Source: Nocardia asteroides
GTDB lineage: Bacteria > Actinomycetota > Actinomycetes > Mycobacteriales > Mycobacteriaceae
Length of the DNA stretch: 64,000 nt
Reading direction: 5' to 3'
Assembly: GCA_019930625.1 (NCBI GenBank)
Contig: CP082844.1
Span: 3,596,001-3,660,000, forward strand
Shown here piece after piece: positions 1 to 64,000 of the stretch; the stretch's first letter is position 1; each line of letters opens with the position of its first letter. Position numbers and translations under genes: made by a program. The notes under the pieces were generated by a model. That model was not told the DNA's origin. It saw only the letters and a program-made list of their open reading frames with translations, and did no database searches.

Positions 1-171
1 GACAACATCACGCTGCAAGAAGGGTGCGACCAGGATCTGTCGGACCACCTGACGATGATGTATTCCCCGCGGACGGCATCGATCGTTTTGCGCGCGCTCG
101 ATCCGGTCGCGCATCCGGCGCTGGAATGCACCTTCAATCCGTGGTTGATCGGCGGTAACGGCAGCCTTTGA
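1..171 (+). CDS. C-terminal end of a lipase-like alpha/beta hydrolase (partial)
   Basis: An open frame runs from base 1 to a TGA at 169-171, giving the last 56 residues of a protein whose start lies outside the window. The visible part contains SDHLTMMYSPRTASIVLRALDP and ends GGNGSL. A His followed by a helix and a short tail resembles the end of LIP-type secretory lipases, where this His would complete the Ser-Asp-His triad. The complete gene just downstream is also a LIP-family lipase, which fits a tandem pair. The family call rests only on this short tail and the neighbour. Confidence 0.45.
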   Translation, partial: DNITLQEGCDQDLSDHLTMMYSPRTASIVLRALDPVAHPALECTFNPWLIGGNGSL

Positions 172-338
172 GCGGCGCTGTCACTGCATCGTCACGAGAA
201 ATCACGACCGGCTGATTGGCTCCGGGGACAATTCTTTTCCGGTCGCGACCTTGGTTGGCTGGAACACGGGCATCCGGCCGCGTCACCGGCGCGGGGGTGC
301 CCGTGCTCACGGCCGTGCCGTCGGAAAGGAACAACGGG

Positions 339-1727
339 ATGAGTGTGGAACCCGAGTGGGACGGCGGCCCGGCGCCGCACGATCCGGCGGCGTTCTCGCG
401 GCGGCCGATGCTGCCCGAAGAGGATCCGTTCTACGTCCCTCCGCCCGCGCTCGGGCGTCTGCGTCCCGGCGCGATCGTCCGCTCGCGCCGGGTGGAGATA
501 GGATTCTTCGGGCTTGTGCCCCAGCGCATTTCGGCCTGGCAATTGCTCTATCGCACCGGTGATCTGCACGGTGAGCCGGAGGTGGCGGTGACCACCGTGC
601 TGCTGCCATGGGGAGCGGATCCGGCACAGCCGCGTCCGCTGGTCTCGTTCCAGTGCGCGATCGACGCGGTGGCCTCGAAATGCCTTCCCTCCTACTCGCT
701 GCGGCGTGGTGCGCGGGCGGCGGGGGCGATCCCGCAACTCGAGCTACCGCTGATCACCAGTGCCCTGGCGCGGGGCTGGGCGGTGTCGGTGCCGGATCAC
801 GGTGGAACCGCGGGCCGGTTCGGTGTGGCAAGGGAGCCGGGATACCGCGCGCTGGACGCGGTCCGCGCCGGCCTCGCCTTCGGCCCGCTGGGGCTGGATT
901 CCAGCACACCCGTCGCGTTGTGGGGATATTCGGGCGGGGGACTGGCCACCGCGTGGGCCGCGGAGGTGGCCGCCGAGTACGCCCCGGAACTGAACGTCGT
1001 CGGCGCGGTCGCCGGGTCGCCGGTGGGCGATCCGGCCGCAGCTTTCGTCCGGCTCAACGGCACACTGTTCGCCGGATTCGCGGCCGTCTTCACCGCCGGA
1101 CTGCGTCGCGGGTACCCGGAACTGGACCGCATGCTGCGCGCTCACTTGGACGCGCGGTATCTGGGGTGGCTGGCCGAGACCGAGACCACCGCGACGTTCC
1201 CGCTGCTGTACCGCTTCGCCCGGCGCGACATCGACAAGCACAGCAGAGCGGGACTCGCCGCCATGATCGCGCAGGACGGATTGCGGCGGATTCTCGACGA
1301 CATCCATCCCGGCCGCGCGGCGCCCGCCATGCCCGTGCTCGTGCTCCAAGGCATGCACGACGAGGTGATCGCGGTCGCGGACGTGGACGGCCACGTCGCG
1401 CGCTACGTCGCCGCGGGCGCCCACGTGCGCTACCTGCGCGATCGGCTCAGCACCCATCTGCTGCTGCAATTCCTGGCGCTGCCGGTCATGGTCGACTGGC
1501 TCGCCGGTCGATTCACCGACCGCGAGCTGCCCGCGGCCGGTACGCGGACGCACTGGTCGCTCGCTTTCGCCGGTCCGGCGCTGAGCGGCCACCTGCGTTT
1601 CGCGGCCCTGCTCGTCCGTATGTGGCTGGGACGACCGATTAGCGCACAGCGCCGGCCGGTGATGTCCCGTCCGCGCCCACGCCGTCCGTCCGTCCGTTCC
1701 GCCGCCGTGCGCAATCCCTCGGCCTGA
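339..1727 (+). CDS. LIP-family lipase (alpha/beta hydrolase)
   Basis: A protein of 462 residues with the fold and motifs of the secretory lipase (LIP) family, expected to hydrolyse lipid esters. The nucleophile elbow is GYSGGG in LWGYSGGGLATAWAAE. A strand ending LQGMHDEVIAVADV supplies the probable acid, and STHLLLQFLALP the probable catalytic His. ATG 339 is chosen because GGAAAGGA lies at 323-330; a start at 216 in the same frame has no such signal and would add a low-quality N-terminus. No clear signal peptide follows ATG 339, so export is uncertain although the family is often secreted. The C-terminal ~25 residues are Arg/Pro-rich. Substrate unknown. Confidence 0.8.
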   Translation: MSVEPEWDGGPAPHDPAAFSRRPMLPEEDPFYVPPPALGRLRPGAIVRSRRVEIGFFGLVPQRISAWQLLYRTGDLHGEPEVAVTTVLLPWGADPAQPRPLVSFQCAIDAVASKCLPSYSLRRGARAAGAIPQLELPLITSALARGWAVSVPDHGGTAGRFGVAREPGYRALDAVRAGLAFGPLGLDSSTPVALWGYSGGGLATAWAAEVAAEYAPELNVVGAVAGSPVGDPAAAFVRLNGTLFAGFAAVFTAGLRRGYPELDRMLRAHLDARYLGWLAETETTATFPLLYRFARRDIDKHSRAGLAAMIAQDGLRRILDDIHPGRAAPAMPVLVLQGMHDEVIAVADVDGHVARYVAAGAHVRYLRDRLSTHLLLQFLALPVMVDWLAGRFTDRELPAAGTRTHWSLAFAGPALSGHLRFAALLVRMWLGRPISAQRRPVMSRPRPRRPSVRSAAVRNPSA

Positions 1728-1867
1728 CCCGGCACGCACCACGAAGGCGTCGCTGAGCTGGGCTGATTCCACCCCACCGTGCGGCGAGGCCGAGATTCAC
1801 GCGTCGCCTCACAAACGTGCCGGTTTTGCTCTAGCGTGAGCACGGTTGGTGCCGAGAGGGGTCGTGG

Positions 1868-3232
1868 ATGCGTAGCGGGATGCTGAGTGTGGCGCAGTTG
1901 CGGGACCGGGTCGACACGGGTGAGATCGACACGGTGCTGGTCGCCATGACCGACATGCAAGGGCGGTTGCAGGGGAAGCGTTGCGCGGCGCGATATTTCC
2001 TGGACGAAGTGGTCGAGCACGCCACCGAAGCATGTGGCTACCTGCTCGCGGTGGACGTGGACATGGCCACCGTCGACGGATACGCCTTGTCGTCCTGGGA
2101 GACCGGATACGGGGACGTCGTACTGCGGCCGGATCTGCACACGCTGCGGACGGCGCCGTGGTGGCCGGGCACGGCGCTCGTGCTGTGCGACGTCGAGCAG
2201 GTGGTGCCGCAGGGGCGAGCCGTAGCGGCTTCGCCGCGCCAGGTGCTGCGCAAGCAGCTTGACCGGCTGAGCGAGCGTGGTCTGCGGGCTTTCGTCGGGA
2301 CCGAACTCGAGTTCCTGGTGTTCGACGACAGCTACGAAGCGGCGTGGAACGCCGGGTATCGCGGCCTGACGCCGGCCAACCAATACAACGTCGACTACTC
2401 GATGCTCGGCACCGGCCGGGTCGAACCGTTGTTGCGCCGCATCCGCAAGGAGATGGATGGCGCCGGAATGTATGTCGAGTCGGCCAAAGGCGAGTGCAAC
2501 CCCGGCCAGCACGAGATCGCGTTCCGCTACGACGAAGCCCTGGTCACCTGCGACAACCACAGCATCTACAAGACCGGCGCGAAGGAGATCGCGGCGCAAG
2601 CGGGGCGCAGTCTCACCTTCATGGCGAAATACAATGAGCGCGAGGGTAACTCATGCCATATCCACCTGAGTCTGCGCAGTGACTCGGGCGAGCCCGTCTT
2701 CGCGGGTGACGGGCCGGACGGCATGTCGCCGCTCATGCGCCACTTCATTGCGGGCCAGCTGGACTGCCTGCGCGAGTTCACCTACCTGCTGGCGCCGAAC
2801 ATCAACTCCTACAAGCGATTCGTCGCGGGCAGCTTCGCGCCCACCGCGATCGCGTGGGGCCGGGACAACCGGACCTGCGCCATCCGCGTCGTCGGCGAGG
2901 ACCATTCGCTGCGCTTCGAGAACCGGGTGCCCGGCGGCGACGTGAACCCGTATCTGGCCGTGGCCGCCCTGATCGCGGCGGGACTGCACGGCGTCGAGCG
3001 GAGGCTGCCGCTGGAGCCGGAGTTCCACGGCAACGCCTACCACTCGAAGCGGCCCCGAGTGCCGCGTACGCTGCGCGAAGCGGCCGAGCTGTTCGCGGGC
3101 AGCACGGTGGCCCGTACGGCCTTCGGTGATGATGTAGTGGAGCACTACCGCAACGCCGCGCGCGTCGAGCTGGACGCCTACGACGCCGCGGTCACCGACT
3201 GGGAGCGTATCCGTGGTTTCGAACGACTCTGA
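1868..3232 (+). CDS. glnA4: Glutamine synthetase-like gamma-glutamyl-amine ligase (GlnA4/GlnA3-like)
   Basis: A 454-residue member of the glutamine synthetase superfamily. It has the ATP/glutamate-binding features of the family, including FVGTELEFLVFD, a SCHIHLSL segment and NRVPGGDVNPYLA near the C-terminus. Its gene order with a class I amidotransferase, an aldehyde dehydrogenase and an SDR matches the Mycobacterium block glnA4-Rv2859c-aldC-Rv2857c. By family knowledge such paralogues attach glutamate to polyamines or other amines rather than to ammonia. The start is ATG 1868, with GAGAGGGG at about 1855-1862; an ATG four codons in is an alternative. It overlaps the next gene by 20 bp, so the two are probably translationally coupled. 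The exact amine is inferred, not shown. Confidence 0.8.
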   Translation: MRSGMLSVAQLRDRVDTGEIDTVLVAMTDMQGRLQGKRCAARYFLDEVVEHATEACGYLLAVDVDMATVDGYALSSWETGYGDVVLRPDLHTLRTAPWWPGTALVLCDVEQVVPQGRAVAASPRQVLRKQLDRLSERGLRAFVGTELEFLVFDDSYEAAWNAGYRGLTPANQYNVDYSMLGTGRVEPLLRRIRKEMDGAGMYVESAKGECNPGQHEIAFRYDEALVTCDNHSIYKTGAKEIAAQAGRSLTFMAKYNEREGNSCHIHLSLRSDSGEPVFAGDGPDGMSPLMRHFIAGQLDCLREFTYLLAPNINSYKRFVAGSFAPTAIAWGRDNRTCAIRVVGEDHSLRFENRVPGGDVNPYLAVAALIAAGLHGVERRLPLEPEFHGNAYHSKRPRVPRTLREAAELFAGSTVARTAFGDDVVEHYRNAARVELDAYDAAVTDWERIRGFERL

Positions 3233-3959
3233 GGTCGCGGGAGCCCGTCCCGTGATCGGCCTGCCCACCTATGTGGAGCGGACCCGCTTCAACGCGTGGG
3301 ATCTGCCGAGCGCTGTCCTGCCGCACGCCTATGTCGACATGGTGGTGGCCGCGGGTGGCATCCCGGTGTTGCTGCCGCCCGCGGGCGTCCCGCGCCCCGA
3401 GCTGGTGCGCAGGCTCGACGGGTTGGTGCTGACCGGCGGCGCGGACGTCGATCCCGCGCGTTACGGCGGTCCTTCGACCGGGATACCCGGCTACACCAGA
3501 CCGGACCGGGACGAATCCGAATTCGGCCTGTTCGAGCTGGCCAGGGCCGCGGGCATGCCCATTCTCGCGGTCTGCCGCGGTCTGCAGCTGGCGAACGTGG
3601 CGCTCGGCGGCACGTTGATTCCGCATCTGCCCGACGTCGTCGGACACGAGGAGCACTCCGGTGTCGAGGGCGGATTCACCGCCACGCGGGTGCTGACGAT
3701 CGCGGGTAGCCGGGTCGCGCGGTCGGCCGGTCCGGAAGTGAAGGTCCACTGCCACCATCATCAGGCCATCGATCGGCTCGGCGAAGGCCTGGCCGCGACC
3801 GCGTACGCCGCCGACGGCACGATAGAGGCCGCGGAGGCCACCGACGGTTCGTTCCTGGTCGGTGTGCAGTGGCATCCGGAGGCCGACGCCACCGACCGCA
3901 GGCTGACCCGGGCACTGGTCGAGGCGGCGGACACCTATGGCAGGGAGCGGCAGTCGTGA
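3213..3959 (+). CDS. Gamma-glutamyl-amine hydrolase, class I glutamine amidotransferase fold (PuuD-like)
   Basis: A 248-residue protein of the peptidase C26 / PuuD group. The nucleophile Cys sits in ILAVCRGLQLANVALGG, the catalytic His in VHCHHHQAI or more likely in GVQWHPEADAT, and an early substrate loop reads LVLTGGADVDPARY. In polyamine catabolism this enzyme cleaves the gamma-glutamyl bond to release glutamate and the oxidised amine (for example GABA). It starts at GTG 3213 inside the ligase gene and overlaps the next gene by GTGA at 3956-3959, so the ligase, hydrolase and dehydrogenase form one translational unit. The Mycobacterium counterpart is the putative amidotransferase Rv2859c. 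Confidence 0.82.
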   Translation: MVSNDSEVAGARPVIGLPTYVERTRFNAWDLPSAVLPHAYVDMVVAAGGIPVLLPPAGVPRPELVRRLDGLVLTGGADVDPARYGGPSTGIPGYTRPDRDESEFGLFELARAAGMPILAVCRGLQLANVALGGTLIPHLPDVVGHEEHSGVEGGFTATRVLTIAGSRVARSAGPEVKVHCHHHQAIDRLGEGLAATAYAADGTIEAAEATDGSFLVGVQWHPEADATDRRLTRALVEAADTYGRERQS

Positions 3960-5317
3960 CGACAGCGCAGGTGATCAATCCCGCGACCGAACAGGTGGTC
4001 ACCACCGTCGAACTCGTCGGGGAAGCCGAGACCGACGCGGCCATCGCTCGAGCCCAGCTTGCCTCGGGCGCGTGGCGGGAGGTGGCGCCGGGTGATCGGG
4101 CGAGGTTGCTGCGCCGGTTCGCCGAGGCGGTCGAGTCGGATCTGGAGCACCTGGCGCGGCTCGAGGTGGTCAACGCCGGGCACACCATCGGCAACGCGCG
4201 GTGGGAGGCGGGCAACGTCCGCGACGTCCTGCACTACGCCGCCGGGATGCCGGAACGGCTGCTGGGCAGCCAGATTCCGGTCGCGGGCGGGGTCGACATC
4301 ACCTTCCACGAACCGCTCGGCGTGGTCGGAGTCATCGTGCCGTGGAATTTCCCGATGCCGATCGCGGCCTGGGGCTTCGCGCCCGCGCTCGCCGCGGGCA
4401 ACACGGTGGTGCTCAAGCCCGCCGAGATCACGCCGCTGACCGCCCTGCGGCTGGGTGAACTCGCGCTCGAGGCGGGTCTGCCCGAGGGCGTATTCCAGGT
4501 GCTGCCCGGCAAGGGCTCGGTGGTGGGGCAGCGCTTCGTCACCCATCCCGCCGTCCGCAAGGTGGTGTTCACCGGTTCCACCGAGGTCGGCACGCAGATC
4601 ATGGCGGGCTGCGCGCGGCAGGTGAAGCGGGTGACGCTGGAATTGGGCGGCAAGAGCGCGAACATCGTGTTCGCCGACGCGGACCTGGAACAGGCGGCGG
4701 CGACCGCGCCCTACGGCGTCTTCGACAACGCCGGGCAGGACTGCTGTGCCCGATCGCGGACCCTGGTGCAGCGCAGCGTGTTCGATCGATTCCTAGAACT
4801 GCTGGAACCCGCGGTGCGGGGGGTTCGGGTCGGTGACCCGTCCGATGAATCCACCGAGATGGGCCCGCTCATCTCGGCCGCGCACCGGGAGCGCGTCGCG
4901 GAGTTCGTGCAGCCCTCGACGAAGCTCGCGTTCACCGGAAGCATGCCCGACGGTCCTGGGTTCTGGTATCCGCCGACGGTTGTGCTGCCCGGCGCACCCA
5001 CCGACCGGGTGCTCACCGAGGAAGTGTTCGGCCCGGTGGTGGCGGTGCTTCCGTTCGAGGACGAAGCCGACGCGCTGCGGATCGCCAACGACACGAATTA
5101 CGGTCTGTCCGGCTCGATCTGGACCCGGGATGTCGGCCGTGCGCTGCGCGTGGCCCGCGGTGTGGAGGCGGGCAATCTGTCGGTGAATTCGCATTCTTCG
5201 GTCCGGTATTGGACCCCGTTCGGCGGTTTCAAGCAGTCCGGGCTGGGACGGGAACTCGGGCCGGACGCCGCGTTGGCGTTCACCGAGACCAAGAACGTCT
5301 TCCTCGCCACTCAGTGA
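3956..5317 (+). CDS. aldC: NAD(P)+-dependent aldehyde dehydrogenase (AldC/PuuC-like)
   Basis: A 453-residue aldehyde dehydrogenase of normal length. It shows VIVPWNFPM, the nucleotide-site VVFTGSTEVG, the general base in ELGGKSANIVF and the catalytic Cys in GQDCCARSR. GTG 3956 overlaps the upstream stop (GTGA) and has GGCAGGGAGCGG just before it. The open frame extends 29 codons further upstream through the previous gene, but that extension is unrelated to the family. In the block it should oxidise the aldehyde formed from a gamma-glutamylated or free amine to the acid. AldC naming follows the shared gene order with Mycobacterium. Confidence 0.85.
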   Translation: MTTAQVINPATEQVVTTVELVGEAETDAAIARAQLASGAWREVAPGDRARLLRRFAEAVESDLEHLARLEVVNAGHTIGNARWEAGNVRDVLHYAAGMPERLLGSQIPVAGGVDITFHEPLGVVGVIVPWNFPMPIAAWGFAPALAAGNTVVLKPAEITPLTALRLGELALEAGLPEGVFQVLPGKGSVVGQRFVTHPAVRKVVFTGSTEVGTQIMAGCARQVKRVTLELGGKSANIVFADADLEQAAATAPYGVFDNAGQDCCARSRTLVQRSVFDRFLELLEPAVRGVRVGDPSDESTEMGPLISAAHRERVAEFVQPSTKLAFTGSMPDGPGFWYPPTVVLPGAPTDRVLTEEVFGPVVAVLPFEDEADALRIANDTNYGLSGSIWTRDVGRALRVARGVEAGNLSVNSHSSVRYWTPFGGFKQSGLGRELGPDAALAFTETKNVFLATQ

Positions 5318-5337
5318 CACATCCGACAGGAGATACG

Positions 5338-6102
5338 TTGCAGCGCTTACAGGATCGAGTCGCCGTCGTCACCGGCGGCGGGAGCGGTATCGGTCTGGCC
5401 ACGGTCCGTCGTTTCGCGGCGGAAGGGGCGAAGGTGGTGGTCGCCGACATCGACGCGCAGACCGGCAAGGCGGCCGCCGAGGAGGTCGGCGGGCGGTACG
5501 TGCAGGTGGACGTCACCGACGAGGCCCAGGTGCAAGCTCTGTTCCAATCGGCCGTCGACACCTACGGCGGGCTGGATGTCGCGTTCAACAACGCGGGCAT
5601 CTCCCCGCCGGACGATGATTCGATCCTGACCACCGGCCTGGAGGCCTGGCGGCGGGTGCAGGAGGTCAATCTGACCTCCGTGTACCTGTGCAGCAAATAC
5701 GCCATCGGGCACATGCTCGAGCGCGGCAAGGGCTCGGTGATCAACACCGCCTCGTTCGTCGCGGTGATGGGCGCGGCGACCTCGCAGATCTCCTATACCG
5801 CTTCCAAGGGCGGCGTGCTGGCGATGAGCCGCGAACTGGGAGTGCAGTTCGCCCGCAACGGCATCCGGGTCAACGCCTTGTGCCCCGGGCCGGTGAACAC
5901 GCCGCTGCTGCGGGAACTGTTCGCCAAGGACCCGGAGCGCGCCGCGCGGCGACTGGTGCACGTTCCGCTCGGCCGGTTCGCCGAGCCGGAGGAGATCGCC
6001 GCCGCCGTCGCCTTCCTCGCCAGCGACGATTCCTCGTTCATCACCGCCTCCCAGTTCCTCGTGGACGGTGGCATCGCGGGCGCGTACGTGACGCCGCTGT
6101 AG
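5338..6102 (+). CDS. Short-chain dehydrogenase/reductase (SDR)
   Basis: A 254-residue classical SDR. It has the cofactor motif TGGGSGIG, NNAG in DVAFNNAGISPP, and the catalytic Tyr-Lys pair in ISYTASKGG. It begins at TTG 5338 with ACAGGAGA at about 5326-5333 as ribosome binding site, 20 bp after the aldehyde dehydrogenase. It is the fourth gene of the block whose order matches Rv2860c-Rv2857c. Its substrate is not evident; it may act on a carbonyl intermediate of the same amine pathway. Confidence 0.8.
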   Translation: MQRLQDRVAVVTGGGSGIGLATVRRFAAEGAKVVVADIDAQTGKAAAEEVGGRYVQVDVTDEAQVQALFQSAVDTYGGLDVAFNNAGISPPDDDSILTTGLEAWRRVQEVNLTSVYLCSKYAIGHMLERGKGSVINTASFVAVMGAATSQISYTASKGGVLAMSRELGVQFARNGIRVNALCPGPVNTPLLRELFAKDPERAARRLVHVPLGRFAEPEEIAAAVAFLASDDSSFITASQFLVDGGIAGAYVTPL

Positions 6103-6170
6103 GACCGGGGCTTTCTTTTCGGCGCTGCCGCTCGTGAGCCACAGCCCGACACGCACCACATCCGACTTCA

Positions 6171-6186
6171 TGTGACCGGAGTCACA
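6171..6186. promoter_or_regulatory. CRP/GlxR-type palindromic operator
   Basis: TGTGACCGGAGTCACA is a perfect inverted repeat of the form TGTGA-N6-TCACA, the consensus of cAMP-receptor-type regulators (GlxR/Rv3676 in the Corynebacteriales). It lies in the 254-bp gap between the SDR and the MFS gene, about 170 bp upstream of the transporter start. This suggests cAMP-linked control of the uptake gene. The match is read directly from the sequence; binding is inferred. Confidence 0.7.
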
Positions 6187-6356
6187 TACCATCTCGAATG
6201 CGCTGGTCGGAGGCGCGATGTCCGGGCGTTTCGCGGCTCGTGCTGGTTTACCGCCCGCTAATCCTGGGTATCGGTCTGTTTCGTGCCACACCTACGGTCT
6301 GTCGGACCGAGGTGAAACGAACCGAGGTCCGTGGACGGGCTGGAGAGGACGTGCAC

Positions 6357-7697
6357 GTGACCGACCGGACATCGGAGAGTTTCCCGCTGCGGCGTTCCGT
6401 GGCGGCCTCCGCCATGGGCAACGCCACCGAATGGTTCGACTATGGTGTCTACGCCGCGACCGCGACGTATCTCACCCACGCCTTCTTCCCCGGGGAACTG
6501 GGCACGCTCGGCACCATGCTCGGCTTCGCCATCTCGTTCGTGCTCCGGCCGCTCGGCGGCATGGTGTGGGGGCCCCTCGGTGATCGGATCGGTCGCAAAG
6601 CCGTGCTGGCCACCACGATTCTGCTGATGGCCGCCGCCACCGGCGCCATCGGCCTGCTGCCCACCCACGCGTCCGCCGGCGTGCTTGCCCCGGTTCTGCT
6701 CATCGCGCTGCGCGTGGTGCAGGGCTTCTCGACCGGTGGTGAATACGGCGGCGCGGCCACGTATCTGGCCGAGTGCGCGACGGACCGCAAACGCGGTTTC
6801 CTCGGCAGTTTCCTGGAATTCGGCACGCTCGCCGGTTTCGTGGGCGGCTCGGCCACCGTACTGGCCTGCCAGCTCGCCCTCGGTTCGGACGCCATGCACG
6901 AGTGGGGCTGGCGCATACCGTTCCTGATCGCCATCCCGCTCGGGCTCACCGGCTGGTACCTGCGCGCCAAGCTGGAGGAGAGCCCGGTGTTCACCGAGGT
7001 CGCCGACCACAAGCGTCCGCCCGGTGGCCTGCGCGAGGTGTTGACCACCTATCGGCGCGAGACTCTCACATTGGCCGGACTGGTGGTCGCGCTCAACGTG
7101 GTCAACTACACGCTGCTGACCTACCAGCCCACCTACTTGCAGAACACCATCGGCATGGGCGAGTCGGCCACCACCGCGATGATGCTGGTCGGGCAGCTGG
7201 TGATGATGCTGGTGCTGCCGTTCTTCGGCAGGCTGTCCGACAGCGTCGGCCGCCGCCCGTTGTGGTTGTTCTCGCTGCTGGGTCTGGCCGTGTTCGCGGT
7301 GCCGATGTACTGGCTGATGGGCCAGGGAACCGCGTGGGCGATCTTCGGCTTCATCGTGCTCGGCCTGCTGTACGTGCCGCAGCTGGCCACCATCAGCTCC
7401 ACCTTCCCCGCCATCTTCCCGACCCATGTCCGCTACGCGGGCTTCGCGCTGGCCTACAACGTCTCCACCGCGGCCTTCGGCGGCACTGCCCCGCTGGTCA
7501 ACGAGGCAGTCATCGATGCCACCGGCTGGGCGCTGTTCCCCGCCGTCTACACGGTCGGCGCGTCCCTGGTCGGTCTGGTGGCTTGGAATTACCTGCGCGA
7601 AACCGCCGGAACCTCACTGCGCGGCACCGAGGTCCCCGACGCGGGCGAACCCACTCCGGACCCCGACCCAGACCTACCCGCCCAACCCGCGTACTGA
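6357..7697 (+). CDS. MFS transporter, metabolite:H+ symporter (MHS) type
   Basis: A 446-residue membrane protein with about 12 hydrophobic segments. The N-terminus GNATEWFDYGVY is typical of MHS-type (ProP/ShiA-like) symporters, and the loop 2-3 signature follows as LGDRIGRKAVLATT. It should import an organic solute with protons across the cytoplasmic membrane. Lying after the amine-catabolism block and a CRP-type site, it is a plausible importer for that pathway's substrate (inference). GTG 6357 is preferred because GGAGAGG at 6342-6348 is correctly spaced; GTG 6351 in the same frame is possible. The Asp/Pro-rich C-terminal tail is cytoplasmic. Confidence 0.85.
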   Translation: MTDRTSESFPLRRSVAASAMGNATEWFDYGVYAATATYLTHAFFPGELGTLGTMLGFAISFVLRPLGGMVWGPLGDRIGRKAVLATTILLMAAATGAIGLLPTHASAGVLAPVLLIALRVVQGFSTGGEYGGAATYLAECATDRKRGFLGSFLEFGTLAGFVGGSATVLACQLALGSDAMHEWGWRIPFLIAIPLGLTGWYLRAKLEESPVFTEVADHKRPPGGLREVLTTYRRETLTLAGLVVALNVVNYTLLTYQPTYLQNTIGMGESATTAMMLVGQLVMMLVLPFFGRLSDSVGRRPLWLFSLLGLAVFAVPMYWLMGQGTAWAIFGFIVLGLLYVPQLATISSTFPAIFPTHVRYAGFALAYNVSTAAFGGTAPLVNEAVIDATGWALFPAVYTVGASLVGLVAWNYLRETAGTSLRGTEVPDAGEPTPDPDPDLPAQPAY

Positions 7698-7851
7698 ACC
7701 GCTCCGCACGCGCACATGGCCGCCCATGCGTGGTCTGCGCGGCGATGCGGCGGGTCTGGCTGAGGCGTTGAACGACCGACCCGGAAATGGGTTGGACAGG
7801 CGGTGGCGTGCGGGTGGCCGTCGGGTGGCCGCATCCGGTCCGGCTGTCGGC

Positions 7852-8229
7852 TCACGCGGAAGGCGGTTCGGTGTCGTCGAAGTCCTCGGGCCAGCTGTCC
7901 TCGATGATCAGGCGCCCATCTTCCAGCGCGGTCGTGTACTGGCCTGCGACCACGTCGGCCGGATAGGTCGGCCAGTAGGAGACCGCGCCGGTGGGCTTGT
8001 CGATGACGCAGACGGAACCGCCGACGAACACCGGCGGGCTGCTCGGGTCGGCGTGCGGTGGGCGGGGGAAGGTGGCGACGGCGACGAAGCAGGCGTCGAA
8101 TTCCGTTAGGTGATAGGTGATTCCGCGATCGGTGTAGTCGCCGTTGGTGAGATGGCGGTCGGCGATCAGGTGCGCCTCGCTGAGGTCCACCGGTGTGGTC
8201 GCCTCGGTCGGGTAGGCATGGATGTCCAT
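7852..8229 (-). CDS. Hypothetical protein, possible immunity-like fold
   Basis: A 125-residue acidic soluble protein with no signal peptide or membrane segment. The central part reads FVGGSVCVIDKPTGAVSYWPTYPADVV. A strand pair of the form 'VxVDKxTGxV' recurs in small actinobacterial proteins related to immunity proteins such as Imm35/YrhB, but I cannot assign it firmly. It is alone between the MFS gene and the TetR gene, transcribed toward the MFS gene. No partner toxin is visible nearby. The 154 bp between the MFS stop and this gene's stop show nothing notable. Confidence 0.5.
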   Translation of the reverse strand: MDIHAYPTEATTPVDLSEAHLIADRHLTNGDYTDRGITYHLTEFDACFVAVATFPRPPHADPSSPPVFVGGSVCVIDKPTGAVSYWPTYPADVVAGQYTTALEDGRLIIEDSWPEDFDDTEPPSA

Positions 8230-8313
8230 GAGTAGATGGCGGCTGGGGAGGGGCCGCCGCTCCTTCCGGGTCTCTGGATAACACGGTGGCGGCTCGCCGC
8301 GAGCCGTTTCCGG

Positions 8314-8883
8314 TCAGTCGAACCGGATGGTGGACAGCATCCTGCGGGCGAGGGCCTCCGGATCGGGATCGTCGGCCAGTGACGAATTATGCAGTGCCCC
8401 TTCGCGCCACAGCGAAGCGAAGCCGTGCACCAGTGACCATGCGGCCAGTTGCGTCGCTTGCTGATGGGTACGGTCGTGCTCCGCTTGGATCGCGGAGACG
8501 CCGGAGCGCAGCGCCAGCGCGGAACGCTCGCGCGCCGCGCGCAATTGCGGGTCCTGCGCGTGCAACAGGTTGTGGCGGAACATCACGTCGAAGTGGCCGG
8601 GATGCTCGCGTGCGAAGCGGATATACGCCACCGCGACCTCGCGGAAATCGTCGGCCGCCCGCATGAGCTGTGTGGCCAGCAGGTCGAAACCCTCGGTGGC
8701 CAACGCGGTGAGCAGACCTGCCCGATCACCGAAGTGGTGGGCCGGTGCGGCGTGCGAGACGCCCGCGTGCCGCGCCAGGTTGCGCAGGGAGAGAGCGTCG
8801 ACGCCTTCGGCGGCGATTCGCTCGGCGGCCGCCGTCAGTAGCGTCGCGCGGAGATCGCCGTGGTGATAGCTGTCCTTCGCCAT
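8314..8883 (-). CDS. TetR-family transcriptional regulator
   Basis: A protein of 189 residues starting MAKDSYHHGDLRATLL, the usual N-terminus of a TetR subgroup with a WHG-type C-terminal domain. The helix-turn-helix is in LSLRNLARHAGVSHAAPAHHF. ATG 8883 is chosen by similarity of the N-terminus; ATG 8904 is seven codons upstream. It is divergent from the DoxX-family gene, and the 97-bp space holds mirrored TTGACA elements, so it probably represses itself and doxX. The ligand is unknown. Confidence 0.8.
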   Translation of the reverse strand: MAKDSYHHGDLRATLLTAAAERIAAEGVDALSLRNLARHAGVSHAAPAHHFGDRAGLLTALATEGFDLLATQLMRAADDFREVAVAYIRFAREHPGHFDVMFRHNLLHAQDPQLRAARERSALALRSGVSAIQAEHDRTHQQATQLAAWSLVHGFASLWREGALHNSSLADDPDPEALARRMLSTIRFD

Positions 8884-8911
8884 CCCTCGATGGTGGCCGA
8901 TCATCTAGACA

Positions 8912-8953
8912 TTGACAAGTTGGTGACCGCAGTTCTAATCTTTCCACTGTCAA
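8912..8953. promoter_or_regulatory. Divergent promoter/operator between tetR and doxX-like genes
   Basis: On the plus strand TTGACA (8912-8917) and TCTAAT (8934-8939) with a 16-bp spacer form a good sigma-70-type promoter for the DoxX gene at 8981. TGTCAA at 8948-8953 is the exact inverted copy of the first TTGACA and could be a -35 for the opposite strand or the second half-site of a TetR operator. Seen directly; function inferred. Confidence 0.5.
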
Positions 8954-8980
8954 GTTTGTTCGAACGCACAGGAGATCCCG

Positions 8981-9418
8981 ATGGCACCGCTGGTTGTCCT
9001 CGCCGCCGTCACCGCAATCGCCCGGCTCGTCGGCTGGCTGAGCGGCAACGACTGGCTCGATTCGTGGGCGCACGCGACCGCACTCGGGCTGGCCTCGATG
9101 CTCGTGCTCACCTCGAGCGCGCACTTCCTCCAGCCGCGCCGCGATGCCCTGATCGCCATGGTGCCGCCGCGACTGCCGAACGCGCCCGCATTGGTGACGC
9201 TGACCGGCATCCTGGAACTGGCGGGTGCGGCCGGCGTGCTGATCCCCGCGACCGCTGACGTGGCCGCGGCCTGCCTGATCGCGCTGCTGGTGGCGCTGTT
9301 CCCGGCGAATGTCCGCGCCGCCCGCGCCGGACTGGGCATCAAGACCATGCCCCTGCCCCTGCGGGCACTGGTTCAGGTCCTCTTCATCGGGGCCTGCGTG
9401 GTCGTCATGGTCGGCTGA
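8981..9418 (+). CDS. DoxX-family membrane protein
   Basis: A 145-residue protein with four hydrophobic segments typical of the DoxX/DoxD superfamily, including LGLASMLVLTSSAHFL and LVTLTGILELAGAAGVLIP. It sits in the cytoplasmic membrane. Family members are linked to redox or solute functions, often without a defined reaction. ACAGGAGAT at 8968-8976 supports ATG 8981. A divergent TetR regulator is adjacent, so expression is probably inducible. Confidence 0.75.
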   Translation: MAPLVVLAAVTAIARLVGWLSGNDWLDSWAHATALGLASMLVLTSSAHFLQPRRDALIAMVPPRLPNAPALVTLTGILELAGAAGVLIPATADVAAACLIALLVALFPANVRAARAGLGIKTMPLPLRALVQVLFIGACVVVMVG

Positions 9419-9437
9419 GTACGGCCGAGTACGGCTG

Positions 9438-9481
9438 AAGGCCCGCTCACCCACCGAGAAGATGGTGGATGAGCGGGCCTT
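9438..9481. terminator. Bidirectional terminator hairpin
   Basis: GGCCCGCTCACCCACC (9440-9455) pairs with GGTGGATGAGCGGGCC (9464-9479) across an 8-nt loop with a single internal mismatch, flanked by AAG/CTT. It lies between the convergent DoxX gene and the SDR that ends the PKS operon, so it can serve both strands. There is no long U-run. Confidence 0.7.
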
Positions 9482-9495
9482 CGAGCTGAGGACGC

Positions 9496-10299
9496 TCAGC
9501 CGGAGCGTAGCGCCTTCGCGATGGTGCGCCGCATGAACGGCCGTGCCAGATCCTCGGGCAGGTTCGCCCAGGCCAGGAAGAACCGCGTCAGCGGGTCGAG
9601 TGCGATGTGGTGACGGCCGCGTTCCAAGCCCTGCACGGCGGCCTCGGCGACCCGCTGGGCCGTCATCGGTTCGATCGACCCGGTGATCGCCTTGGTCTCC
9701 ACCGGCTTGCGCTGGTTCTCCATGGCCAGCCCTGGCGTGTCGGTGTCGGCGGGATAGATCACCGTGACGTCCACGCCCTTCGGCTCGACTTCATAGCGCA
9801 GGCACAGCGCCAGCTGCCGGATGGCCGCCTTGGTGGGCCCGTAGGCGGTGTAGCCGGTGATCCCGAGAAACGCCGAAGTCGAGCTGACCAGCAGGATCTT
9901 TCCGCCGCCCCGCTCCACCATGCCAGGCAGCACCCGGCGCACCGCGTGCACCGCGCCGAGATAGTTGGCCGACATCTGCACCTCGAACTCGGCGGCGTCC
10001 ACTTCGAGGAATCGGCCGGGCAGCGCGAGACCGGCGCAGCAGGCGATGACCTCGCACGGCCCGTTGCGCTGCTCCAATTCCGTGATGGCCGAGGCCAGTT
10101 GGTCCGGATGCGTCACGTCTGCGGCGGCCCGGTCCGCGCCCAATCGTTTCGCGGCGTCGCGCAGCGGGAGCTTCCGGCGCGCGATGATCGACACCCGCGC
10201 GCCACGCCGCGCGAAGGCCTCCGCCACCGCGGCGCCGATCCCTTCCGATCCGCCGGTGACGATGACGTGCTTGCCTGCCCAGTCCTCGACCCGTGCCAT
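9496..10299 (-). CDS. SDR, 3-ketodihydrosphingosine reductase-like; last gene of the PKS operon
   Basis: A 267-residue SDR with TGGSEGIG cofactor motif, the catalytic YxxxK in YTAYGPTKAAI and the SSTSAFLG serine segment. Overall layout, including the C-terminal WANLPEDLARPF region, resembles 3-ketosphinganine reductases, which reduce the 3-keto group of the product of serine palmitoyltransferase. It lies 10 bp after the DUF1702 gene in the operon that also encodes an alpha-oxoamine synthase, so I infer that it reduces the alpha-amino ketone made by that enzyme to an amino alcohol. The substrate assignment is inference; the fold is firm. Confidence 0.75.
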   Translation of the reverse strand: MARVEDWAGKHVIVTGGSEGIGAAVAEAFARRGARVSIIARRKLPLRDAAKRLGADRAAADVTHPDQLASAITELEQRNGPCEVIACCAGLALPGRFLEVDAAEFEVQMSANYLGAVHAVRRVLPGMVERGGGKILLVSSTSAFLGITGYTAYGPTKAAIRQLALCLRYEVEPKGVDVTVIYPADTDTPGLAMENQRKPVETKAITGSIEPMTAQRVAEAAVQGLERGRHHIALDPLTRFFLAWANLPEDLARPFMRRTIAKALRSG

Positions 10300-10309
10300 C
10301 GCGCGGTCC

Positions 10310-11272
10310 TCAGGCTCGACTGGCGGTGACGATGTCGGCGATCCGGTCCCGCCACAGCAGGTAGGTGCCGGAGGTGCCGTCGTCGGGCAGGCCGTCGAGC
10401 GAACTCTCGATCAGCGCATCGGTTTTCGCCACGGTGGTGCCGCAGAAGACCCGCGCCGCCGCCTCGCTGTGCTCGTTGACGCTGTTGGTCTGCTGCCGGA
10501 TGCGCGCGACCATGGCCGAACCCAGCGACAGCTGCGGCCGGAATTCACCGGCCATATCCCAGAGCTCCTCCATCGCGGCCGGTTCCACGCCGCCCGCGAA
10601 GGTGACCGCGATGCCGACGCCGCTCCACAGATCGGTGTGGCGCTTCGGGTCGAACTCGTCGATCAGCCGCACGACACCGGCCGGGTTGCCGCCGCCGATG
10701 AACCACAGCGCGCGGCCCATGCCCTGATCGGCGATGCGCTTCAGGTTGTCCCGGTCGCCGAGCCAGCCGGGGTAGCGGGTCTCGACGTGCTTGTCCCGCA
10801 CGTAGCGCTGCATCTGGAAGAACGCTTTGTAGAAGCCGTAGCCGTCGATGGCGAGCCAGCGGAACAGCGGGTGCCGCGGGAACAGCTTCTTCCACCGGAA
10901 CTTCGGGATCTTCGCCATGGCCAGGCCCACTCCCACGTACATGGTCAGGGCGTAGTCGCAGGCCGGCCCGTCGATCAAGTCGGCGGCGCGACGGCCGGGC
11001 GAGAGCGAGTCGATGGCGGTGAGCCCGACCGCGGCGCCCTCGTAGGCGAAGCCGCGGTACTTCGGCGGCACCTGCAGCAGCGCGGCGATCAGCTCCTCGT
11101 TGTCCGAGCTGCGGACCGCGGAGTCGATGCCGCCGACCAGGTGCAAGGTCACCTGCTCGAGTTCCAGCGCGGTGTGCTGGTCGGGCTGCTCGAATCCGCT
11201 GAGCACCATGCGGACACTGGCCGGACTGGGGACGAGCAGGGCCGCGCGCAGCGGACCCAACGGTGAGGGCAT
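10310..11272 (-). CDS. DUF1702 protein, UnbL-type enediyne accessory homologue
   Basis: A 320-residue protein with the DUF1702 signature: YRGFAYEGAAVGLTAID, a DGPACDYALTMYVGVGLAMAK segment, and LAIDGYGFYKAFF. Proteins of this family (UnbL/E3 type) are a hallmark of enediyne gene clusters, where their chemical role is still undefined. No signal peptide or clear membrane helix is seen. Here it lies in an operon with UnbV- and UnbU-like genes but without an enediyne PKS. It begins at ATG 11272, 33 bp after the flavin reductase stop, the largest gap in this operon. Confidence 0.82.
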   Translation of the reverse strand: MPSPLGPLRAALLVPSPASVRMVLSGFEQPDQHTALELEQVTLHLVGGIDSAVRSSDNEELIAALLQVPPKYRGFAYEGAAVGLTAIDSLSPGRRAADLIDGPACDYALTMYVGVGLAMAKIPKFRWKKLFPRHPLFRWLAIDGYGFYKAFFQMQRYVRDKHVETRYPGWLGDRDNLKRIADQGMGRALWFIGGGNPAGVVRLIDEFDPKRHTDLWSGVGIAVTFAGGVEPAAMEELWDMAGEFRPQLSLGSAMVARIRQQTNSVNEHSEAAARVFCGTTVAKTDALIESSLDGLPDDGTSGTYLLWRDRIADIVTASRA

Positions 11273-11305
11273 GGGATCTCCAATCGTCGGGGGAGTATGG
11301 GGTCG

Positions 11306-11800
11306 TCAGAGGAGCAAACGACGGAAGCCGCCGTCGAAGAACGTCAGCGCTCCGGTGGCGGCCGGTTCGGCAGAGCGTTCGGCGTGCACGACCTCACCGA
11401 TCACGATGCTGTGGTCGCCGCTGTCGAAGACCGTGTCGAGCTTGCATTCCAGGCCCGCGGCCGCGTCCGCCAGCATCGGCGCCGCGGTGTGCGGGCCGGG
11501 GAACCACCCGACCCGGTCGAATTGCGCGCTGCCGTCGGGGCGGGTGGAGTCGGCGAAATATCGCGCCACGGCCTCCTGCCGCGCGGAGAGCGCGGAGACG
11601 GCGAACGCGCCCGCCTCGTGGATCGCCCGGTGCAGACGTGCCGTGTGGGCCACGCACACCAGGATCAGCGGGGGATCCAGGGAGACGGACGTGAACGCGT
11701 TGGCGGTCATACCGTGTGGCCGTGGCCACCCGGTGGTGACCACGGTGACACCGGTGGTGAAAGCGCCGAGCCCGCGGCGCAGCTCGGCGCTGTCGGTCAT
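11306..11800 (-). CDS. Flavin reductase-like protein (FMN-binding split barrel)
   Basis: A 164-residue member of the flavin reductase family. It starts ELRRGLGAFTTGVTVVTT and continues PHGMTANAFTSVSLDPPL, the standard flavin-binding region, and ends with a GxxHSIVIGEV segment. It should reduce free FMN or FAD with NAD(P)H and pass it to a monooxygenase or another acceptor. No flavin monooxygenase gene is visible in the operon, so the acceptor may be the RnfD-like membrane protein upstream or an enzyme elsewhere. ATG 11800 overlaps the previous stop as ATGA. Enediyne clusters often carry a comparable flavin reductase. Confidence 0.82.
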   Translation of the reverse strand: MTDSAELRRGLGAFTTGVTVVTTGWPRPHGMTANAFTSVSLDPPLILVCVAHTARLHRAIHEAGAFAVSALSARQEAVARYFADSTRPDGSAQFDRVGWFPGPHTAAPMLADAAAGLECKLDTVFDSGDHSIVIGEVVHAERSAEPAATGALTFFDGGFRRLLL

Positions 11801-12993
11801 GAGCGGGCAGCCTCCGTCACCAGCTCGGCGGGCTCGTCCTCGTCGGGAGCGACGGGACCGGACTGCGCCGGCGCGCTCGGCGCCGCGCCGCGTTGCCGCC
11901 ACCACTCGGCGATGCCGCGTGCCCACCAGTAGACGCCGCGAGCGCCGCAGACGACGACCAGCGCGATGAACAACCCGTAGGAGATGTGCAGCGCGGTGAC
12001 CACGCCGTACATGATGCCGACCGAGGCGCCGAACATGATCTGCTGCTTCTTGCCCGACGGGGTGGTGCCCGGATCGGTGACCATGTAATTGGTGAACAGC
12101 ACGAATGCCAGGCCGGTCATCATGCTCAGGCCGGCCAGGATCGAGATGTTCGGCTCGATGATCCCGCGCACGATGGCCTGGAGTGCGAACGCGCCCACCC
12201 ACGCCATGATCAGCGGCATCTTCAGCGTCAGCTTGGCGTTCAACAGGGTGCCGGTCATCAACAGGCCGAGCACGATGAGCGCGTCCGCCGGGCCGGAGAT
12301 GTACTCGGTGAAGTGGTAGGGCGGCGCGACCGAGATCATCGGGAACACCAGGAAGCACACCACCACGCCGAAGTTCGACGGGTTCATGAAGTGGCGCACC
12401 TTGCCGTTGATCTTGGCGCGCAGCACCCACTTCGTGCCGACAGCGACCACGATGCCGAAGATCACCGGCCACAGCTTGTCGTGGGCGAAGGTCAGGAAGT
12501 TGAACGCCAGACCCGTGATGTGCGCGGGGAGCAGGAACTCGAACAGCCCGCGCGGCCCCCGGCCCAGGAAGGCGGGCGACCGCTTGTACGCCCAGGCCGC
12601 CAGGACTTCCAGCCCGATCTCGGTGGAGTACGCGGTGGCCAGCGCGATGAACGGCCACAGGAACGGTTGCTCGAAGCCGAGCAGCGGGAATCCGATCAGA
12701 TTGAAGATCGTGATCGAGATGGCGAAGTTGCGCAGCGCCAGGTAGCGCGTGTCCTTGGTCGGCGCGGGGGTTTCCACCCACTCCTTGGCGAATTCGGTCC
12801 CCGAACGCTGAACGGCCGAGATGCGTTCGGCGGCCGTCGTTTTGCTCTCCGGGGCAGCGCCGTTGCCTGCCGCGCCGTTGGCGGCCGCGCCGTTGGCAGA
12901 GGCGCTGCCGTTGCCTTCGATCGCCGCGGTTTCGTGCTGCCCGTTCGACGCGGCTGCCGCGTCGCCCGGATCCTTCTTGTCGTTGTCGCTCAT
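11797..12993 (-). CDS. UnbU-type membrane protein, NqrB/RnfD-like
   Basis: A 398-residue integral membrane protein. Residues 1-50 are a low-complexity Ala/Asn/Gly-rich cytoplasmic tail; the rest has about 8-9 transmembrane segments. GKVRHFMNPSNFGVVV and NYMVTDPGTTPSGKKQQ are typical of the RnfD/NqrB superfamily, whose members carry flavin and move electrons through the membrane. The subgroup next to UnbV genes is the UnbU protein of enediyne clusters. It probably transfers electrons for an oxidation or desaturation of the polyketide product (inference). Both ends overlap neighbours as ATGA, so it is translationally coupled to UnbV and to the flavin reductase. Confidence 0.8.
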   Translation of the reverse strand: MSDNDKKDPGDAAAASNGQHETAAIEGNGSASANGAAANGAAGNGAAPESKTTAAERISAVQRSGTEFAKEWVETPAPTKDTRYLALRNFAISITIFNLIGFPLLGFEQPFLWPFIALATAYSTEIGLEVLAAWAYKRSPAFLGRGPRGLFEFLLPAHITGLAFNFLTFAHDKLWPVIFGIVVAVGTKWVLRAKINGKVRHFMNPSNFGVVVCFLVFPMISVAPPYHFTEYISGPADALIVLGLLMTGTLLNAKLTLKMPLIMAWVGAFALQAIVRGIIEPNISILAGLSMMTGLAFVLFTNYMVTDPGTTPSGKKQQIMFGASVGIMYGVVTALHISYGLFIALVVVCGARGVYWWARGIAEWWRQRGAAPSAPAQSGPVAPDEDEPAELVTEAARS

Positions 12994-15002
12994 CGCTGCT
13001 TGACCTCCTGCGCGTTCGAGGCGAGGTTCACGGTGTGCCAGCCCGGCGCGAGCTGGAGGGTTTGTTCGTGCGGGGTGCCGTTGGTCTCCCGCCAGCGCAG
13101 CACGACGTTCAACGGAGCGGCCGGATCGACCTCGCCGAGGCCGATGTGTACCTCGGTGGCGCGCTTGCCGGTGTGCCCGCTACCGCCGTCGAGGTGGCTG
13201 GTGAGCAGGCGACCGTCCGCCGTGCGCACCTCGACCTGGGCGTCCACCGCCGGAACGCCCTGGACCGGAAGGCCGGCCGCCGTCATCGTGGTCGTGGTGC
13301 CCTCCCAGACCGGCTTGAACAGTTTCAGGCCGAGGAACTGGCCGTTGTCCGCCTTGTTGTTGTGGTAGAAGGTCGGATCGCCCCACTGGCGGGCGACGGC
13401 GAAGCTGAGCGCGCCGTTGCCGGAGGTGTCGCCGACGGCTATGCCGCGCGAGGGGATCGGGGTGTCCATGCCGAGCGCGTGGGTGAGGTTGGCGAACTTG
13501 CCGTCGTCACCGCGGCTGAAGAAGCCGACCGGATCGCTGCCCGCCAAGTCGGCGTCCTCGCCGATGATCGGCCAGGACCACGGGTACTTGGTCAGGTCGT
13601 CGTTCATGGTGCCGAGTTCCTGGATCTGCGGCCACCGGTTGACCTCGCCCTTGATCATGCCGGTGGACTGGACCACCTCGTTGCGACCGTCGTTGTCGAA
13701 GTCGTTGATCTTCGCGTCCCAGCCCCAGGTCTCCCAGGCCAATCCGACGTCCGTCGCGCGATTCTCGAACGGCGCGACGCCCTCGGCCAATTGCCGCGCC
13801 GCGTCGGCGGTGTCCTCGGCCGTGTTGTAGAACGCGAAGTGCCCTTCCATCAGAGCGAAGCGCACCGCGATGTTGCTGACGAACAGGTCCGGCATGCCGT
13901 CGCCGTTCATATCGCCGAAGTCGGCCGCCATGCCCTTGTCCGAATCATGGCCCAGCACATACGACTTCGGGTCGGTGAGCCCGCGCTCGCCCTCGGCGAA
14001 TCCGAAGCGGATCCGGCCCGGCGTGGACTCGTTGACGAACAAGCGGTCGCGTCCGAAGTCGTTGGCCACGTACAACTCGGGCAGTTGGTCGCCGTTGAGG
14101 TCGGCCGCGGCCGCCGCCAGCGCCCATCCGGTGTCCATGCCGATCGGGAAGGGGTTGGCCACCTCGCGGTAGTCGGCGGTCGGTTCCTCGCCCGCCTTGG
14201 CGGAGGCCAGGGTGAAGATCCGGTCCTTGCCGCCGTTGCGGGCGTTGGACAGCGAGTCGGTCATCCACAGCGCGAGCTGGCCCTCCTCGGAGAGCACGTC
14301 CATGTCGTTGAAGTACTGGCCCAGGTAGATGTCCGGCTTGCCGTCGCCGTCGAAGTCGGAGACCGAGACCGCCGCGGTGATCCAGCGCTCGCCCTCGTAG
14401 TGCCCGTCGGGGGTGTTCGGCGAAGCGACGATGTCGATCGGGCGGAAGGCCTTGGCGTCCAGGCGGGTGGCGTTGGCGCGCTGCAGGTACAGGATCGGCG
14501 TGCGGCCGTAGTACGACACCAGCGCGTCCATCCGGCCGTCACCGTTGAAGTCGCCGGGAACGCAGCCCGAGGGCACCGTGGACGAATCCGCGGGCAGCGG
14601 CTCGGGGTCGAGCACGAAAGGCTCGTACCGGCTGGTGTTGCTGTCCGGGGTCGGCGTGATGAAGGCCGTGTCCGAGCGGGGATCGACTACGCACAGGTCG
14701 TCCGCCAGCCGGTTGCCGTCGAGGTCGTTCATCGCGATGGCCGCGCCGACCGAGGAGATCCAGGCCGACAGGTGCTTGTACGGTTCGCGCAGCTCACGGA
14801 TCTTGCGGTCGGTCGGCAATCCCTTGGGCAGCGCGATCGGCATCGCGGTGAAGTCGAACTTGCTCGCGATCGGCCCGCCCGCCACGTCGTGCGTCGGCAG
14901 CAGCGCCGAACGCGCGGGAATGAACAGCGAGCCCATCAGCAGCAGGGATACCGCGGGGACCACCGCTTTTCGGAGGACGGATCGGTTGATGGGAATTTTC
15001 AC
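12990..15002 (-). CDS. UnbV-type FG-GAP/VCBS repeat protein with C-terminal ASPIC_UnbV domain
   Basis: A 670-residue exported or membrane-anchored protein. An N-terminal hydrophobic segment (VVPAVSLLLMGSLFIP) follows basic residues. Several FG-GAP/VCBS calcium-binding-type repeats are visible (DLDGNRLADDLCVVD, DFNGDGRMDALVS, DFDGDGKPDIYLG, DLNGDQLPELYVAND, DMNGDGMPDLFVSN, DFDNDGRNEVV), forming a probable beta-propeller. The C-terminal ~110 residues, including GSGHTGKRATEVHIGLG, match the ASPIC_UnbV domain. UnbV proteins are conserved in enediyne clusters with unknown role. The start overlaps the oxoamine synthase stop and the stop overlaps the UnbU start, both as ATGA. Confidence 0.85.
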   Translation of the reverse strand: MKIPINRSVLRKAVVPAVSLLLMGSLFIPARSALLPTHDVAGGPIASKFDFTAMPIALPKGLPTDRKIRELREPYKHLSAWISSVGAAIAMNDLDGNRLADDLCVVDPRSDTAFITPTPDSNTSRYEPFVLDPEPLPADSSTVPSGCVPGDFNGDGRMDALVSYYGRTPILYLQRANATRLDAKAFRPIDIVASPNTPDGHYEGERWITAAVSVSDFDGDGKPDIYLGQYFNDMDVLSEEGQLALWMTDSLSNARNGGKDRIFTLASAKAGEEPTADYREVANPFPIGMDTGWALAAAAADLNGDQLPELYVANDFGRDRLFVNESTPGRIRFGFAEGERGLTDPKSYVLGHDSDKGMAADFGDMNGDGMPDLFVSNIAVRFALMEGHFAFYNTAEDTADAARQLAEGVAPFENRATDVGLAWETWGWDAKINDFDNDGRNEVVQSTGMIKGEVNRWPQIQELGTMNDDLTKYPWSWPIIGEDADLAGSDPVGFFSRGDDGKFANLTHALGMDTPIPSRGIAVGDTSGNGALSFAVARQWGDPTFYHNNKADNGQFLGLKLFKPVWEGTTTTMTAAGLPVQGVPAVDAQVEVRTADGRLLTSHLDGGSGHTGKRATEVHIGLGEVDPAAPLNVVLRWRETNGTPHEQTLQLAPGWHTVNLASNAQEVKQR

Positions 15003-16429
15003 GAGTGCTGCTCCTCATGGGCGAGAGTGAATTGCTGTCCCGCGGTGTCCGCGAGTCCGTCGAGCACCTCGCGCAGCGTGGCCAGCGCTTGGTCCATTTG
15101 CTGCTCGGTGTGCCTGCAGTTGATGAAGAACCGCAACCTGGCCTCCCCGGCCGGGACGACCGGGTGGGTGATGGCGTTCACGCTGAAATCGCGCTGCAGC
15201 ATGGCCAGTGCCGCGAGCACGGCGGGTTCGTCGGCGCCGGTCATGACCGGGATGATCGGCGAATCCGACGACATGCCGATGTCGAAGCCGTATTCCTCGG
15301 CGCGGCGGTGGAAGTACTCGCTGTTGCGCCGCAACTGGGTCACGCGTTCGGGCTCGTCGCGCAGCACCTCGAGTCCGGCCAGTGCCGCGCCGATGGCCGA
15401 CGGGGCGGGGGCGGCGGTGTACATGCTCAATCCACCCGCGACGTACTTGAATCCGTCGACCAGTTCCCGGTTGCCCGCGAGATAACCGCCGACGCTGCCG
15501 AGGGCTTTGGACAGCGTGCCCATCCAGACGTCCACCGCGTCGCCGGGCAGGTCGAACAGCTCACGCACGCCGTGCCCGGTGGCGCCGAGCGTGCCGAACG
15601 AATGCGCCTCGTCGATCATGATCGAGCAGTCGTAGCGCCGGGCCACCTCGATGATCTCGGGCAGCCGGACCACGTCGCCGTCCATGCTGTAGAGGCCCTC
15701 GATGATCACCATGGCCCGGTCGAAGCTGCGGCGCGACATCTTGAGGATGGTCTCGAGCGACTCCGGATCGTTGTGCCGGAAGGAAACCCGCTTGCAGCGC
15801 GACCACTCGGTGCCCGAGACCACGCTGTGGTGGATCAGCGCGTCGCACACCGCGAGATCGCGTTTGCCGAGCAGGAAGCCGACCGCGGCGGCGTTGGTGA
15901 GGTAGCCGCTCGCGGTCACCAGGGCCGCCTCGGTGTCGTAGACGCGGGCGATCTCGGCTTCCAGCTCGCGATAGATCGGCAGCTCGCCCGCCACGATGCG
16001 GACGGCGGCGGCGGAGGTGCCGTACCGATCGATCGCGTCCTTGGCGGCTCGGCGCACCCGCGGGTCGGCGGCCAGGTCCAGATAGCCGAAGCTGCTGAAG
16101 TTGACCACGTCCCGGTCGGCCATCCGCGTCACCGCGCCGCTGATGCCCTCGTGCGGCAGGTAGTACGGGTTGATCAGGCCCACCTGCCGCACCCAGGCGT
16201 CGAATCGCCCGAACCGCTGCCCGGCCTCGAGCACGCCGGGGTGATCACGGAAGGAGGTGTGCGCGGCCCCGCGCGGCGCGGTGCCGCCGTTGGCGGGGGC
16301 CGGGGTGGGGGTGGCGGAGCCGTTCGTAGCTCGTGCGCCGTTGGTCGTCGCCGGGGCGGCGCTGGTCTCACCGCCCGCGTGCCTGGCCAGCAGTGCGCGG
16401 GCCAGCTCCCGGGGGTTGTTGTCGGTCAT
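14999..16429 (-). CDS. PLP-dependent alpha-oxoamine synthase (AONS/serine palmitoyltransferase family)
   Basis: A 476-residue enzyme of the family that joins an amino acid to an acyl thioester with loss of CO2, giving an alpha-amino ketone. The PLP Lys is K308 in TLSKALGSVGG, and D273/H276 lie in IDEAHSFGTLGATGHG. Residues about 20-58 are a flexible Ala/Thr/Asn/Pro-rich segment, absent from plain biotin-pathway AONS; the catalytic core is about 70-460. It starts at ATG 16429, overlapping the PKS stop as ATGA. Because the PKS has no thioesterase, this enzyme is the obvious chain-release catalyst, working directly on the ACP-bound chain. The amino acid (Ser, Ala or Gly) cannot be read from the sequence. 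Biotin synthesis is unlikely in this context. Confidence 0.85.
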   Translation of the reverse strand: MTDNNPRELARALLARHAGGETSAAPATTNGARATNGSATPTPAPANGGTAPRGAAHTSFRDHPGVLEAGQRFGRFDAWVRQVGLINPYYLPHEGISGAVTRMADRDVVNFSSFGYLDLAADPRVRRAAKDAIDRYGTSAAAVRIVAGELPIYRELEAEIARVYDTEAALVTASGYLTNAAAVGFLLGKRDLAVCDALIHHSVVSGTEWSRCKRVSFRHNDPESLETILKMSRRSFDRAMVIIEGLYSMDGDVVRLPEIIEVARRYDCSIMIDEAHSFGTLGATGHGVRELFDLPGDAVDVWMGTLSKALGSVGGYLAGNRELVDGFKYVAGGLSMYTAAPAPSAIGAALAGLEVLRDEPERVTQLRRNSEYFHRRAEEYGFDIGMSSDSPIIPVMTGADEPAVLAALAMLQRDFSVNAITHPVVPAGEARLRFFINCRHTEQQMDQALATLREVLDGLADTAGQQFTLAHEEQHS

Positions 16430-19400
16430 TCGTCCTCGCTCCTCGCCGCGCGCTCTTCTTCCTGGGCAATCTGCTCGGCAATTCGCGCGCCGAGCCCGCG
16501 CAACGTCAGTCCGATCACGGCGAGCACCGATAGCTGGGTGCCGAGCACCTGCACCACGCGGGCCCCGAACTCCATGCCCATCAGCGAGTCCATGCCGAGT
16601 TCGGGCAGCGGGGTGTTCAGGTCCACCGTCTCGGCGTCGACGCCGAGCACCGCGGCGAGCTGTTCGGCGAGCAGGTAGGCCACCACCTCCCCGCGCTGTT
16701 CGACACCCAATCGCAGGATCTCCGCCCGCAGCGCACCCGCGCCCGACGCTCCGCCGCCCGCGGCCGCCACCTGCTCGGCGAAACGCGGCGTGCGGGTGGA
16801 CGGGCGGTGCGCCAGCGCCCACTGGCTCCAGTCCACGTCGAACAGCACGATCTGCGGCAGGTCCAGCCGCAGGCACTCGCCGAGCAGATCGGTGGCCACG
16901 TCCATGTCCACTGAGCGGTAACCGGTCATCTCCGCGTACCGGCTGACCGCCTCGTAGTCGGCCATGCCGCCGCCACCGCTCATGAAGCCCCAGTTCACCG
17001 TCAGTGCGGCCGCGCCACGGGCGCGGCGGGCGGCGGCGATCATGTCGAGCACCGAATTGGCCGCCGCGTAACCGAATTGGGGCGAGATGCCGACAATGCT
17101 GCTCGCCGAGGAGAACAGCACGAACATGTCCAGATCGATGCCGGCGGCGGTCACCGCGGTGTCCAGGTTGACCGCGCCCGCGACCTTGGGCCCGAAGATC
17201 TCCGCCAGCGACTCGACGGTGATCTGCGGGACCTCGAGGTTGTTCACCACACCGGCGGCGTGGAAGATGCCGCGCAACGGACGGCCGCAGGCCTGGATGC
17301 GCTCGATGAGCGCGGCGACGGCGTCGTAGTCGGCCATGTCGATGCGTTCCTCGACGACTTCCACGCCGGCGGCGGCGAATTCGGCGACCGCGGCGCGGGC
17401 CGCGTCCCCCGTGGCGCCGCTGCGCCCGGCAAGCACCAGGCGACGCGCGCCGATCCGCACCAGCCAGCGCGCGGTCGCCAGCCCGAACGCGCCGAAGCCG
17501 CCGGTGACCAAGTAGCTGGCCGCAGGGTCGATCGGCAGGCTCGGCCGCTTCGCCAGCACCGTCGGTTCCGGTTCGCGCAGGTCGAGCACGACCCGGCCGA
17601 TCTGCTTGGACCGCACCACCGTTTCGAACGCCTCGGCGGTCGAATCCAGCGTGAACGCGGTGTAGGGCAGGTAGTCGTAGGTGCCTTCGTTCAAGGCGTC
17701 CATCGCCCGGCGCGCCGCGCGCCGGACCAGTTCGGGACGCACCGCAAGGGCGCGGTCCATGTCGACGGCGAAGAACGACAGATTCCGGTCGAACGGGCGC
17801 AGGTCGATCGCCCCGCCGCCGTAGATGTCGGCTTTGCCGATCTCGACGACCCGGCCGAATTCGGCGGCCACCCGCAGGTTCTGCTGGAGGATTTCACCGG
17901 GGGAGGAGTTGTAGACCACGTCGACGCCGCGCCCGCCGGTCAGCGTGAGCACGTCGTCGACGAAGCTGATCGAGCGTGAGTTGACCACCTCGTGCGCGCC
18001 CGCCGCCGTGGCCACCGCGCGGCGCTCGTCCGAGCCCGCCGTCGCGATCACCCGCGCGCCGAGGCGCACCGCCACCTGGACCGCGGCCATGCCCATGCCG
18101 CCCGCCGCGCCGTGTATCAGCACCGTCTCACCCGGTTGCAGGTGCGCCAGTTCGCCGAAGGCGAATTCGGCGGTGAGGAAGGGCAGCACCGAGCTGGAAT
18201 GGCAGGGGTCGAGCACGGAGTCGGGGTAATTGAGGGGCATCGTGGCTCCCTCGTCGGGCCGGAGTGTGACGTGGCGGCGCAACAGATCCCTGGCGCACAC
18301 CGACATCTGGTCGCCGACGGCGACATCGGTCACCCCTGGACCGACCCGCTCGATCACGCCGAATCCGTCCATGCCCAGCTCGGTGCCGAAATACGTTCCG
18401 GCCAGCTCCTTTTCGGTGAGCACGCCGAGCGCCTTGAGCGCGTCCTTGTAGTTGAGGCCCACCGCGTCCATCCGGATCTCGACCTCACCGGGGCCGGGCG
18501 CGACCCGATCCACCGCGCGCCACGTCAGGTCCGACAACAGCCGTGAGCGCCCGATCTCCAAGCGGAACGAGGTTTCCGGGCCGGTCAGCGGTGCGGCCTC
18601 GTCCCAGACCGCCAGATGGTCGCGCAGGGACTTGCGCAGGTGCAGCGCCCAGCACGCGCCCGCCCGCAACGCGACCTCGTCGGCGCGTCCGTCGCCGAGC
18701 ACCTGCTCGATGATGTCGGCGGCGCGTGTGGCCGGTTCGGTGTCGACCAGTCGCCAGTGCACCGCGGGTTGCTCGTTGCGCAGGGTGCGCCGGGCGCCGG
18801 TGAGCGCCGCCTGCGCCGGATGCGCGAAGGCGTCGATCGGCAGGCAGAACGCCTGCTCGGTGACCACCACGGCGCGTACCTCGGCCGCCGGGGCGTCATC
18901 TTCGTCTTCGCCGACCACCAGCTCGCCGAGCGCCTTGGCGACCAGCGCGAGCCCGTAGGCATTGGGCACCGCGTCCAGCTCGGCGCCGGACACCACGACC
19001 ACGCGGCTGCGTGTCACGCCGGGCCGCTCGTGGGCGGCCCGCAGGGTCGCGAGGACGCGCCGCGCGGCGGCCTCCTCCGGTTCCAAGGTGAGGATCTCCG
19101 ACGCGGCTCGGGCGCTGGCGATTTCCTTCGCGCGCTGGGAGACGGTGCTGCCCAGGCTGATCACGAGCAGGAACTCCTCCGCGCCCACGGGTTCGTCGAC
19201 GGCCGTGGTGTCGTCGACGATGGACCACACCGGCTCGTAGAACAGGCCGTCGAGCTGGTCGTGCAGATCCGGCTCGGCCGCGAGACTGGCGAACCGCACG
19301 CCCGAAAGCGTCAATGCGACACCGCCTTCCGGTGAAGCGACGGTGATGTCGGCGCACAGCGGGTCGCCGTCCACCCGGCGCACCAGCACGACCGCCCGCT

Positions 19401-22400
19401 CCGGCAGCGGCCCGGTCCAGCGGACCCCGGCGACCGAGGACGGCACCACGACGCTCGCGCCGCGCGCGGTCTGGGCGTACAGGGCGGCGAAGCATTGCAG
19501 CGCGGCGTCCACCGCCGCCGGGTGGGCCAGATGCGGCAGGCTCGGCGCGCGACCGGCCAGTGGCGTGAGATCGAGCCGGGCCAAGACGGAGTCGGCCCCG
19601 ACTTGCGCCGCGGTGATCAACCGGAAACTCGGGCCGTAGGCCAGGCCGTGCGCGGCGAGGCCGTCGTACAGCGTCGCCGCCGCCACGTCCACCGCGTCCG
19701 CCGCCGGGGTCAGGTCGATCGTGCGCGCGTCGACGTCGGCCTCGATCAGCCTGCCGTGCGCGTTGACCGTCCAGGTGGTCGCCGTCGCGGCGCGCGAGCG
19801 CAGCGTGAACCGGTGGGTGGTCTCCTCGACGGTGAGGCGCAGTACCGGCACGTCGTGCTGCCCGATCACCAGCGGCGCGACGAACTGCACCGACTCCAGC
19901 CCGAACGTGGTGCGGCCGGTGCGCACCGCGACGGCGCTGAGCGCGGCGTCCAGGTAGGCCGCGCCCGGCAGCACGACCGACCCGTCCACGACGTGATCCG
20001 GCAGCCACGGCAAGGCGGCCACGGACAGCTCGACCTCCCACTCCGGCGCGGACGCCGCCGTGCGCTGACCGAGCATGACGTACCCGTCGACGGCGCCGAC
20101 GCGGTCCGCCTCGATCGCGGGGTCCTCGGTCCACAGCGTGCGGCGCTGCCACGGGTAACGCGGCAGATCCACGTGCGCGACAGGCGTTCGGGGGGCGCCG
20201 GGCGCGCGTGTGGTGTCCAGCCCGCCCACCTGGTACAGCTCGCCCACCGCGCGCAGCAGGTTGTCGCGATCGTCGGCGTCGCGCGACAGCGTGCTGATCG
20301 CCGCGCCGTCGAGGCCGCGGCGCACGAACGCCTCCTTGATGTTGCCGCTGAGCACCGGGTGTGGTCCCACCTCCAGGAACACCCGGTGGCCCGCGTCGAG
20401 CAGGCTGTCAACGGCCGCGCCGAAGCGCACCGGCTCGCGCACGTTTCGGCACCAGTACTCGGCGTCCCAGTCCGGGCCGGACAGTTCGCCGCCGGTGACG
20501 GTGGACCAGATCGGCACGCGCGCGGGCTGCGGCGTGAGGCCGGCCAGCGCCGTGGTGAGGTCGCCGAGGATCGGGTCCATCAGGTGACTGTGGTAGGGCA
20601 CCTCGACACGCAACGCCTTGGCGAAGACGCCTTCGTCGGTGAGTTCGGCCCTGATGCGGTCCAACTCGGTCGAATCACCCGACAGCGTCGCCGCGGAGTG
20701 GCTGTTGACCGCCGCGACGCAGACGCCCTCGACGCCCGCGAGACGCTCGTTCAGCTGCTCCTCCGAGAGCCCGACGGCGAGCATGCCGCCGGTGCCCGCG
20801 GTGGTGGCCTGCAACCGGGCGCGGTGACAACTGACCAGCAGGGCGTCGCGCAGTGACAGCGAGCCGGAGGCGTAGGCCGAGGCCACTTCCCCGACGCTGT
20901 GGCCGACCACCGCGGCGGGGTGGATGCCGGCTTCGGCGAGTTCGGCCAGGAGCGCGGCCTGGACCAGGAAGTTCGCCGGCTGCGCGTACTCGGTCCTGGT
21001 GATCCGCGACTCCTGCTCCGGGCGCAGCAGTTCCTCGACGATCGACCATCCCGCGATCTCGCGGAAGATCTCGTCGATCGACCGCGCGGCGGCGGCGAAG
21101 TGCCCGTCGGCCTCGAGCAGGCCGCGGGCCATGCCCCACCACTGCGGGCCCATGCCGCTGAACACGAATACCGGCCGGGTCGACCCGTCGGTGAGCGCGC
21201 GGACGGGTGTCTTGCCCGCTCCCACGGCGAAATCGGCCAGCTGCGCACGCAGGTCACCGGTATCCCGGTAGGCGAACGCGGCGCGGATCGGATGATGCGC
21301 GCGCTGGACCCACGCGGCCTCGGTCACCACGTCCACGGGGGCGGTCTCGGTGAGGTCGTGCAGATGTGTGGCCATCGTGCGCAGCGCGGTCTCGTTGCGG
21401 GCCGACAGCGGCAGCACGGTGATCGGTGTGCGCGCGGCCTGCGCGGGCGTCGCGGGGACCTCGGGCGCGCGGGTGAGGATCGCATGGGCGTTGGTGCCGC
21501 CGTAGCCGAAGCTGTTGACCGCCACCGCGGCCCGGCCGTCGCCGTTCGGCAGCGGTTCGGTCTCCAGCGGAATGCGTACGCGCAGTTCGTCGAACCGGAT
21601 CTCCGGGTTCGGGTTGTCCAGCCGCAGTTGCGGGGCGATGACGCCGTGGTGCAGGGTCAGCGCGGCCTTGATGACGCCCGCGACGCCCGCGGCGGCCTCG
21701 GTGTGCCCGATGTTGTTCTTCACCGAGCCGACCGGCAGTGGCTCGTCGCGGCCCTCGACCGCGCCGTACACCGCGCCCAGGGCGGCCAATTCGAGCGGGT
21801 CGCCGACCGGCGTGCCGGTGCCGTGCGCCTCCACGAAGCGGATGTCGCGGGCGTCGACGCCCGCCAGCCGGTGCACCCGCCGGGCCAGGGCCTCCTGCGC
21901 GACCGGGTTGGGCACCGGGATGGCCAGCGTGCGGCCGTCCTGGTTGACGCCGCTGCCGCGCACCACCGCGTAGATCCGGTCGCGGTCGCGCACCGCCGCG
22001 TCCAGCGTCTTCAGCACCACGGCGCCCGCGCCCTCGCCGCGCCCGTAGCCGTCGGCGGCCGCGTCGAAGGACTTGCACCGGCCGTCCACCGCGAGGAAGC
22101 GCCCTTTGCACATGGAGATGAACGCCTCGGGCCGCAACATCGCGTTGGCGCCCCCGACGATCGCCGTCTCGCACTCGCCCGCTTCCAGCGCGAGCATCGC
22201 TTGGTGCAGGGCGACCAGGGAGGACGAGCAGGCGGTGTCGATGGTCATCGTGGGCCCGAGCAGGTCCAGCAGGAACGCGATGCGGGCCGACAGCAGCGTG
22301 TGCGAGGAGCTGGTCGGGCTGTGACTGTTGATGGAGGCCCGGGAGATCGAGCCGCTGCGCACCAGCGCGTTGTCGTTCATGAAGCCGCCGACGAACACGC

Positions 22401-22752
22401 CGACCTCACGACCGCTGACCCGGCCCGCCATCCCCGCGTCGTCCAGCGCCTCCCAGGCGACCTCGAGCAGCAGCCGCTGCTGGGGGTCCATGATCGACGC
22501 CTCGCGCTGGGAGATGCCGAAGAACTCGGCGTCGAACTCCCACAGCGACTGGGTCAGGAAGCCTCCGTGCCTGGTGTACATCCGGCCCGGCGCGTCGGGG
22601 TCGGGGTCGTAGAACTTCGCGAGATTCCAGCGGTCCGCCGGTACTTCCACGATCCCGTCGCCCTTGTGCACGACGAGATCCCAGAAAGAGTCCGGCCCGT
22701 CGATGCCGCCCGGAAAACGGCAGCCGATACCGACAATTGCTACATTGGGCAT
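16426..22752 (-). CDS. Type I highly reducing polyketide synthase, KS-AT-DH-ER-KR-ACP, no thioesterase
   Basis: A single-module PKS of 2108 residues. KS about 1-430 (C175 in DTACSSS, H310 in EAHGTGT, H350 in KNNIGHTEAA); AT about 525-820 (S619 in GHSVGE, YHSH at 720-723 at the specificity position, neither the usual malonyl HAFH nor methylmalonyl YASH); DH about 885-1165 (H920, D1082); ER about 1405-1725 (NADPH motif HGAAGGMG at 1547-1554); KR about 1745-1920 (Y1895); ACP about 2025-2100 (S2056 in GMDSL). All reductive sites look intact, so each cycle can give a saturated unit, probably iteratively. ATG 22752 (AGGGG 7 nt upstream) is chosen because the KS begins at residue 4; the frame stays open to 22980. 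No release domain is present. It is the first gene of the seven-gene operon. Confidence 0.92.
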   Translation of the reverse strand: MPNVAIVGIGCRFPGGIDGPDSFWDLVVHKGDGIVEVPADRWNLAKFYDPDPDAPGRMYTRHGGFLTQSLWEFDAEFFGISQREASIMDPQQRLLLEVAWEALDDAGMAGRVSGREVGVFVGGFMNDNALVRSGSISRASINSHSPTSSSHTLLSARIAFLLDLLGPTMTIDTACSSSLVALHQAMLALEAGECETAIVGGANAMLRPEAFISMCKGRFLAVDGRCKSFDAAADGYGRGEGAGAVVLKTLDAAVRDRDRIYAVVRGSGVNQDGRTLAIPVPNPVAQEALARRVHRLAGVDARDIRFVEAHGTGTPVGDPLELAALGAVYGAVEGRDEPLPVGSVKNNIGHTEAAAGVAGVIKAALTLHHGVIAPQLRLDNPNPEIRFDELRVRIPLETEPLPNGDGRAAVAVNSFGYGGTNAHAILTRAPEVPATPAQAARTPITVLPLSARNETALRTMATHLHDLTETAPVDVVTEAAWVQRAHHPIRAAFAYRDTGDLRAQLADFAVGAGKTPVRALTDGSTRPVFVFSGMGPQWWGMARGLLEADGHFAAAARSIDEIFREIAGWSIVEELLRPEQESRITRTEYAQPANFLVQAALLAELAEAGIHPAAVVGHSVGEVASAYASGSLSLRDALLVSCHRARLQATTAGTGGMLAVGLSEEQLNERLAGVEGVCVAAVNSHSAATLSGDSTELDRIRAELTDEGVFAKALRVEVPYHSHLMDPILGDLTTALAGLTPQPARVPIWSTVTGGELSGPDWDAEYWCRNVREPVRFGAAVDSLLDAGHRVFLEVGPHPVLSGNIKEAFVRRGLDGAAISTLSRDADDRDNLLRAVGELYQVGGLDTTRAPGAPRTPVAHVDLPRYPWQRRTLWTEDPAIEADRVGAVDGYVMLGQRTAASAPEWEVELSVAALPWLPDHVVDGSVVLPGAAYLDAALSAVAVRTGRTTFGLESVQFVAPLVIGQHDVPVLRLTVEETTHRFTLRSRAATATTWTVNAHGRLIEADVDARTIDLTPAADAVDVAAATLYDGLAAHGLAYGPSFRLITAAQVGADSVLARLDLTPLAGRAPSLPHLAHPAAVDAALQCFAALYAQTARGASVVVPSSVAGVRWTGPLPERAVVLVRRVDGDPLCADITVASPEGGVALTLSGVRFASLAAEPDLHDQLDGLFYEPVWSIVDDTTAVDEPVGAEEFLLVISLGSTVSQRAKEIASARAASEILTLEPEEAAARRVLATLRAAHERPGVTRSRVVVVSGAELDAVPNAYGLALVAKALGELVVGEDEDDAPAAEVRAVVVTEQAFCLPIDAFAHPAQAALTGARRTLRNEQPAVHWRLVDTEPATRAADIIEQVLGDGRADEVALRAGACWALHLRKSLRDHLAVWDEAAPLTGPETSFRLEIGRSRLLSDLTWRAVDRVAPGPGEVEIRMDAVGLNYKDALKALGVLTEKELAGTYFGTELGMDGFGVIERVGPGVTDVAVGDQMSVCARDLLRRHVTLRPDEGATMPLNYPDSVLDPCHSSSVLPFLTAEFAFGELAHLQPGETVLIHGAAGGMGMAAVQVAVRLGARVIATAGSDERRAVATAAGAHEVVNSRSISFVDDVLTLTGGRGVDVVYNSSPGEILQQNLRVAAEFGRVVEIGKADIYGGGAIDLRPFDRNLSFFAVDMDRALAVRPELVRRAARRAMDALNEGTYDYLPYTAFTLDSTAEAFETVVRSKQIGRVVLDLREPEPTVLAKRPSLPIDPAASYLVTGGFGAFGLATARWLVRIGARRLVLAGRSGATGDAARAAVAEFAAAGVEVVEERIDMADYDAVAALIERIQACGRPLRGIFHAAGVVNNLEVPQITVESLAEIFGPKVAGAVNLDTAVTAAGIDLDMFVLFSSASSIVGISPQFGYAAANSVLDMIAAARRARGAAALTVNWGFMSGGGGMADYEAVSRYAEMTGYRSVDMDVATDLLGECLRLDLPQIVLFDVDWSQWALAHRPSTRTPRFAEQVAAAGGGASGAGALRAEILRLGVEQRGEVVAYLLAEQLAAVLGVDAETVDLNTPLPELGMDSLMGMEFGARVVQVLGTQLSVLAVIGLTLRGLGARIAEQIAQEEERAARSEDE

Positions 22753-23195
22753 GCAAAAACCCCTGATGCTCGGGCATTCGAAAGCGCCGCCGGTCGGGCG
22801 TCGGCGTCGACGAATCAGCGTGGAGACGACCGGATTCGCGACGCCGGGTAAACCTGTTCGGCCATGAGCGTCGCCCGGAGGTGAAGTGGTTCCGCGGTAG
22901 GAGGTCAGTGTCCACCCATGGTAGGAGGCCCGATTCGCGAAGGTCAATACGGAATCGAGCCGTCGGTAATCGAAAAGCATTGTCCGACAGGTAAAGAGAA
23001 CTCCATCATCAATGCAGGTAGAAGCGGGTATGACAGTATTATTCCGCTGTTATTACACGGTTATTGGCCAATTAAATAGGATGGATTACATTGTTATTCC
23101 GTCGTTTTCGAGAACATTCAGCGCCCGAAGCTGTTGAGTAGCGGCTCGATTCGTGCCTACGATGACGCGTCGAATGCGCACCGAGGTGAAAGGTG
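22753..23195. promoter_or_regulatory. Divergent promoter region of the PKS operon, AT-rich
   Basis: This 443-bp region between the PKS and the SnoaL-like gene has no gene. Its middle part (about 22980-23130) is much richer in A/T than the rest of the window, as expected for a regulated or nucleoid-protein-bound promoter. It must hold the start signals for both directions. The ordered repeat array inside it is listed separately. Confidence 0.6.
23039..23098. repeat. TTATT direct repeats at 11-bp spacing (SARP-like operator layout)
   Basis: TTATT begins at 23039, 23050 and 23061, a degenerate TTAAA follows at 23072, and another TTATTCC at 23094 keeps the same 11-bp register (two steps on). Direct repeats at 11-bp spacing upstream of biosynthetic genes are the known layout of SARP-type activator sites. 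The repeat unit here differs from typical SARP heptamers and no SARP gene is in the window, so the binding protein is unknown. The array is about 100 bp upstream of the SnoaL-like start and about 290 bp upstream of the PKS start. Confidence 0.5.
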
Positions 23196-23750
23196 ATGGG
23201 CGTGAATCCGTACAACACCGGGCAGTTCCGTATCGAAGCGGAGGCCGAGCCCATCGAAAGCCTCGCCTGGCTGATCGAGTTCACCGAGCAATACATCGCG
23301 GGGTGGAACAGTGGGGACGGCGCGGCGGTCGCGAAATGCGTCACCGAGGACACGATCTGGCACGACCCATCGCTGGACGCGCCCGCGTACGGGCGGGCGG
23401 GCGTGGAGAAGTTCGTCGCCGACACGGTGCGCTCGTTCCCGGACGTGGCCTACACCAACCCGTTTCCGCCGGTGCTGGCCGCCGACGACCGGATCGCGCT
23501 GGTGCCGTGGCGGATGACCGGCACCCATCTGGGCCCGATCGACCCGCCAGGCTTCGGCCCGACCGGCAAGCGCATCGACCTGCTGGTCATCGACGTCTGG
23601 CAGTTCCGCTCCGGGCTGATCTGGCGCAGCCAGGCCACCTGGGACCTGACGGAGATGCTGCTGCAGTTGGTTCTGATGCCGCCGCGCGGAAGCGCCGCGG
23701 AGCGCGCGATGGCACGCGCCCAGCGGCTGAGGTCCCGGCTGCCGTTCTGA
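23196..23750 (+). CDS. SnoaL-like / NTF2-fold protein
   Basis: A 184-residue protein of the SnoaL-like (NTF2/ketosteroid isomerase) fold. It has FTEQYIAGWNSGDGAAVAKCVTED, an HDP motif after it, and an IDVWQFRSGLIWRSQATWDL strand set. Family members include polyketide cyclases, isomerases and dehydratases. It is divergent from the PKS operon and shares its AT-rich promoter region, which suggests a role with that pathway, but nothing fixes its reaction. ATG 23196 is chosen with GAGG at 23183-23186; a GTG directly before it is possible. Confidence 0.7.
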   Translation: MGVNPYNTGQFRIEAEAEPIESLAWLIEFTEQYIAGWNSGDGAAVAKCVTEDTIWHDPSLDAPAYGRAGVEKFVADTVRSFPDVAYTNPFPPVLAADDRIALVPWRMTGTHLGPIDPPGFGPTGKRIDLLVIDVWQFRSGLIWRSQATWDLTEMLLQLVLMPPRGSAAERAMARAQRLRSRLPF

Positions 23751-23774
23751 CCGGCATTCGCCCCGTGCCGGCGT

Positions 23775-24503
23775 TCAGTCGCCGGACTGGGCGGCGAAGC
23801 GCTCCACCGCGAGCAGAACCGACGCGCCGACGGTTTCCAGCTCGGCGCCCATGCCGACGAGAAGATTCACGATCGCAGGCACCAGAACCTCGAGCAGGCC
23901 GTCGTCGCCCAGGTGCCCGGCCATCTCCAACTGGACGAAGCCGAACAGGCCCATCCACAGTTGCGCCGCGGCGGAGCGGACGTCCGCGGTGTTGATCAAC
24001 CCGGCGTCCTGAGCGCGCTGCACCGCGCCGACCACGTGGTCGAAGGTCTCCGTGTAGTGCTCGAACTCCGAATCGTGCCCGGCCACGAGCACATTGCCGC
24101 GGTTGATCTTCATATCGATACGCGTCCCGGTGCCGAACATCAGCCCGAACAGCTCCGGCCTGCGCTGGGCCTCGTCCCGGAATACGAGGCCGAGTACGAG
24201 CAGATCGGTGATCGGCTCCTCGCTCACCCCCGCCGCGGTCATGCGCGCGGCCAACCGCGCGAAGCCGGCGGAACCGGCCGCGCGGATCAGGCCGGGCATC
24301 CCGCCGAAGTTGGAGTACACCGCCATCGTGGAGACCCCGCACATTCGCGACACGCGGCGGACGGTGAGCGCGTGCAGACCCTCGGTCGACACCACCTCGA
24401 CTGTCGCGTCGATCAGGCGATCGCGCAGGGCGGTGTTCATCGCGTCCGTTCCGGCGGCTGGGCGCACGGCTAGTTCAGTTGTTCCGGCAGTCTGCTTGCT
24501 CAT
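23775..24503 (-). CDS. TetR-family transcriptional regulator
   Basis: A protein of 242 residues from ATG 24503 (MSKQTAG); an upstream ATG at 24530 is in frame. The helix-turn-helix spans LTVRRVSRMCGVSTMAVYSNFGG. The C-terminal part is of the WHG-like ligand-binding kind. It is convergent with the SnoaL-like gene (24 bp between stops) and about 1 kb from the PKS start, so it is a candidate regulator of that cluster. The 15-bp palindrome at 24883-24897, about 380 bp upstream of this gene, could be its operator. Confidence 0.78.
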   Translation of the reverse strand: MSKQTAGTTELAVRPAAGTDAMNTALRDRLIDATVEVVSTEGLHALTVRRVSRMCGVSTMAVYSNFGGMPGLIRAAGSAGFARLAARMTAAGVSEEPITDLLVLGLVFRDEAQRRPELFGLMFGTGTRIDMKINRGNVLVAGHDSEFEHYTETFDHVVGAVQRAQDAGLINTADVRSAAAQLWMGLFGFVQLEMAGHLGDDGLLEVLVPAIVNLLVGMGAELETVGASVLLAVERFAAQSGD

Positions 24504-25298
24504 CGTTTCCGTTTCCCCAAATACGGTCAAGCCGTGACGCGTAGGTCTGCTGGTGCGCTGTCCTCGGGAAGGCGGTACCGCGGCTCGGCCGAGGACGCCT
24601 TGGTCGTGGTCACCGCGAAGACGGCCGGTAGCGGCGCGGACGCTCGTGGCCGGATCGCTCGGCCCGGCCTTCGCGGTACCGGGGAAAGGGCGTGGGTTTC
24701 GATCGATGCACCGTCGATTCGCTCGGACAGGGAAGCTGATCGTGGTTCATCGCGCACAGATTTCTCCGTTCTTGCCGCACGAACGGGCGGACAGAGCATG
24801 AGGTGGGACCGCGTTCGCGGGCTACGAAGAGCAGGTGCACCCGCCGAGAGGTGCGTGTCGGAGGTGAGTGTCGTCACTGAAACTCTATGTGATAGAGGGT
24901 AACACCCACGCTGGATCAGCCGAATGTTTTGCGGCATTCCGGAATTCGCCGGGACACGCGCTATTGTGCTGATCGACGAGCGAAGCCGCTTAGTTCTGGA
25001 TTCGGTGACAATTGGTCTGCGAATCCGTCCTGTGATCGGCATATGTTGTCGCAAATGGGACAAGTGGGACCTGCGCTCGGTGCAGTAAAGAGTGGATCGC
25101 GTATTTGTCAAGATCGACCTCGAACGTGCTGATGCGGGACAAGTGACTCGCCGATCCGGAGCAGGGCCGGGACGGGCGAAGCCGCCGAGGGGATGCCGCG
25201 TCGCGGTCATCAGCTGCCGCCGGGTCTGGAGAGCGCGGTCACAAACATCCGGCAACGGTATCGTCAAGCGGGACAGATAGTGGGCGGGAGGTCGGTCG
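24504..25298. other. Gene-free region with a 15-bp palindrome and a 10-bp direct repeat
   Basis: About 795 bp without a convincing gene. The open frames here are Arg/Ser-rich, lack ribosome sites and have no family features. CTCTAT-GTG-ATAGAG at 24883-24897 is a perfect inverted repeat and a good TetR-type operator candidate. GGGACAAGTG occurs at 25057-25066 and again at 25136-25145. The region ends at a decayed gene, so some of it may be degraded sequence. Confidence 0.5.
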
Positions 25299-26194
25299 AT
25301 GTCGTCATCGATTCCGGGAGTCGTCGCCTGGCCTGCGATCTGCCTCGTCGCCGCGGTCGTCGCGTTCCGGCTGATGCTCCTGCGCGACACGGTCGTCGAC
25401 CAATTGGTGAATCGCCTGTTCGTCTGGGGTCTGCTGAGCCTGCTGCTGTACCGGTGCGCCATGACGCCCGCAAGCGCGAGTCCGGCGCACCAACTCGCCC
25501 TCGACTGCACCGTGATGTCCTCGATGTGCCTGCAAAGAGTCGTCCGCGTCTGGGCCGCGGACGTGGAGCCGGCGGCGGTCTGGCGCAGGCACCGCGTTTG
25601 CTGCGATCGCCGCCGCGTCCACCGCCGTGATCCTGCTGGCGGGCGCATCGGCTCGGCGCGAGGGGAGGCTCGTCGACCTGACGCCGGACGTGGAAGGCCT
25701 GGTGGTGTGGACCGCGTTCGGACTCCCACTGCTGATGAACATCTGGCTGTCGGCCCGTATGTGCCTACCGGAGTTGCGGTCCGACGGCATCGGCCCGGCG
25801 GGAAAGCTGGTGTGCGGGCGATGATCTGGGCCGCGGCGGGATCTCACCGCCGCGGTCACCGAGATCGTGCTGCCGCCCGCCCCGACGAGCGGGTCGACGC
25901 GAGTACCCGGCTGATGCGGATGACGGTGGAAATCCAGGACGCGCTGTCGCAACTCGGTCGCTACGCCCCGGCGACCGCGGGCTGGGATGTCCGCTGACCG
26001 ACTACGCACACCGAGTGGCGTGCGCGGTAATCGCACGGAAGGCGGGATCGGCGCCGCTCGCGTCGACCTCGGTCCAGCCGCCGGTCCCCGCGGCGGATTT
26101 CGACGCCGGGCTGCGGCGACTGCTCGATCTCGCCCGGGTGTGGCCGACCGCCCGCGCTGCGGCCGGGGCGGCGCCGGCCCTGGTGGCGGGCTAG
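25299..26194 (+). pseudogene. Decayed MAB_1171c-type (DUF6545) membrane protein gene
   Basis: Recognisable pieces of one protein lie in order but in different frames. The first, from ATG 25299, is an N-terminal membrane part (IPGVVAWPAICLVAAVVAFR...VVDQLVNRLFVWGLLSLLLYRC). Next, in frame 1, come AAIAAASTAVILLAGASARR and FGLPLLMNIWLSARMC, then DLTAAVTEIVLPPAPTS. LMRMTVEIQDALSQLGRY follows in frame 0, and LTDYAHRVACAVIARK to a TAG at 26192 in frame 2. At least three frame changes, an internal TGA and a shortened middle (intact relatives are about 400 residues) make it non-functional. The family name comes from the C-terminal DUF6545-like segments. Confidence 0.7.
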
Positions 26195-26592
26195 AGCACC
26201 GCTTGGGTCTGGGTGACCTTCGCGACCAGCTTGTCCGCGTCGTCCCGGATCACCGTCTCGACCACGATGAACGAGCGTCCGGCGTGCAGCGGCGCCGCGG
26301 ACGCGATGGCATGGCCGGCGCGGACCGCGCGCAGGAAATTCGTCTTCGACTCCACCGTGGTGGTGCCCTGCTTTCCTTCGGGCAGATTCAGGAACGCGCA
26401 CACCGCGCCGGTGGCGTCGGCCAGCGACATCAGTACCCCGCCGTGCAGCACGCCGCCGAGCGTGCACAGTGATTGGTCCCAAGCCAGGCGGCTACGGACC
26501 AGTTCGGGTCCGTGGGCGAGCACCTCGACGCCGAGGCGCTCGGTGAACGGCATGGTCTGGTGGAACAGCGCGGTGCCCGTCTCATCGATCAT
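26191..26592 (-). CDS. PaaI-family hotdog thioesterase
   Basis: A 133-residue hotdog-fold protein. The PaaI-type signature is GGVLHGGVLMSLADATGAVCAF, followed by TTTVESKTNFLRAVRAGH. It should hydrolyse an acyl- or aryl-CoA thioester in the cytoplasm. ATG 26592 is preferred because AGGA lies about 9 nt upstream; a GTG at 26613 in frame lacks such a site. It ends 3 bp inside the end of the pseudogene on the opposite strand. Substrate unknown. Confidence 0.75.
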   Translation of the reverse strand: MIDETGTALFHQTMPFTERLGVEVLAHGPELVRSRLAWDQSLCTLGGVLHGGVLMSLADATGAVCAFLNLPEGKQGTTTVESKTNFLRAVRAGHAIASAAPLHAGRSFIVVETVIRDDADKLVAKVTQTQAVL

Positions 26593-26646
26593 GGCCGCGA
26601 TCCTGCCCGCCACCGGTCGCCGAGTCGATTACCTTGCGGGTAATCG

Positions 26647-27846
26647 TCAGTGCGCCAACTGTCTCCGGTCTCGGCGGCGGTGGGCCCACACGACCGCGAC
26701 GACCGACAACGCGGTCGATCCGCCGCAGGCCATGACGAGTCCGGGCGAAGAACGGTCCACGAGCACGCCACCCGCGAGCGCGCCGAGCGAGATCGTCGCT
26801 TGGAAGGAGGCGGTGAACAGCACCGAGGCCGCTTCCGGTGCGTCCGTGGCCGCTTTCGCGAACCATGCTTGCGAAGACACCGGCACCGCGCCGTACCCGA
26901 CGCCCCACACGACGAGCAGAACCGCCGCGCCGAACGACCATTGGCCCAGCCAGGGAAGCAGCAGTGTGGCGGCCGCGATCAGCGCCGTGGCTGCGGCGAG
27001 GGTGGCGCGGGGTCTGCGCGCGATCGAGGCCCCGCCGAGGAAGTTGCCGCACATACCGGCCGCGCCGTAGACGAGCAGGAGCAAGGTGATCGTGCCGGGG
27101 CCGACCCGGGTGACCTGCTCGAGGAATGGCGTCACGTAGGTGTATGCGCCGAAATGGGCCGAGACGACGAGGAATGTCACCAGCAGGGCGAAGTGGATAC
27201 CCGGGCGGCGCAGCAGGGTACCGAGAACCGCGGCCCGGGTGACCTGTTCGGCGCGCAGCGCGGGCAGGAATGCGATCAACATGGCCAGCACGACGGCCGC
27301 GAAGGCGCCCACCACGAGGAAAGTCGTTCGCCAACCGGCGATCTCACCCAGCAAGGTACCCGCGGGGACGCCGAACACGGAGCCGAGCGGCACCGACGAG
27401 AAGATCACGGCGTTGGCCTTGGCGACCGAGTCCGCGGGTACGAGCCGTTCGGCCAGTCCGGCCGCGATGGACCAGAAGCCGCCGATGGTGATGCCGACGA
27501 GGATCCGTGAAACCAGCAGCACCCGATAATCCGGTGCGGCCGCGGCCAGCGTGTCGGCGAGCACCAGCAGCAGCATGAACAGGCACAACATCCGCCGTCG
27601 ATCGATGCCTGCGGTGGCGACGGTGACGACCGGCGCCGCCACGGCGGCCACCAGCCCCGGCATGGTCATCATCAGGCCGGCCATGCCATCGGAGACGGTG
27701 AAGTCGGCGCCGATCGAGGTGAGCAGCCCGATCGGCAGGATCTCGGTGGTGACGATCGAGAAGATCCCGAGCATCACCGCGACAACCGCGGGCCAACCGG
27801 TGGGTGCGCTGCGGGCGGTGCGTTCAGTGGTGCGGAGTGTGGACAC
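26647..27846 (-). CDS. MFS transporter (DHA1/AraJ-like exporter)
   Basis: A protein of 399 residues from GTG 27846 with about 12 membrane segments. The fold fits the drug/sugar efflux branch of the MFS: IVTTEILPIGLLTSIGADF near the N-terminus and LLVSRILVGITIGGFWSIAAG in TM4. An in-frame start at 27900 would add 18 non-conserved residues. It should export a small molecule with proton exchange. It lies 54 bp before the thioesterase on the same strand, so they may be co-transcribed. Substrate unknown. Confidence 0.8.
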   Translation of the reverse strand: MSTLRTTERTARSAPTGWPAVVAVMLGIFSIVTTEILPIGLLTSIGADFTVSDGMAGLMMTMPGLVAAVAAPVVTVATAGIDRRRMLCLFMLLLVLADTLAAAAPDYRVLLVSRILVGITIGGFWSIAAGLAERLVPADSVAKANAVIFSSVPLGSVFGVPAGTLLGEIAGWRTTFLVVGAFAAVVLAMLIAFLPALRAEQVTRAAVLGTLLRRPGIHFALLVTFLVVSAHFGAYTYVTPFLEQVTRVGPGTITLLLLVYGAAGMCGNFLGGASIARRPRATLAAATALIAAATLLLPWLGQWSFGAAVLLVVWGVGYGAVPVSSQAWFAKAATDAPEAASVLFTASFQATISLGALAGGVLVDRSSPGLVMACGGSTALSVVAVVWAHRRRDRRQLAH

Positions 27847-27946
27847 GGCGTCGAGTCCAGCAGCTCCGCGGCATCCGAGCTGGCGAGTTCCCGACAGCAC
27901 CGTCGGCGCCCGGCCGCGCCGGTGCGCTCGCGCCCCGCTACCTTGT

Positions 27947-28696
27947 TCAGCTCATCCGCGCCAGCAGCGCGTCGGGGAGGTGGGGGAGCGCGAAATCGAG
28001 CAGCCGCCACGGCCACCCGGGGACGCAGGCCCGGCGCCGCTCCTGCTCGATGGCGGCCACCATCGCCGCGACGCCCTTGTCCAGCGGCGCGACCATTCGC
28101 GCGTCGCCCGCCTTGGCCGCCATGTCGGTGGCGATGAAACCCGGTAACAGCGTGGTGACGGCGATCGGCGAACGGGCCAATTCGGTGGCCAATGCCGCAC
28201 CGAGTGCGGCGACGCCCGCCTTGCTCGCCGAGTAGGCCGCCTTCTTGCCGGGCAGCCCGCGCACCGCGCTCATCGATGAGACGAGAACCAGGTGCCCGGC
28301 ATCCTGCGCGCGGAAGATCTCCAGCGCCGCTTCCGCCTGCGCCAGCGCGCTGACGAAGTTGGTGGTCGCCGTGGCCAGATTCGCATCCGCCCTTCCGCTG
28401 CCGACCGGCGCTCCCTTGCCGATCCCGGCGTTGACGATCACGCGGTCGAGGCCACCCAACTCGTCACGCAGTTCGCCGAAGACGCGCGGAACCGCCGTGT
28501 GGTCGTCCACGTCGAGTGCGCGCACCGCGACGGTGACCTCCGGATGAGTGGCCCGCAGCTCGTCGCGCAGCGTCGTGAGCGCGTCCAGCCTGCGGGCGCA
28601 CAGCGCGAGGTCGCGGCCCTTTGCCGCGAAGTCCCGCGCCATGGCGGCCCCGAGACCCGCGCTCGCGCCGGTGATCAGAATCCTGCTCCTCGTCAT
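27947..28696 (-). CDS. SDR family oxidoreductase
   Basis: A 249-residue SDR with TGASAGLG, NAGIG in DRVIVNAGIGKG, and the catalytic YSASK. The C-terminus VPGWPWRLLDFALPHLPDALL is typical of an actinobacterial SDR group that may act on lipids or steroids. The substrate cannot be read. ATG 28696 is preceded by TAGGGT and exactly 7 nt, which suggests a leaderless transcript. The larger open frame to 28840 has Arg-rich sequence with no family similarity. Confidence 0.82.
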   Translation of the reverse strand: MTRSRILITGASAGLGAAMARDFAAKGRDLALCARRLDALTTLRDELRATHPEVTVAVRALDVDDHTAVPRVFGELRDELGGLDRVIVNAGIGKGAPVGSGRADANLATATTNFVSALAQAEAALEIFRAQDAGHLVLVSSMSAVRGLPGKKAAYSASKAGVAALGAALATELARSPIAVTTLLPGFIATDMAAKAGDARMVAPLDKGVAAMVAAIEQERRRACVPGWPWRLLDFALPHLPDALLARMS

Positions 28697-28703
28697 GCGG
28701 CTG

Positions 28704-28709
28704 ACCCTA
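28704..28709 (-). promoter_or_regulatory. -10 element of a probable leaderless promoter
   Basis: On the minus strand TAGGGT is followed by 7 nt and then the ATG of the SDR at 28696, so transcription would start at or next to the start codon. There is no ribosome site in the 7-nt space. The same TAGGNT-N7-ATG layout is seen before the CobW gene and before moeA. Confidence 0.55.
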
Positions 28710-28760
28710 GCGTTCGCCGAACGCGCGGCGATACGCCGCCGACGGGACGTGCGCCGTTGC

Positions 28761-29132
28761 TCAGCCGCCGAACGATCCGGTCGGCGGCGGGGTCGGCGAC
28801 AACCGCCACGGACCGCAGTTCTCGGTCTTGAAGCCGACATCGGTCGGCTCGATCTCCACCCGGACGGGGCTGAGCCGGGTGTAGTTGTTGGCGATGATGT
28901 ACTGCATGTTCGTGTTGTCGCCCTCGACCTTCCACAGCCTGCGCCAGTCGCACGCGTAGGCCGGATCGGAGGCGCCGGGCGCCTCCCAGACGCCGGGGGC
29001 GATATCGACGCCGACCAGGTAGACGCCGTCGTGCGGCATGGTGTTCGCGGGTTCGGCCGCCGCCGTCGCCGTGGCGAGCAGGGTCGCCGCGCAGGTCATG
29101 GCTCCCGCGAGTAGGAGGGCGCTTGCACGCAT
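28761..29132 (-). CDS. Small secreted protein of unknown function
   Basis: A 123-residue protein with a clear Sec signal peptide (LLLAGAMTCAATLLATATAAAEPA, cleavage near residue 27). The mature part begins PANTMPHDGVYLVGVDIAPGVWEA, a 'GxYxVGxDIxPGxW' pattern found in many small actinobacterial exported proteins. Two Cys (in AYACDWRR and TENCGPW) may form a disulfide. AAGGAG lies 6-8 nt before ATG 29132. It ends in a short Pro/Thr/Gly tail. Function unknown. Confidence 0.8.
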   Translation of the reverse strand: MRASALLLAGAMTCAATLLATATAAAEPANTMPHDGVYLVGVDIAPGVWEAPGASDPAYACDWRRLWKVEGDNTNMQYIIANNYTRLSPVRVEIEPTDVGFKTENCGPWRLSPTPPPTGSFGG

Positions 29133-29704
29133 ACCGTTCTCCTTGACTTGTACTACCGCCGCGTCCACGTACTTCCGCCGCCACGGCCGACTCGGGAGAT
29201 CCCCGCATCTCCGCGGCCAGGAATACCAGAACGGACCGGGTGGTGTGGCCCGAATTCGCGATTTCGCGCGGGTGGACGCGGGCTCGGCTGCCCGGCGATC
29301 GGTCGGTGTGGCCGGGCGATGCCGACCCGAACTCGTCGAGTCCCGCCTCACGCAACCACGAGTTCGCCGACAGGCTTGGCAAGGGGTCTTCTGGTGTACC
29401 AGCTACTGGCTTTGTTCCGTGCCGCGGCGCGTGGTTGTCGCGAAGGTAGTCCGGCTTGCCCGTATCCAGCAGCAACTTCGACGTCTTCTGCGTGCCGATC
29501 GGCACGGTGTGGCTCCGAATGCATTACGCTCTGCTATCTCTGCGCAAACTGTCTTGGCGCGTTCGCCGACCGGGCGCTGCGCATGCCGTAACACTTCGAT
29601 TACGTAACTTGCTTCGCTGATACACGTGTTGTCAGAGTAACCAGTGGGTTTGGTGTTACAAGTGGGAAGGGAGGGGCGCCCCATCCCGGGGCGCCGACCG
29701 CACT
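29133..29704. promoter_or_regulatory. Divergent promoter region before the cell-wall amidase
   Basis: This 572-bp region has no convincing gene. Near the amidase it holds several GTAAC/GTTAC motifs: GTAAC at 29588-29592, 29604-29608 and 29637-29641, and GTTAC at 29655-29659. Repeated GTAAC-type motifs are the known target style of MtrA, a regulator of actinobacterial cell-wall hydrolases. GGCGCCCC (29675-29682) and GGGGCGCC (29688-29695) form a perfect 8-bp hairpin ending 9 nt before the amidase ATG. The SD-like GGAAGGGAGGGG lies on and before the 5' side of this hairpin. Confidence 0.45.
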
Positions 29705-31063
29705 ATGAAGCCAAGCATCGTCAAGGCCGGTATCTGTACCGCCGTCACGGCCGCGGTAACGGTGACGTTGTCCGGATTGCTGCCGGTCACCGCGCACGCG
29801 GCGCCGTCGGCGCTGGACATGTCGAAGAAACTCGCGGGCAAGACCGTGTTCCTCGACCCCGGACATCAGGGGCCGAACCATTCCCAGGACCTGGCAAGAC
29901 AGGTCAGCGATGGTCGCGGCGGCACCAAGGACTGCCAGACCACCGGCATGACCACCATGAACGGCGTTCCCGAGCACACCATCAACTGGAACGTCGCGCA
30001 GGTCGTCAAGACGTCGCTGGAGACACTCGGCGCGCGCGTCGTGCTGAGCCGCCAGGACGACACGAACTGGGGCGGCTGCGTCGACGACCGCGCCCGCGCG
30101 GCGAGCCAGTCCGGCGCCGACGTGGCGGTGAGCATCCATGCCGACAGCGCGCCCGCGCAGTATCGCGGGTTCCACCTGATCGTCCCGGAGCTGCCCATCC
30201 CGAATCTGATCGTCGACCAGGCGCAGTCCGGTGCGGGACGCGCCGCGTCGACGTCGGTGCGCGACGCGTATCGCCAGGCGGGATTCCCGCCCGCGAACTA
30301 TGGCGGCGTGGTGGACGGGCTGCAGACCCGCAAGGACGTGGCAGGGCCCGCCCTGACCACCGTTCCGGTGGTGTTCCTCGAGATGGGCAACGGCGCCAAT
30401 CCCGAGGACGCGGCGCTGCTGGAGACCCCGGACGGGCAGCTCAAGCACGCGATCGCGCTGACCACCGGCCTGGTCGGCTACCTGCTCGGCGGACCGCAAG
30501 CCGGCGCTTCGCCGGATCAGCAGGCAGCGCAGCCCATCCCGCCGGGTACGTCGTTCGATCGCCCCGCCTCGGACCCGGGCACGCCGCAGGGCCAGGCGAA
30601 TCAGGGTACTCCGCAAGCGCAGACGAACACCGGTACTCCGCAAGCCCAGACGAACACCGGTACTCCGCAAGCCCAGACGACCCCCGGTACTCCACAGGCC
30701 CAGAACCCGGCGATCCCGCAGGCGCAAACGATCCCGGCGGTGCCCCAGAGCCCCGCTGCCCCCGCGGTGCCGCAGGCGCAGTCCGCTCCGGGCGCCTCGA
30801 CGCCGAAGTCGGCGCCGGGCGCGGCGACACCGCAGTCGCCGGGCACTTCGGCGACACCGGATGCGCCGGGCGCGTCCGGAGCCCAGTCGCCGGACACGCC
30901 GTACGCCCAGCAGTCCCCGGGGACCGCGGGCGGCAACGCCTCGATCATGGAGTTGCTGATGCCGTTGGCGAAGATGCTGGGCTTGGACGACAACGCCATC
31001 ACCACGGAATTGATCAACCTCGGCTACAGCCTGGCGGCCATGCTGCTGGGCCCCTCGAAATAG
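29705..31063 (+). CDS. N-acetylmuramoyl-L-alanine amidase (Amidase_3, Ami1/Rv3717-like) with Pro/Gln repeat tail
   Basis: A 452-residue exported peptidoglycan hydrolase that should cut the bond between MurNAc and L-Ala of the stem peptide. A signal peptide (residues 1-32, ending VTAHA) is followed by the Amidase_3 domain at about 40-265: VFLDPGHQG (Zn His), NGVPEHTINWNVA (Zn Glu region), VSIHADS (Zn His) and FLEMGNGANPED (catalytic Glu). Residues about 280-415 are Pro/Gln/Ala/Thr-rich and include 9-residue GTPQAQTNT repeats; the last 35 residues form a conserved-looking helical end. Mycobacterial Ami1 lacks such a tail. There is no SD immediately before ATG 29705; a hairpin lies just upstream. 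A strong terminator follows. Confidence 0.85.
   Translation: MKPSIVKAGICTAVTAAVTVTLSGLLPVTAHAAPSALDMSKKLAGKTVFLDPGHQGPNHSQDLARQVSDGRGGTKDCQTTGMTTMNGVPEHTINWNVAQVVKTSLETLGARVVLSRQDDTNWGGCVDDRARAASQSGADVAVSIHADSAPAQYRGFHLIVPELPIPNLIVDQAQSGAGRAASTSVRDAYRQAGFPPANYGGVVDGLQTRKDVAGPALTTVPVVFLEMGNGANPEDAALLETPDGQLKHAIALTTGLVGYLLGGPQAGASPDQQAAQPIPPGTSFDRPASDPGTPQGQANQGTPQAQTNTGTPQAQTNTGTPQAQTTPGTPQAQNPAIPQAQTIPAVPQSPAAPAVPQAQSAPGASTPKSAPGAATPQSPGTSATPDAPGASGAQSPDTPYAQQSPGTAGGNASIMELLMPLAKMLGLDDNAITTELINLGYSLAAMLLGPSK
30605..30712 (+). repeat. 27-bp tandem repeats encoding GTPQAQxxx
   Basis: Four consecutive 27-bp units (30605, 30632, 30659, 30686) each encode nine residues starting GTPQAQ. The first two or three are almost identical in DNA, so recent expansion is likely and copy number may vary between strains. 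They lie in the low-complexity tail of the amidase. Confidence 0.85.
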
Positions 31064-31080
31064 TCCGCACACCGAACCCA

Positions 31081-31125
31081 CCGGACGCCATCCTCACCAC
31101 CATGAGGGTGGCGTCCGGCATTTTT
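31081..31125 (+). terminator. Rho-independent terminator after the amidase gene
   Basis: CCGGACGCCATCCTCA (31081-31096) pairs with TGAGGGTGGCGTCCGG (31103-31118) with one mismatch and a 6-nt loop, followed by TTTTT at 31121-31125. This is the clearest intrinsic terminator in the window. Confidence 0.9.
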
Positions 31126-31145
31126 CGCGGGTCGGGCGGGCGCAC

Positions 31146-31151
31146 TAGGGT
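31146..31151 (+). promoter_or_regulatory. -10 element of a probable leaderless promoter for the CobW gene
   Basis: TAGGGT is followed by 7 nt and ATG 31159. It comes right after the terminator of the amidase, so the CobW gene needs its own promoter. No good ribosome site is present. Confidence 0.55.
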
Positions 31152-31158
31152 GAGCGGA

Positions 31159-32193
31159 ATGGCAGACCGGATTCCTGTTGTGCTCGTCGCGGGGTTTCTC
31201 GGTTCGGGGAAGACCACGCTGCTCAATCACTTGTTGCGAGACAACCGGGGGACGCGGATCGGCGTCGTTGTCAACGACTTCGGAGCGATCAACATCGATT
31301 CGATGCTGGTCGCCGGGCAAGTCGACGCCATGGTCTCGCTCGGCAACGGCTGCGTGTGCTGCGCGGTCGACGTCACCGAGCTGGACGAGCTGTTCACCCG
31401 GCTCACGCAGCCGCGCGCCGGAATCGACGTCCTCGTGGTGGAAGCCAGCGGCTTGGCCGAGCCGCGCAATCTCATCCGGATGGTGCTCGGCAGCGACAAC
31501 CCGCGCCTGCGCTACGGAGGACTGGTCGAAGTGGTCGACGCCGAACAGTTCCCGGACAGCAGCGCCCGTCATCCGGAACTGCGCACCCATCTGCGCCTGG
31601 CCGATCTGGTGGTGGTGAACAAGGCCGATCGGGTGGCGCCCGAGCAACTCGCGCGGCTGCGTGCGGACATCGCGGCACTCGTCGGCCCGGTGCCCGTGTA
31701 CGCGACCACCTACGGCCGGATCGATCCCGGGCTGTTGTTCGACGAACCGCTGCGCGAACGGCCGCTGGTGGCCGAGCAACTGAGCTTCGACGAACTACTC
31801 TTCGACCACGACCACGACCACGATGCCGGGCACCGCCACCTGCACGACGACTACACCAGCGTCTCGTTCACCACCGCACGAGCGCTCGACCCGCGCAAGC
31901 TGATCGGTTTCCTGGAGGACCCGCCACCGGGATTGTTCCGGGCCAAAGGCTTCGCCGCCTTCGGGGTTGCGGACGAGCGCAGGAAATTCGTCATGCACAT
32001 GGTCGGTCGCCACATCGTCTTCGAGTCGGGCAGCTGGTCGCGCGGCGAATCGCGGGGCGCGCAGCTGGTGCTCATCGGGGCGGGCCTGCACACCGACACG
32101 GCATTGGCCCGGCTGCACGACACCGTGCACGACGCCGCAGATCCGCTCGACCCGCAGAGCATGCTCGGCGTGTGGCGCTATACGCCGCACTGA
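31159..32193 (+). CDS. CobW/COG0523-family metal GTPase
   Basis: A 344-residue G3E-family P-loop GTPase that probably delivers a metal (often zinc) to client proteins. The P-loop is AGFLGSGKTT (near residue 12), the metal motif is GNGCVCCAV (CxCC), and NKAD in VVVNKADRV is the guanine motif. A His/Asp-rich insert, FDHDHDHDAGHRHLHDD at about 215-231, is a likely extra metal site, and the C-terminal CobW_C domain follows. ATG 31159 is the probable start; a GTG three codons upstream would overlap the -10 element. No zinc-boxes or partner genes are visible, so the metal is inferred. Confidence 0.85.
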   Translation: MADRIPVVLVAGFLGSGKTTLLNHLLRDNRGTRIGVVVNDFGAINIDSMLVAGQVDAMVSLGNGCVCCAVDVTELDELFTRLTQPRAGIDVLVVEASGLAEPRNLIRMVLGSDNPRLRYGGLVEVVDAEQFPDSSARHPELRTHLRLADLVVVNKADRVAPEQLARLRADIAALVGPVPVYATTYGRIDPGLLFDEPLRERPLVAEQLSFDELLFDHDHDHDAGHRHLHDDYTSVSFTTARALDPRKLIGFLEDPPPGLFRAKGFAAFGVADERRKFVMHMVGRHIVFESGSWSRGESRGAQLVLIGAGLHTDTALARLHDTVHDAADPLDPQSMLGVWRYTPH

Positions 32194-32377
32194 ACGCGCC
32201 AGATTGGCGCGTTCGGTCGCGACATGGCGCGTTCGGTGCTGGTGACCGAGTGGTCTTTTCGTGAGACTGAAGGCGTGTCCGCCGGTCCGGGGGCACGGGG
32301 AGCGTACTGCCGCGCGCGGCGCCGCCCGGCAGCCGATCCGTCACCGACCGAATCGTCCTGCGACCGATGGGAGTTCC

Positions 32378-32569
32378 GTGTCAGATTCCATGGAGAGCGC
32401 CACCGCGTACGTCATCCAGGCGCTCGAGGCCAAGGGCACCGCCACCCGCGATGACTTCGATGTTCCCGCGATCGTCGCCGAGACCCATGCCATCGCCAAG
32501 AGCTGGGATTTCCGTGCGATCGAGGACGCGACGTTCTGGTCGATCGCGGCGCGTTTCCTCAGGACGTGA
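32378..32569 (+). CDS. Small actinobacterial protein of unknown function
   Basis: A 63-residue protein from GTG 32378 (GGGAG at about 32369-32373); ATG 32390 is the alternative. The sequence TAYVIQALEAKGTATRDDFDV...FRAIEDATFWSIAARF resembles small helical proteins found widely in Mycobacterium and Streptomyces, with no known role. It overlaps the AraC-type gene on the other strand by 11 bp. Just upstream, the CobW stop is embedded in a perfect hairpin (AACGCGCCA-gat-TGGCGCGTT, 32193-32213), and TGGCGCGTTCGGT is repeated at 32205 and 32225. Confidence 0.6.
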   Translation: MSDSMESATAYVIQALEAKGTATRDDFDVPAIVAETHAIAKSWDFRAIEDATFWSIAARFLRT

Positions 32570-33581
32570 ACGTCCGATCCGCCCGCTCGGTGCGATGCGC
32601 GGTGATGGCCAGCGACCACCGCCGAGCCGCTCGCCGCATCGATGCCGGATCGGAGTAGCCGAGAATCTCCGCCTGGCGCGACGCGCTCAGCGGCCCGGCG
32701 GCGGTCGCGGCGACCAGCCGTGCGCCACGCGCCCGATCCAGTTCCGCGCGCCACGTGGTGCCCGCCTCCCGCAACCGGCGCTGGAGGGTGCGCGGGCTGG
32801 TGGCCAGCCTGCGCGCCACGCGCTCCAGGGAGGCGTCGCCTTCGTCCAGGCAGTCCGCCAGGGCCGTCGCGACCCGTTCCGGCCATGCCGTGGCCAGCGG
32901 TGGCGGCGGCGGAAGAGCCGCGGCCAGCGGCTGCAGTATGCCGGCCAGCACCGGATCGCTGGTGGTCAACGGCAGATCCATGTCCGAGGCGCGAAAGGTC
33001 ATGGCGTCCACCGGCGCGTCGAACTCGATCGCGGTGGTGCCGAACACCTCGACGAAGGTCTCGATTCGTGCGGGGGCGTGCTGGCGCAGCGAGACCCGCA
33101 GCGGGGCCAGCGGTTCACGCACCACGCGCCGCGCCCGGCTGAGCACCGCGCTCAGGCCCCACAGCTGGGTCAGGTCACGGCCACGGCCCGCACCATCGAT
33201 CATGTCGAGGTAGAGCGTGACCTCCTCGTCGTTCTCCGCGACCAGGTCGAATCGGTGATTGGTGGTCACCGCGGTGACGTACGGCCCGCAGGTCGCCAGT
33301 CCGGCCCCCAGCGTCGGGGCCGAGGAGAACAGATAGTCGTAGAGGCCGAGGCAGGTCAGCTCGTAGCGGCTCGCCACGTTCAACGCGACGTCGGGGTCAC
33401 CCAATTCGTGTTCGGCGATCTCCCACAGCCGAGAGAACGTCTGGCTGGGCAGGTGCAGATCCTCGCCCGCCATGGTCCACTCCGGTAAACCGGATTCCCG
33501 CAGCAGCCGGTCGCGGTCCACGCCTACCGCGGTGAGTTGCGAGATGACGAATCGGTGGAGCAAAACCTGGTCGGTTCCCAT
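32559..33581 (-). CDS. AraC-family transcriptional regulator (Arabinose_bd-type N-domain)
   Basis: A 340-residue regulator. The N-terminal two thirds match the ligand-binding part seen in OruR/ArgR-like AraC proteins (VDRDRLLRESGLPEW, FSRLWEIAEHELGDPDVALNVA). The C-terminal DNA-binding part has LERVARRLATSPRTLQRRLREAGT and ASRQAEILGYSDPASMRRAARRW. ATG 33581 has AAGGAG 6 nt upstream. It stands alone between the CobW region and the molybdenum cofactor genes, and its target is unknown. Confidence 0.82.
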   Translation of the reverse strand: MGTDQVLLHRFVISQLTAVGVDRDRLLRESGLPEWTMAGEDLHLPSQTFSRLWEIAEHELGDPDVALNVASRYELTCLGLYDYLFSSAPTLGAGLATCGPYVTAVTTNHRFDLVAENDEEVTLYLDMIDGAGRGRDLTQLWGLSAVLSRARRVVREPLAPLRVSLRQHAPARIETFVEVFGTTAIEFDAPVDAMTFRASDMDLPLTTSDPVLAGILQPLAAALPPPPPLATAWPERVATALADCLDEGDASLERVARRLATSPRTLQRRLREAGTTWRAELDRARGARLVAATAAGPLSASRQAEILGYSDPASMRRAARRWSLAITAHRTERADRTFTS

Positions 33582-33721
33582 CGCGTGCTCCTTCCCAACG
33601 CAACCGATCGGCCCACCTCGGCTTACGAGCGAAGCGAGACGGAAGCGCATTCCGATCGCAGCCCGGCGCACACGCTATACCGGCCGTGTTGATTCGTCAT
33701 GAGATTCATGTCACGGACAGA

Positions 33722-34156
33722 TCACCCGCAGGCGTTCACCCATTCGGACAGGCCGTCGGCGAACAATTGGCGCTTCCAGATCGGCACCTCGTGTTTGATC
33801 CGGTCCACCAGTTCCGCACACGCGGCGAACGCTTCGCCGCGATGCGCCGCCGCCACCGCGACGACGATCGCGCGGTCGCCGATGCCGAGCGACCCGATGC
33901 GGTGCACGGCGGCGACCGGCAAGCCGTGCGTGGTGGCGATTTCGGCGCAGACGGTGTGCAGGAAACGCTCCGCTTGCGGGTGCGCGGAGTATTCCAGGGA
34001 CGAAACGCTCTGTCCGCCATCGTGATCGCGGACCTTGCCGGTGAACACCACGACCGCGCCGTAATGCGGTCCGGTGACCGCCGCTTCGACCTCCGCCGGG
34101 TCGAGCGGCTGGTCGCTGATCCGGGCGAGCCGGACCGTGGCCTCAGCCGTTGTCAT
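33722..34156 (-). CDS. moaE: Molybdopterin synthase large subunit MoaE
   Basis: A 144-residue MoaE. It has VVFTGKVRDHDGG near residue 38, LEYSAHPQAERFL, the RIGSLGIGDRAIVVAVAAAHR core, and the C-terminal KHEVPIWKRQ with the catalytic Lys region. With MoaD it inserts sulfur into precursor Z to make molybdopterin. ATG 34156 has GGAGG 8 nt upstream and overlaps the end of the MoaC-MogA gene by 14 bp. It is the last gene of the moeA-moaCB-moaE operon. Confidence 0.9.
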   Translation of the reverse strand: MTTAEATVRLARISDQPLDPAEVEAAVTGPHYGAVVVFTGKVRDHDGGQSVSSLEYSAHPQAERFLHTVCAEIATTHGLPVAAVHRIGSLGIGDRAIVVAVAAAHRGEAFAACAELVDRIKHEVPIWKRQLFADGLSEWVNACG

Positions 34157-35237
34157 GACTTCCACCTCCGGCAACTTGTGCGAGCAGATGATCCAACAGC
34201 GGCTCCAGCACCGCCATGCCGTCTTCGACGCCGCCGAGCGATCCCGGCAGATTCACGATCACCGAGCGGCCGGCGAGCCCGGCCACACCGCGGCTGAGGG
34301 CCGCGAGCGGGAATTTCGCGGTACCGCGCTGCCGGATCGCCTCCGCCACACCGGGAAGTTCGCGATCGAGCACGGCGAGGGTGGCTTCCGGGGTGCCGTC
34401 GGTCGGCGAGGCGCCGGTTCCGCCGGTGCTGATGACGAGGGAGGGTTCGAACCGCAACGCGTCGGACAACCCGATCTCGATCTCGGCGTCGGCGTAGACC
34501 AGCGGACCGCGCACCGAGAAGCCCAGACCGGCCAGCCAGTCCACGAGCGCCGGGCCGGTGGTGTCGATGCGGGTGCCCGCCGCGACGCCGGTCGACGCGA
34601 CCAGCACCACCGCCGAGCGTTCCTCCCCGTCGAATTCCGGCTCGGCGTACTCCGGGGTGTCATCCGCGTCATCCGCATCATCCGCGTCATCCGCGTCATC
34701 CGCGTCATCGGAGGACAGCTCGTCATCAGCGGAAGGCAGGATCTCGCTCTCCTCGGAGGCCGCTTCGGCCGGGCGCTCCCAATGCCCGCGCTTGCCGCCT
34801 TCTTTGGTGAGCAGCCGCACGTCGGTGAGCGTAGCGGCGGGGTCGACCGCTTTCACCATGTCGTGCAGGGTGAGCCCGGCGACCGCGACCGCGGTGAGCG
34901 CCTCCATCTCGACCCCGGTGGGGCCTTTGGTCTTCGCGGTGGCCTCGATCGTGATGGCGGTGTCGGTGAAACCGAACTCGACCCGCACCGACGACAGCGC
35001 CAGCTGATGGCACAGCGGGATCAGCTCGGCGGTCTTCTTCGCTCCCGCGATGCCCGCGATGCGGGCAGTGGCCAGCACGTCCGCCTTCGGCATGTCGTCG
35101 GCTCGCACCAGCGCGACCACCTCGGCCGTGGTACGCAACTCGCCCGCGGCGACGGCGATCCGGGTGGTCTCGCTCTTGGCGCTCACATCGACCATGCGGG
35201 CGCGACCTTCGTGATCGACATGGGACAACTCGCTCAT
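34143..35237 (-). CDS. moaCB: MoaC-MogA/MoaB fusion protein
   Basis: A 364-residue bifunctional protein. Residues about 1-165 are MoaC (cyclic pyranopterin monophosphate synthase): ARMVDVSAKSETTR, AELIPLCHQL, VEMEALTAVAVAGLTLHDM. Residues about 200-355 are a MogA/MoaB-type molybdopterin-binding domain: VLVASTGVAAGTRIDTTGPA, VISTGGTGASPTDGTPEA, IVNLPGSLGGVEDGM. Between them lies an acidic linker with repeated Asp-Asp-Ala units coded by a 9-bp tandem repeat. MoaC helps form the pterin ring; MogA/MoaB adenylates molybdopterin before metal insertion. ATG 35237 overlaps the moeA stop as ATGA. Confidence 0.9.
   Translation of the reverse strand: MSELSHVDHEGRARMVDVSAKSETTRIAVAAGELRTTAEVVALVRADDMPKADVLATARIAGIAGAKKTAELIPLCHQLALSSVRVEFGFTDTAITIEATAKTKGPTGVEMEALTAVAVAGLTLHDMVKAVDPAATLTDVRLLTKEGGKRGHWERPAEAASEESEILPSADDELSSDDADDADDADDADDADDTPEYAEPEFDGEERSAVVLVASTGVAAGTRIDTTGPALVDWLAGLGFSVRGPLVYADAEIEIGLSDALRFEPSLVISTGGTGASPTDGTPEATLAVLDRELPGVAEAIRQRGTAKFPLAALSRGVAGLAGRSVIVNLPGSLGGVEDGMAVLEPLLDHLLAQVAGGGSHDNG
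34659..34710 (-). repeat. 9-bp tandem repeat coding the acidic linker of MoaC-MogA
   Basis: On the plus strand the unit GTCATCCGC occurs at 34659, 34668, 34686 and 34695, with one variant ATCATCCGC at 34677 and a partial copy at 34704. The minus strand reads it as Asp-Asp-Ala repeats. Length changes would stay in frame, so the linker can vary without breaking the gene. Confidence 0.9.
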
Positions 35238-36469
35238 AAGGACCACACTCGCACAAACGCTCCGGCGGGCAGCGCGGTGACCTCGGCGGGCACGTCGATC
35301 AGCACGTCGGCCCACGCCATGGCCGCCACGAGGTGTGAGCCGGGCCCGGACACCACCTCGACCGCCTCCGGATGCCCGTGCGCCTCGCGCGGAGCGCCGA
35401 CCAGCTTGCCGCGCAGGAATTGACGCTTCCCCTCCGGCGAGCGCGCCACGGCGTTGCGCAGCGGAAGCTCGTAGGTGTCCACCTCGGGCAGCCCGGCGAG
35501 GTGGCGCAGCATCGGGCGGGCGAACACCTCGAACGACACCATCGTGCTGACCGGGTTGCCGGGGAAGCTGAGCACCGGCACACCCTCGACGACGGTCAGC
35601 CCCTGCGGGCCGCCCGGTTGCATCGCGACCGAACCGAACTGCCCGCCCATGGGCTCGAGCACGTCCTTGACCACCTCGAAGTCGCCCTTGGACACCCCGC
35701 CGGAGGTGAACACCACATCGGCGGCCTCCGTCGCAGCCGAGAGCAGCGCGCGGAAACGCGCCGGATCGTCGGTGCTGTGCGCGACCGAGACCACCTCGAC
35801 GCCGTTCGCCGCGAGCGCCGCGGCGAGGGCGACGCCGTTGGAGTTGTAGATCTGCCCGGGACGCAGCCTCTTTCCGGCCTCGACCAGCTCGTCGCCGGTG
35901 GTGATCACCGCGCCGCGCACCGGGCGGAAGACCGTCACCGCGGGCAGGCCGACCGCGGCGAGGGCGGCGACATGCCGGGGCGCGAGCCTGGTCCCGGTAC
36001 GCACGAGCAGGTCGCCGCTGCGTACGTCGGTGCCCGGCTCACGCACGAAGTCGCCTGCGCCGCGGCCACGCTCGATGGTCACGGTGCCGTCGCCCGCTCG
36101 GGTGTCCTCCACCGGCACGACGCAGTCCGCGCCGGGCGGGATCGGCGCGCCGGTCATCACCTTCATCGCCGCGCCCGGCGGCAGGGGCGTGCGGCCCGCG
36201 GCACCTGCCGCGACCACGCCGGTCAAAGGCAGTGTGACCGGGGCGACCAGCACCGATTCCGCGCGCACCGCGTATCCGTCCATCGCGGAGTTGCGGAACA
36301 CCGGCAGGTCGATCGGCGAACGGACATCCTCGGCGAGTTGCCTGCCCAGCGCCCGCGGCACCTCGACGGACTCGACCGCGCGCGCGGCCAGCGGCCGCAG
36401 CAGCTGTTCGACGCCGGCGCGGTAGTCGTCGACGGGCCTGGCCGAGACGTCGGCGGGCCGAGGGTTCAT
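35234..36469 (-). CDS. moeA: Molybdopterin molybdenumtransferase MoeA
   Basis: A 411-residue MoeA. It has [69 protein letters not shown] and [20 protein letters not shown]. It inserts molybdenum into adenylated molybdopterin. It begins at ATG 36469, preceded by TAGGCT and 7 nt, so the message is probably leaderless. It is divergent from moaA. It leads the operon moeA-moaCB-moaE through an ATGA overlap. Confidence 0.92.
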
Positions 36470-36643
36470 GCGAGTCAGCCTAACGCCCGATCCGGGCGAT
36501 TCTCCGCCTCCGTGGCCGTGCGCCGTCCGTGCGCAGGTCACCCCACCCGGACACGGGCCTCACCGCGGGACCGTCCCCGTGGTGAGCAGCCGGCGCGCCA
36601 TTCCGCCCGCAGACGAATCGGGACAGGCGGTCATAATGGACGT
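36470..36643. promoter_or_regulatory. Divergent moeA/moaA promoter region
   Basis: On the minus strand TAGGCT (36482-36477) is followed by 7 nt and the moeA ATG. On the plus strand CATAAT (36632-36637) is followed by 6 nt and the moaA GTG at 36644. Neither gene has a ribosome site in that space, so both messages are probably leaderless. No molybdenum riboswitch-like structure is evident in these short leaders. Confidence 0.55.
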
Positions 36644-37702
36644 GTGACTCTGGTCGAGATCGGGATTCCCGCCGTGCGTTCCGGGCGTCCCTCGCTCGCC
36701 GGCCGGCCCGATACCCCCTACTTGCTGGATCGTTTCGGACGCGTCGCCCGCGACCTACGCGTATCCATCACCGAGAAGTGCTCGCTGCGCTGTACCTACT
36801 GCATGCCCGAGGAGGGGCTGCCGGAGATTCCGCGGCACGAACTGCTCACGGTGGAGGAGATCGTTCGGCTGGTGCGCCTCGCGGTGCGGGATCTGGGGGT
36901 GCATGAGGTCCGCTTCACCGGGGGTGAGCCGCTGATGCGCCGCGACCTGGAACAGATCATCTCCGGGTGCCATGCCGAGGTGCCGCACATCCCGTTGGCG
37001 ATGACGACCAACGGTATCGGGCTCGAACACCGCGCGCGCGGCCTCGCCGCCGCGGGCCTGCGCCGGGTGAACGTGTCGCTGGACACGGTGGACCGGGCCG
37101 GTTTCGCGCGGCTGACGCGCCGCGACCGCCTCGAATCGGTGTTCGCGGGCATCCGTGCCGCCCGGGCCGCTGGGCTGGCCCCGATCAAGGTCAACGCCGT
37201 CCTGATGCGCCAAACCCTCGCCGGAGCACCGGATCTGCTGCGCTGGTGCCTGGACGAGGGCTGTGAGCTGCGTTTCATCGAGGAGATGCCGCTCGACGCC
37301 GACCACGAGTGGGCCCGCGCCAACATGGTCACCGCCGCCGAACTGCTCGACGTACTGGGCGCCCGGTTCGAACTCACCGAGGTCGGCCGCGCCGACCCGT
37401 CGGCTCCCGCGGAGAAGTGGCTGGTCGACGGCGGGCCCGGCACCGTGGGCATCATCGCGACCGTGACCCGCAAGTTCTGCGACACCTGCGACCGCACCCG
37501 GCTCACCGCCGACGGCATGCTGCGCTCCTGTCTGTTCAGCGACCAGGAATTCGACCTGCGCCAGGCGCTGCGCTCCGGCGCGGGCGACGAGGAGGTCGCG
37601 ACCCTCTGGCGCGGCGCGATGTGGGACAAGTGGGCAGGTCACGGGATCGACGCCGAAGGCTTCGTTCCTCCGGAGCGGACGATGGGAGCCATCGGTGGTT
37701 GA
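36644..37702 (+). CDS. moaA: GTP 3',8-cyclase MoaA
   Basis: A 352-residue radical SAM enzyme that rearranges GTP, the first step of molybdenum cofactor synthesis. The N-terminal cluster motif is CSLRCTYC (CxxxCxxC). The C-terminal second cluster uses [19 protein letters not shown]. The protein ends GAIGG, with the C-terminal Gly-Gly needed by MoaA. Start is GTG 36644; the open frame runs much further upstream through moeA but is not coding there. It overlaps moaD by 8 bp. Confidence 0.92.
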
Positions 37703-37937
37703 GATCCGCTACTTCGCCGCGATCGCCGACGCCGTCGGCAAGGACAGCGAAACCCTCGATCTCCCGGCCGGAGCCACGGTGTCCGACCTGCGGGCCGCCC
37801 TGTCGGCGACCTACGGCACGGACCTGGAGAAGATGCTGTCGGTGTGCGCCTACCTGATCGGCGACGAACTCACCCGCGACCCCACGGCCGCGCTCAGCCC
37901 GAGTGTCGACGTCCTGCCACCCTTCGCGGGCGGATAG
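37695..37937 (+). CDS. moaD: Molybdopterin synthase sulfur carrier subunit MoaD
   Basis: An 80-residue ubiquitin-like protein ending PPFAGG. The C-terminal Gly-Gly becomes the thiocarboxylate that donates sulfur to precursor Z together with MoaE. It starts at GTG 37695 inside the end of moaA, so the two are coupled. The 258 bp after it hold no convincing gene. Confidence 0.9.
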
Positions 37938-38195
37938 GCACTGGGGCGGGATAAGGGCCTTCGCCGACCGCTCGGCAGGACACGACATGGGCAGAGGGTG
38001 CCTGCGTTTCCGCGCCGGAGCGGATCTATGTCGAGTTGATCCGCGATCTGCTGCGCGACCGCCGAGGCGAACGGCGGGCGAGTCCGCTGAGGCCGCGCGG
38101 GATTTCTCCGGGCGAAGTGTAGAGATCGGCCCGCGCGTTTCGTCGTCCGAGTAGAAGGGGTATCCGAGCCCCTCGCTGCGAGGAAGGATGACGTT

Positions 38196-38909
38196 ATGCA
38201 CTACCTGGCGACACTGGTAGGACGTGAAGACGGCCCCGGGGTGCGGCCCGGCACCCCGGAGTTCGACGCGGAGGTGGCGAAGTACGCGGCGTTCGAGGAA
38301 CGCGAGGCCGCGGCGGTCGCGGGCGGCGTGGCGCTGTACCCCTCCGCCGACGCGCTGCACATCCGGCGGGCCGACGGTCGGACGCTCGTCACCGACGGCC
38401 CGTTCGCGGAGCAGGCCGAGGTCGTCGGCGGGTTCTACGTCTTCGAGGCCGCCGACCTGGACGAGGCCATCCGGCTGGCGCGTCAGGTGCCCGCCGCCGA
38501 GGACGGAGCGGTCGAGGTGCGCCCCATGGTGATGTGGTCGCCCCACGACACCCCGCGCGCGGATTGGTGGTTGGCGCTGCTGTGGGAAGTGCCGGACGCG
38601 GTGATCGCGCCGGGCAGCCCGGAGTGGGACGACGCGGTCGCCGACCATGAGCGGTTCGGTGAGAAGCACGCGGCTGCCCTCCGCGGTGGCGGGGCGCTGC
38701 AACCGCCGTCCTCGGCGACCACGGTGCGGGTGCGCGACGGGAAGCTGCTGCTCACCGATGGTCCGTACGCGGAGTCGGCCGAGGTGGTCGACGGGCTGTA
38801 CCTGTTCGCCGCGCCGGACCGGGAGCAGGCGGTGCGGATCGCGGCGGCCATCCCGCTCGGCGAGCGCGGGCGCACCGAGCTGCGCCGGGTCGTGGACTTG
38901 GGCGACTGA
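38196..38909 (+). CDS. YCII/DGPF domain protein, duplicated domain
   Basis: A 237-residue protein made of two YCII-related (DGPF) domains: LVTDGPFAEQAEVVGGFYVFE near residue 65 and LLTDGPYAESAEVVDGLYLFA near residue 180. GAGGAAGGA supports ATG 38196. It ends 1 bp before the start of an ECF sigma gene. DGPF proteins are the typical partners of ECF42-group sigma factors, and this pair follows that rule, here as a fused two-domain version. The biochemical role of DGPF proteins is unclear. Confidence 0.85.
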   Translation: MHYLATLVGREDGPGVRPGTPEFDAEVAKYAAFEEREAAAVAGGVALYPSADALHIRRADGRTLVTDGPFAEQAEVVGGFYVFEAADLDEAIRLARQVPAAEDGAVEVRPMVMWSPHDTPRADWWLALLWEVPDAVIAPGSPEWDDAVADHERFGEKHAAALRGGGALQPPSSATTVRVRDGKLLLTDGPYAESAEVVDGLYLFAAPDREQAVRIAAAIPLGERGRTELRRVVDLGD

Positions 38910-38910
38910 C

Positions 38911-40146
38911 GTGCGGACGGGGCAGGCCGCGACGATCGACGCCGTCTACCGCGCCGAGTTCGGCCGGGCTCTGGCGACGGTGGCCAGGACCGTCGGGGAC
39001 ATCGGACTGGCCGAGGACGCCGTGCAGGAGGCATTCGCCGACGCCGTGCGCACCTGGCCGGAGCGCGGGCTGCCGTCGAACCCGGGGGCGTGGATCACCA
39101 CGGCCGCCCGCAATCGAGCGCTGGACCGGCTGCGGCGCGAGTCGGCGCGGGCGGCCAAGGAATACGACGCGGTCCTGACCCGGACGCCGAGCGAGGAGAA
39201 CGAGGTGTCACCGGTGCCGGACGACCAGCTGCGGATGATCTTCGCCTGTTGCCATCCGGCACTGGCGCGACCCTCGCAGGTGGCCCTGACGCTGCGCCTG
39301 GTGTGCGGGTTACGGACGGCCGAGATCGCGCGTGCCTTCCTGCAACCGGAACACACGGTGGCGCAACGGCTCACGCGTGCGAAGGCCAAGATCCGGCAGG
39401 CGGGCATCCCGCTGCGGGTGCCGCCCGCGCACCTGATGCCGGAGCGGGTGCCGGGTGTGCTGGCGTGCGTGTATCTGGTGTTCACCGAAGGGTATTCCGC
39501 CACTTCGGGTCCCACCGCGGTGCGCGACGAGCTGTGCGACGAGGCGATCCGGCTCGGCAGGCTGCTGTGCGAGTTGCTTCCAGGGGAACCCGAGGCGCGG
39601 GCGCTGCTGGCGCTGATGCTGTTGCAGGACAGCCGCCGGGAGCAGCGTCGGCGCGACGACGGGGAATCGGTGCCACTGGAGGAACAGGATCGGTCGCGGT
39701 GGGACCACGCGATGGTGCGGGCGGGGCTGGCGTGCCTGCGGTCCGCCGAAGCCGAGGGCAGCGGCCCGTACCTGGTGCAGGCGCGCATCGCCGCCGCGCA
39801 TGCGACAGCGCCGAGTTGGGCGCGGACCGACTGGCACTCGATCGCCGCGGAATACGACGAACTGCTGCGGCTGGCCCCGTCACCGGCGGTGTCGGTGAAC
39901 CGCGCCGTGGCCGTGGGATTCTCCCGCGGATTCGACGCGGGCTTGGCCGCCCTCGACGAGGTCGCCGCCGATCCGCGGCTGGCCGGATCGCACTTGGTCC
40001 CCGCGACCCGCGCCGACCTGCTGCGACGCAGCGGCCGGTGGCGGGAGGCCGCGGCGAACTACCGCGTGGCGTTGACACTGGCGCGCAACGATCAAGCGCG
40101 GCGGTTCCTGGCTCGCCGTCTCGCCGAAAGCGAGGCGGCTCGCTAG
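38911..40146 (+). CDS. ECF42-type RNA polymerase sigma factor with TPR-like C-terminal extension
   Basis: A 411-residue sigma factor. Region 2 is DAVYRAEFGRALATVARTVGDIGLAEDAVQEAF and region 4 is LRTAEIARAFLQPEHTVAQRLTRAKAKIR, both within about 1-180. The remaining ~220 residues form the helical, TPR-like extension with YLVFTEGY typical of the ECF42 group. No anti-sigma gene is adjacent; in this group the C-terminal extension is thought to control activity. GTG 38911 follows the DGPF gene after one base, so the two are co-translated. Confidence 0.88.
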   Translation: MRTGQAATIDAVYRAEFGRALATVARTVGDIGLAEDAVQEAFADAVRTWPERGLPSNPGAWITTAARNRALDRLRRESARAAKEYDAVLTRTPSEENEVSPVPDDQLRMIFACCHPALARPSQVALTLRLVCGLRTAEIARAFLQPEHTVAQRLTRAKAKIRQAGIPLRVPPAHLMPERVPGVLACVYLVFTEGYSATSGPTAVRDELCDEAIRLGRLLCELLPGEPEARALLALMLLQDSRREQRRRDDGESVPLEEQDRSRWDHAMVRAGLACLRSAEAEGSGPYLVQARIAAAHATAPSWARTDWHSIAAEYDELLRLAPSPAVSVNRAVAVGFSRGFDAGLAALDEVAADPRLAGSHLVPATRADLLRRSGRWREAAANYRVALTLARNDQARRFLARRLAESEAAR

Positions 40147-40150
40147 GCCT

Positions 40151-40975
40151 CTAACGCCACCAGGTGTCCAGCGGAGTCACCGGGACAGTGCGCTTGTGCC
40201 GGGTGCCGCGGAAGATGCTCTCCAGCCGCTCGGCGACCTCCGGAGTGACCTCTTTGCCCTCCAGGTAGTCGTCGATCTCGCTGTAGCGCAGGCCGAGCGC
40301 CTCCTCGTCGGGCAGGGCGGGGCGGTCGTCCTCCAGATCGGCGGTGGGCACCTTGGACCAGATGCTGGCCGGTGCGCCGAGTTCTTGGAGCAGCGCGGCG
40401 CCCTGACGCTTGGTGAGGCCGGTGAGCGGAGTGAGGTCGACGCCACCGTCACCGTACTTGGTGAAGAATCCGGTGACCGCCTCGGCCGCGTGGTCGGTGC
40501 CGACCACGAGCAGGTTCTCCTGTCCGGCCAGCGCGTACTGGATCACCATGCGTTCGCGCGCTTTGATGTTGCCGCGCACGAAGTCCCGAAGTTCGTGGAC
40601 CTGCAACGCGGTCGCCGTCTCGGCGGCCGCGGCGTTCGCGCTGGGCCGGATGTTCACCACGACTTCGCGGTCGGGCTGGATGAACCGCACCGCGATTCGC
40701 GCGTCCGCCTCGTCGGCCTGCACGCCGTAGGGCAGCCGGACGGCGAGGAAGGTGGCGTCCACGCCGTCGGCGCGCAGTTCCTCGACCGCGAGCTGGCACA
40801 GCCGGCCTGCCAGCGCGCTGTCCTGCCCACCGCTGATGCCCAGAACGAAACCTCGTGCGGGGGTGGCGTTCAGATAGTCCTTGAGGAAATCGACGCGGCG
40901 TCGTACCTCGTCCTTCGGTTCGATCGTCGGCCGGACGCCCAATTCACTGATGATCTGTTCGCGCAGGTTCCCCAT
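40151..40975 (-). CDS. nadE: NH3-dependent NAD+ synthetase NadE
   Basis: A 274-residue NAD synthetase of the short ammonia-using type, with no N-terminal glutaminase domain. The ATP-pyrophosphatase motif is [14 protein letters not shown], and [31 protein letters not shown] and [20 protein letters not shown] follow. It amidates NAAD to NAD+. It is convergent with the sigma gene (4 bp between stops). ATG 40975 is preceded by TAGACT and 8 nt, a possible leaderless start. Confidence 0.92.
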
Positions 40976-40997
40976 GGCGCCCGAGTCTATAGGCGTT

Positions 40998-41657
40998 TCA
41001 CCGGGCGACGACGCGCCGAACGACGCTCTCCCAGTTGTCGCCGATCTGCTCGCGGGTATAGCCGAGAACCTGCATCTGGTGTATTACCAGCGCCGCGCCC
41101 ATCATCGCCAGCAGTCCGTCGGCGAGCAGCGGGACGTCTCCAGTCACGTCGGCCTGCCGCAGCAGCATCGCGACATGCGCGCGCAGCAATCCGTACGGCC
41201 CGCCGGAATAGCGGTCACCGGCCTCGCCGATCTCGGCGGCGCGATGCAGTTCGCCTTCCACTTCGATGTCCAGCAGCCGGGCTCGACCGAAGGCGACCAG
41301 TCGTTCCACCGGGTGTGCGCCCGGGCCGAGCGGCGGCGGCCCGAAGATGAACGCCTCCTGGAACTTCTGCTCGGAGTGGTCCAGCAGCGCGAGCATCAGG
41401 CCGGACCGGTTGCCGAACCGGCGGAATACCGTGCCCTTGCCGACCCCGGCGCGTTTGGCCAGCGCGTCCATGGTGAGGCTGTCGACGCCCTGTTCACGCA
41501 CCAGCTGCTGCGCCGCGTCCAGCAGCAGGCGGCGGTTGCGCGCCGCGTCGGCGCGTTCGGCGGGCCCCGACGTGCCGGGCAGCGGCGCACCGACGTCGAG
41601 CAGCCCACGTACGCCGGATGGCGACGCGTCGGGTGTGGGGTAGTTCACAGCGCTCAC
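40998..41657 (-). CDS. TetR-family regulator divergent from an FMN reductase gene
   Basis: A 219-residue TetR protein. The helix-turn-helix lies in [27 protein letters not shown]. About 35 residues precede the DNA-binding domain. GTG 41657 is used; a GTG 9 bp further in is possible. A 22-bp near-perfect palindrome lies 18 bp upstream in the space shared with the FMN reductase gene. It probably represses itself and that gene, with release by an oxidant or quinone-like ligand (inference). Confidence 0.82.
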
Positions 41658-41674
41658 GCAGACTCCGCGGGAAG

Positions 41675-41696
41675 TAATCGGACCATGGTCCGGTTA
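41675..41696. promoter_or_regulatory. TetR-type palindromic operator
   Basis: CGGACCATGGTCCG (41679-41692) is a perfect 14-bp palindrome, extended to 22 bp as TAA...TTA with one mismatched pair. It sits between the TetR gene and the FMN reductase gene. It is the natural operator for that regulator. Confidence 0.7.
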
Positions 41697-41747
41697 GTGT
41701 GTGATGAACGTACGGACACCACCTCATTCAGTACACCAGGAGTCGTC

Positions 41748-42317
41748 ATGAGTCAGACCCGCATTCTTGCACTCGTCGGTAGCCTGCGTGCCGCCTCGGT
41801 CAACCGGCGGCTGGCCGAGGCCGCCGCACATACCGCGCCGGAGGGTGTCGAGGTCACCCTCTACGACGGACTCGCCGACATCCCGTTCTACAACGAGGAC
41901 ATCGACGTGCCCGGTTCGGTTCCCGCGGCCGCTCAGGCGCTGCGCGACGCGGTCGCCGAGGCGGACGGCCTGCTGGTGGTGACCCCGGAGTACAACGGCA
42001 CGCTGTCGGCGGTGTTGAAGAACGCGATCGACTGGGCCTCTCGCCCCTACGGCGCGGGCGCCATCAAGGGCAAGCCCACCGCCGTGGTGAGCGCGTCGAT
42101 CAGCCCGAACGCGGCGCAGTGGGCGCACGGCGACGCGGTCAAGGCGCTCGGCGTAGCGGGTGCTCGGGTGGTCGAGTCCGCGCATCTGCACTTCGGCGTC
42201 ATCGGCGAGCGGTTCGGCGCCGCGCATCCGCGCGACGATGCCGAGGCGCTGACCCAGCTGGCCGGCACCGTGCGCGAACTGGTCGAGGCCACGCGCGGCG
42301 AACTGGCGTCGGTGTAA
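41748..42317 (+). CDS. NADPH-dependent FMN reductase / NAD(P)H oxidoreductase
   Basis: A 189-residue flavodoxin-like protein. It has ILALVGSLRAASVNRRLAEAA at the FMN phosphate site and VVTPEYNGTLSAVLKNAIDW, the classic NADPH-dependent FMN reductase signature. It should reduce FMN, quinones or other acceptors in the cytoplasm. CAGGAG at 41737-41742 supports ATG 41748. Regulation by the adjacent TetR protein through the palindrome at 41675-41696 is likely. Confidence 0.85.
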   Translation: MSQTRILALVGSLRAASVNRRLAEAAAHTAPEGVEVTLYDGLADIPFYNEDIDVPGSVPAAAQALRDAVAEADGLLVVTPEYNGTLSAVLKNAIDWASRPYGAGAIKGKPTAVVSASISPNAAQWAHGDAVKALGVAGARVVESAHLHFGVIGERFGAAHPRDDAEALTQLAGTVRELVEATRGELASV

Positions 42318-42496
42318 GCTCCATCTCCGGTTTCGAACGAGGGTCACCGTGGCCTGCGCGGCGGTGGCCCTCTTCGCACGCCTGGGGGGTTGCTGAAAGT
42401 AAGCTGAAGCGCCGAACAGTGATCTGCGCCACTGTTTGATGCGGGGGTGAATCGAGCGTCCTGGTACTTCTCTCGATGGAATTTCACCGATGTGAC

Positions 42497-42544
42497 TCGC
42501 TACATGTCGTGTTGTAGGAATCTGTCGGCCACTAGGTGTAGTGT
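42497..42544 (+). promoter_or_regulatory. Paired NrdR boxes upstream of nrdHIE
   Basis: TCGCTACATGTCGTGT (42497-42512) and CCACTAGGTGTAGTGT (42529-42544) both fit the NrdR-box pattern (aCaCwA-N4-TwGtGt). They start 32 bp apart, three turns of DNA. NrdR, the ATP/dATP-sensing repressor of ribonucleotide reductase genes, binds such tandem sites. They lie in the 391-bp gap before nrdH, about 165 bp from its ATG. The rest of the gap shows no gene or clear riboswitch. Confidence 0.85.
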
Positions 42545-42708
42545 CTTCGCTACTGGAAGACGGTGAGAGGCCCCGCTCATCAGAGGTCGGCCACGCGTGG
42601 CTGATCAGGGGATTCGGGTCCGGCTCCAGGAGTTTGCGCAGCATACGTCGATCGTGCATGCATACGGATCTCAGGCTGTGGATCAGGCACAAGGAGAGAG
42701 GGACATCA

Positions 42709-42942
42709 ATGACCGTCACCGTGTACACCAAGCCCGCTTGCGTCCAGTGCAACGCCACCTACAAGGCCCTCGACAAGGCCGGGGTGGACTACGAGGTCAT
42801 CGACATCTCGGAGAACGACGAGGCGCGTGACTACGTCATGGCCCTCGGGTACTTGCAGGCGCCGGTCGTGGTGGCGGGGGACGATCACTGGTCGGGCTTC
42901 CGGCCCGACCGCATCAAGTCGCTCGCGACCGTGGCGGCCTGA
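42709..42942 (+). CDS. nrdH: NrdH-redoxin
   Basis: A 77-residue glutaredoxin-like protein with the redox motif CVQC in [18 protein letters not shown] and the C-terminal SGFRPDRI motif of NrdH. It is the electron donor of the class Ib ribonucleotide reductase, itself reduced by thioredoxin reductase. AAGGAGAGAGGG lies just before ATG 42709. It is the first gene of nrdHIE. Confidence 0.93.
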
Positions 42943-43025
42943 AGCCTGCGCAGCTTCCTGTTCATCCGAAGGGCGAGCGCCGGGTGGTCCGCCGCGCGGC
43001 ACTCCCGAGAAGAAGGAAGGCGACC

Positions 43026-43487
43026 ATGTCGGAGACGACGGCGCTGGTCTACTTCTCCAGCGCTTCGGAGAACACGCATCGCTTCGTCGAGAAGCTGGGA
43101 CTCCCGGCGACTCGCATACCACTGCACACCGCCGACTCGCTGCGCGTAGAGGAACCGTACGTGCTGATCGTCCCCACCTATGGGGGCGGTCGGCACGTGC
43201 TGGGGGGCGACCGATCCGATAAGGATTTCCTACCGCGGCAGGTCGCCAAGTTCCTCAACGATCCGCACAACCGCGCCCTGCTGCGCGGTGTCATCGCGGC
43301 GGGCAACACGAACTTCGGCGACACCTTCTGCTACGCGGGCGAGCTGATCGCACGCAAGTGCGGGGTGCCGTACCTGTATCGCTTCGAACTCATGGGAACC
43401 GCTGAGGACGTCGAACGCGTCCGAGAGGGATTGGGATTGTTTTGGCAACAGCAACGACAGCACCGGCCGGAAAAACAGCTCGCTTAG
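43026..43487 (+). CDS. nrdI: NrdI flavodoxin-like protein
   Basis: A 153-residue NrdI. It has the FMN-binding start [18 protein letters not shown], the PTYGGG loop and [13 protein letters not shown]. NrdI supplies the oxidant for assembly of the Mn2-tyrosyl radical cofactor in NrdF. ATG 43026 follows GAAGAAGGA. Its end overlaps the nrdE start by 46 bp. Confidence 0.92.
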
Positions 43488-46400
43488 AGCAGCCCCCGGT
43501 CCGCGGCGCCGAAGCGGACGAGGTCCTCGACTACCACGCCCTCAACGCCATGCTGAACCTGTACGGTCCGGACGGCGAGATCCAGTTCGACAAAGACCGT
43601 GAGGCCGCCAACCAGTACTTCCTGCAGCACGTCAACCAGAACACCGTCTTCTTCCACAATCTGGACGAGAAGCTGGACTACCTGGTCGAGGAGAACTACT
43701 ACGAGGCAGAGGTACTCGACCAGTACAGCCGCGAGTTCATCAAGAAACTGTTCAAGCAGGCCTACGCCAAGAAGTTCCGGTTCCCGACCTTCCTCGGCGC
43801 CTTCAAGTACTACACCTCCTACACGCTGAAGACCTTCGACGGCAAGCGCTACCTGGAGCGGTTCGAGGACCGGGTGTGCATGGTGGCGCTCACCCTCGCC
43901 GCCGGTGACGAGGCGCTGGCGGGCAAACTGGTCGACGAGATCATCGAGGGCCGCTTCCAGCCGGCCACCCCGACCTTCCTGAACTCGGGCAAGAAGCAGC
44001 GCGGCGAGCCGGTGTCGTGCTTCCCCGCCGGTACCCCGGTGGACACCAGCGAGGGCCCCCGCCCGATCGAGAGCCTGCGCCCGGGCGACCGTGTGCTGTC
44101 GCACGACGGCTCGTACGCGGTAGTCGAGAAGCTCATCGAGAACCCGAACGATCAGGCGCTGGTCTCGATTTCGCACTTCGGGCACAAGGAGCCGATCCGG
44201 TGCACCCCGGAGCATCCGATCCTGGTCTGGACCACCCGTGACGTCGAAACCCTGATCGATGGCGACGGTGCCGACCCGTTCAACGGTTTCGTATGGTTGG
44301 CGGCTCAGGATGTGCACCCGTCCGATTTCATCGTGACGACCGCTCCGCTCGACACGCGTGACCGCCGCGTTTTCGATCTGATGGACGTCGTCGGGGCGGG
44401 CCGCTACGAGGAGGTCGACGGGCTGATTCGTAAAGTGAATGTGGACGCCAAGCATCGGAACAAGCAGCGGTACAACCAGAATTTCGTAGCGGTCAACCGG
44501 TATGTCGAGGAGTCCTACGAGTTCGGCCTGATCCTCGGTTGGTACCTTGCCGAAGGACATGTGTCCAAGCGCTCGGGTGTGGACGGGGTCGCGCCGAACG
44601 GCGTTCACTTCACTCTCGGCGCGCACGAAGCCGAGTACCACGTCGAGTTGGGCATGGCCTTCAAGCAGGTGTTCGGGGCCGAGTTGACCCTGCACACCAA
44701 CCATTCCGACCACTCCACCCGAATGGTATGCAACAGCAAGGTCGTCGCATCGTTGATGCTGTCGCTGGCCACGGGCTACGCGACCAAGCGGCTGTCACAC
44801 GAAGTGATGACCGCCGACGAAGATTTCCTGCGTGGCCTGGTAGCCGGCCTCTTCCGTGGCGACGGATGCAGCACCAGCGGTGGAATGGTGCTCGATCTGG
44901 TCAATCCCGAGCTGATCGATCAGGTACAGCTGATTCTGCGGCGCCTGGGCATCGTGTCGGTGGTCCGCAGCTACCTCAATCAGGCCGGGAACCCAACCGG
45001 GCAGATATTCGTGCCCGGCCTGCCCGGCACCAATGAAGAGTTCATCTTCGACATCGGCAAGAACCTGCACAACTACACCGGGCGAAAAGGCACGAAGCGC
45101 ACAACGTACCAGGTCGTTCACGGCCGCCACGTGTACGGTGTCCGAGCGATCGAGCGCACCGAGTACGCTCCCGATAAGGTGTACAACCTCCACGTGGAGC
45201 GCACGCACACCTACACGATTCGCGGCGCCGTCGTCCACAATTGCTTTCTCCTTCGCATCGAGGACAACATGGAGTCCATCGGGCGCTCGATCAACTCCGC
45301 GCTGCAGCTGTCCAAGCGTGGCGGCGGTGTCGCTCTGCTGCTGAGCAACATTCGCGAGCACGGTGCGCCGATCAAGAAGATCGAGAACCAGAGCTCGGGC
45401 GTCATCCCGATCATGAAACTGCTCGAGGACTCGTTCTCCTACGCCAACCAGCTCGGCGCGCGTCAGGGCGCGGGCGCGGTATACCTGCACGCGCACCACC
45501 CGGACATCTACCGGTTCCTGGACACCAAGCGGGAGAACGCGGACGAGAAGATCCGCATCAAGACGCTCTCGCTGGGCGTGGTCATCCCGGACATCACCTT
45601 CGAGCTGGCCAAGAAGAACGAGGACATGTACCTGTTCTCGCCCTATGACGTGGAGCGCATCTACGGCAAGCCGTTCGCCGACATCGACGTCACCGAGAAG
45701 TACTACGAGATGGTCGATGACAAGCGCATCCGCAAGTCGAAGATCAAGGCGCGCGAGTTCTTCCAGACCATCGCCGAGTTGCAGTTCGAGTCCGGTTACC
45801 CGTACATCATGTTCGAGGACACGGTGAACCGGGCCAACCCGATCGCGGGCAAGATCACCCACTCCAACCTGTGCTCGGAGATCTTGCAGGTCTCCACGCC
45901 CTCGGAGTTCAACGACGACCTGTCCTACGCCAAGGTGGGCAAGGACATCTCCTGCAACCTCGGGTCGCTGAACATCGCCAAGACGATGGACTCACCGGAC
46001 TTCGCACAGACCATCGAGGTGGCCATCCGGGCGTTGACCGCGGTGTCGGACCAGACCCACATCTACTCGGTGCCGTCCATCGAACAGGGCAACAACTCCT
46101 CGCACGCCATCGGTCTCGGACAGATGAACCTGCACGGCTACCTGGCGCGGGAACGGATCCACTACGGGTCCGAAGAGGGCATCGACTTCACCGACATCTA
46201 CTTCTACACCGTGGTCTACCACGCGATCCGGGCGTCGAACCGGATCGCGATCGAGCGCGGTACCTACTTCGGCGGATTCCCCGAATCGAAGTACGCCAGC
46301 GGCGAGTATTTCGACAAGTACACCGATCGGGCGTGGGAGCCGAAGACCGATCGCGTCCGCCAGTTGTTCGCCGACGCGGGCGTGCACATCCCGACCCAGG

Positions 46401-46855
46401 ACGACTGGCGTGAGTTGAAGGCCTCGGTCATGGAGCACGGCATCTACAACCAGAACCTGCAAGCGGTCCCGCCGACCGGGTCGATCTCCTATATCAACCA
46501 CTCCACCAGCTCCATCCACCCGGTGGCGTCGAAGATCGAGATCCGCAAGGAGGGCAAGATCGGGCGCGTCTACTACCCGGCGCCCTACATGACCAACGAC
46601 AACCTCGAGTACTACGAGGACGCCTACGAGATCGGCTACGAGAAGATCATCGACACCTATGCCGCGGCCACCCAGCACGTGGACCAGGGCCTGTCGCTGA
46701 CGCTGTTCTTCAAGGACTCCGCTACCACCCGCGATCTCAACCGCGCCCAGATCTACGCCTGGCGCAAGGGCATCAAGACCCTCTACTACATCCGGCTGCG
46801 CCAGATGGCCCTGGAGGGAACCGAAGTCGAGGGTTGCGTCTCCTGCATGCTGTGA
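43442..46855 (+). CDS. nrdE: Class Ib ribonucleotide reductase large subunit NrdE, interrupted by an intein
   Basis: The open frame codes 1137 residues; after removal of a 408-residue intein it gives a 729-residue NrdE, a normal length. NrdE reduces ribonucleoside diphosphates to deoxy forms using the NrdF radical. The N-terminal extein ends [16 protein letters not shown]; the C-terminal extein resumes at Cys in [16 protein letters not shown], one of the active-site Cys of the reductase. Later signatures include [10 protein letters not shown] and the C-terminal redox pair in GCVSCML. TTG 43442 overlaps nrdI by 46 bp, with GAGAGGGA at 43423-43430; the start is the least certain point. A hairpin terminator follows at 46869. 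Confidence 0.92.
44018..45241 (+). other. NrdE intein with LAGLIDADG homing endonuclease
   Basis: In-frame intein of 408 residues, read from the break in the conserved NrdE sequence. It starts with Cys1 ([20 protein letters not shown], splicing block A), has block [11 protein letters not shown] with the TxxH motif, and ends VVHN before Cys+1 of the extein. The two LAGLIDADG-type blocks are LGWYLAEGH (near total residue 365) and [10 protein letters not shown] (near 467), each with an acidic residue, so the endonuclease may be active. The insertion site is directly at the NrdE active-site Cys, so no enzyme works until splicing occurs. Confidence 0.93.
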
Positions 46856-46868
46856 TCGGCGTAGCGAA

Positions 46869-46898
46869 CAGGGTGGCCTCCCGCCGGGGGCCACCCTG
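46869..46898 (+). terminator. Hairpin terminator after nrdE
   Basis: CAGGGTGGCC (46869-46878) and GGCCACCCTG (46889-46898) form a perfect 10-bp stem with a 10-nt loop, 13 bp after the nrdE stop. No U-run follows. Confidence 0.7.
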
Positions 46899-46984
46899 CG
46901 GCCTATTCCCATGCCGGGCCTCCGTTGTGGTGCGGTGTCCGGTCCGCATCTGGAATATGCTGGCGCAGAGGCGATCCGGTAGTG

Positions 46985-47818
46985 ATGGGAACGACGATGA
47001 CCGATCTCGGCGGCAACGGTGAGCCGCTCAGGGCAATCCATGACTCGAGCGTGCCGAGCAGCGCCCGAATATACGACTACGTCCTGGGCGGGAAAGACCA
47101 CTACCAAGTGGATCGGGACGCGGCCGAGAAGGTGATCGCGGCGTTTCCCACCGCTCGTGTCGCGGCTCGGCAGAACCGGCTTTTCATGCACCGCGCGGTG
47201 AACGCTCTCACCGCGATGGGTGTGGTGCAGTTCCTCGACATCGGTACCGGCATCCCCACCGAACCGAATCTGCACCAGGTGGCCCAGGCGCCGAGCCCCG
47301 AAGCGCGGGTGGTCTACGTGGACAACGACCCGATCGTGCTGAGCCACGCCCGCGCGCTGCTCACCGGTACGCCGGAGGGACGCACGGCTTACATCGACGC
47401 CGACCTGAAGGACCCGGGAGCGATCCTGTCCGCGCCCGAACTCGCCGACACCCTGGACCTGAAGAGCCCGGTGGCGTTGAGCCTGGTCGCGGTGCTGCAT
47501 TTCCTGTCCGCCGAGCAGGACCCCTACGGCATCGTCGAGACGTTGCTGGATGCCCTCGCGCCCGGCTCGTTCCTCGTGGTCTCGCATATCACCGCCGACC
47601 TCGAACCCGAGATCATGGACAATGCGCTCGACGTGTATCGGCAGAGCGGGGTCTATGCGCAGACGCGCACGCGGGACGAATTCGCTCGGTTCTTCACCGG
47701 ATTGGAACTTCTGGACCCGGGAATCGTCGTCGCCAACCAGTGGCGCCCGGCCACCGCGTCACCGGCATGGCTCGACTCGCAAGTCAACTGCTGGAGCGCG
47801 GTCGCCCGTAAACGGTGA
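46985..47818 (+). CDS. SAM-dependent methyltransferase, DUF574/Methyltransf_19 type
   Basis: A 277-residue protein with the signature SARIYDYVLGGKDHYQVDRDAAE, then the SAM loop FLDIGTGIPT, VVYVDNDPIVLSHARALL and VALSLVAVLHFL. This family is very expanded in actinomycetes and usually has no known substrate. ATG 46985 and ATG 46997 are both possible starts. It stands alone and is convergent with the LLM oxidoreductase gene. Confidence 0.85.
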   Translation: MGTTMTDLGGNGEPLRAIHDSSVPSSARIYDYVLGGKDHYQVDRDAAEKVIAAFPTARVAARQNRLFMHRAVNALTAMGVVQFLDIGTGIPTEPNLHQVAQAPSPEARVVYVDNDPIVLSHARALLTGTPEGRTAYIDADLKDPGAILSAPELADTLDLKSPVALSLVAVLHFLSAEQDPYGIVETLLDALAPGSFLVVSHITADLEPEIMDNALDVYRQSGVYAQTRTRDEFARFFTGLELLDPGIVVANQWRPATASPAWLDSQVNCWSAVARKR

Positions 47819-47923
47819 ACTGTGCTGTTCGCCGCGCCCGCGCGGAGCGTCGGCGGCCTCCGGTCTCGCGGCCGAGCGTGGATTTCGCGGGCTCGGCCGC
47901 TCGGAAGACCTGTTCGTGGACGA

Positions 47924-48916
47924 TCAACTCAACGCGGGAATCACTTCGCGTTCGAAGAGTTCGATGCCGGAGGTGTCGTAGGCGGCTTCGGGAAAGTTGA
48001 GGATGGCGTAGCCGAGGCCGAGGTCGCGAACTCGGCGTAGGTTCTCGATGATCTGCTCGGGAGTGCCGATCGTGGCGCCGCTGCTGTGCAGCATGTCGAG
48101 GTAGGTCTCGGCCGAGTCGGCGCCGATGACGGGAGTCAGGCGTGCGGTCAGCGCCGCGAGGCGATCCTCGACTTCGGCCTGGGTCGAGCCGATGGCGACG
48201 TTGAAGTTCGAACTGCGGACGATAGCGTCGAAGTCGCTGCCGACGTCGGCGCAGTGCGCGCGCAGCACCTCGGACTTGTGCGCGAATTCGTCGGGATCAC
48301 CGCTGAAGTTGGTGTATTTGGCGTATTTCGCGGCGATGCGCAGCGTCTTCTTCTCCCCGCCGCCCGCGATCCACAACGGAATACCGTCCTCCTGCAGCGG
48401 AAGCGGACGGACGATAGCGCCGTCGACCTGGTAGTACTTGCCGTCGAGAGTGGCCGAACCGGTGGTCCAGGCCTGGCGGAAGATCTGTACACCCTCGTCG
48501 AGGCGGCCCAGTCGTTCGCCCGCGGACGGGAAGCCGTAGCCGTAGGCGCGCCACTCGTGTTCGTACCAGCCACCGCCGATACCCATCTCGACACGGCCGC
48601 CCGAGATGAGGTCGACCGTCGCGGCCACCTTGGCGAGGTAGGCGGGGTTGCGGTAGCTGATCGCGGTACACATCTGGCCCAGGCGGATGCGCGAGGTGGT
48701 GGCGGCGAACGCCGACATCAGCGTCCATGCTTCGTGCGTGGCCTCTTCGGTGGGGACCGGAACGGTGTGGAAGTGGTCGTACACCCACAGCGATTCCCAC
48801 GTCGAGTTCGCATCGGCGCGCTGGGCGAGGTCTCGCATCACCCCCCACTGGTGGGCTGGGTCGATGCCGACCAGATCGAGCCGCCACCCCTGCGGAATGA
48901 AGATGCCGAAGCGCAC
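47924..48916 (-). CDS. LLM-class (luciferase-like) F420/FMN-dependent oxidoreductase
   Basis: A protein of 330 residues from GTG 48916. AAGGAG lies 6 nt before this GTG, while the ATG at 48931 would place the ribosome site inside the gene. The TIM-barrel features of the family are present: RFGIFIPQGW, YDHFHTVPVP, IRLGQMCTAISYRNPAYLAKVAATVDLISGGR and GIGGGWYEHEWRAYG. The GGGWYEHEW region is typical of the F420-dependent subgroup. A GC hairpin (GCCGCGGC twice, 48945-48964) lies just upstream. It could act on sulfonates or other substrates given the nearby sulfur genes, but this is not shown. Confidence 0.83.
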   Translation of the reverse strand: MRFGIFIPQGWRLDLVGIDPAHQWGVMRDLAQRADANSTWESLWVYDHFHTVPVPTEEATHEAWTLMSAFAATTSRIRLGQMCTAISYRNPAYLAKVAATVDLISGGRVEMGIGGGWYEHEWRAYGYGFPSAGERLGRLDEGVQIFRQAWTTGSATLDGKYYQVDGAIVRPLPLQEDGIPLWIAGGGEKKTLRIAAKYAKYTNFSGDPDEFAHKSEVLRAHCADVGSDFDAIVRSSNFNVAIGSTQAEVEDRLAALTARLTPVIGADSAETYLDMLHSSGATIGTPEQIIENLRRVRDLGLGYAILNFPEAAYDTSGIELFEREVIPALS

Positions 48917-49118
48917 GAATATCTCCTTCATATGTACCCGAACCGCCGCGGCGAGCGCCGCGGCTTTCCTTCCCACTGTCGCGAGTGCGCCGCTCGCCGG
49001 CAACCGTTCGGCGCTCGACGCACCCAATTCCGCGCACGGCGGACCAGGCCGCGCCGCCGGTCGCCTGTGGTGAAATCCGCTGGCGGGAGACGGGGCGCAT
49101 GCCGCACGCTGGAACTGT

Positions 49119-49661
49119 ATGAACGAAAGACTTCACAACGATGGAAGGCAGCCCCGGCTCGGCGTCGATTTCGGCCGGGTCATCCAAGGGGCGGCCATGG
49201 CGCCCGGGGACGAGGACACGGTGTTTCTTTCCGGCGGTCTCGAGCAGGCGCTGCGCACCCCGCCCAGCCCGGGCGCTTTCGAGGTGTTGACGCGCTTGGT
49301 GCAGCGCTTCGAGGGACGCGCGTGGGTCATCTCCAAATGCGGCCCCGAGATCGAGCAGCGCACCCGGCAGTGGCTCGACCACCACGACTTCTACGACCGG
49401 ACCGGGATCGCCCGCGACAATGTGCGCTTCTGCCGTGCCCGGGGGGACAAGGCGGTGCACTGCGCCGAACTCGGCATCACGCACATGATCGACGACCGCC
49501 TCGACGTGCACCGCGTGCTGCGTGATCTGGTGCCGTACCGGTTGCTGTTCGGCGTGCAGCCGGAGCCGATTCCCGAGTGGGTGCTCCACGTCCCGACCTG
49601 GGACGAGGTGGAGCGAGCCGTGCTGGCGACGACAGATCCGACGCCGCCGGTGCACCCGTAG
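49119..49661 (+). CDS. HAD-like protein of unknown function
   Basis: A 180-residue protein. LGVDFGRVIQGAAMAP near the N-terminus has the form of a HAD-type phosphate site, WVISKCGPEIEQRTRQWL could hold the second motif, and THMIDDRLDVHRVL matches the HAD acidic motif IV. The first Asp is followed by Phe-Gly-Arg rather than the usual second Asp, so phosphatase activity is uncertain. It is transcribed alone, divergent from the LLM gene. Confidence 0.6.
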   Translation: MNERLHNDGRQPRLGVDFGRVIQGAAMAPGDEDTVFLSGGLEQALRTPPSPGAFEVLTRLVQRFEGRAWVISKCGPEIEQRTRQWLDHHDFYDRTGIARDNVRFCRARGDKAVHCAELGITHMIDDRLDVHRVLRDLVPYRLLFGVQPEPIPEWVLHVPTWDEVERAVLATTDPTPPVHP

Positions 49662-49822
49662 CCCAGTGGGCGGCCTGGTGCCTGTCGATGAGCCCGGTCG
49701 AGCAGGCCTTCGGCAGTTCGAGAAGCTCGCCGTGACGGCCGAGTACCGCATGATTCCCCTGGCAGCGGTTCCCGCGCCGGCCGGCCGTAGTTCTGGTCGG
49801 CTCGCACATGTCGTGACGGCGC

Positions 49823-49860
49823 GAATCGGCCGGGCGTCCTGCGCGGCACCCGGCCGATTC
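49823..49860 (-). terminator. Hairpin terminator after the TauD-type gene
   Basis: GAATCGGCCGGG (49823-49834) and CCCGGCCGATTC (49849-49860) form a perfect 12-bp stem with a 14-nt loop, 14 bp downstream of the dioxygenase stop on the minus strand. There is no U-run. Confidence 0.65.
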
Positions 49861-49874
49861 CGCCTGTCCGGTTC

Positions 49875-50822
49875 CTACGCGCCGGTGAACTTCGCTCCGG
49901 CGATGGACTTCGACGGCTCACCGTCCACGCCGACCGGGATGTCGCCCTCGAGTGTGGTGCGGTACAGCACCCGGGTGACGTCGAGGTGGTCGAGATCGCT
50001 CGGCGCGAGGTGCGCGGTGACGCGGTTGTCCCAGAACGCGATGCTGCCCTTCTGCCAGCGGAACCGCACCGTGTAGGCCGGGTTGGTCACTTCGTCGAAC
50101 AGCAGTTTCAGCACGGCGTCGCTCTGATGCGGGGCGAGTCCGACGATCCTGGTGGTGAAGCCGGGGTTGACGAACAGGGCCCGTTCGCCGGTCACCGGGT
50201 GCACCCGGACGACCGGATGCTCGGTGACCAGCGGCGCGGCCGCGACCTTCTTCGCGTAGTCGCTGTTGGCATCCCAGACCGGCCTGCTGCCGCCGAACCG
50301 GTGTTCGGCGCGCAGCCCTTCGACGAAACGCTGGAGCGACTCCGGCAGGTTCTCGTAGGCGGCGACGAGATTCGTCCAGCTGGTGTCGCCGCCGCGTTCC
50401 GGGGCGATCTCGGCGCGCAGGATCGAGGCCGCGGGCGGGTTGATCAGCGCGGAGACATCGGTGTGCCAGTGGTTGGTGTAGCTGAATTTCCGCACACCGA
50501 AGCGCTTCTCGTACAGCCGGCTGTCGACCGCGAGGATCTCGGGGTGTTCGGTGGGCGCGTCGTCATCGTACGGGTGCGACGGCGTGACCGCGCCGAACCG
50601 GCGGGAGAAGGCTATCTGCTGAGCGTGGTCGATGTGCTGATCACGGAAGAACAGCACCTTGTAGGTGTGCAGCGCGTCGGTGATGGCCGCGACCTGCTGG
50701 TCGGTCAGCGGCTCGCGCAGATCGACGCCGGAGACGTCGGCGCCGAGGTAACCGGCGACGGGAGCGACGTGCACCGCGTTATCGGTGGCGATCGAGAGAG
50801 GGGTTTCGTGTACGGCGGTCAT
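49875..50822 (-). CDS. TauD/TfdA-family Fe(II)/2-oxoglutarate dioxygenase
   Basis: A 315-residue dioxygenase. The iron ligands H120 and D122 are in NHWHTDVSA, the distal His in NRVTAHLAPSD, and the 2-oxoglutarate Arg in RVLYRTTLEG. Family members release sulfite or sulfate from taurine, other sulfonates or alkyl sulfate esters. The neighbouring SsuABC-like transporter and two Cys leader peptides support a sulfur-scavenging role. ATG 50822 lies inside the overlapping leader ORF. Which sulfur ester it uses is not visible. Confidence 0.85.
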   Translation of the reverse strand: MTAVHETPLSIATDNAVHVAPVAGYLGADVSGVDLREPLTDQQVAAITDALHTYKVLFFRDQHIDHAQQIAFSRRFGAVTPSHPYDDDAPTEHPEILAVDSRLYEKRFGVRKFSYTNHWHTDVSALINPPAASILRAEIAPERGGDTSWTNLVAAYENLPESLQRFVEGLRAEHRFGGSRPVWDANSDYAKKVAAAPLVTEHPVVRVHPVTGERALFVNPGFTTRIVGLAPHQSDAVLKLLFDEVTNPAYTVRFRWQKGSIAFWDNRVTAHLAPSDLDHLDVTRVLYRTTLEGDIPVGVDGEPSKSIAGAKFTGA

Positions 50823-50952
50823 CGGGAGAACTCACTTCGGAATAGAGGATCGGGCCGGTGTAGACCGGAGAAGCGGGGTGTCCGGCAAGGTGACAAGCGC
50901 TGCCGCACACCCGCATGAAGTCGACGACGCGCCGTTTGGTCAGCGCCCGCAC
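50779..50952 (-). CDS. Cys-containing leader peptide overlapping the TauD-type gene
   Basis: A 57-residue upstream ORF from GTG 50952 with GGAAGGGG about 6 nt before it. It begins MRALTKRRVVDFMRVCGSAC, matching the actinobacterial 'putative leader peptide' pattern (Arg-Arg-x-x-VD-F/L-x-RV...C) found before sulfur genes. It extends past the dioxygenase ATG in another frame and stops at 50779-50781, so translation of the two is linked. Ribosome behaviour at the Cys codons could report cysteine supply, as known for similar mycobacterial leaders. Confidence 0.65.
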   Translation of the reverse strand: MRALTKRRVVDFMRVCGSACHLAGHPASPVYTGPILYSEVSSPDDRRTRNPSLDRHR

Positions 50953-50998
50953 GGCGACCCCTTCCGGATGCGGCGATCCTGGAACCGGGCGGTCATGG

Positions 50999-51889
50999 TC
51001 AGCCGTTCGCCGGGGCGCGCCACCGCGAGAGGCGTCGTTCGAGGGCGACCAGCAGGCCGTTGAACCCGAGACCGAGCAGCGAGATGGCGAGGATGCCCGC
51101 GTACATGTTCGGTATCGCGAAGTTCTGCTGCGCGGCGGTGATCAGATAGCCGAGCCCGGCTCTGGCCCCGAACATCTCCGCGGCGAGCAGAACCAGGATC
51201 GAACTGGCGGCGGCCATCCGCAGACCGGTGAAGATGGACGGCAGCGCCGCGGGCAGGATCACCTTCTGGAACAGGCGCAGCGGCGAAAATCCCAGGGAAG
51301 CGGCGGATTTGACGAGCAACGGGTCCACGGTGCGCACGCCGGTGATGGTGTTCAGCAGAATCGGGAAGAAACTCGCGTAGACGACGATGGCGACCTTCGA
51401 GGTCTCACCGATGCCGAGGATCAGCAGGAACACCGGGAGCAACGCCAGCGCCGCGGTGTTGCGGAACAGTTCGAGGATCGGGTTCAGGAAGTCCGCCACC
51501 GGCTTGTACCAGGCGATCGAGATGCCCACCGGAATGCCCGCGGCCAACGCGAGCGAATACCCGACCAGCGAACGATTCAGGCTCGCGGAGATGTGTGTCC
51601 ACATCTCCCCGCTCACCACCAAATCGGCGAACGCCTGGGCGACCACCGAGAACGGCGGCAGGAACACCTCGTCCACCAGCCCGAGGGCCGGGGCGATCTG
51701 CCACAGCAGCAAGAACAGCGCGATCACGAACGTCGGTTTGAACACCCGCCAGGCGAAGCGGCTCGCGATCCGGACGGCTCGGGTCAGCGGGGCGGACGCC
51801 GCCTTCACCCGGGGCGTCGAGGCGGGCCGGGTGGGCGCGGCCGGCTTCTCCCGCACCGGCCGCTCGCTCAGCTGTATGGCACTAGACAT
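50999..51889 (-). CDS. ABC transporter permease, SsuC/TauC-like
   Basis: A 296-residue membrane protein with about 6 transmembrane segments. The EAA loop, which contacts the ATPase, is VKSAASLGFSPLRLFQKVILPAALPSIFTGLR in the second half. The family imports sulfonates, taurine, nitrate or similar anions. It overlaps the ATPase gene by 8 bp and is the last gene of the transporter operon. A 46-bp gap separates it from the next leader ORF. Confidence 0.85.
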   Translation of the reverse strand: MSSAIQLSERPVREKPAAPTRPASTPRVKAASAPLTRAVRIASRFAWRVFKPTFVIALFLLLWQIAPALGLVDEVFLPPFSVVAQAFADLVVSGEMWTHISASLNRSLVGYSLALAAGIPVGISIAWYKPVADFLNPILELFRNTAALALLPVFLLILGIGETSKVAIVVYASFFPILLNTITGVRTVDPLLVKSAASLGFSPLRLFQKVILPAALPSIFTGLRMAAASSILVLLAAEMFGARAGLGYLITAAQQNFAIPNMYAGILAISLLGLGFNGLLVALERRLSRWRAPANG

Positions 51890-52739
51890 GGGCCGTCCTC
51901 TCGGTGGTGGATTCGATGTCGGCGGTGCGGTCCGACAGGGACTCCCGTTCCAGGCTCGCGGCCCGCTGGACCTCGCTGTGCAGCAGCGTCCAGATCTCGT
52001 GGCGGTAGTCGCGGAAGCGTTCGGAGGAGCGGATGTCGTCGGCGGCGTTCCGATCGATCTCGACCTCGACCACGGCCTTGACGCGGCCGGGTCGCGAGGT
52101 CAGCACGGCCACCCGCTGGCCGAGGTATACCGCCTCGTCGATGCCGTGGGTGATGAAAAGGACGGTCTTGCCGGTGGCCCGCCAGATGCGCAACAGCTCG
52201 TCCTGCAACGACTCCCTGGTCTGCGCGTCGAGCGCGGCGAACGGCTCGTCCATCAGCAGCACCTCGGGATCGAACGCGAGACTGCGCGCGATCGCGACGC
52301 GTTGCTTCATGCCGCCCGACAGTTCGTGCGGGTAGCGGTCGCCGAAACCGGAGAGGCCGACCAGCTCCAGGTAGTGCTCGGCGAGCTCGCGGCGCGCCTT
52401 GCGGCGCAACCCTTTTGCTTCCAAGCCGAATTCGATGTTGGCGCGGGCGGTCCGCCAGGGCAGCAGCGCGTACTGCTGGAAGACGATCCCGCGATCCAGG
52501 CCTGGTCCGGTGATCGGCTTGCCGTCCAGCAGGATCTCACCGGAGGTCGGCTTGCTCAGCCCGCCGAGCAGGTCCAGCAAGGTGGACTTGCCCGACCCGC
52601 TCGGGCCGACCAGCACCAGGAACTCGCCCTCGCGCAGCTCCAGCGAGATGTCCTCGATCGCGGTGAACCGCTCGTGCGAGCCGCGCAGCGCGAACTGCTT
52701 GCCCACCGCGGTCAGCGATAGTTTTGTCGCCGTGGTCAT
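51882..52739 (-). CDS. ABC transporter ATP-binding protein, SsuB/TauB-like
   Basis: A 285-residue ATPase with Walker A GPSGSGKSTL, the signature LSGGMKQRVAIARSLA, Walker B LLMDEPFAALD and switch His in LFITHGIDEA. It powers uptake by the SsuABC-like system. ATG 52739 overlaps the stop of the binding-protein gene as ATGA. The C-terminal ~40 residues are an extra tail common in this group. Confidence 0.88.
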   Translation of the reverse strand: MTTATKLSLTAVGKQFALRGSHERFTAIEDISLELREGEFLVLVGPSGSGKSTLLDLLGGLSKPTSGEILLDGKPITGPGLDRGIVFQQYALLPWRTARANIEFGLEAKGLRRKARRELAEHYLELVGLSGFGDRYPHELSGGMKQRVAIARSLAFDPEVLLMDEPFAALDAQTRESLQDELLRIWRATGKTVLFITHGIDEAVYLGQRVAVLTSRPGRVKAVVEVEIDRNAADDIRSSERFRDYRHEIWTLLHSEVQRAASLERESLSDRTADIESTTERTAHV

Positions 52740-53818
52740 TTCGCGGCCACCGCCTCTCCGGTCGGCCCGGCCTCCGGTTGATATCTGCCGTTGGCGTACG
52801 GGTTGAACTCGTTGGTGTACAGATCCGCGGCCTTCAACTTGCCGTCCGGCAGTTCGCCGTTGCGCACCAGCCAGTCGATCCAGATCTGCAGTTCCTTCTC
52901 CGCGACCACCGCGCCCGGCGCCGGAATGCCGGAGCTGAGCCAGTACGGCACCAAGCTGGTGTTCTCGTTGCGGCCGCGCTTGCCGATGATCTGGACGAAC
53001 CGCTCGCGCACCTGGTCACGGGGCGTCACCTGCAACCAGCGGATTGCGCGCGCGGTGCCTTGCACGAAGTCCTCCACCGCTTCGGAATTCTTGGCGATGT
53101 AGTCGTCACGGAAGACATACGTGCCGTAGCCGAAGGTGCCGAAGATGGCCTTGTCGGTGTACAGCGGATGGATGCCGCCGCGTTGCAGGGCGGTGTCCCG
53201 GAAGACGCTGCCCAAGGCGCCGACGTCGACCTGCCCCTTGCGCACCGCGTCCTCGGTGTTGGCCGGTGGCACGACGACCAGTTCCACCTGCTTGATCTCG
53301 TCGTCGGACAGGCCCTGCCGATGCAGCCACTCCCTGGTGATGAACTCATGGTGTGCGCCGAGAGTGTTGACGGCGACCTTCTTGCCGATCAGATCGCGTG
53401 CCGAGGTGATGCCGGAGTCGTCACGCACGTAATAGCCGGTGAACGACTCCTCGTCCGCGCCATAGGAACTGAGCACGGAGGTGACTTTCGCCCCTCCCGC
53501 GATCAGCTTCACCACCGCGCCGTTGAACGCACTGCCGACCTCGACCTGATTCGTGGCCGCGGCCTGGATGCTGGCCGGGCCACTGGTGGTGTCGCCCTCC
53601 CACCGCAAGCTGATCTTCGTGAAGTAACCGAGGTCGTCGGCCAGTTCGAAGGGGTTCACCTGCCCGGTGCTTCCTTGGTAGCGGAGCACGGTCTTGCCGT
53701 CGGCGGTTCTGGCGGGAGCGGACTCACCGCATCCGGTGAGCACGGACAGGCCGGTGAGCACCGTTGCGGCGGCGGAGAGAGCGCGGGCGACGCGCCGGGA
53801 GGGTAGGGGGAGAGGCAT
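52736..53818 (-). CDS. ABC transporter substrate-binding lipoprotein, SsuA/TauA-like
   Basis: A protein of 360 residues from ATG 53818. The signal peptide ends in the lipobox LTGC, so it should be anchored to the outer face of the membrane. The mature part has the NMT1/SsuA-type layout, with TTSGPASIQAAATNQVEVGSAF and LIGKKVAVNTLGAHHEF. It captures the anion (probably a sulfonate or sulfate ester) for the permease. It is the first gene of the transporter operon, about 125 bp after a Cys leader peptide. Confidence 0.85.
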   Translation of the reverse strand: MPLPLPSRRVARALSAAATVLTGLSVLTGCGESAPARTADGKTVLRYQGSTGQVNPFELADDLGYFTKISLRWEGDTTSGPASIQAAATNQVEVGSAFNGAVVKLIAGGAKVTSVLSSYGADEESFTGYYVRDDSGITSARDLIGKKVAVNTLGAHHEFITREWLHRQGLSDDEIKQVELVVVPPANTEDAVRKGQVDVGALGSVFRDTALQRGGIHPLYTDKAIFGTFGYGTYVFRDDYIAKNSEAVEDFVQGTARAIRWLQVTPRDQVRERFVQIIGKRGRNENTSLVPYWLSSGIPAPGAVVAEKELQIWIDWLVRNGELPDGKLKAADLYTNEFNPYANGRYQPEAGPTGEAVAAK

Positions 53819-53943
53819 TGTTCGTACTTTCGAAGACGAGAAGACACCGTGCGGGGGGATGCTCGGCATGCGGCGACACCGCGGCGGAAGCAGCGGCGGT
53901 TGATGACCACGCGGATCCGGTCGGGACCGGTGGCCGCGCTACG

Positions 53944-54021
53944 TCAGCGGCAACAGATTCCGTGCGGAACGCGCATGAAGTCGACCGCCCGACGGCGGAT
54001 CAGTGCTGTTGCTGTCGACAC
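53944..54021 (-). CDS. Cys-Cys leader peptide upstream of the SsuABC-like operon
   Basis: A 25-residue ORF from GTG 54021. It begins MSTATALIRRRAVDFMRV and ends HGICCR before TGA 53944-53946. It shares VDFMRV and the Arg-rich N-terminus with the other leader at 50779-50952 and has two adjacent Cys codons near the stop, as expected for a cysteine-sensing attenuation peptide. The 125 bp between it and the lipoprotein gene would hold the responsive RNA. The ribosome site is weak. Confidence 0.75.
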   Translation of the reverse strand: MSTATALIRRRAVDFMRVPHGICCR

Positions 54022-54341
54022 TTCGAGACTTCCGTGAGCTGTGCTGAGGCGTGGGCCTGCTCCGGTGACCTTGCCGGGTCCGGGGCCTGCTCGGCTCATA
54101 CTGTCCCGGTTCCCAAGCGTGGGAGCAACAGTTCTACGCCGGGTGCGTCCAAACTTGCGCTCCCGATGGTCCGCGTGAGCGGTGCGCGAAAGCCGGTTCG
54201 GTCACAACGCCCGCTCGAAGGCGATCATTGTCTGCGAAGCGATGTAAGCTGCACGAGGACGTTTCGCGTCCGCGAGATGTTGATCCGAATGGTGCGGATA
54301 TCCGAGATCCGCGGCGACGACGAGAGGGAGGTGGGGTAGCG

Positions 54342-54398
54342 ATGCGCAGCGAACCTCCCAGTCGAAGGCCGCGCGGCGCCGCCCCTTCGCATTCCTGA
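54342..54398 (+). CDS. Proline/arginine-rich upstream ORF before mgtE
   Basis: An 18-residue ORF, MRSEPPSRRPRGAAPSHS, with a very strong ribosome site (GGGAGGTGGGG at 54326-54336) ahead of ATG 54342. It ends 83 bp before mgtE. Glu-Pro-Pro near the N-terminus recalls the acidic/proline peptides of bacterial Mg2+ transporter leaders (such as mgtL), where such codons stall or destabilise ribosomes at low Mg2+. GGGAGGT (54326-54332) can pair with ACCTCCC (54353-54359), hiding the ribosome site. Function inferred. Confidence 0.5.
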   Translation: MRSEPPSRRPRGAAPSHS

Positions 54399-54481
54399 TC
54401 AGGTCGCGACGGCAGGGGCCGGCGCCCGCGGTGTGAATTTTCGCGTTCTCTGTTCACTCACGCATGTGCTGAGGTCCTCCC

Positions 54482-55846
54482 ATGTCGCAGACCGACATCA
54501 TCGAAGTACGTCCGACGCTGTCCGAATCCCTCCAGGACATCGTCGAAACCCGACGCGTGGACGCCGCGTTGGACTGGCTCGGCAACCATCCGCCGCACGT
54601 CATCGCCGATCAGCTCGCCCGCATGGACGCGGTGCGGGCCGGGATGGCGTTCCGCCTGCTCGACAAAGACCTGGCGCTGGCCGTCTTCGAGGAACTCGAG
54701 CCGGTGGACCAGCAGCAGATCCTGCAGGGGCTGCGTGATCAGAGCTTCCGCGACCTGGTCGAGGGCATGGCGCCCGACGACCGCGCCCGCATGCTGCGCG
54801 AAGCGCCTGCCAAGGTCGCCAAGAAGGCGCTGGCCGGGCTGAGCCCGCGCGAGCGGCGGATGACCGCGAGCCTGCTCGGCTACCCGGAGGGCTCCGCCGG
54901 TCAATACATGACGCCGGAGGTGGTTGCGCTGCCGCGCGACCTCACCGTGGCCGCGGCGCTCGCCATGGTGCGAGCCAAAGGCGCCAACGCCGAGACGGTG
55001 TACACGCTGCCCGTCGTCGACGGGGGCAGGCGGCTGACCGGCATCGTCGAACTGCGCGAGCTGGTGCTCAGCAAGCCCGAGACGATGGTGTCGGAGCTGG
55101 TCGTCACCGAGCCCGCCTTCGCTCGCGCCACCGATTCCGCGGAGAAGGCCGCCCGGTTGATGCGCGAGACCAACGACATCAACCTGCCGGTGGTGGACAG
55201 CGAGGACCGGCTGGTCGGGCTGCTGACCATCGATGACGCGGTCGAGGTGATCGAGGCCGCCGACAGCGAGGACGTCGCGCTGCAGGCGGGTTCCGCGCCG
55301 TGGGAGGGCCACTACATGGCCGCCGGGGTGTTCCAGCTGGCCCGCTATCGCGCGCTGTGGCTGTTGCTGTTGCTGTTCGCGGCGACCCTGACGGTGAGCG
55401 TGACCGACTTCTTCGAGGGCACCTTGCAGCAGGCCGCGCACCTCGCGCTGTTCATCCCGCTGCTCATCGGCGCGGGCGGCAATGCGGGCGCGCAGGCCGC
55501 CACCGCCTGTGTGCGCGCGGTCGCGGTCGGCGAGGTCCGGGCGTCGGACCTGCTGAAGGTGATCTGGCGGGAATGCCGGGTCGGCCTGGTGCTCGGTTCG
55601 CTGCTGGCCTCGGTGGGCCTGGCGATCGGCGCCCTGTTCGTCGGCCCGCGCATCGCTCTGGTCGTCGGGATCACCCTGATCCTGATCTGCGGCTGGGCCG
55701 CAACCATCGGCGGCACCATGCCGCTGCTGGCCAAGAAGCTTCGCATCGACCCGGCAGTCGTGTCCGCGCCGATGGTCACCACCCTGGTCGACGCCACCGG
55801 CCTGATCATCTACTTCACCACGGCGAAACTGGTGCTGGGAATCTGA
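54482..55846 (+). CDS. mgtE: Magnesium transporter MgtE
   Basis: A 454-residue MgtE. The N-terminal helical domain (about 1-135) includes ELEPVDQQQILQGL; paired CBS domains (about 135-260) include YTLPVVDGGRRLTGIV and INLPVVDSEDRLVGLL; and five transmembrane segments end the protein, with LLIGAGGNAGAQAATACVRA and TTLVDATGLIIYF lining the pore. Cytoplasmic Mg2+ bound to the N and CBS domains closes the channel. ATG 54482 follows GAGGTCCTCCC; an upstream ORF may control it. It is convergent with nrdF, with a 28-bp palindrome between them. Confidence 0.93.
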   Translation: MSQTDIIEVRPTLSESLQDIVETRRVDAALDWLGNHPPHVIADQLARMDAVRAGMAFRLLDKDLALAVFEELEPVDQQQILQGLRDQSFRDLVEGMAPDDRARMLREAPAKVAKKALAGLSPRERRMTASLLGYPEGSAGQYMTPEVVALPRDLTVAAALAMVRAKGANAETVYTLPVVDGGRRLTGIVELRELVLSKPETMVSELVVTEPAFARATDSAEKAARLMRETNDINLPVVDSEDRLVGLLTIDDAVEVIEAADSEDVALQAGSAPWEGHYMAAGVFQLARYRALWLLLLLFAATLTVSVTDFFEGTLQQAAHLALFIPLLIGAGGNAGAQAATACVRAVAVGEVRASDLLKVIWRECRVGLVLGSLLASVGLAIGALFVGPRIALVVGITLILICGWAATIGGTMPLLAKKLRIDPAVVSAPMVTTLVDATGLIIYFTTAKLVLGI

Positions 55847-55956
55847 AGGTCCGAATGCGCGGACCCCGAAGGGATTCCGCGCCGGGAGCCGGCTTCGTAT
55901 CGGGATCGATGCCGACCGTTTCGTGAAAGGGTCAGCCCGGGGTGTGCCGAACGGGT

Positions 55957-55984
55957 CGCGGCGGCGGACCGGTCCGCCGCCGCG
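55957..55984. terminator. Perfect 28-bp palindrome between convergent mgtE and nrdF
   Basis: The two 14-base halves (55957-55970 ending GGACC, 55971-55984 beginning GGTCC) are exact reverse complements with no spacer. It can form a strong GC hairpin in transcripts from either strand, so it probably stops both genes. A smaller hairpin, GGTCCG-N6-CGGACC, lies at 55848-55865 right after the mgtE stop. Confidence 0.7.
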
Positions 55985-56002
55985 TCGAATCGTGGCGGTC
56001 GT

Positions 56003-56998
<996 letters not shown>

Positions 56999-57020
56999 TC
57001 ACGGAATTCCTACCCCCGGG

Positions 57021-57068
57021 ACACTACTCCTTGGGGGTGACATCTCCGCTCAGCACAACACCTTGTGT
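57021..57068 (-). promoter_or_regulatory. Paired NrdR boxes upstream of nrdF
   Basis: On the minus strand ACACAAGGTGTTGTGC (57068-57053) and CCCCAAGGAGTAGTGT (57036-57021) fit the NrdR pattern. They start 32 bp apart, the same as at nrdH. The nearer box ends 56 bp from the nrdF ATG. The rest of the 517-bp gap up to 57482 holds no convincing gene. Confidence 0.85.
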
Positions 57069-57482
57069 CGCCGCGACCGGTGTCCCACCTGGGAAAGAAC
57101 GCGGGGACGCGCCGCGCGCGGCCACCCATTGTGCGGCACGCACCCCCGGGCGGCCACATCGGCACCGGCGCACGAATCGATCGCCGAATGTTTGCCATAC
57201 GGTGTCCGGGGAGCTGGTATCGGTGGACCGCCGACGCGACTCACAGGGGCGGATGCTCGTTGCCCCGCGGCCGCGAAAGCGTTGCCGGATCCGTCCATTC
57301 GTCATGCCACCGGCGTGCCGAGGCGTCGATCGTGCCGGAAGTCACGACCGCCGCGGGACGATCCGGGGATCGCACCGCTACCGCGCGGCCACGGACCCAC
57401 CCGTCCGCCTGCGCCGATCCGGCCGGGCGAGCGGCTACGTTGGGCGCAGGATGTCCCCTGTGTTCGGAAGGAGTGAGTTGCC

Positions 57483-57875
57483 ATGACCAGTCCGATCACC
57501 ACCCGTCCGGTGCTCAGCGACATGACGATCTTCGCGGGCGTGCTCATCCTCGTCGCCGGTGTCCTGCATCTGTTGACGGCCATGGCGGCGATCGGGGGAC
57601 GCGACGTCTTCTTGGTGACCGAGGATCAGGTATTTCTGGTCGATGTCGCCACCTGGGGATGGATCCATGTGACGATCGGGGTGCTGGCGGTGTGCGCGGC
57701 ACTCGGCGTCGTGTCGGGCAGGACCTGGGGTTTTCTCGCCGGTATCGGGCTGGCGGCGATCAGCATCCTGGACAACTTCCTGTTCGTGTCGATCTACCCG
57801 TTCTGGGCGCTGGTGCTGATCGCCATCGACGTCCTCGTGATCTGGGCGCTGGCCAGGCAACTCGCCACCGCGTGA
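57483..57875 (+). CDS. Small membrane protein (DUF7144-like)
   Basis: A 130-residue protein with four hydrophobic segments (MTIFAGVLILVAGVLHLL, WIHVTIGVLAVCAALGVV, LAAISILDNFLFVS, ALVLIAIDVLVIWAL). It belongs to a common actinobacterial family of integral membrane proteins without a known role. GGAAGGAG lies upstream of ATG 57483. It is convergent with the intradiol dioxygenase-like gene. Confidence 0.75.
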   Translation: MTSPITTRPVLSDMTIFAGVLILVAGVLHLLTAMAAIGGRDVFLVTEDQVFLVDVATWGWIHVTIGVLAVCAALGVVSGRTWGFLAGIGLAAISILDNFLFVSIYPFWALVLIAIDVLVIWALARQLATA

Positions 57876-57890
57876 TCGCGGGCCGCCCGG

Positions 57891-58853
57891 CTACCGCGGT
57901 GGGCGGCCGCCGGGCCCTCCGCTGCCGCCGGGCGGGCGTCCACCGGGCTGGGCACCGGAACCGTTGTCCGACCGGGTGTTCTGTGATCGCTCGGCGACGC
58001 CAACGGTGAGCGAGGCCCGCATCCCGGAGGACGGCTCGCCCGACACCGTGGCCAGTTCCGCGTCCCAGCCGTCGCCGAAGACGTTGTCGGAGGCGAGCGT
58101 GACTTGCGAAAGGTTCGCCACGCTGCGCGCGTAACCGGAGTCGTGGGCGAATACCGCCTCGCAGGTGTTCTGCGGCAGTGCGATCTGCGAGGTCAGTCGC
58201 GCGTTCTGGCCGGCGACCGCGGTCTCGAGCGAGTCGTAGACCTCGAAATGGATGTGCGGCCACCGTCCCGAGTAGCAAGCCGGGAAGATCGACGTGAACG
58301 ACACCTTGCCGTCGGCGTCGGCCACCTGGACGCCGCGCAGGTAGTTCTGCTCGGTGACACCGCTACTGTAGAGCGAGTAGTTGCCGTCCCGGTCGCAGTG
58401 CCACACGTACACCGCCATGCCCGCTCCGGCCGCCCCGCTGTTCGCCAGATCGCGCAGCGTCAACTCGAGCGTCATCGCAACACCCTGCGCGACACCGGAA
58501 TACGAACCGAACGAGGTGGTGATGTCGCTGCGCACCACACCCGACTCGATGAGGACGTTGGGTCCGTTGGACCCATCGCCCGGATACGGTCCCGCGGTCT
58601 CCTGTGGCGCGGCGGCGATGTCGCCGGATCGCGCGGTGGTCGCTGATCCGGTGCCGGAGGTCGTGGCCGCCGTCTCGTCCGATCCCGTCGCGCAGCCGCC
58701 CACGACCGCCGCCGCGGCGCCCGCCGTCGCCCCGAGGAAGAACAGGGCGCGGCGCCGGGACACCAGAACCTTCATATCGTGTGCGAGGCCGAGATCGTGC
58801 TCGTGCCTCTCACCGCGTCGTACGCCCACAGTCTGCCTTTCGTCGGTCGACAT
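57891..58853 (-). CDS. Secreted intradiol ring-cleavage dioxygenase-like protein (Tat)
   Basis: A protein of 320 residues from ATG 58853. The N-terminus RHEHDLGLAHDMKVLVSRRRALFFLG holds a twin-arginine motif, and GGC near residue 54 is a possible lipobox. The catalytic domain has YVWHCDRDGNYSLYS, an SIFPACYSGRWPHIHFEVY segment with Tyr and two His iron ligands, and an early ETAGPYPGDGSN. ATG 58775 is a later in-frame start, but the HEHD...GL segment before it appears to be conserved in relatives. The C-terminus is Gly/Pro/Arg-rich. Extracellular ring cleavage of catechol-like compounds is the family role; substrate unknown. Confidence 0.8.
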   Translation of the reverse strand: MSTDERQTVGVRRGERHEHDLGLAHDMKVLVSRRRALFFLGATAGAAAAVVGGCATGSDETAATTSGTGSATTARSGDIAAAPQETAGPYPGDGSNGPNVLIESGVVRSDITTSFGSYSGVAQGVAMTLELTLRDLANSGAAGAGMAVYVWHCDRDGNYSLYSSGVTEQNYLRGVQVADADGKVSFTSIFPACYSGRWPHIHFEVYDSLETAVAGQNARLTSQIALPQNTCEAVFAHDSGYARSVANLSQVTLASDNVFGDGWDAELATVSGEPSSGMRASLTVGVAERSQNTRSDNGSGAQPGGRPPGGSGGPGGRPPR

Positions 58854-58933
58854 CGTCCCCGTGACGTTAGGAACGTGCGCTCGTGATCGGCTGGGATCGC
58901 GCTGGGAGTTCGCTGTGAACCGGCGGCCGGGAT

Positions 58934-59752
58934 CTAGCGTCGGCTGGCCCTGCGGTAGCCGATCGTCGCGGGCACTGCGAACAGGATGATCGCGCCGAGC
59001 GACCACACCACGGTGAGGGTGAGCGAGCGGGCGAGGGGCCCACCGGAAGCGAGCGCGCGCATGGTGTCGACCGCTACCGACATGGGTTGGTTGCGGACCA
59101 CCGGCTGGATCCACTTCGGGAAGGCGGCCAGCGGGACGAAGCCGGTGCTGAAGAACATCATCAGTGAGGTGAGGATCGTGATGCCCTCCACCAGCGTCGA
59201 CTTCGCGGTGAAGACGGCCACGGAGGTGACGATGGTGGCGAAGGCCAAGCCGAACAAAACCGGAATGAACAGGAAGACGATCGTCGCCGCGACGCTCTGG
59301 TGGAAGCGGAATCCCATCACGGAGCCGACCAGGACGACGGCGAGGGTGCACAGGAAGATACGGCAGCCCTCCGCGAGGATTCGGGAGGCCAGACCCGATG
59401 CCCGGTGCACCGGCAGCACCCAGAACCGTGCGAGCAGGCCCGCGTCGCGTTCGCGGCCGAGCAGGACACCTCCCGCCACCGCGCCGGACAGCGCGCCCAC
59501 CAGGGCGACCATGGGCACCGACCCGTACAGCGCGCTCTCGCCGGTGAACTTCCGGATCTGTCCGCCGATCACCGTGTTCAGCATGACCAACAGCAGGCAC
59601 GGGATGATCAGCGTCTCCAGCAGCGTGACCGGATTGCGCGCCCAGCGCAGCAGCAGTCGTTGGGTCTGGATCAGGGTGTGGCGCAGCAGCGCCGACACCG
59701 ACACCTCCGAAGCGGTGCGCGCTTCGTCCTTGCGATCCGCCAGCAGTACCAT
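58934..59752 (-). CDS. ABC-2 type permease (DrrB-like), second of two
   Basis: A 272-residue membrane protein with six transmembrane segments and the ABC-2 permease motif ending LPVHRASGLASRILAEGCR. It is clearly paralogous to the permease just upstream: both have FPxWVQP or FPKWIQP followed by VVRNQP/FVRNQP. ATG 59752 overlaps the upstream stop (TGATG), so the two are co-translated. With the DrrA-like ATPase they should form an exporter for the NRPS product. Confidence 0.85.
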   Translation of the reverse strand: MVLLADRKDEARTASEVSVSALLRHTLIQTQRLLLRWARNPVTLLETLIIPCLLLVMLNTVIGGQIRKFTGESALYGSVPMVALVGALSGAVAGGVLLGRERDAGLLARFWVLPVHRASGLASRILAEGCRIFLCTLAVVLVGSVMGFRFHQSVAATIVFLFIPVLFGLAFATIVTSVAVFTAKSTLVEGITILTSLMMFFSTGFVPLAAFPKWIQPVVRNQPMSVAVDTMRALASGGPLARSLTLTVVWSLGAIILFAVPATIGYRRASRR

Positions 59753-60570
59753 CACGCCCTCCTCGAGCTCAGCCGGATCGACAGCGGAACGCAGACGATG
59801 AGGATGCCGAGCGCCCATGCCAGCGGCGGTCCCAGCAGCGACCAGCTCACCTGCCCGGCGTTCGGCCCGATGTCACCGGCGAACGCCCGCAACGCGATGG
59901 CCCATTGCGAGACCGGCTGGTTGCGCACGAACGGTTGCACCCAGGCCGGAAACTGGTCGGCCGGAGCGATCCCGGTGGACAGCATGCCGAAGATCAGAGG
60001 CGGCAACACCAGCGCCTGTGCGGTCGCCTCGGGGTTGCGCGAGACGGTGCCGATCACGTCCCCGCCCCAGATCAGCGCGAGACCGATGAGTAAGGAGAAC
60101 AGCACGAAACCGATCGTGTGCGCGGTGCTGAGGTAGAAACGGAACCCGATGACGTAGCCGCAGATCAGCGCGGTGATCAGTCCGATGCTCAGGCGGAAGA
60201 CACTGCCGGACAGGCGCGCTGCGACCGGGACCAGCGGGCCGATCGGCATCGAGCCGAAGCGCCGGTTGAGCCCGGCGACCGAATCGGTGGCGGCGCGGAA
60301 GGCCGCCGAGACGGCCGTGAACGCGGCGGCCTGGAGGATCACCAGCGGCATCATGTACTGCGCGTAGCTGCTGAACCCGGTGCCGATGACGGTCATGATC
60401 GTCTTCAGCGGGATGTAGAAGCTGGCGGTGAAGGCCGCGGGGGCCAGCACCGAGGTGAGCACCTCGCCGGTCTGCACCGAGGGCACGATCAGCCGGGTGG
60501 TCAGCACCCACCATTGCTGCGGTCGCAGCGGCGCGGCGCGGGTCTGGCTGAGCCAGGTCGCCGCCGTCAC
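59752..60570 (-). CDS. ABC-2 type permease (DrrB-like), first of two
   Basis: A 272-residue membrane protein with six transmembrane segments, exactly the same length as its downstream paralogue. It has FGSMPIGPLVPVAARLSGSVFR in the ABC-2 position and WVQPFVRNQPVSQWAIALRAF. It starts at ATG 60570 and overlaps the ATPase stop as ATGA. Two different half-size permeases suggest a heterodimeric exporter. Confidence 0.85.
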   Translation of the reverse strand: MTAATWLSQTRAAPLRPQQWWVLTTRLIVPSVQTGEVLTSVLAPAAFTASFYIPLKTIMTVIGTGFSSYAQYMMPLVILQAAAFTAVSAAFRAATDSVAGLNRRFGSMPIGPLVPVAARLSGSVFRLSIGLITALICGYVIGFRFYLSTAHTIGFVLFSLLIGLALIWGGDVIGTVSRNPEATAQALVLPPLIFGMLSTGIAPADQFPAWVQPFVRNQPVSQWAIALRAFAGDIGPNAGQVSWSLLGPPLAWALGILIVCVPLSIRLSSRRA

Positions 60571-61553
60571 GCCACGACCTCCGGCTGCGCGGTCTGCTCC
60601 ACCGTCGCCAGATGCCCGGTGAGCTGCAGGAAGACGTCGTCGAGCGAGGGGCGGCGCAGTGCGATGTCCACCAGTTCGACGCCCGCGCTGTCCAGGCGGC
60701 GCAGCGCTTCGGCGAGCGTCCGCGCGCCGTCCGGGGCGGGCACGGCGATCCGGTCGGACTCAGGGGTCAGCGCGGCCCGGGTCTCCTGCGGCAGCAGCGA
60801 ACCCAGGGCCGCGGCGATGGCGGGCAGATCCTTCAGATCCAGCGGTACGACCTCGCAGTAGCTGCCGCCGGTCCGCGACTTCAGCTCGTCGGCGGTGCCG
60901 TGGGCGATCACCACGCCGTGATCGATGACGATGATGCGGTCGCTGAGCGCGTCGGCCTCTTCCAGGTACTGGGTGGTGAGCAAGGTGGTGATGCCCGCCT
61001 TCTTGAAGCCGGAGACCAGATCCCACACGCCCTGTCTGCTGCGCGGGTCCAGCCCGGTGGTGGGTTCGTCCAGGAACACCACGTCGGGCCGGACGACCAG
61101 ACCGCAGGCGATGTCGATGCGCCTGCGCATACCGCCGGAGTAGGTGCCGACCCGGCGGCCGGCCGCGCGCTCGAGATCGAACTCGGCCAGCAGCTCGTCC
61201 GCGCGGGCGCGGGCGGCCCGCTTGCGCAGGCCCATCAGCCTGCCGAACATCACGAGGTTCTCGTAGCCGCTGAGCATGTCGTCCAGCGCGGCGTACTGCC
61301 CGGTCAGCATGATGCTGCGCCGCACTGCCGCCGGGTCGGCCACCACGTCGTACCCGGCGACCACGGCGCGCCCGCGGTCCGGCCGGATCAGCGTCGACAG
61401 GATGTTCACCGTGGTGGTCTTGCCCGCGCCGTTCGGTCCGAGAATGCCGAGCACCTCGCCCGGCTCGGCCGCGAAATCGACTCCGCGCAATGCCTTGACC
61501 GCGCCGAAGGATTTCTCGATCCCCTCGACGACGACTCCTTGGTCGGAATTCAT
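60567..61553 (-). CDS. ABC transporter ATP-binding protein, DrrA-like
   Basis: A 328-residue ATPase of the daunorubicin-resistance type. It shows Walker A GPNGAGKTTT, signature YSGGMRRRIDIACGL, Walker B VVFLDEPTTGLD and a C-terminal domain ending RRPSLDDVFLQLTGH, typical of DrrA exporters. It powers export of a hydrophobic compound. ATG 61553 overlaps the NRPS stop as ATGA, so exporter and NRPS are made from one message. This links the transporter to the NRPS product. Confidence 0.9.
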   Translation of the reverse strand: MNSDQGVVVEGIEKSFGAVKALRGVDFAAEPGEVLGILGPNGAGKTTTVNILSTLIRPDRGRAVVAGYDVVADPAAVRRSIMLTGQYAALDDMLSGYENLVMFGRLMGLRKRAARARADELLAEFDLERAAGRRVGTYSGGMRRRIDIACGLVVRPDVVFLDEPTTGLDPRSRQGVWDLVSGFKKAGITTLLTTQYLEEADALSDRIIVIDHGVVIAHGTADELKSRTGGSYCEVVPLDLKDLPAIAAALGSLLPQETRAALTPESDRIAVPAPDGARTLAEALRRLDSAGVELVDIALRRPSLDDVFLQLTGHLATVEQTAQPEVVA

Positions 61554-64000
61554 CCTCGGCCTCCCAGATGTGCATCGAGTGCGCGCGCGATGATCGGCAG
61601 CGCCTGCGGCGCCGTCATCTCGTCGTGGGTGACGTCGATGTCGTGGTTGATGATTTCGCCGGTCACATACGGCCGCCAGCCGTCGGGACCGAAGATGTCG
61701 GAGGTGCCGACGGTCGCGCTGAAGTACACGATGTCGCCGTCGAACACCGGGCGGCGGTAACCGGTTCTGGTGCGCGCGGCAGCGTTGTACGACCCGGCCA
61801 TCCGCTCCAGCGTGGGGGCGTCGATCAGCGAGACGCCGCCGAGTCGTTCCCGGATCAGGTCCGCCGCCTGCTGCGCGGTCGCGTCCGCGGGTACGTCGTG
61901 GATGCCGAACACCGCGCCGAACGAGTGGACGAACGACCCGGCGGTGAGCCGTTCGATGCTGTGGCCGTCGATATCGGAGGTGTCGGCGTCCAGCAGCGCG
62001 ACCACGCCCACCTCGGCGCCCTCGGCCTTCAGTTTCACCGCGGCCGCGTGGGCGATCAGGCCGCCGAACGACCAGCCGAGCAGGTGGTAGGGCCCTTCGG
62101 GTTGCAGGGTCCGGATCTCGCGCACGTAGCGTTCGGCGAACTCCTCGATCGAGCGCGCGGGTGGTTCGTTGCCGCTCAGATCGGGCGCTTGCAGGCCGTA
62201 GATCGGGCGGCCGGGCGCGAGCGCGTCCGCGAACCCCAGGTAGGTCCACGACATCCCGGATGACGGGTGGATGCAGAACAGCGCCGGTTGCGAGCCTCCG
62301 AGCCGGATCGGCAGCACCACGTCGAGCCCGAGTCCGCCCGCCGCCGGAACGGCCGGACGCGCCGTGGCCGCCGCTTCTTCCTCGGCGGCGATCCGCGCCG
62401 CCGCGGACTGCGCGAAACGGGCCGCCGCGTGCAGCGTGTCGATCCACAGATCGGCCAGCTCGGCGACCTCGTCCCGGCCGAGCAGAGACGACGGGAAGCC
62501 GAAGCTCGCCCGCAGCCGGTCCCCGATCACCACGGCGTTCACGTCGATCGCCGCCTGCAAGGGCACGCCGGGATCCTCGGTGACGTGCACGTCACCCAGA
62601 TCTTCGGCCGGTAGCCAGCCCAGGCCCTCGAGCCCGGCCGGGATGTCGCCGGTGGAGTACCGGCCGAGGTAGTTGAACCCGACCCGTCCCGGCAGCCGTC
62701 GCGGCAACTGCCGCGCGGTCTCGGGGTTGAGGTAGCGCAGCAAGCCGAAGCCGATGCCTTTGTCCGGGACCGCGAGCAGTTGATGCTTCACCGCGCGGAT
62801 CGCCCTGCCCAGCGCGGGCCCGCCGGCGAGCGCGTCCTCGATGTCGATCCCCGCCAAGTCGAGGTGAACCGGGTACATGCTGGTGAACCAGCCGATGGTG
62901 CGCGAGAGATCGGCGCCGGGCACCACTTCTTCCTGACGGCCGTGACCTTCCAGGCGCAGCAACGCCGACGGGTCGGACTGTCGCCAGCGCACCAGCGCCA
63001 GCGCCAAAGTGGCCAGCAGCGCGTCGTTGACACTGCCCTGGAACAAGCCGGGCAGGGTGGTGAGCAGCGCGGCGGTGACCTCCTCGGACGCCTCCCGCTC
63101 GACCATGCGCAGCGTGCCGGTCCGGTCGAGCTCGGGATCCAGCTCCCGCCCGCCGATCAACGGATCGGGTCCGTCGAGCACGTCATGCCAGTACGCCAGC
63201 TCGGCGCCCCGATGTTCCGAGCGTGCCTCCTCGGCCAGCGCGTGCGCCCACCGCCGCATCGAGGTCCCGGTCTCGGCGAGCACCGGGCTGTTGCCGACCG
63301 ACACCTGAGCCCAGGCGGCCACCAGATCCGGCACCAGGATGCGCCAGGACACGCCGTCGATGACGAGGTGGTGCGCCAGCACGATCAGCCGTCCCGCGCC
63401 GGTGCGCGTGCCCGCGGCGCCCACCGGGTCCAGCCAGATGAACTGCAGCACGGTGCCGTTCGCCGGATCGAGCCGGTCGGCCGCGGCGTCCAGTTCGGTC
63501 ATGGCGAACTCGTGCAGCTCGATCGGCTCGATCGCGTCGAATTCGATGCGGTGCACGAGCGCGTCCACGTCGACCGAGCCGGGCGCGCCGACCACGATGC
63601 GCGGGCCGTCTTCGGCGTCGGCGAGCAGCCGGGCGCGCAGGATGTCGTGCCGGTCCACCGCGGCGGTGAGCACCGCGACGATCTGCGAGCGCTCGATGCC
63701 CACCGGCAGTTCCAAAACCGCGGTCTGGGCGAAGCGGTCGTAGTTCCCGCCCCGCTCGAGCATGTAGTGCACGATCGGCGGGGCAGGCAGCTCGCCGACG
63801 CCGCCGCCGGGCAGTTCCTCCAGCGTCACCGTCGTGCCCGCGGCGTCGACCGCCGCGGCCAGCGCCGCCACCGTGCGGTGCTCGAACACCTGCAAAGGCG
63901 TGCAGTTGATGCCTTGCTGCTTGGCCCGCGACACCAGCTGGATGGCCAGGATGCTGTCTCCGCCGAGGGAGAAGAACGAATCGTCGGCGCCGACCTCCGC
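61550..64000 (-). CDS. Nonribosomal peptide synthetase C-terminus: PCP-epimerase-thioesterase (partial)
   Basis: The last 816 residues of an NRPS whose start lies beyond the window end. First comes a carrier domain (FFSLGGDSILAIQL, Ser arm site). Then an epimerization domain follows (about 65-480), with HHLVIDGVSWRIL, EGHGRQEE, TIGWFTSMYPVHL and VGFNYLGRYS, which identify E rather than C. Last is a type I thioesterase with the nucleophile in LGWSFGGLIAH and the His in VTHDEM. So the last amino acid is epimerised to D before release. No adenylation domain is in view, so the residue cannot be named. Confidence 0.9.
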   Translation of the reverse strand, partial: AEVGADDSFFSLGGDSILAIQLVSRAKQQGINCTPLQVFEHRTVAALAAAVDAAGTTVTLEELPGGGVGELPAPPIVHYMLERGGNYDRFAQTAVLELPVGIERSQIVAVLTAAVDRHDILRARLLADAEDGPRIVVGAPGSVDVDALVHRIEFDAIEPIELHEFAMTELDAAADRLDPANGTVLQFIWLDPVGAAGTRTGAGRLIVLAHHLVIDGVSWRILVPDLVAAWAQVSVGNSPVLAETGTSMRRWAHALAEEARSEHRGAELAYWHDVLDGPDPLIGGRELDPELDRTGTLRMVEREASEEVTAALLTTLPGLFQGSVNDALLATLALALVRWRQSDPSALLRLEGHGRQEEVVPGADLSRTIGWFTSMYPVHLDLAGIDIEDALAGGPALGRAIRAVKHQLLAVPDKGIGFGLLRYLNPETARQLPRRLPGRVGFNYLGRYSTGDIPAGLEGLGWLPAEDLGDVHVTEDPGVPLQAAIDVNAVVIGDRLRASFGFPSSLLGRDEVAELADLWIDTLHAAARFAQSAAARIAAEEEAAATARPAVPAAGGLGLDVVLPIRLGGSQPALFCIHPSSGMSWTYLGFADALAPGRPIYGLQAPDLSGNEPPARSIEEFAERYVREIRTLQPEGPYHLLGWSFGGLIAHAAAVKLKAEGAEVGVVALLDADTSDIDGHSIERLTAGSFVHSFGAVFGIHDVPADATAQQAADLIRERLGGVSLIDAPTLERMAGSYNAAARTRTGYRRPVFDGDIVYFSATVGTSDIFGPDGWRPYVTGEIINHDIDVTHDEMTAPQALPIIARALDAHLGGRG

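Follow-up and report, generated by a model that had tools for sequence, protein, structure and literature searches.

A candidate sphingoid-lipid operon of Nocardia combining a polyketide synthase and an oxoamine synthase with homologues of enediyne cassette proteins

The enediyne cassette includes the proteins E3, E4 and E5, which we take to be DUF1702/UnbL, UnbV and UnbU, respectively. To our knowledge, the role of these three proteins in the conversion of the polyene to the enediyne core is a long-standing question, and later enediyne work is said to have obtained an iodoheptaene and a diyne from the cassette. The set E3/E4/E5/E/E10, in which E is the enediyne polyketide synthase (PKSE), is reported to be shared by all ten enediyne clusters of one comparison (PMC5181780). 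The PKSE acting with a thioesterase has been described to give a heptaene, and the cassette to make the anthracene precursor as well as the enediyne core, with iodine being essential for the anthraquinone-fused enediynes (PMC9464397, PMC8725005). In Phytohabitans, genes of the DUF1702 and flavin-reductase types are drawn beside enediyne PKSs (PMC7692728).

The other described system close to the locus is the sphinganine pathway of Pseudomonas fluorescens MYb115, in which the iterative PKS SgaA and the oxoamine synthase SgaB produce C24-C28 sphinganines (PMC12134224, 2025). According to that report, which draws on mutants and an enzyme assay, SgaB prefers L-serine, the short-chain dehydrogenase/reductase (SDR) SgaC is the presumed ketone reducer, and 6,101 SgaAB-like clusters exist (PMC12134224). 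Its main text contains no occurrence of the words "enediyne", "alkyne", "polyene", "flavin" or "nocardia" (PMC12134224).

The locus described here lies in a 64,000-nucleotide stretch of a Nocardia genome, the whole of which is called the window. Compared by description with sgaA/sgaB/sgaC, it likewise encodes an iterative PKS, an oxoamine synthase (AONS) related to serine palmitoyltransferase (SPT) and a KDSR-like SDR, the PKS being a single module that directly adjoins the AONS gene as in SgaAB-like clusters; the difference is its Unb genes, which go unmentioned in the main text of the Pseudomonas report (PMC12134224). Its UnbV, UnbU and DUF1702 are homologous to proteins encoded beside PKSE genes, and its flavin reductase also has homologues in enediyne loci, whereas the place of the PKSE is taken by a different PKS together with an oxoamine synthase and an SDR. 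The new element is the joining of a PKS/oxoamine-synthase sphingoid set to three members, presumably E3, E4 and E5, of the enediyne PKS cassette, which has five genes. An earlier note on this DNA had proposed a PKS-made sphingoid-like lipid; the logic of that proposal is supported, but its novelty is not, as such a pathway is already published for Pseudomonas (PMC12134224).

Gene content and predicted enzymes of the operon

The genome comprises 7.4 Mb in two contigs and the G+C content of the window is 68.6%. Judged by the operon proteins, the closest named relatives among the best 80 of 291 matching loci belong to Nocardia abscessus and its allies (UnbV 94%). Gene calls and Pfam confirmed the seven minus-strand genes that the earlier note had placed at 9496-22752, which run from the PKS at the 22752 end through AONS, UnbV, UnbU, flavin reductase and DUF1702 to the SDR (Table 1). 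A 4 bp overlap is found at each of the four junctions between PKS and flavin reductase, followed by gaps of 33 bp (flavin reductase/DUF1702) and 10 bp (DUF1702/SDR), so that the seven genes can be regarded as one coupled operon, with no space between them for any extra gene.

Table 1. Features of the operon and its adjoining regulator (positions in the window)
Feature	Length (aa)	Position	Strand	Basis
Iterative type I PKS	2108	16426..22752	-	Pfam: KS-AT-DH-ER-KR-ACP
PLP oxoamine synthase (AONS), serine-palmitoyltransferase-like	476	14999..16429	-	Pfam/NCBIfam
UnbV	670	12990..15002	-	Pfam FG-GAP and C-terminal UnbV_ASPIC
UnbU, membrane protein	398	11797..12993	-	RnfD/NqrB fold (predicted structure)
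Flavin reductase	164	11306..11800	-	Pfam
DUF1702/UnbL, all-alpha	320	10310..11272	-	Pfam, E 3.4e-109
SDR, 3-ketodihydrosphingosine reductase-like	267	9496..10299	-	PDB search
TetR-family regulator, adjoining the operon, outside the conserved core		8314..8904	-	Pfam

The PKS lacks the enediyne domain layout, as the earlier note had stated, and Pfam found neither a loading module nor a thioesterase domain in it. Across 22 operon-type PKSs, with 20 to 22 rows having a letter at each site, the catalytic KS Cys/His/His, AT Ser/His and DH His/Asp are intact in every row having a letter there, the KR Ser/Tyr/Asn and ACP Ser are likewise invariant, and the ER nucleotide motif is present in 22/22. The solved structures that match the AONS best are two serine palmitoyltransferases, 8guh and 3a2b, both scoring 248.7 bits. 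An alignment of 8 sequences revealed a conserved N-terminal motif, RELARALLARH, followed by a variable linker; this motif may be a peptide that docks to the PKS. The pocket stretch reads NFSSFGYLDL, compared with NFSSNDYLGL in BioF, a difference that counts against the reading preferred here. For the SDR, the solved structure that matched best is another SDR whose function is unstated; the ketodihydrosphingosine reductase TSC10 comes second (8jat, E 5e-26, residues 6-235), and several homologues are labelled 3-dehydrosphinganine reductase in their source annotation. The sphingoid logic that had been proposed for the oxoamine synthase and the SDR holds on these similarities and on the Pseudomonas precedent, and the sequences strongly suggest release of the chain with an amino acid by the oxoamine synthase.

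Besides its FG-GAP repeats and C-terminal ASPIC/UnbV domain, UnbV carries an N-terminal hydrophobic segment. UnbU scored below threshold against Pfam NQR2_RnfD_RnfE (22.5 against a cut-off of 27.7 bits), its predicted structure resembles RnfD/NqrB, and it shares the TDP..T.P stretch with these subunits. It differs from them in that SGAT, the covalent-FMN motif of RnfD/NqrB-type subunits, is absent from the UnbU consensus and the operon holds no other Rnf/Nqr-type gene. A membrane redox step performed by UnbU and UnbV is plausible from the modelled fold of the former and the hydrophobic segment of the latter. For DUF1702, the structural search found no solved relative and thus gave no hint of a reaction. 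UnbV has 143, UnbU 78 and DUF1702 42 positions that are conserved in at least 95% of the operon rows and also of the enediyne rows (counted without rows L024, L026, L027, L032, L033, L085, L115 and L116), and fixed differences between the two groups number 4, 6 (or 5 non-gap, one being a gap position) and 5, respectively. With so many positions in common and so few fixed differences, the Unb chemistry has probably been retained in the operon and is probably the same as in the enediyne homologues.

In midpoint-rooted trees, the operon-type rows were separated by a single branch for UnbV (24 rows, SH-aLRT 100), DUF1702 (24 rows, 100/99), UnbU (21 rows, 100/100) and flavin reductase (10 rows, 100/99), and the 23 operon rows of the AONS formed one clade (100/100) with long branches nearby. 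The UnbV and DUF1702 trees were built without L024 and L026 (twins of L045 and L051), L027 and L085; the UnbU and flavin reductase trees without L024, L026, L027, L036, L037 and L039; and the AONS tree without L024, L026 and L040. In these trees, the operon Unb proteins are one clade apart from their enediyne relatives. The operon flavin reductases cluster with those of some enediyne-type loci (100/97), and in 23 named Nocardia loci the gene is intact in 9, fragmentary in 6 and undetected in 8. This kinship, together with the losses, suggests that the flavin reductase probably arrived with the Unb set and is now disappearing. The Unb and flavin genes had been read as one functional set in the earlier note; the Unb genes are indeed constant, but the flavin reductase as an obligatory member is not upheld.

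Distribution in Nocardia and relation to enediyne loci

Named genomes were scanned with an UnbV alignment and the best 80 of 291 matching loci were taken, the other 211 lying outside the sample. The top 23 of these 80 are all from Nocardia, and the AONS, UnbU, DUF1702 and SDR genes occur in the same order in 23/23, a recurrence of content and order that goes beyond chance. The PKS was found in 21, and the contig ends at the missing spot in the remaining two (L040 and L042); altogether, a contig end interrupts the PKS or AONS in four loci (L040, L042, L046 and L054). The operon proteins are 50-96% identical across the 23 loci. The co-occurrence of DUF1702, UnbV and RnfD-like genes with an AONS gene and a non-enediyne PKS, which the earlier note had put forward as a check, was thus observed in all the named Nocardia loci. 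The flanks of the window are common to 15 of the 23 loci, and the TetR gene adjoins the operon in 15 of them; in the other eight (L048-L055), no window flank was found except a TetR match in L049, about 6 kb off. The conserved unit is therefore the six or seven genes and not the region. As the 23 loci come from the best 80 of 291, the operon may also occur outside Nocardia, and in an order-level sample of 397 genomes the UnbV matches besides the own genome were all at most 51% identical.

The other 57 of the best 80 loci are of the enediyne type. They hold UnbU (57), DUF1702 (47) and a flavin reductase homologue (40); some PKSE match occurs in 55 (all except L067 and L077), and 52 match the C-terminal part of the PKSE. 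Neither an oxoamine synthase nor an operon-like SDR was found in them. The operon locus contains DUF1702, UnbV and UnbU, presumably corresponding to E3, E4 and E5, respectively, and no enediyne PKS. Across the 23 Nocardia loci, matches to the PKSE query were confined to parts of the operon's own PKS, at 28-33% over KS-AT in 20 loci and at 30-31% over about 185 aa, most likely the KR, in L050 and L051. A PKSE gene nearby, which the earlier note had named as counter-evidence, was detected by PKSE queries neither in the locus nor in the whole genome. In the own genome, the whole query (1975 aa) gave many KS-AT matches, as would be expected from any PKS, and some at 1100-1450, none of them past residue 1448, and no match at E <= 1e-20 was obtained with its last 525 residues.

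A genus sample of 150 genomes gave UnbV matches at E <= 1e-50 in 45; identity to the UnbV of the window was 56-100% in 35 genomes (own included) and at most 48% in 13, three genomes being in both groups. The 35 genomes are grouped by UnbV type, the full operon being confirmed at the named loci. The 525 C-terminal PKSE residues, searched at E <= 1e-20 in these 35 and five other genomes, were found in 3/35 and not in 32/35, and the three positive genomes are exactly those that also hold an enediyne-type UnbV; three enediyne Nocardia controls were all positive. These 32 genomes and the 23 named loci bear out the expectation of the earlier note that Unb proteins occur outside enediyne clusters.

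Twenty further UnbV regions, mostly divergent, showed a PKSE match in 17 and an oxoamine synthase in none. One of the remaining three (L255), from a genome in which no PKSE match was found, has UnbV and UnbU next to stand-alone ketosynthases of type II, a context suggesting that the Unb proteins may partner PKSs of several types. In another (L251), the PKSE of the genome is about 35 kb away and the UnbV region may belong to it, and a third (L267) reaches the contig end.

Relatives without Unb genes were found in a wider PKS-AONS family, in which 23/60 relatives, all of them Nocardia, matched the oxoamine synthase at E <= 1e-100. In 15 paralogous Nocardia stretches from 14 genomes, a PKS 47-53% identical adjoins an AONS 47-51% identical on the same strand in 15/15, the AONS match beginning at query residue 7 or earlier in 12/15. 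These stretches gave no match to UnbV, UnbU, DUF1702 or flavin reductase at E <= 1e-3, and weak SDR matches (25-34%) in four; in L212, the opposite strand carries an SDR immediately downstream. A GNAT acetyltransferase was detected by homology in 15/15 of them (14 beside the PKS, one distal) and by gene calling in 11 (10 adjacent), which fits a free amine as product. No such gene turned up in the window or at any of the 23 operon loci. In a sister genus, which its names suggest is probably Rhodococcus, 7/118 genomes gave a match, and 6/6 stretches examined hold the PKS-AONS pair, one with an adjacent GNAT. The GNAT-PKS-AONS loci of both genera share the pair with the operon and have GNAT in place of the Unb genes. 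From these comparisons, the Unb set and the SDR seem to have joined a PKS-AONS unit once in Nocardia, a direction that we infer.

Proposed pathway and alternative readings

The reading that we favour with moderate confidence is a sphingoid-lipid operon of Nocardia that has incorporated the non-PKS part of the enediyne cassette, whose Unb proteins would oxidise the amino-alcohol chain, perhaps to an alkyne. The iterative PKS, whose domains are observed, would build an acyl chain on its own ACP. The oxoamine synthase, perhaps held via its N-terminal motif, would condense an amino acid, most likely serine, with the acyl-ACP under decarboxylation, giving a 3-keto-2-amino compound as its similarity to SgaB and serine palmitoyltransferase suggests, and the SDR would reduce the ketone to the amino alcohol, a step with precedent. 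UnbV, UnbU and DUF1702, in view of their conserved residues, could act at the membrane to oxidise the hydrocarbon chain, most likely with the chemistry used on the enediyne polyene, and an enyne/alkyne or halogenated chain would be expected. The flavin reductase would provide reduced flavin, and its losses suggest that another cellular one can substitute. The alkyne is the boldest and least supported step of this proposal. A broader and more tentative idea is that UnbV-UnbU-DUF1702 could be a portable chain-oxidising module (alkyne-forming, possibly halide-assisted) independent of the enediyne PKS, which would give Nocardia acetylenic or enyne sphingoid bases and which another lineage apparently pairs, as UnbV-UnbU, with a type II PKS.

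The ER motif kept in all operon-type PKSs speaks against the favoured proposal, as the chain could be saturated, leaving the Unb proteins without a polyene; the lack of a structural clue for DUF1702 and the unstated function of the SDR's best solved match also weigh against it. The operon might accordingly make a sphingoid amino alcohol on which UnbV, UnbU and DUF1702 perform desaturation, hydroxylation or halogenation, or serve membrane handling or export, in place of alkyne formation. The membrane fold of electron-carrier type in UnbU would suit such roles, and the literature search found no paper on the individual roles of Unb proteins; the strong conservation with the enediyne homologues and the few fixed differences, however, point to unchanged chemistry acting on an unsaturated chain of similar kind, and we regard this alternative as rather unlikely.

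A product other than a sphingoid, in which the alpha-amino ketone stays unreduced, is cyclised (pyrrole, pyrazine) or is built into another scaffold, appears improbable. Oxoamine synthases also supply other amino-ketone products, and the SDR family is large, with a best solved match of unstated function, but the SDR is present in 23/23 loci, TSC10 matches over most of its length, and the GNAT of the paralogous loci fits a free amine. Least credible, and very improbable, is an enediyne cluster that has decayed or been rearranged, or an accessory set serving a PKSE elsewhere in the genome. In favour of this reading, enediyne loci hold homologues of UnbV, UnbU, DUF1702 and the flavin reductase alike. 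It is contradicted by the 32/35 genomes without a C-terminal PKSE match, set against positive controls and three positive genomes with a second, enediyne-type UnbV, and by the genes themselves, which except for the flavin reductase are open and well conserved among the loci.

Significance for enediyne helper chemistry and Nocardia lipids

A literature search, with most subscription journals outside its coverage, found no paper linking Unb proteins to a non-enediyne PKS. The presence of these helper genes in the operon suggests that the poorly understood enediyne helper chemistry also acts on other molecules. Proteins of the enediyne cassette are difficult to study because their products are very reactive, and the operon offers homologues of E3, E4 and E5 in a different, probably less reactive lipid pathway, with the related PKS-AONS loci that have no Unb genes serving as natural controls. 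If the favoured sphingoid-lipid reading is true, a comparison of mutant lipids would directly expose what Unb proteins do, and the product would open a new class of modified sphingoid lipids, made by a genus that includes many opportunists of humans.

Surroundings of the operon and remnants within it

Homologues of a short open reading frame beside the operon in the window (see the table below), 69-92% identical to it, adjoin the operon in 15 of the 23 Nocardia loci. In six of the 23 loci, from close relatives of the window (L036, L037, L039, L040, L046 and L047), fragments of a flavin reductase gene, differing in length, lie between the UnbU and DUF1702 genes.

Paralogous loci with a GNAT gene

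The loci combining GNAT, PKS and oxoamine synthase genes (the paralogous stretches L212-L226, together with L234) come from Nocardia and, in one case, a sister genus, and their products may be N-acylated amino ketones.

Unb and DUF1702 genes in other settings

Features adjoining the operon or carrying Unb or DUF1702 genes elsewhere
Stretch (genome)	Coordinates	Strand	Feature
Window	8981-9418	plus	145-aa ORF without Pfam match
L033 (G011, same genus)	8467-12366		Tandem array of four DUF1702 genes, lying between MFS transporters and a flavin-dependent-halogenase-like protein
L032 (G055)	4339-16984		YcaO-domain protein surrounded by three DUF1702 matches; GMC oxidoreductase close by
L267 (G484, Nocardia)	6245-13735		DUF1702-UnbV-UnbU; TetR, methyltransferase and MFS genes also present
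L255 (G950)	8915-18338		UnbV and UnbU directly adjoining stand-alone ketosynthase genes, a methyltransferase and an epimerase

DUF1702 genes were also observed where UnbV and UnbU matches were found neither in the 20-kb stretch (L033) nor in the stretch fetched for L032. The 14.8-kb stretch L267, which stops at a contig end, contains no PKS match, and its genome also carries an enediyne PKS (PKSE) locus, L268, separate from it. The genome of L255 gave no match to the PKSE C-terminal query (last 525 residues, E <= 1e-20). Besides the operon, L255 is a second context in which Unb proteins occur outside an enediyne cluster.
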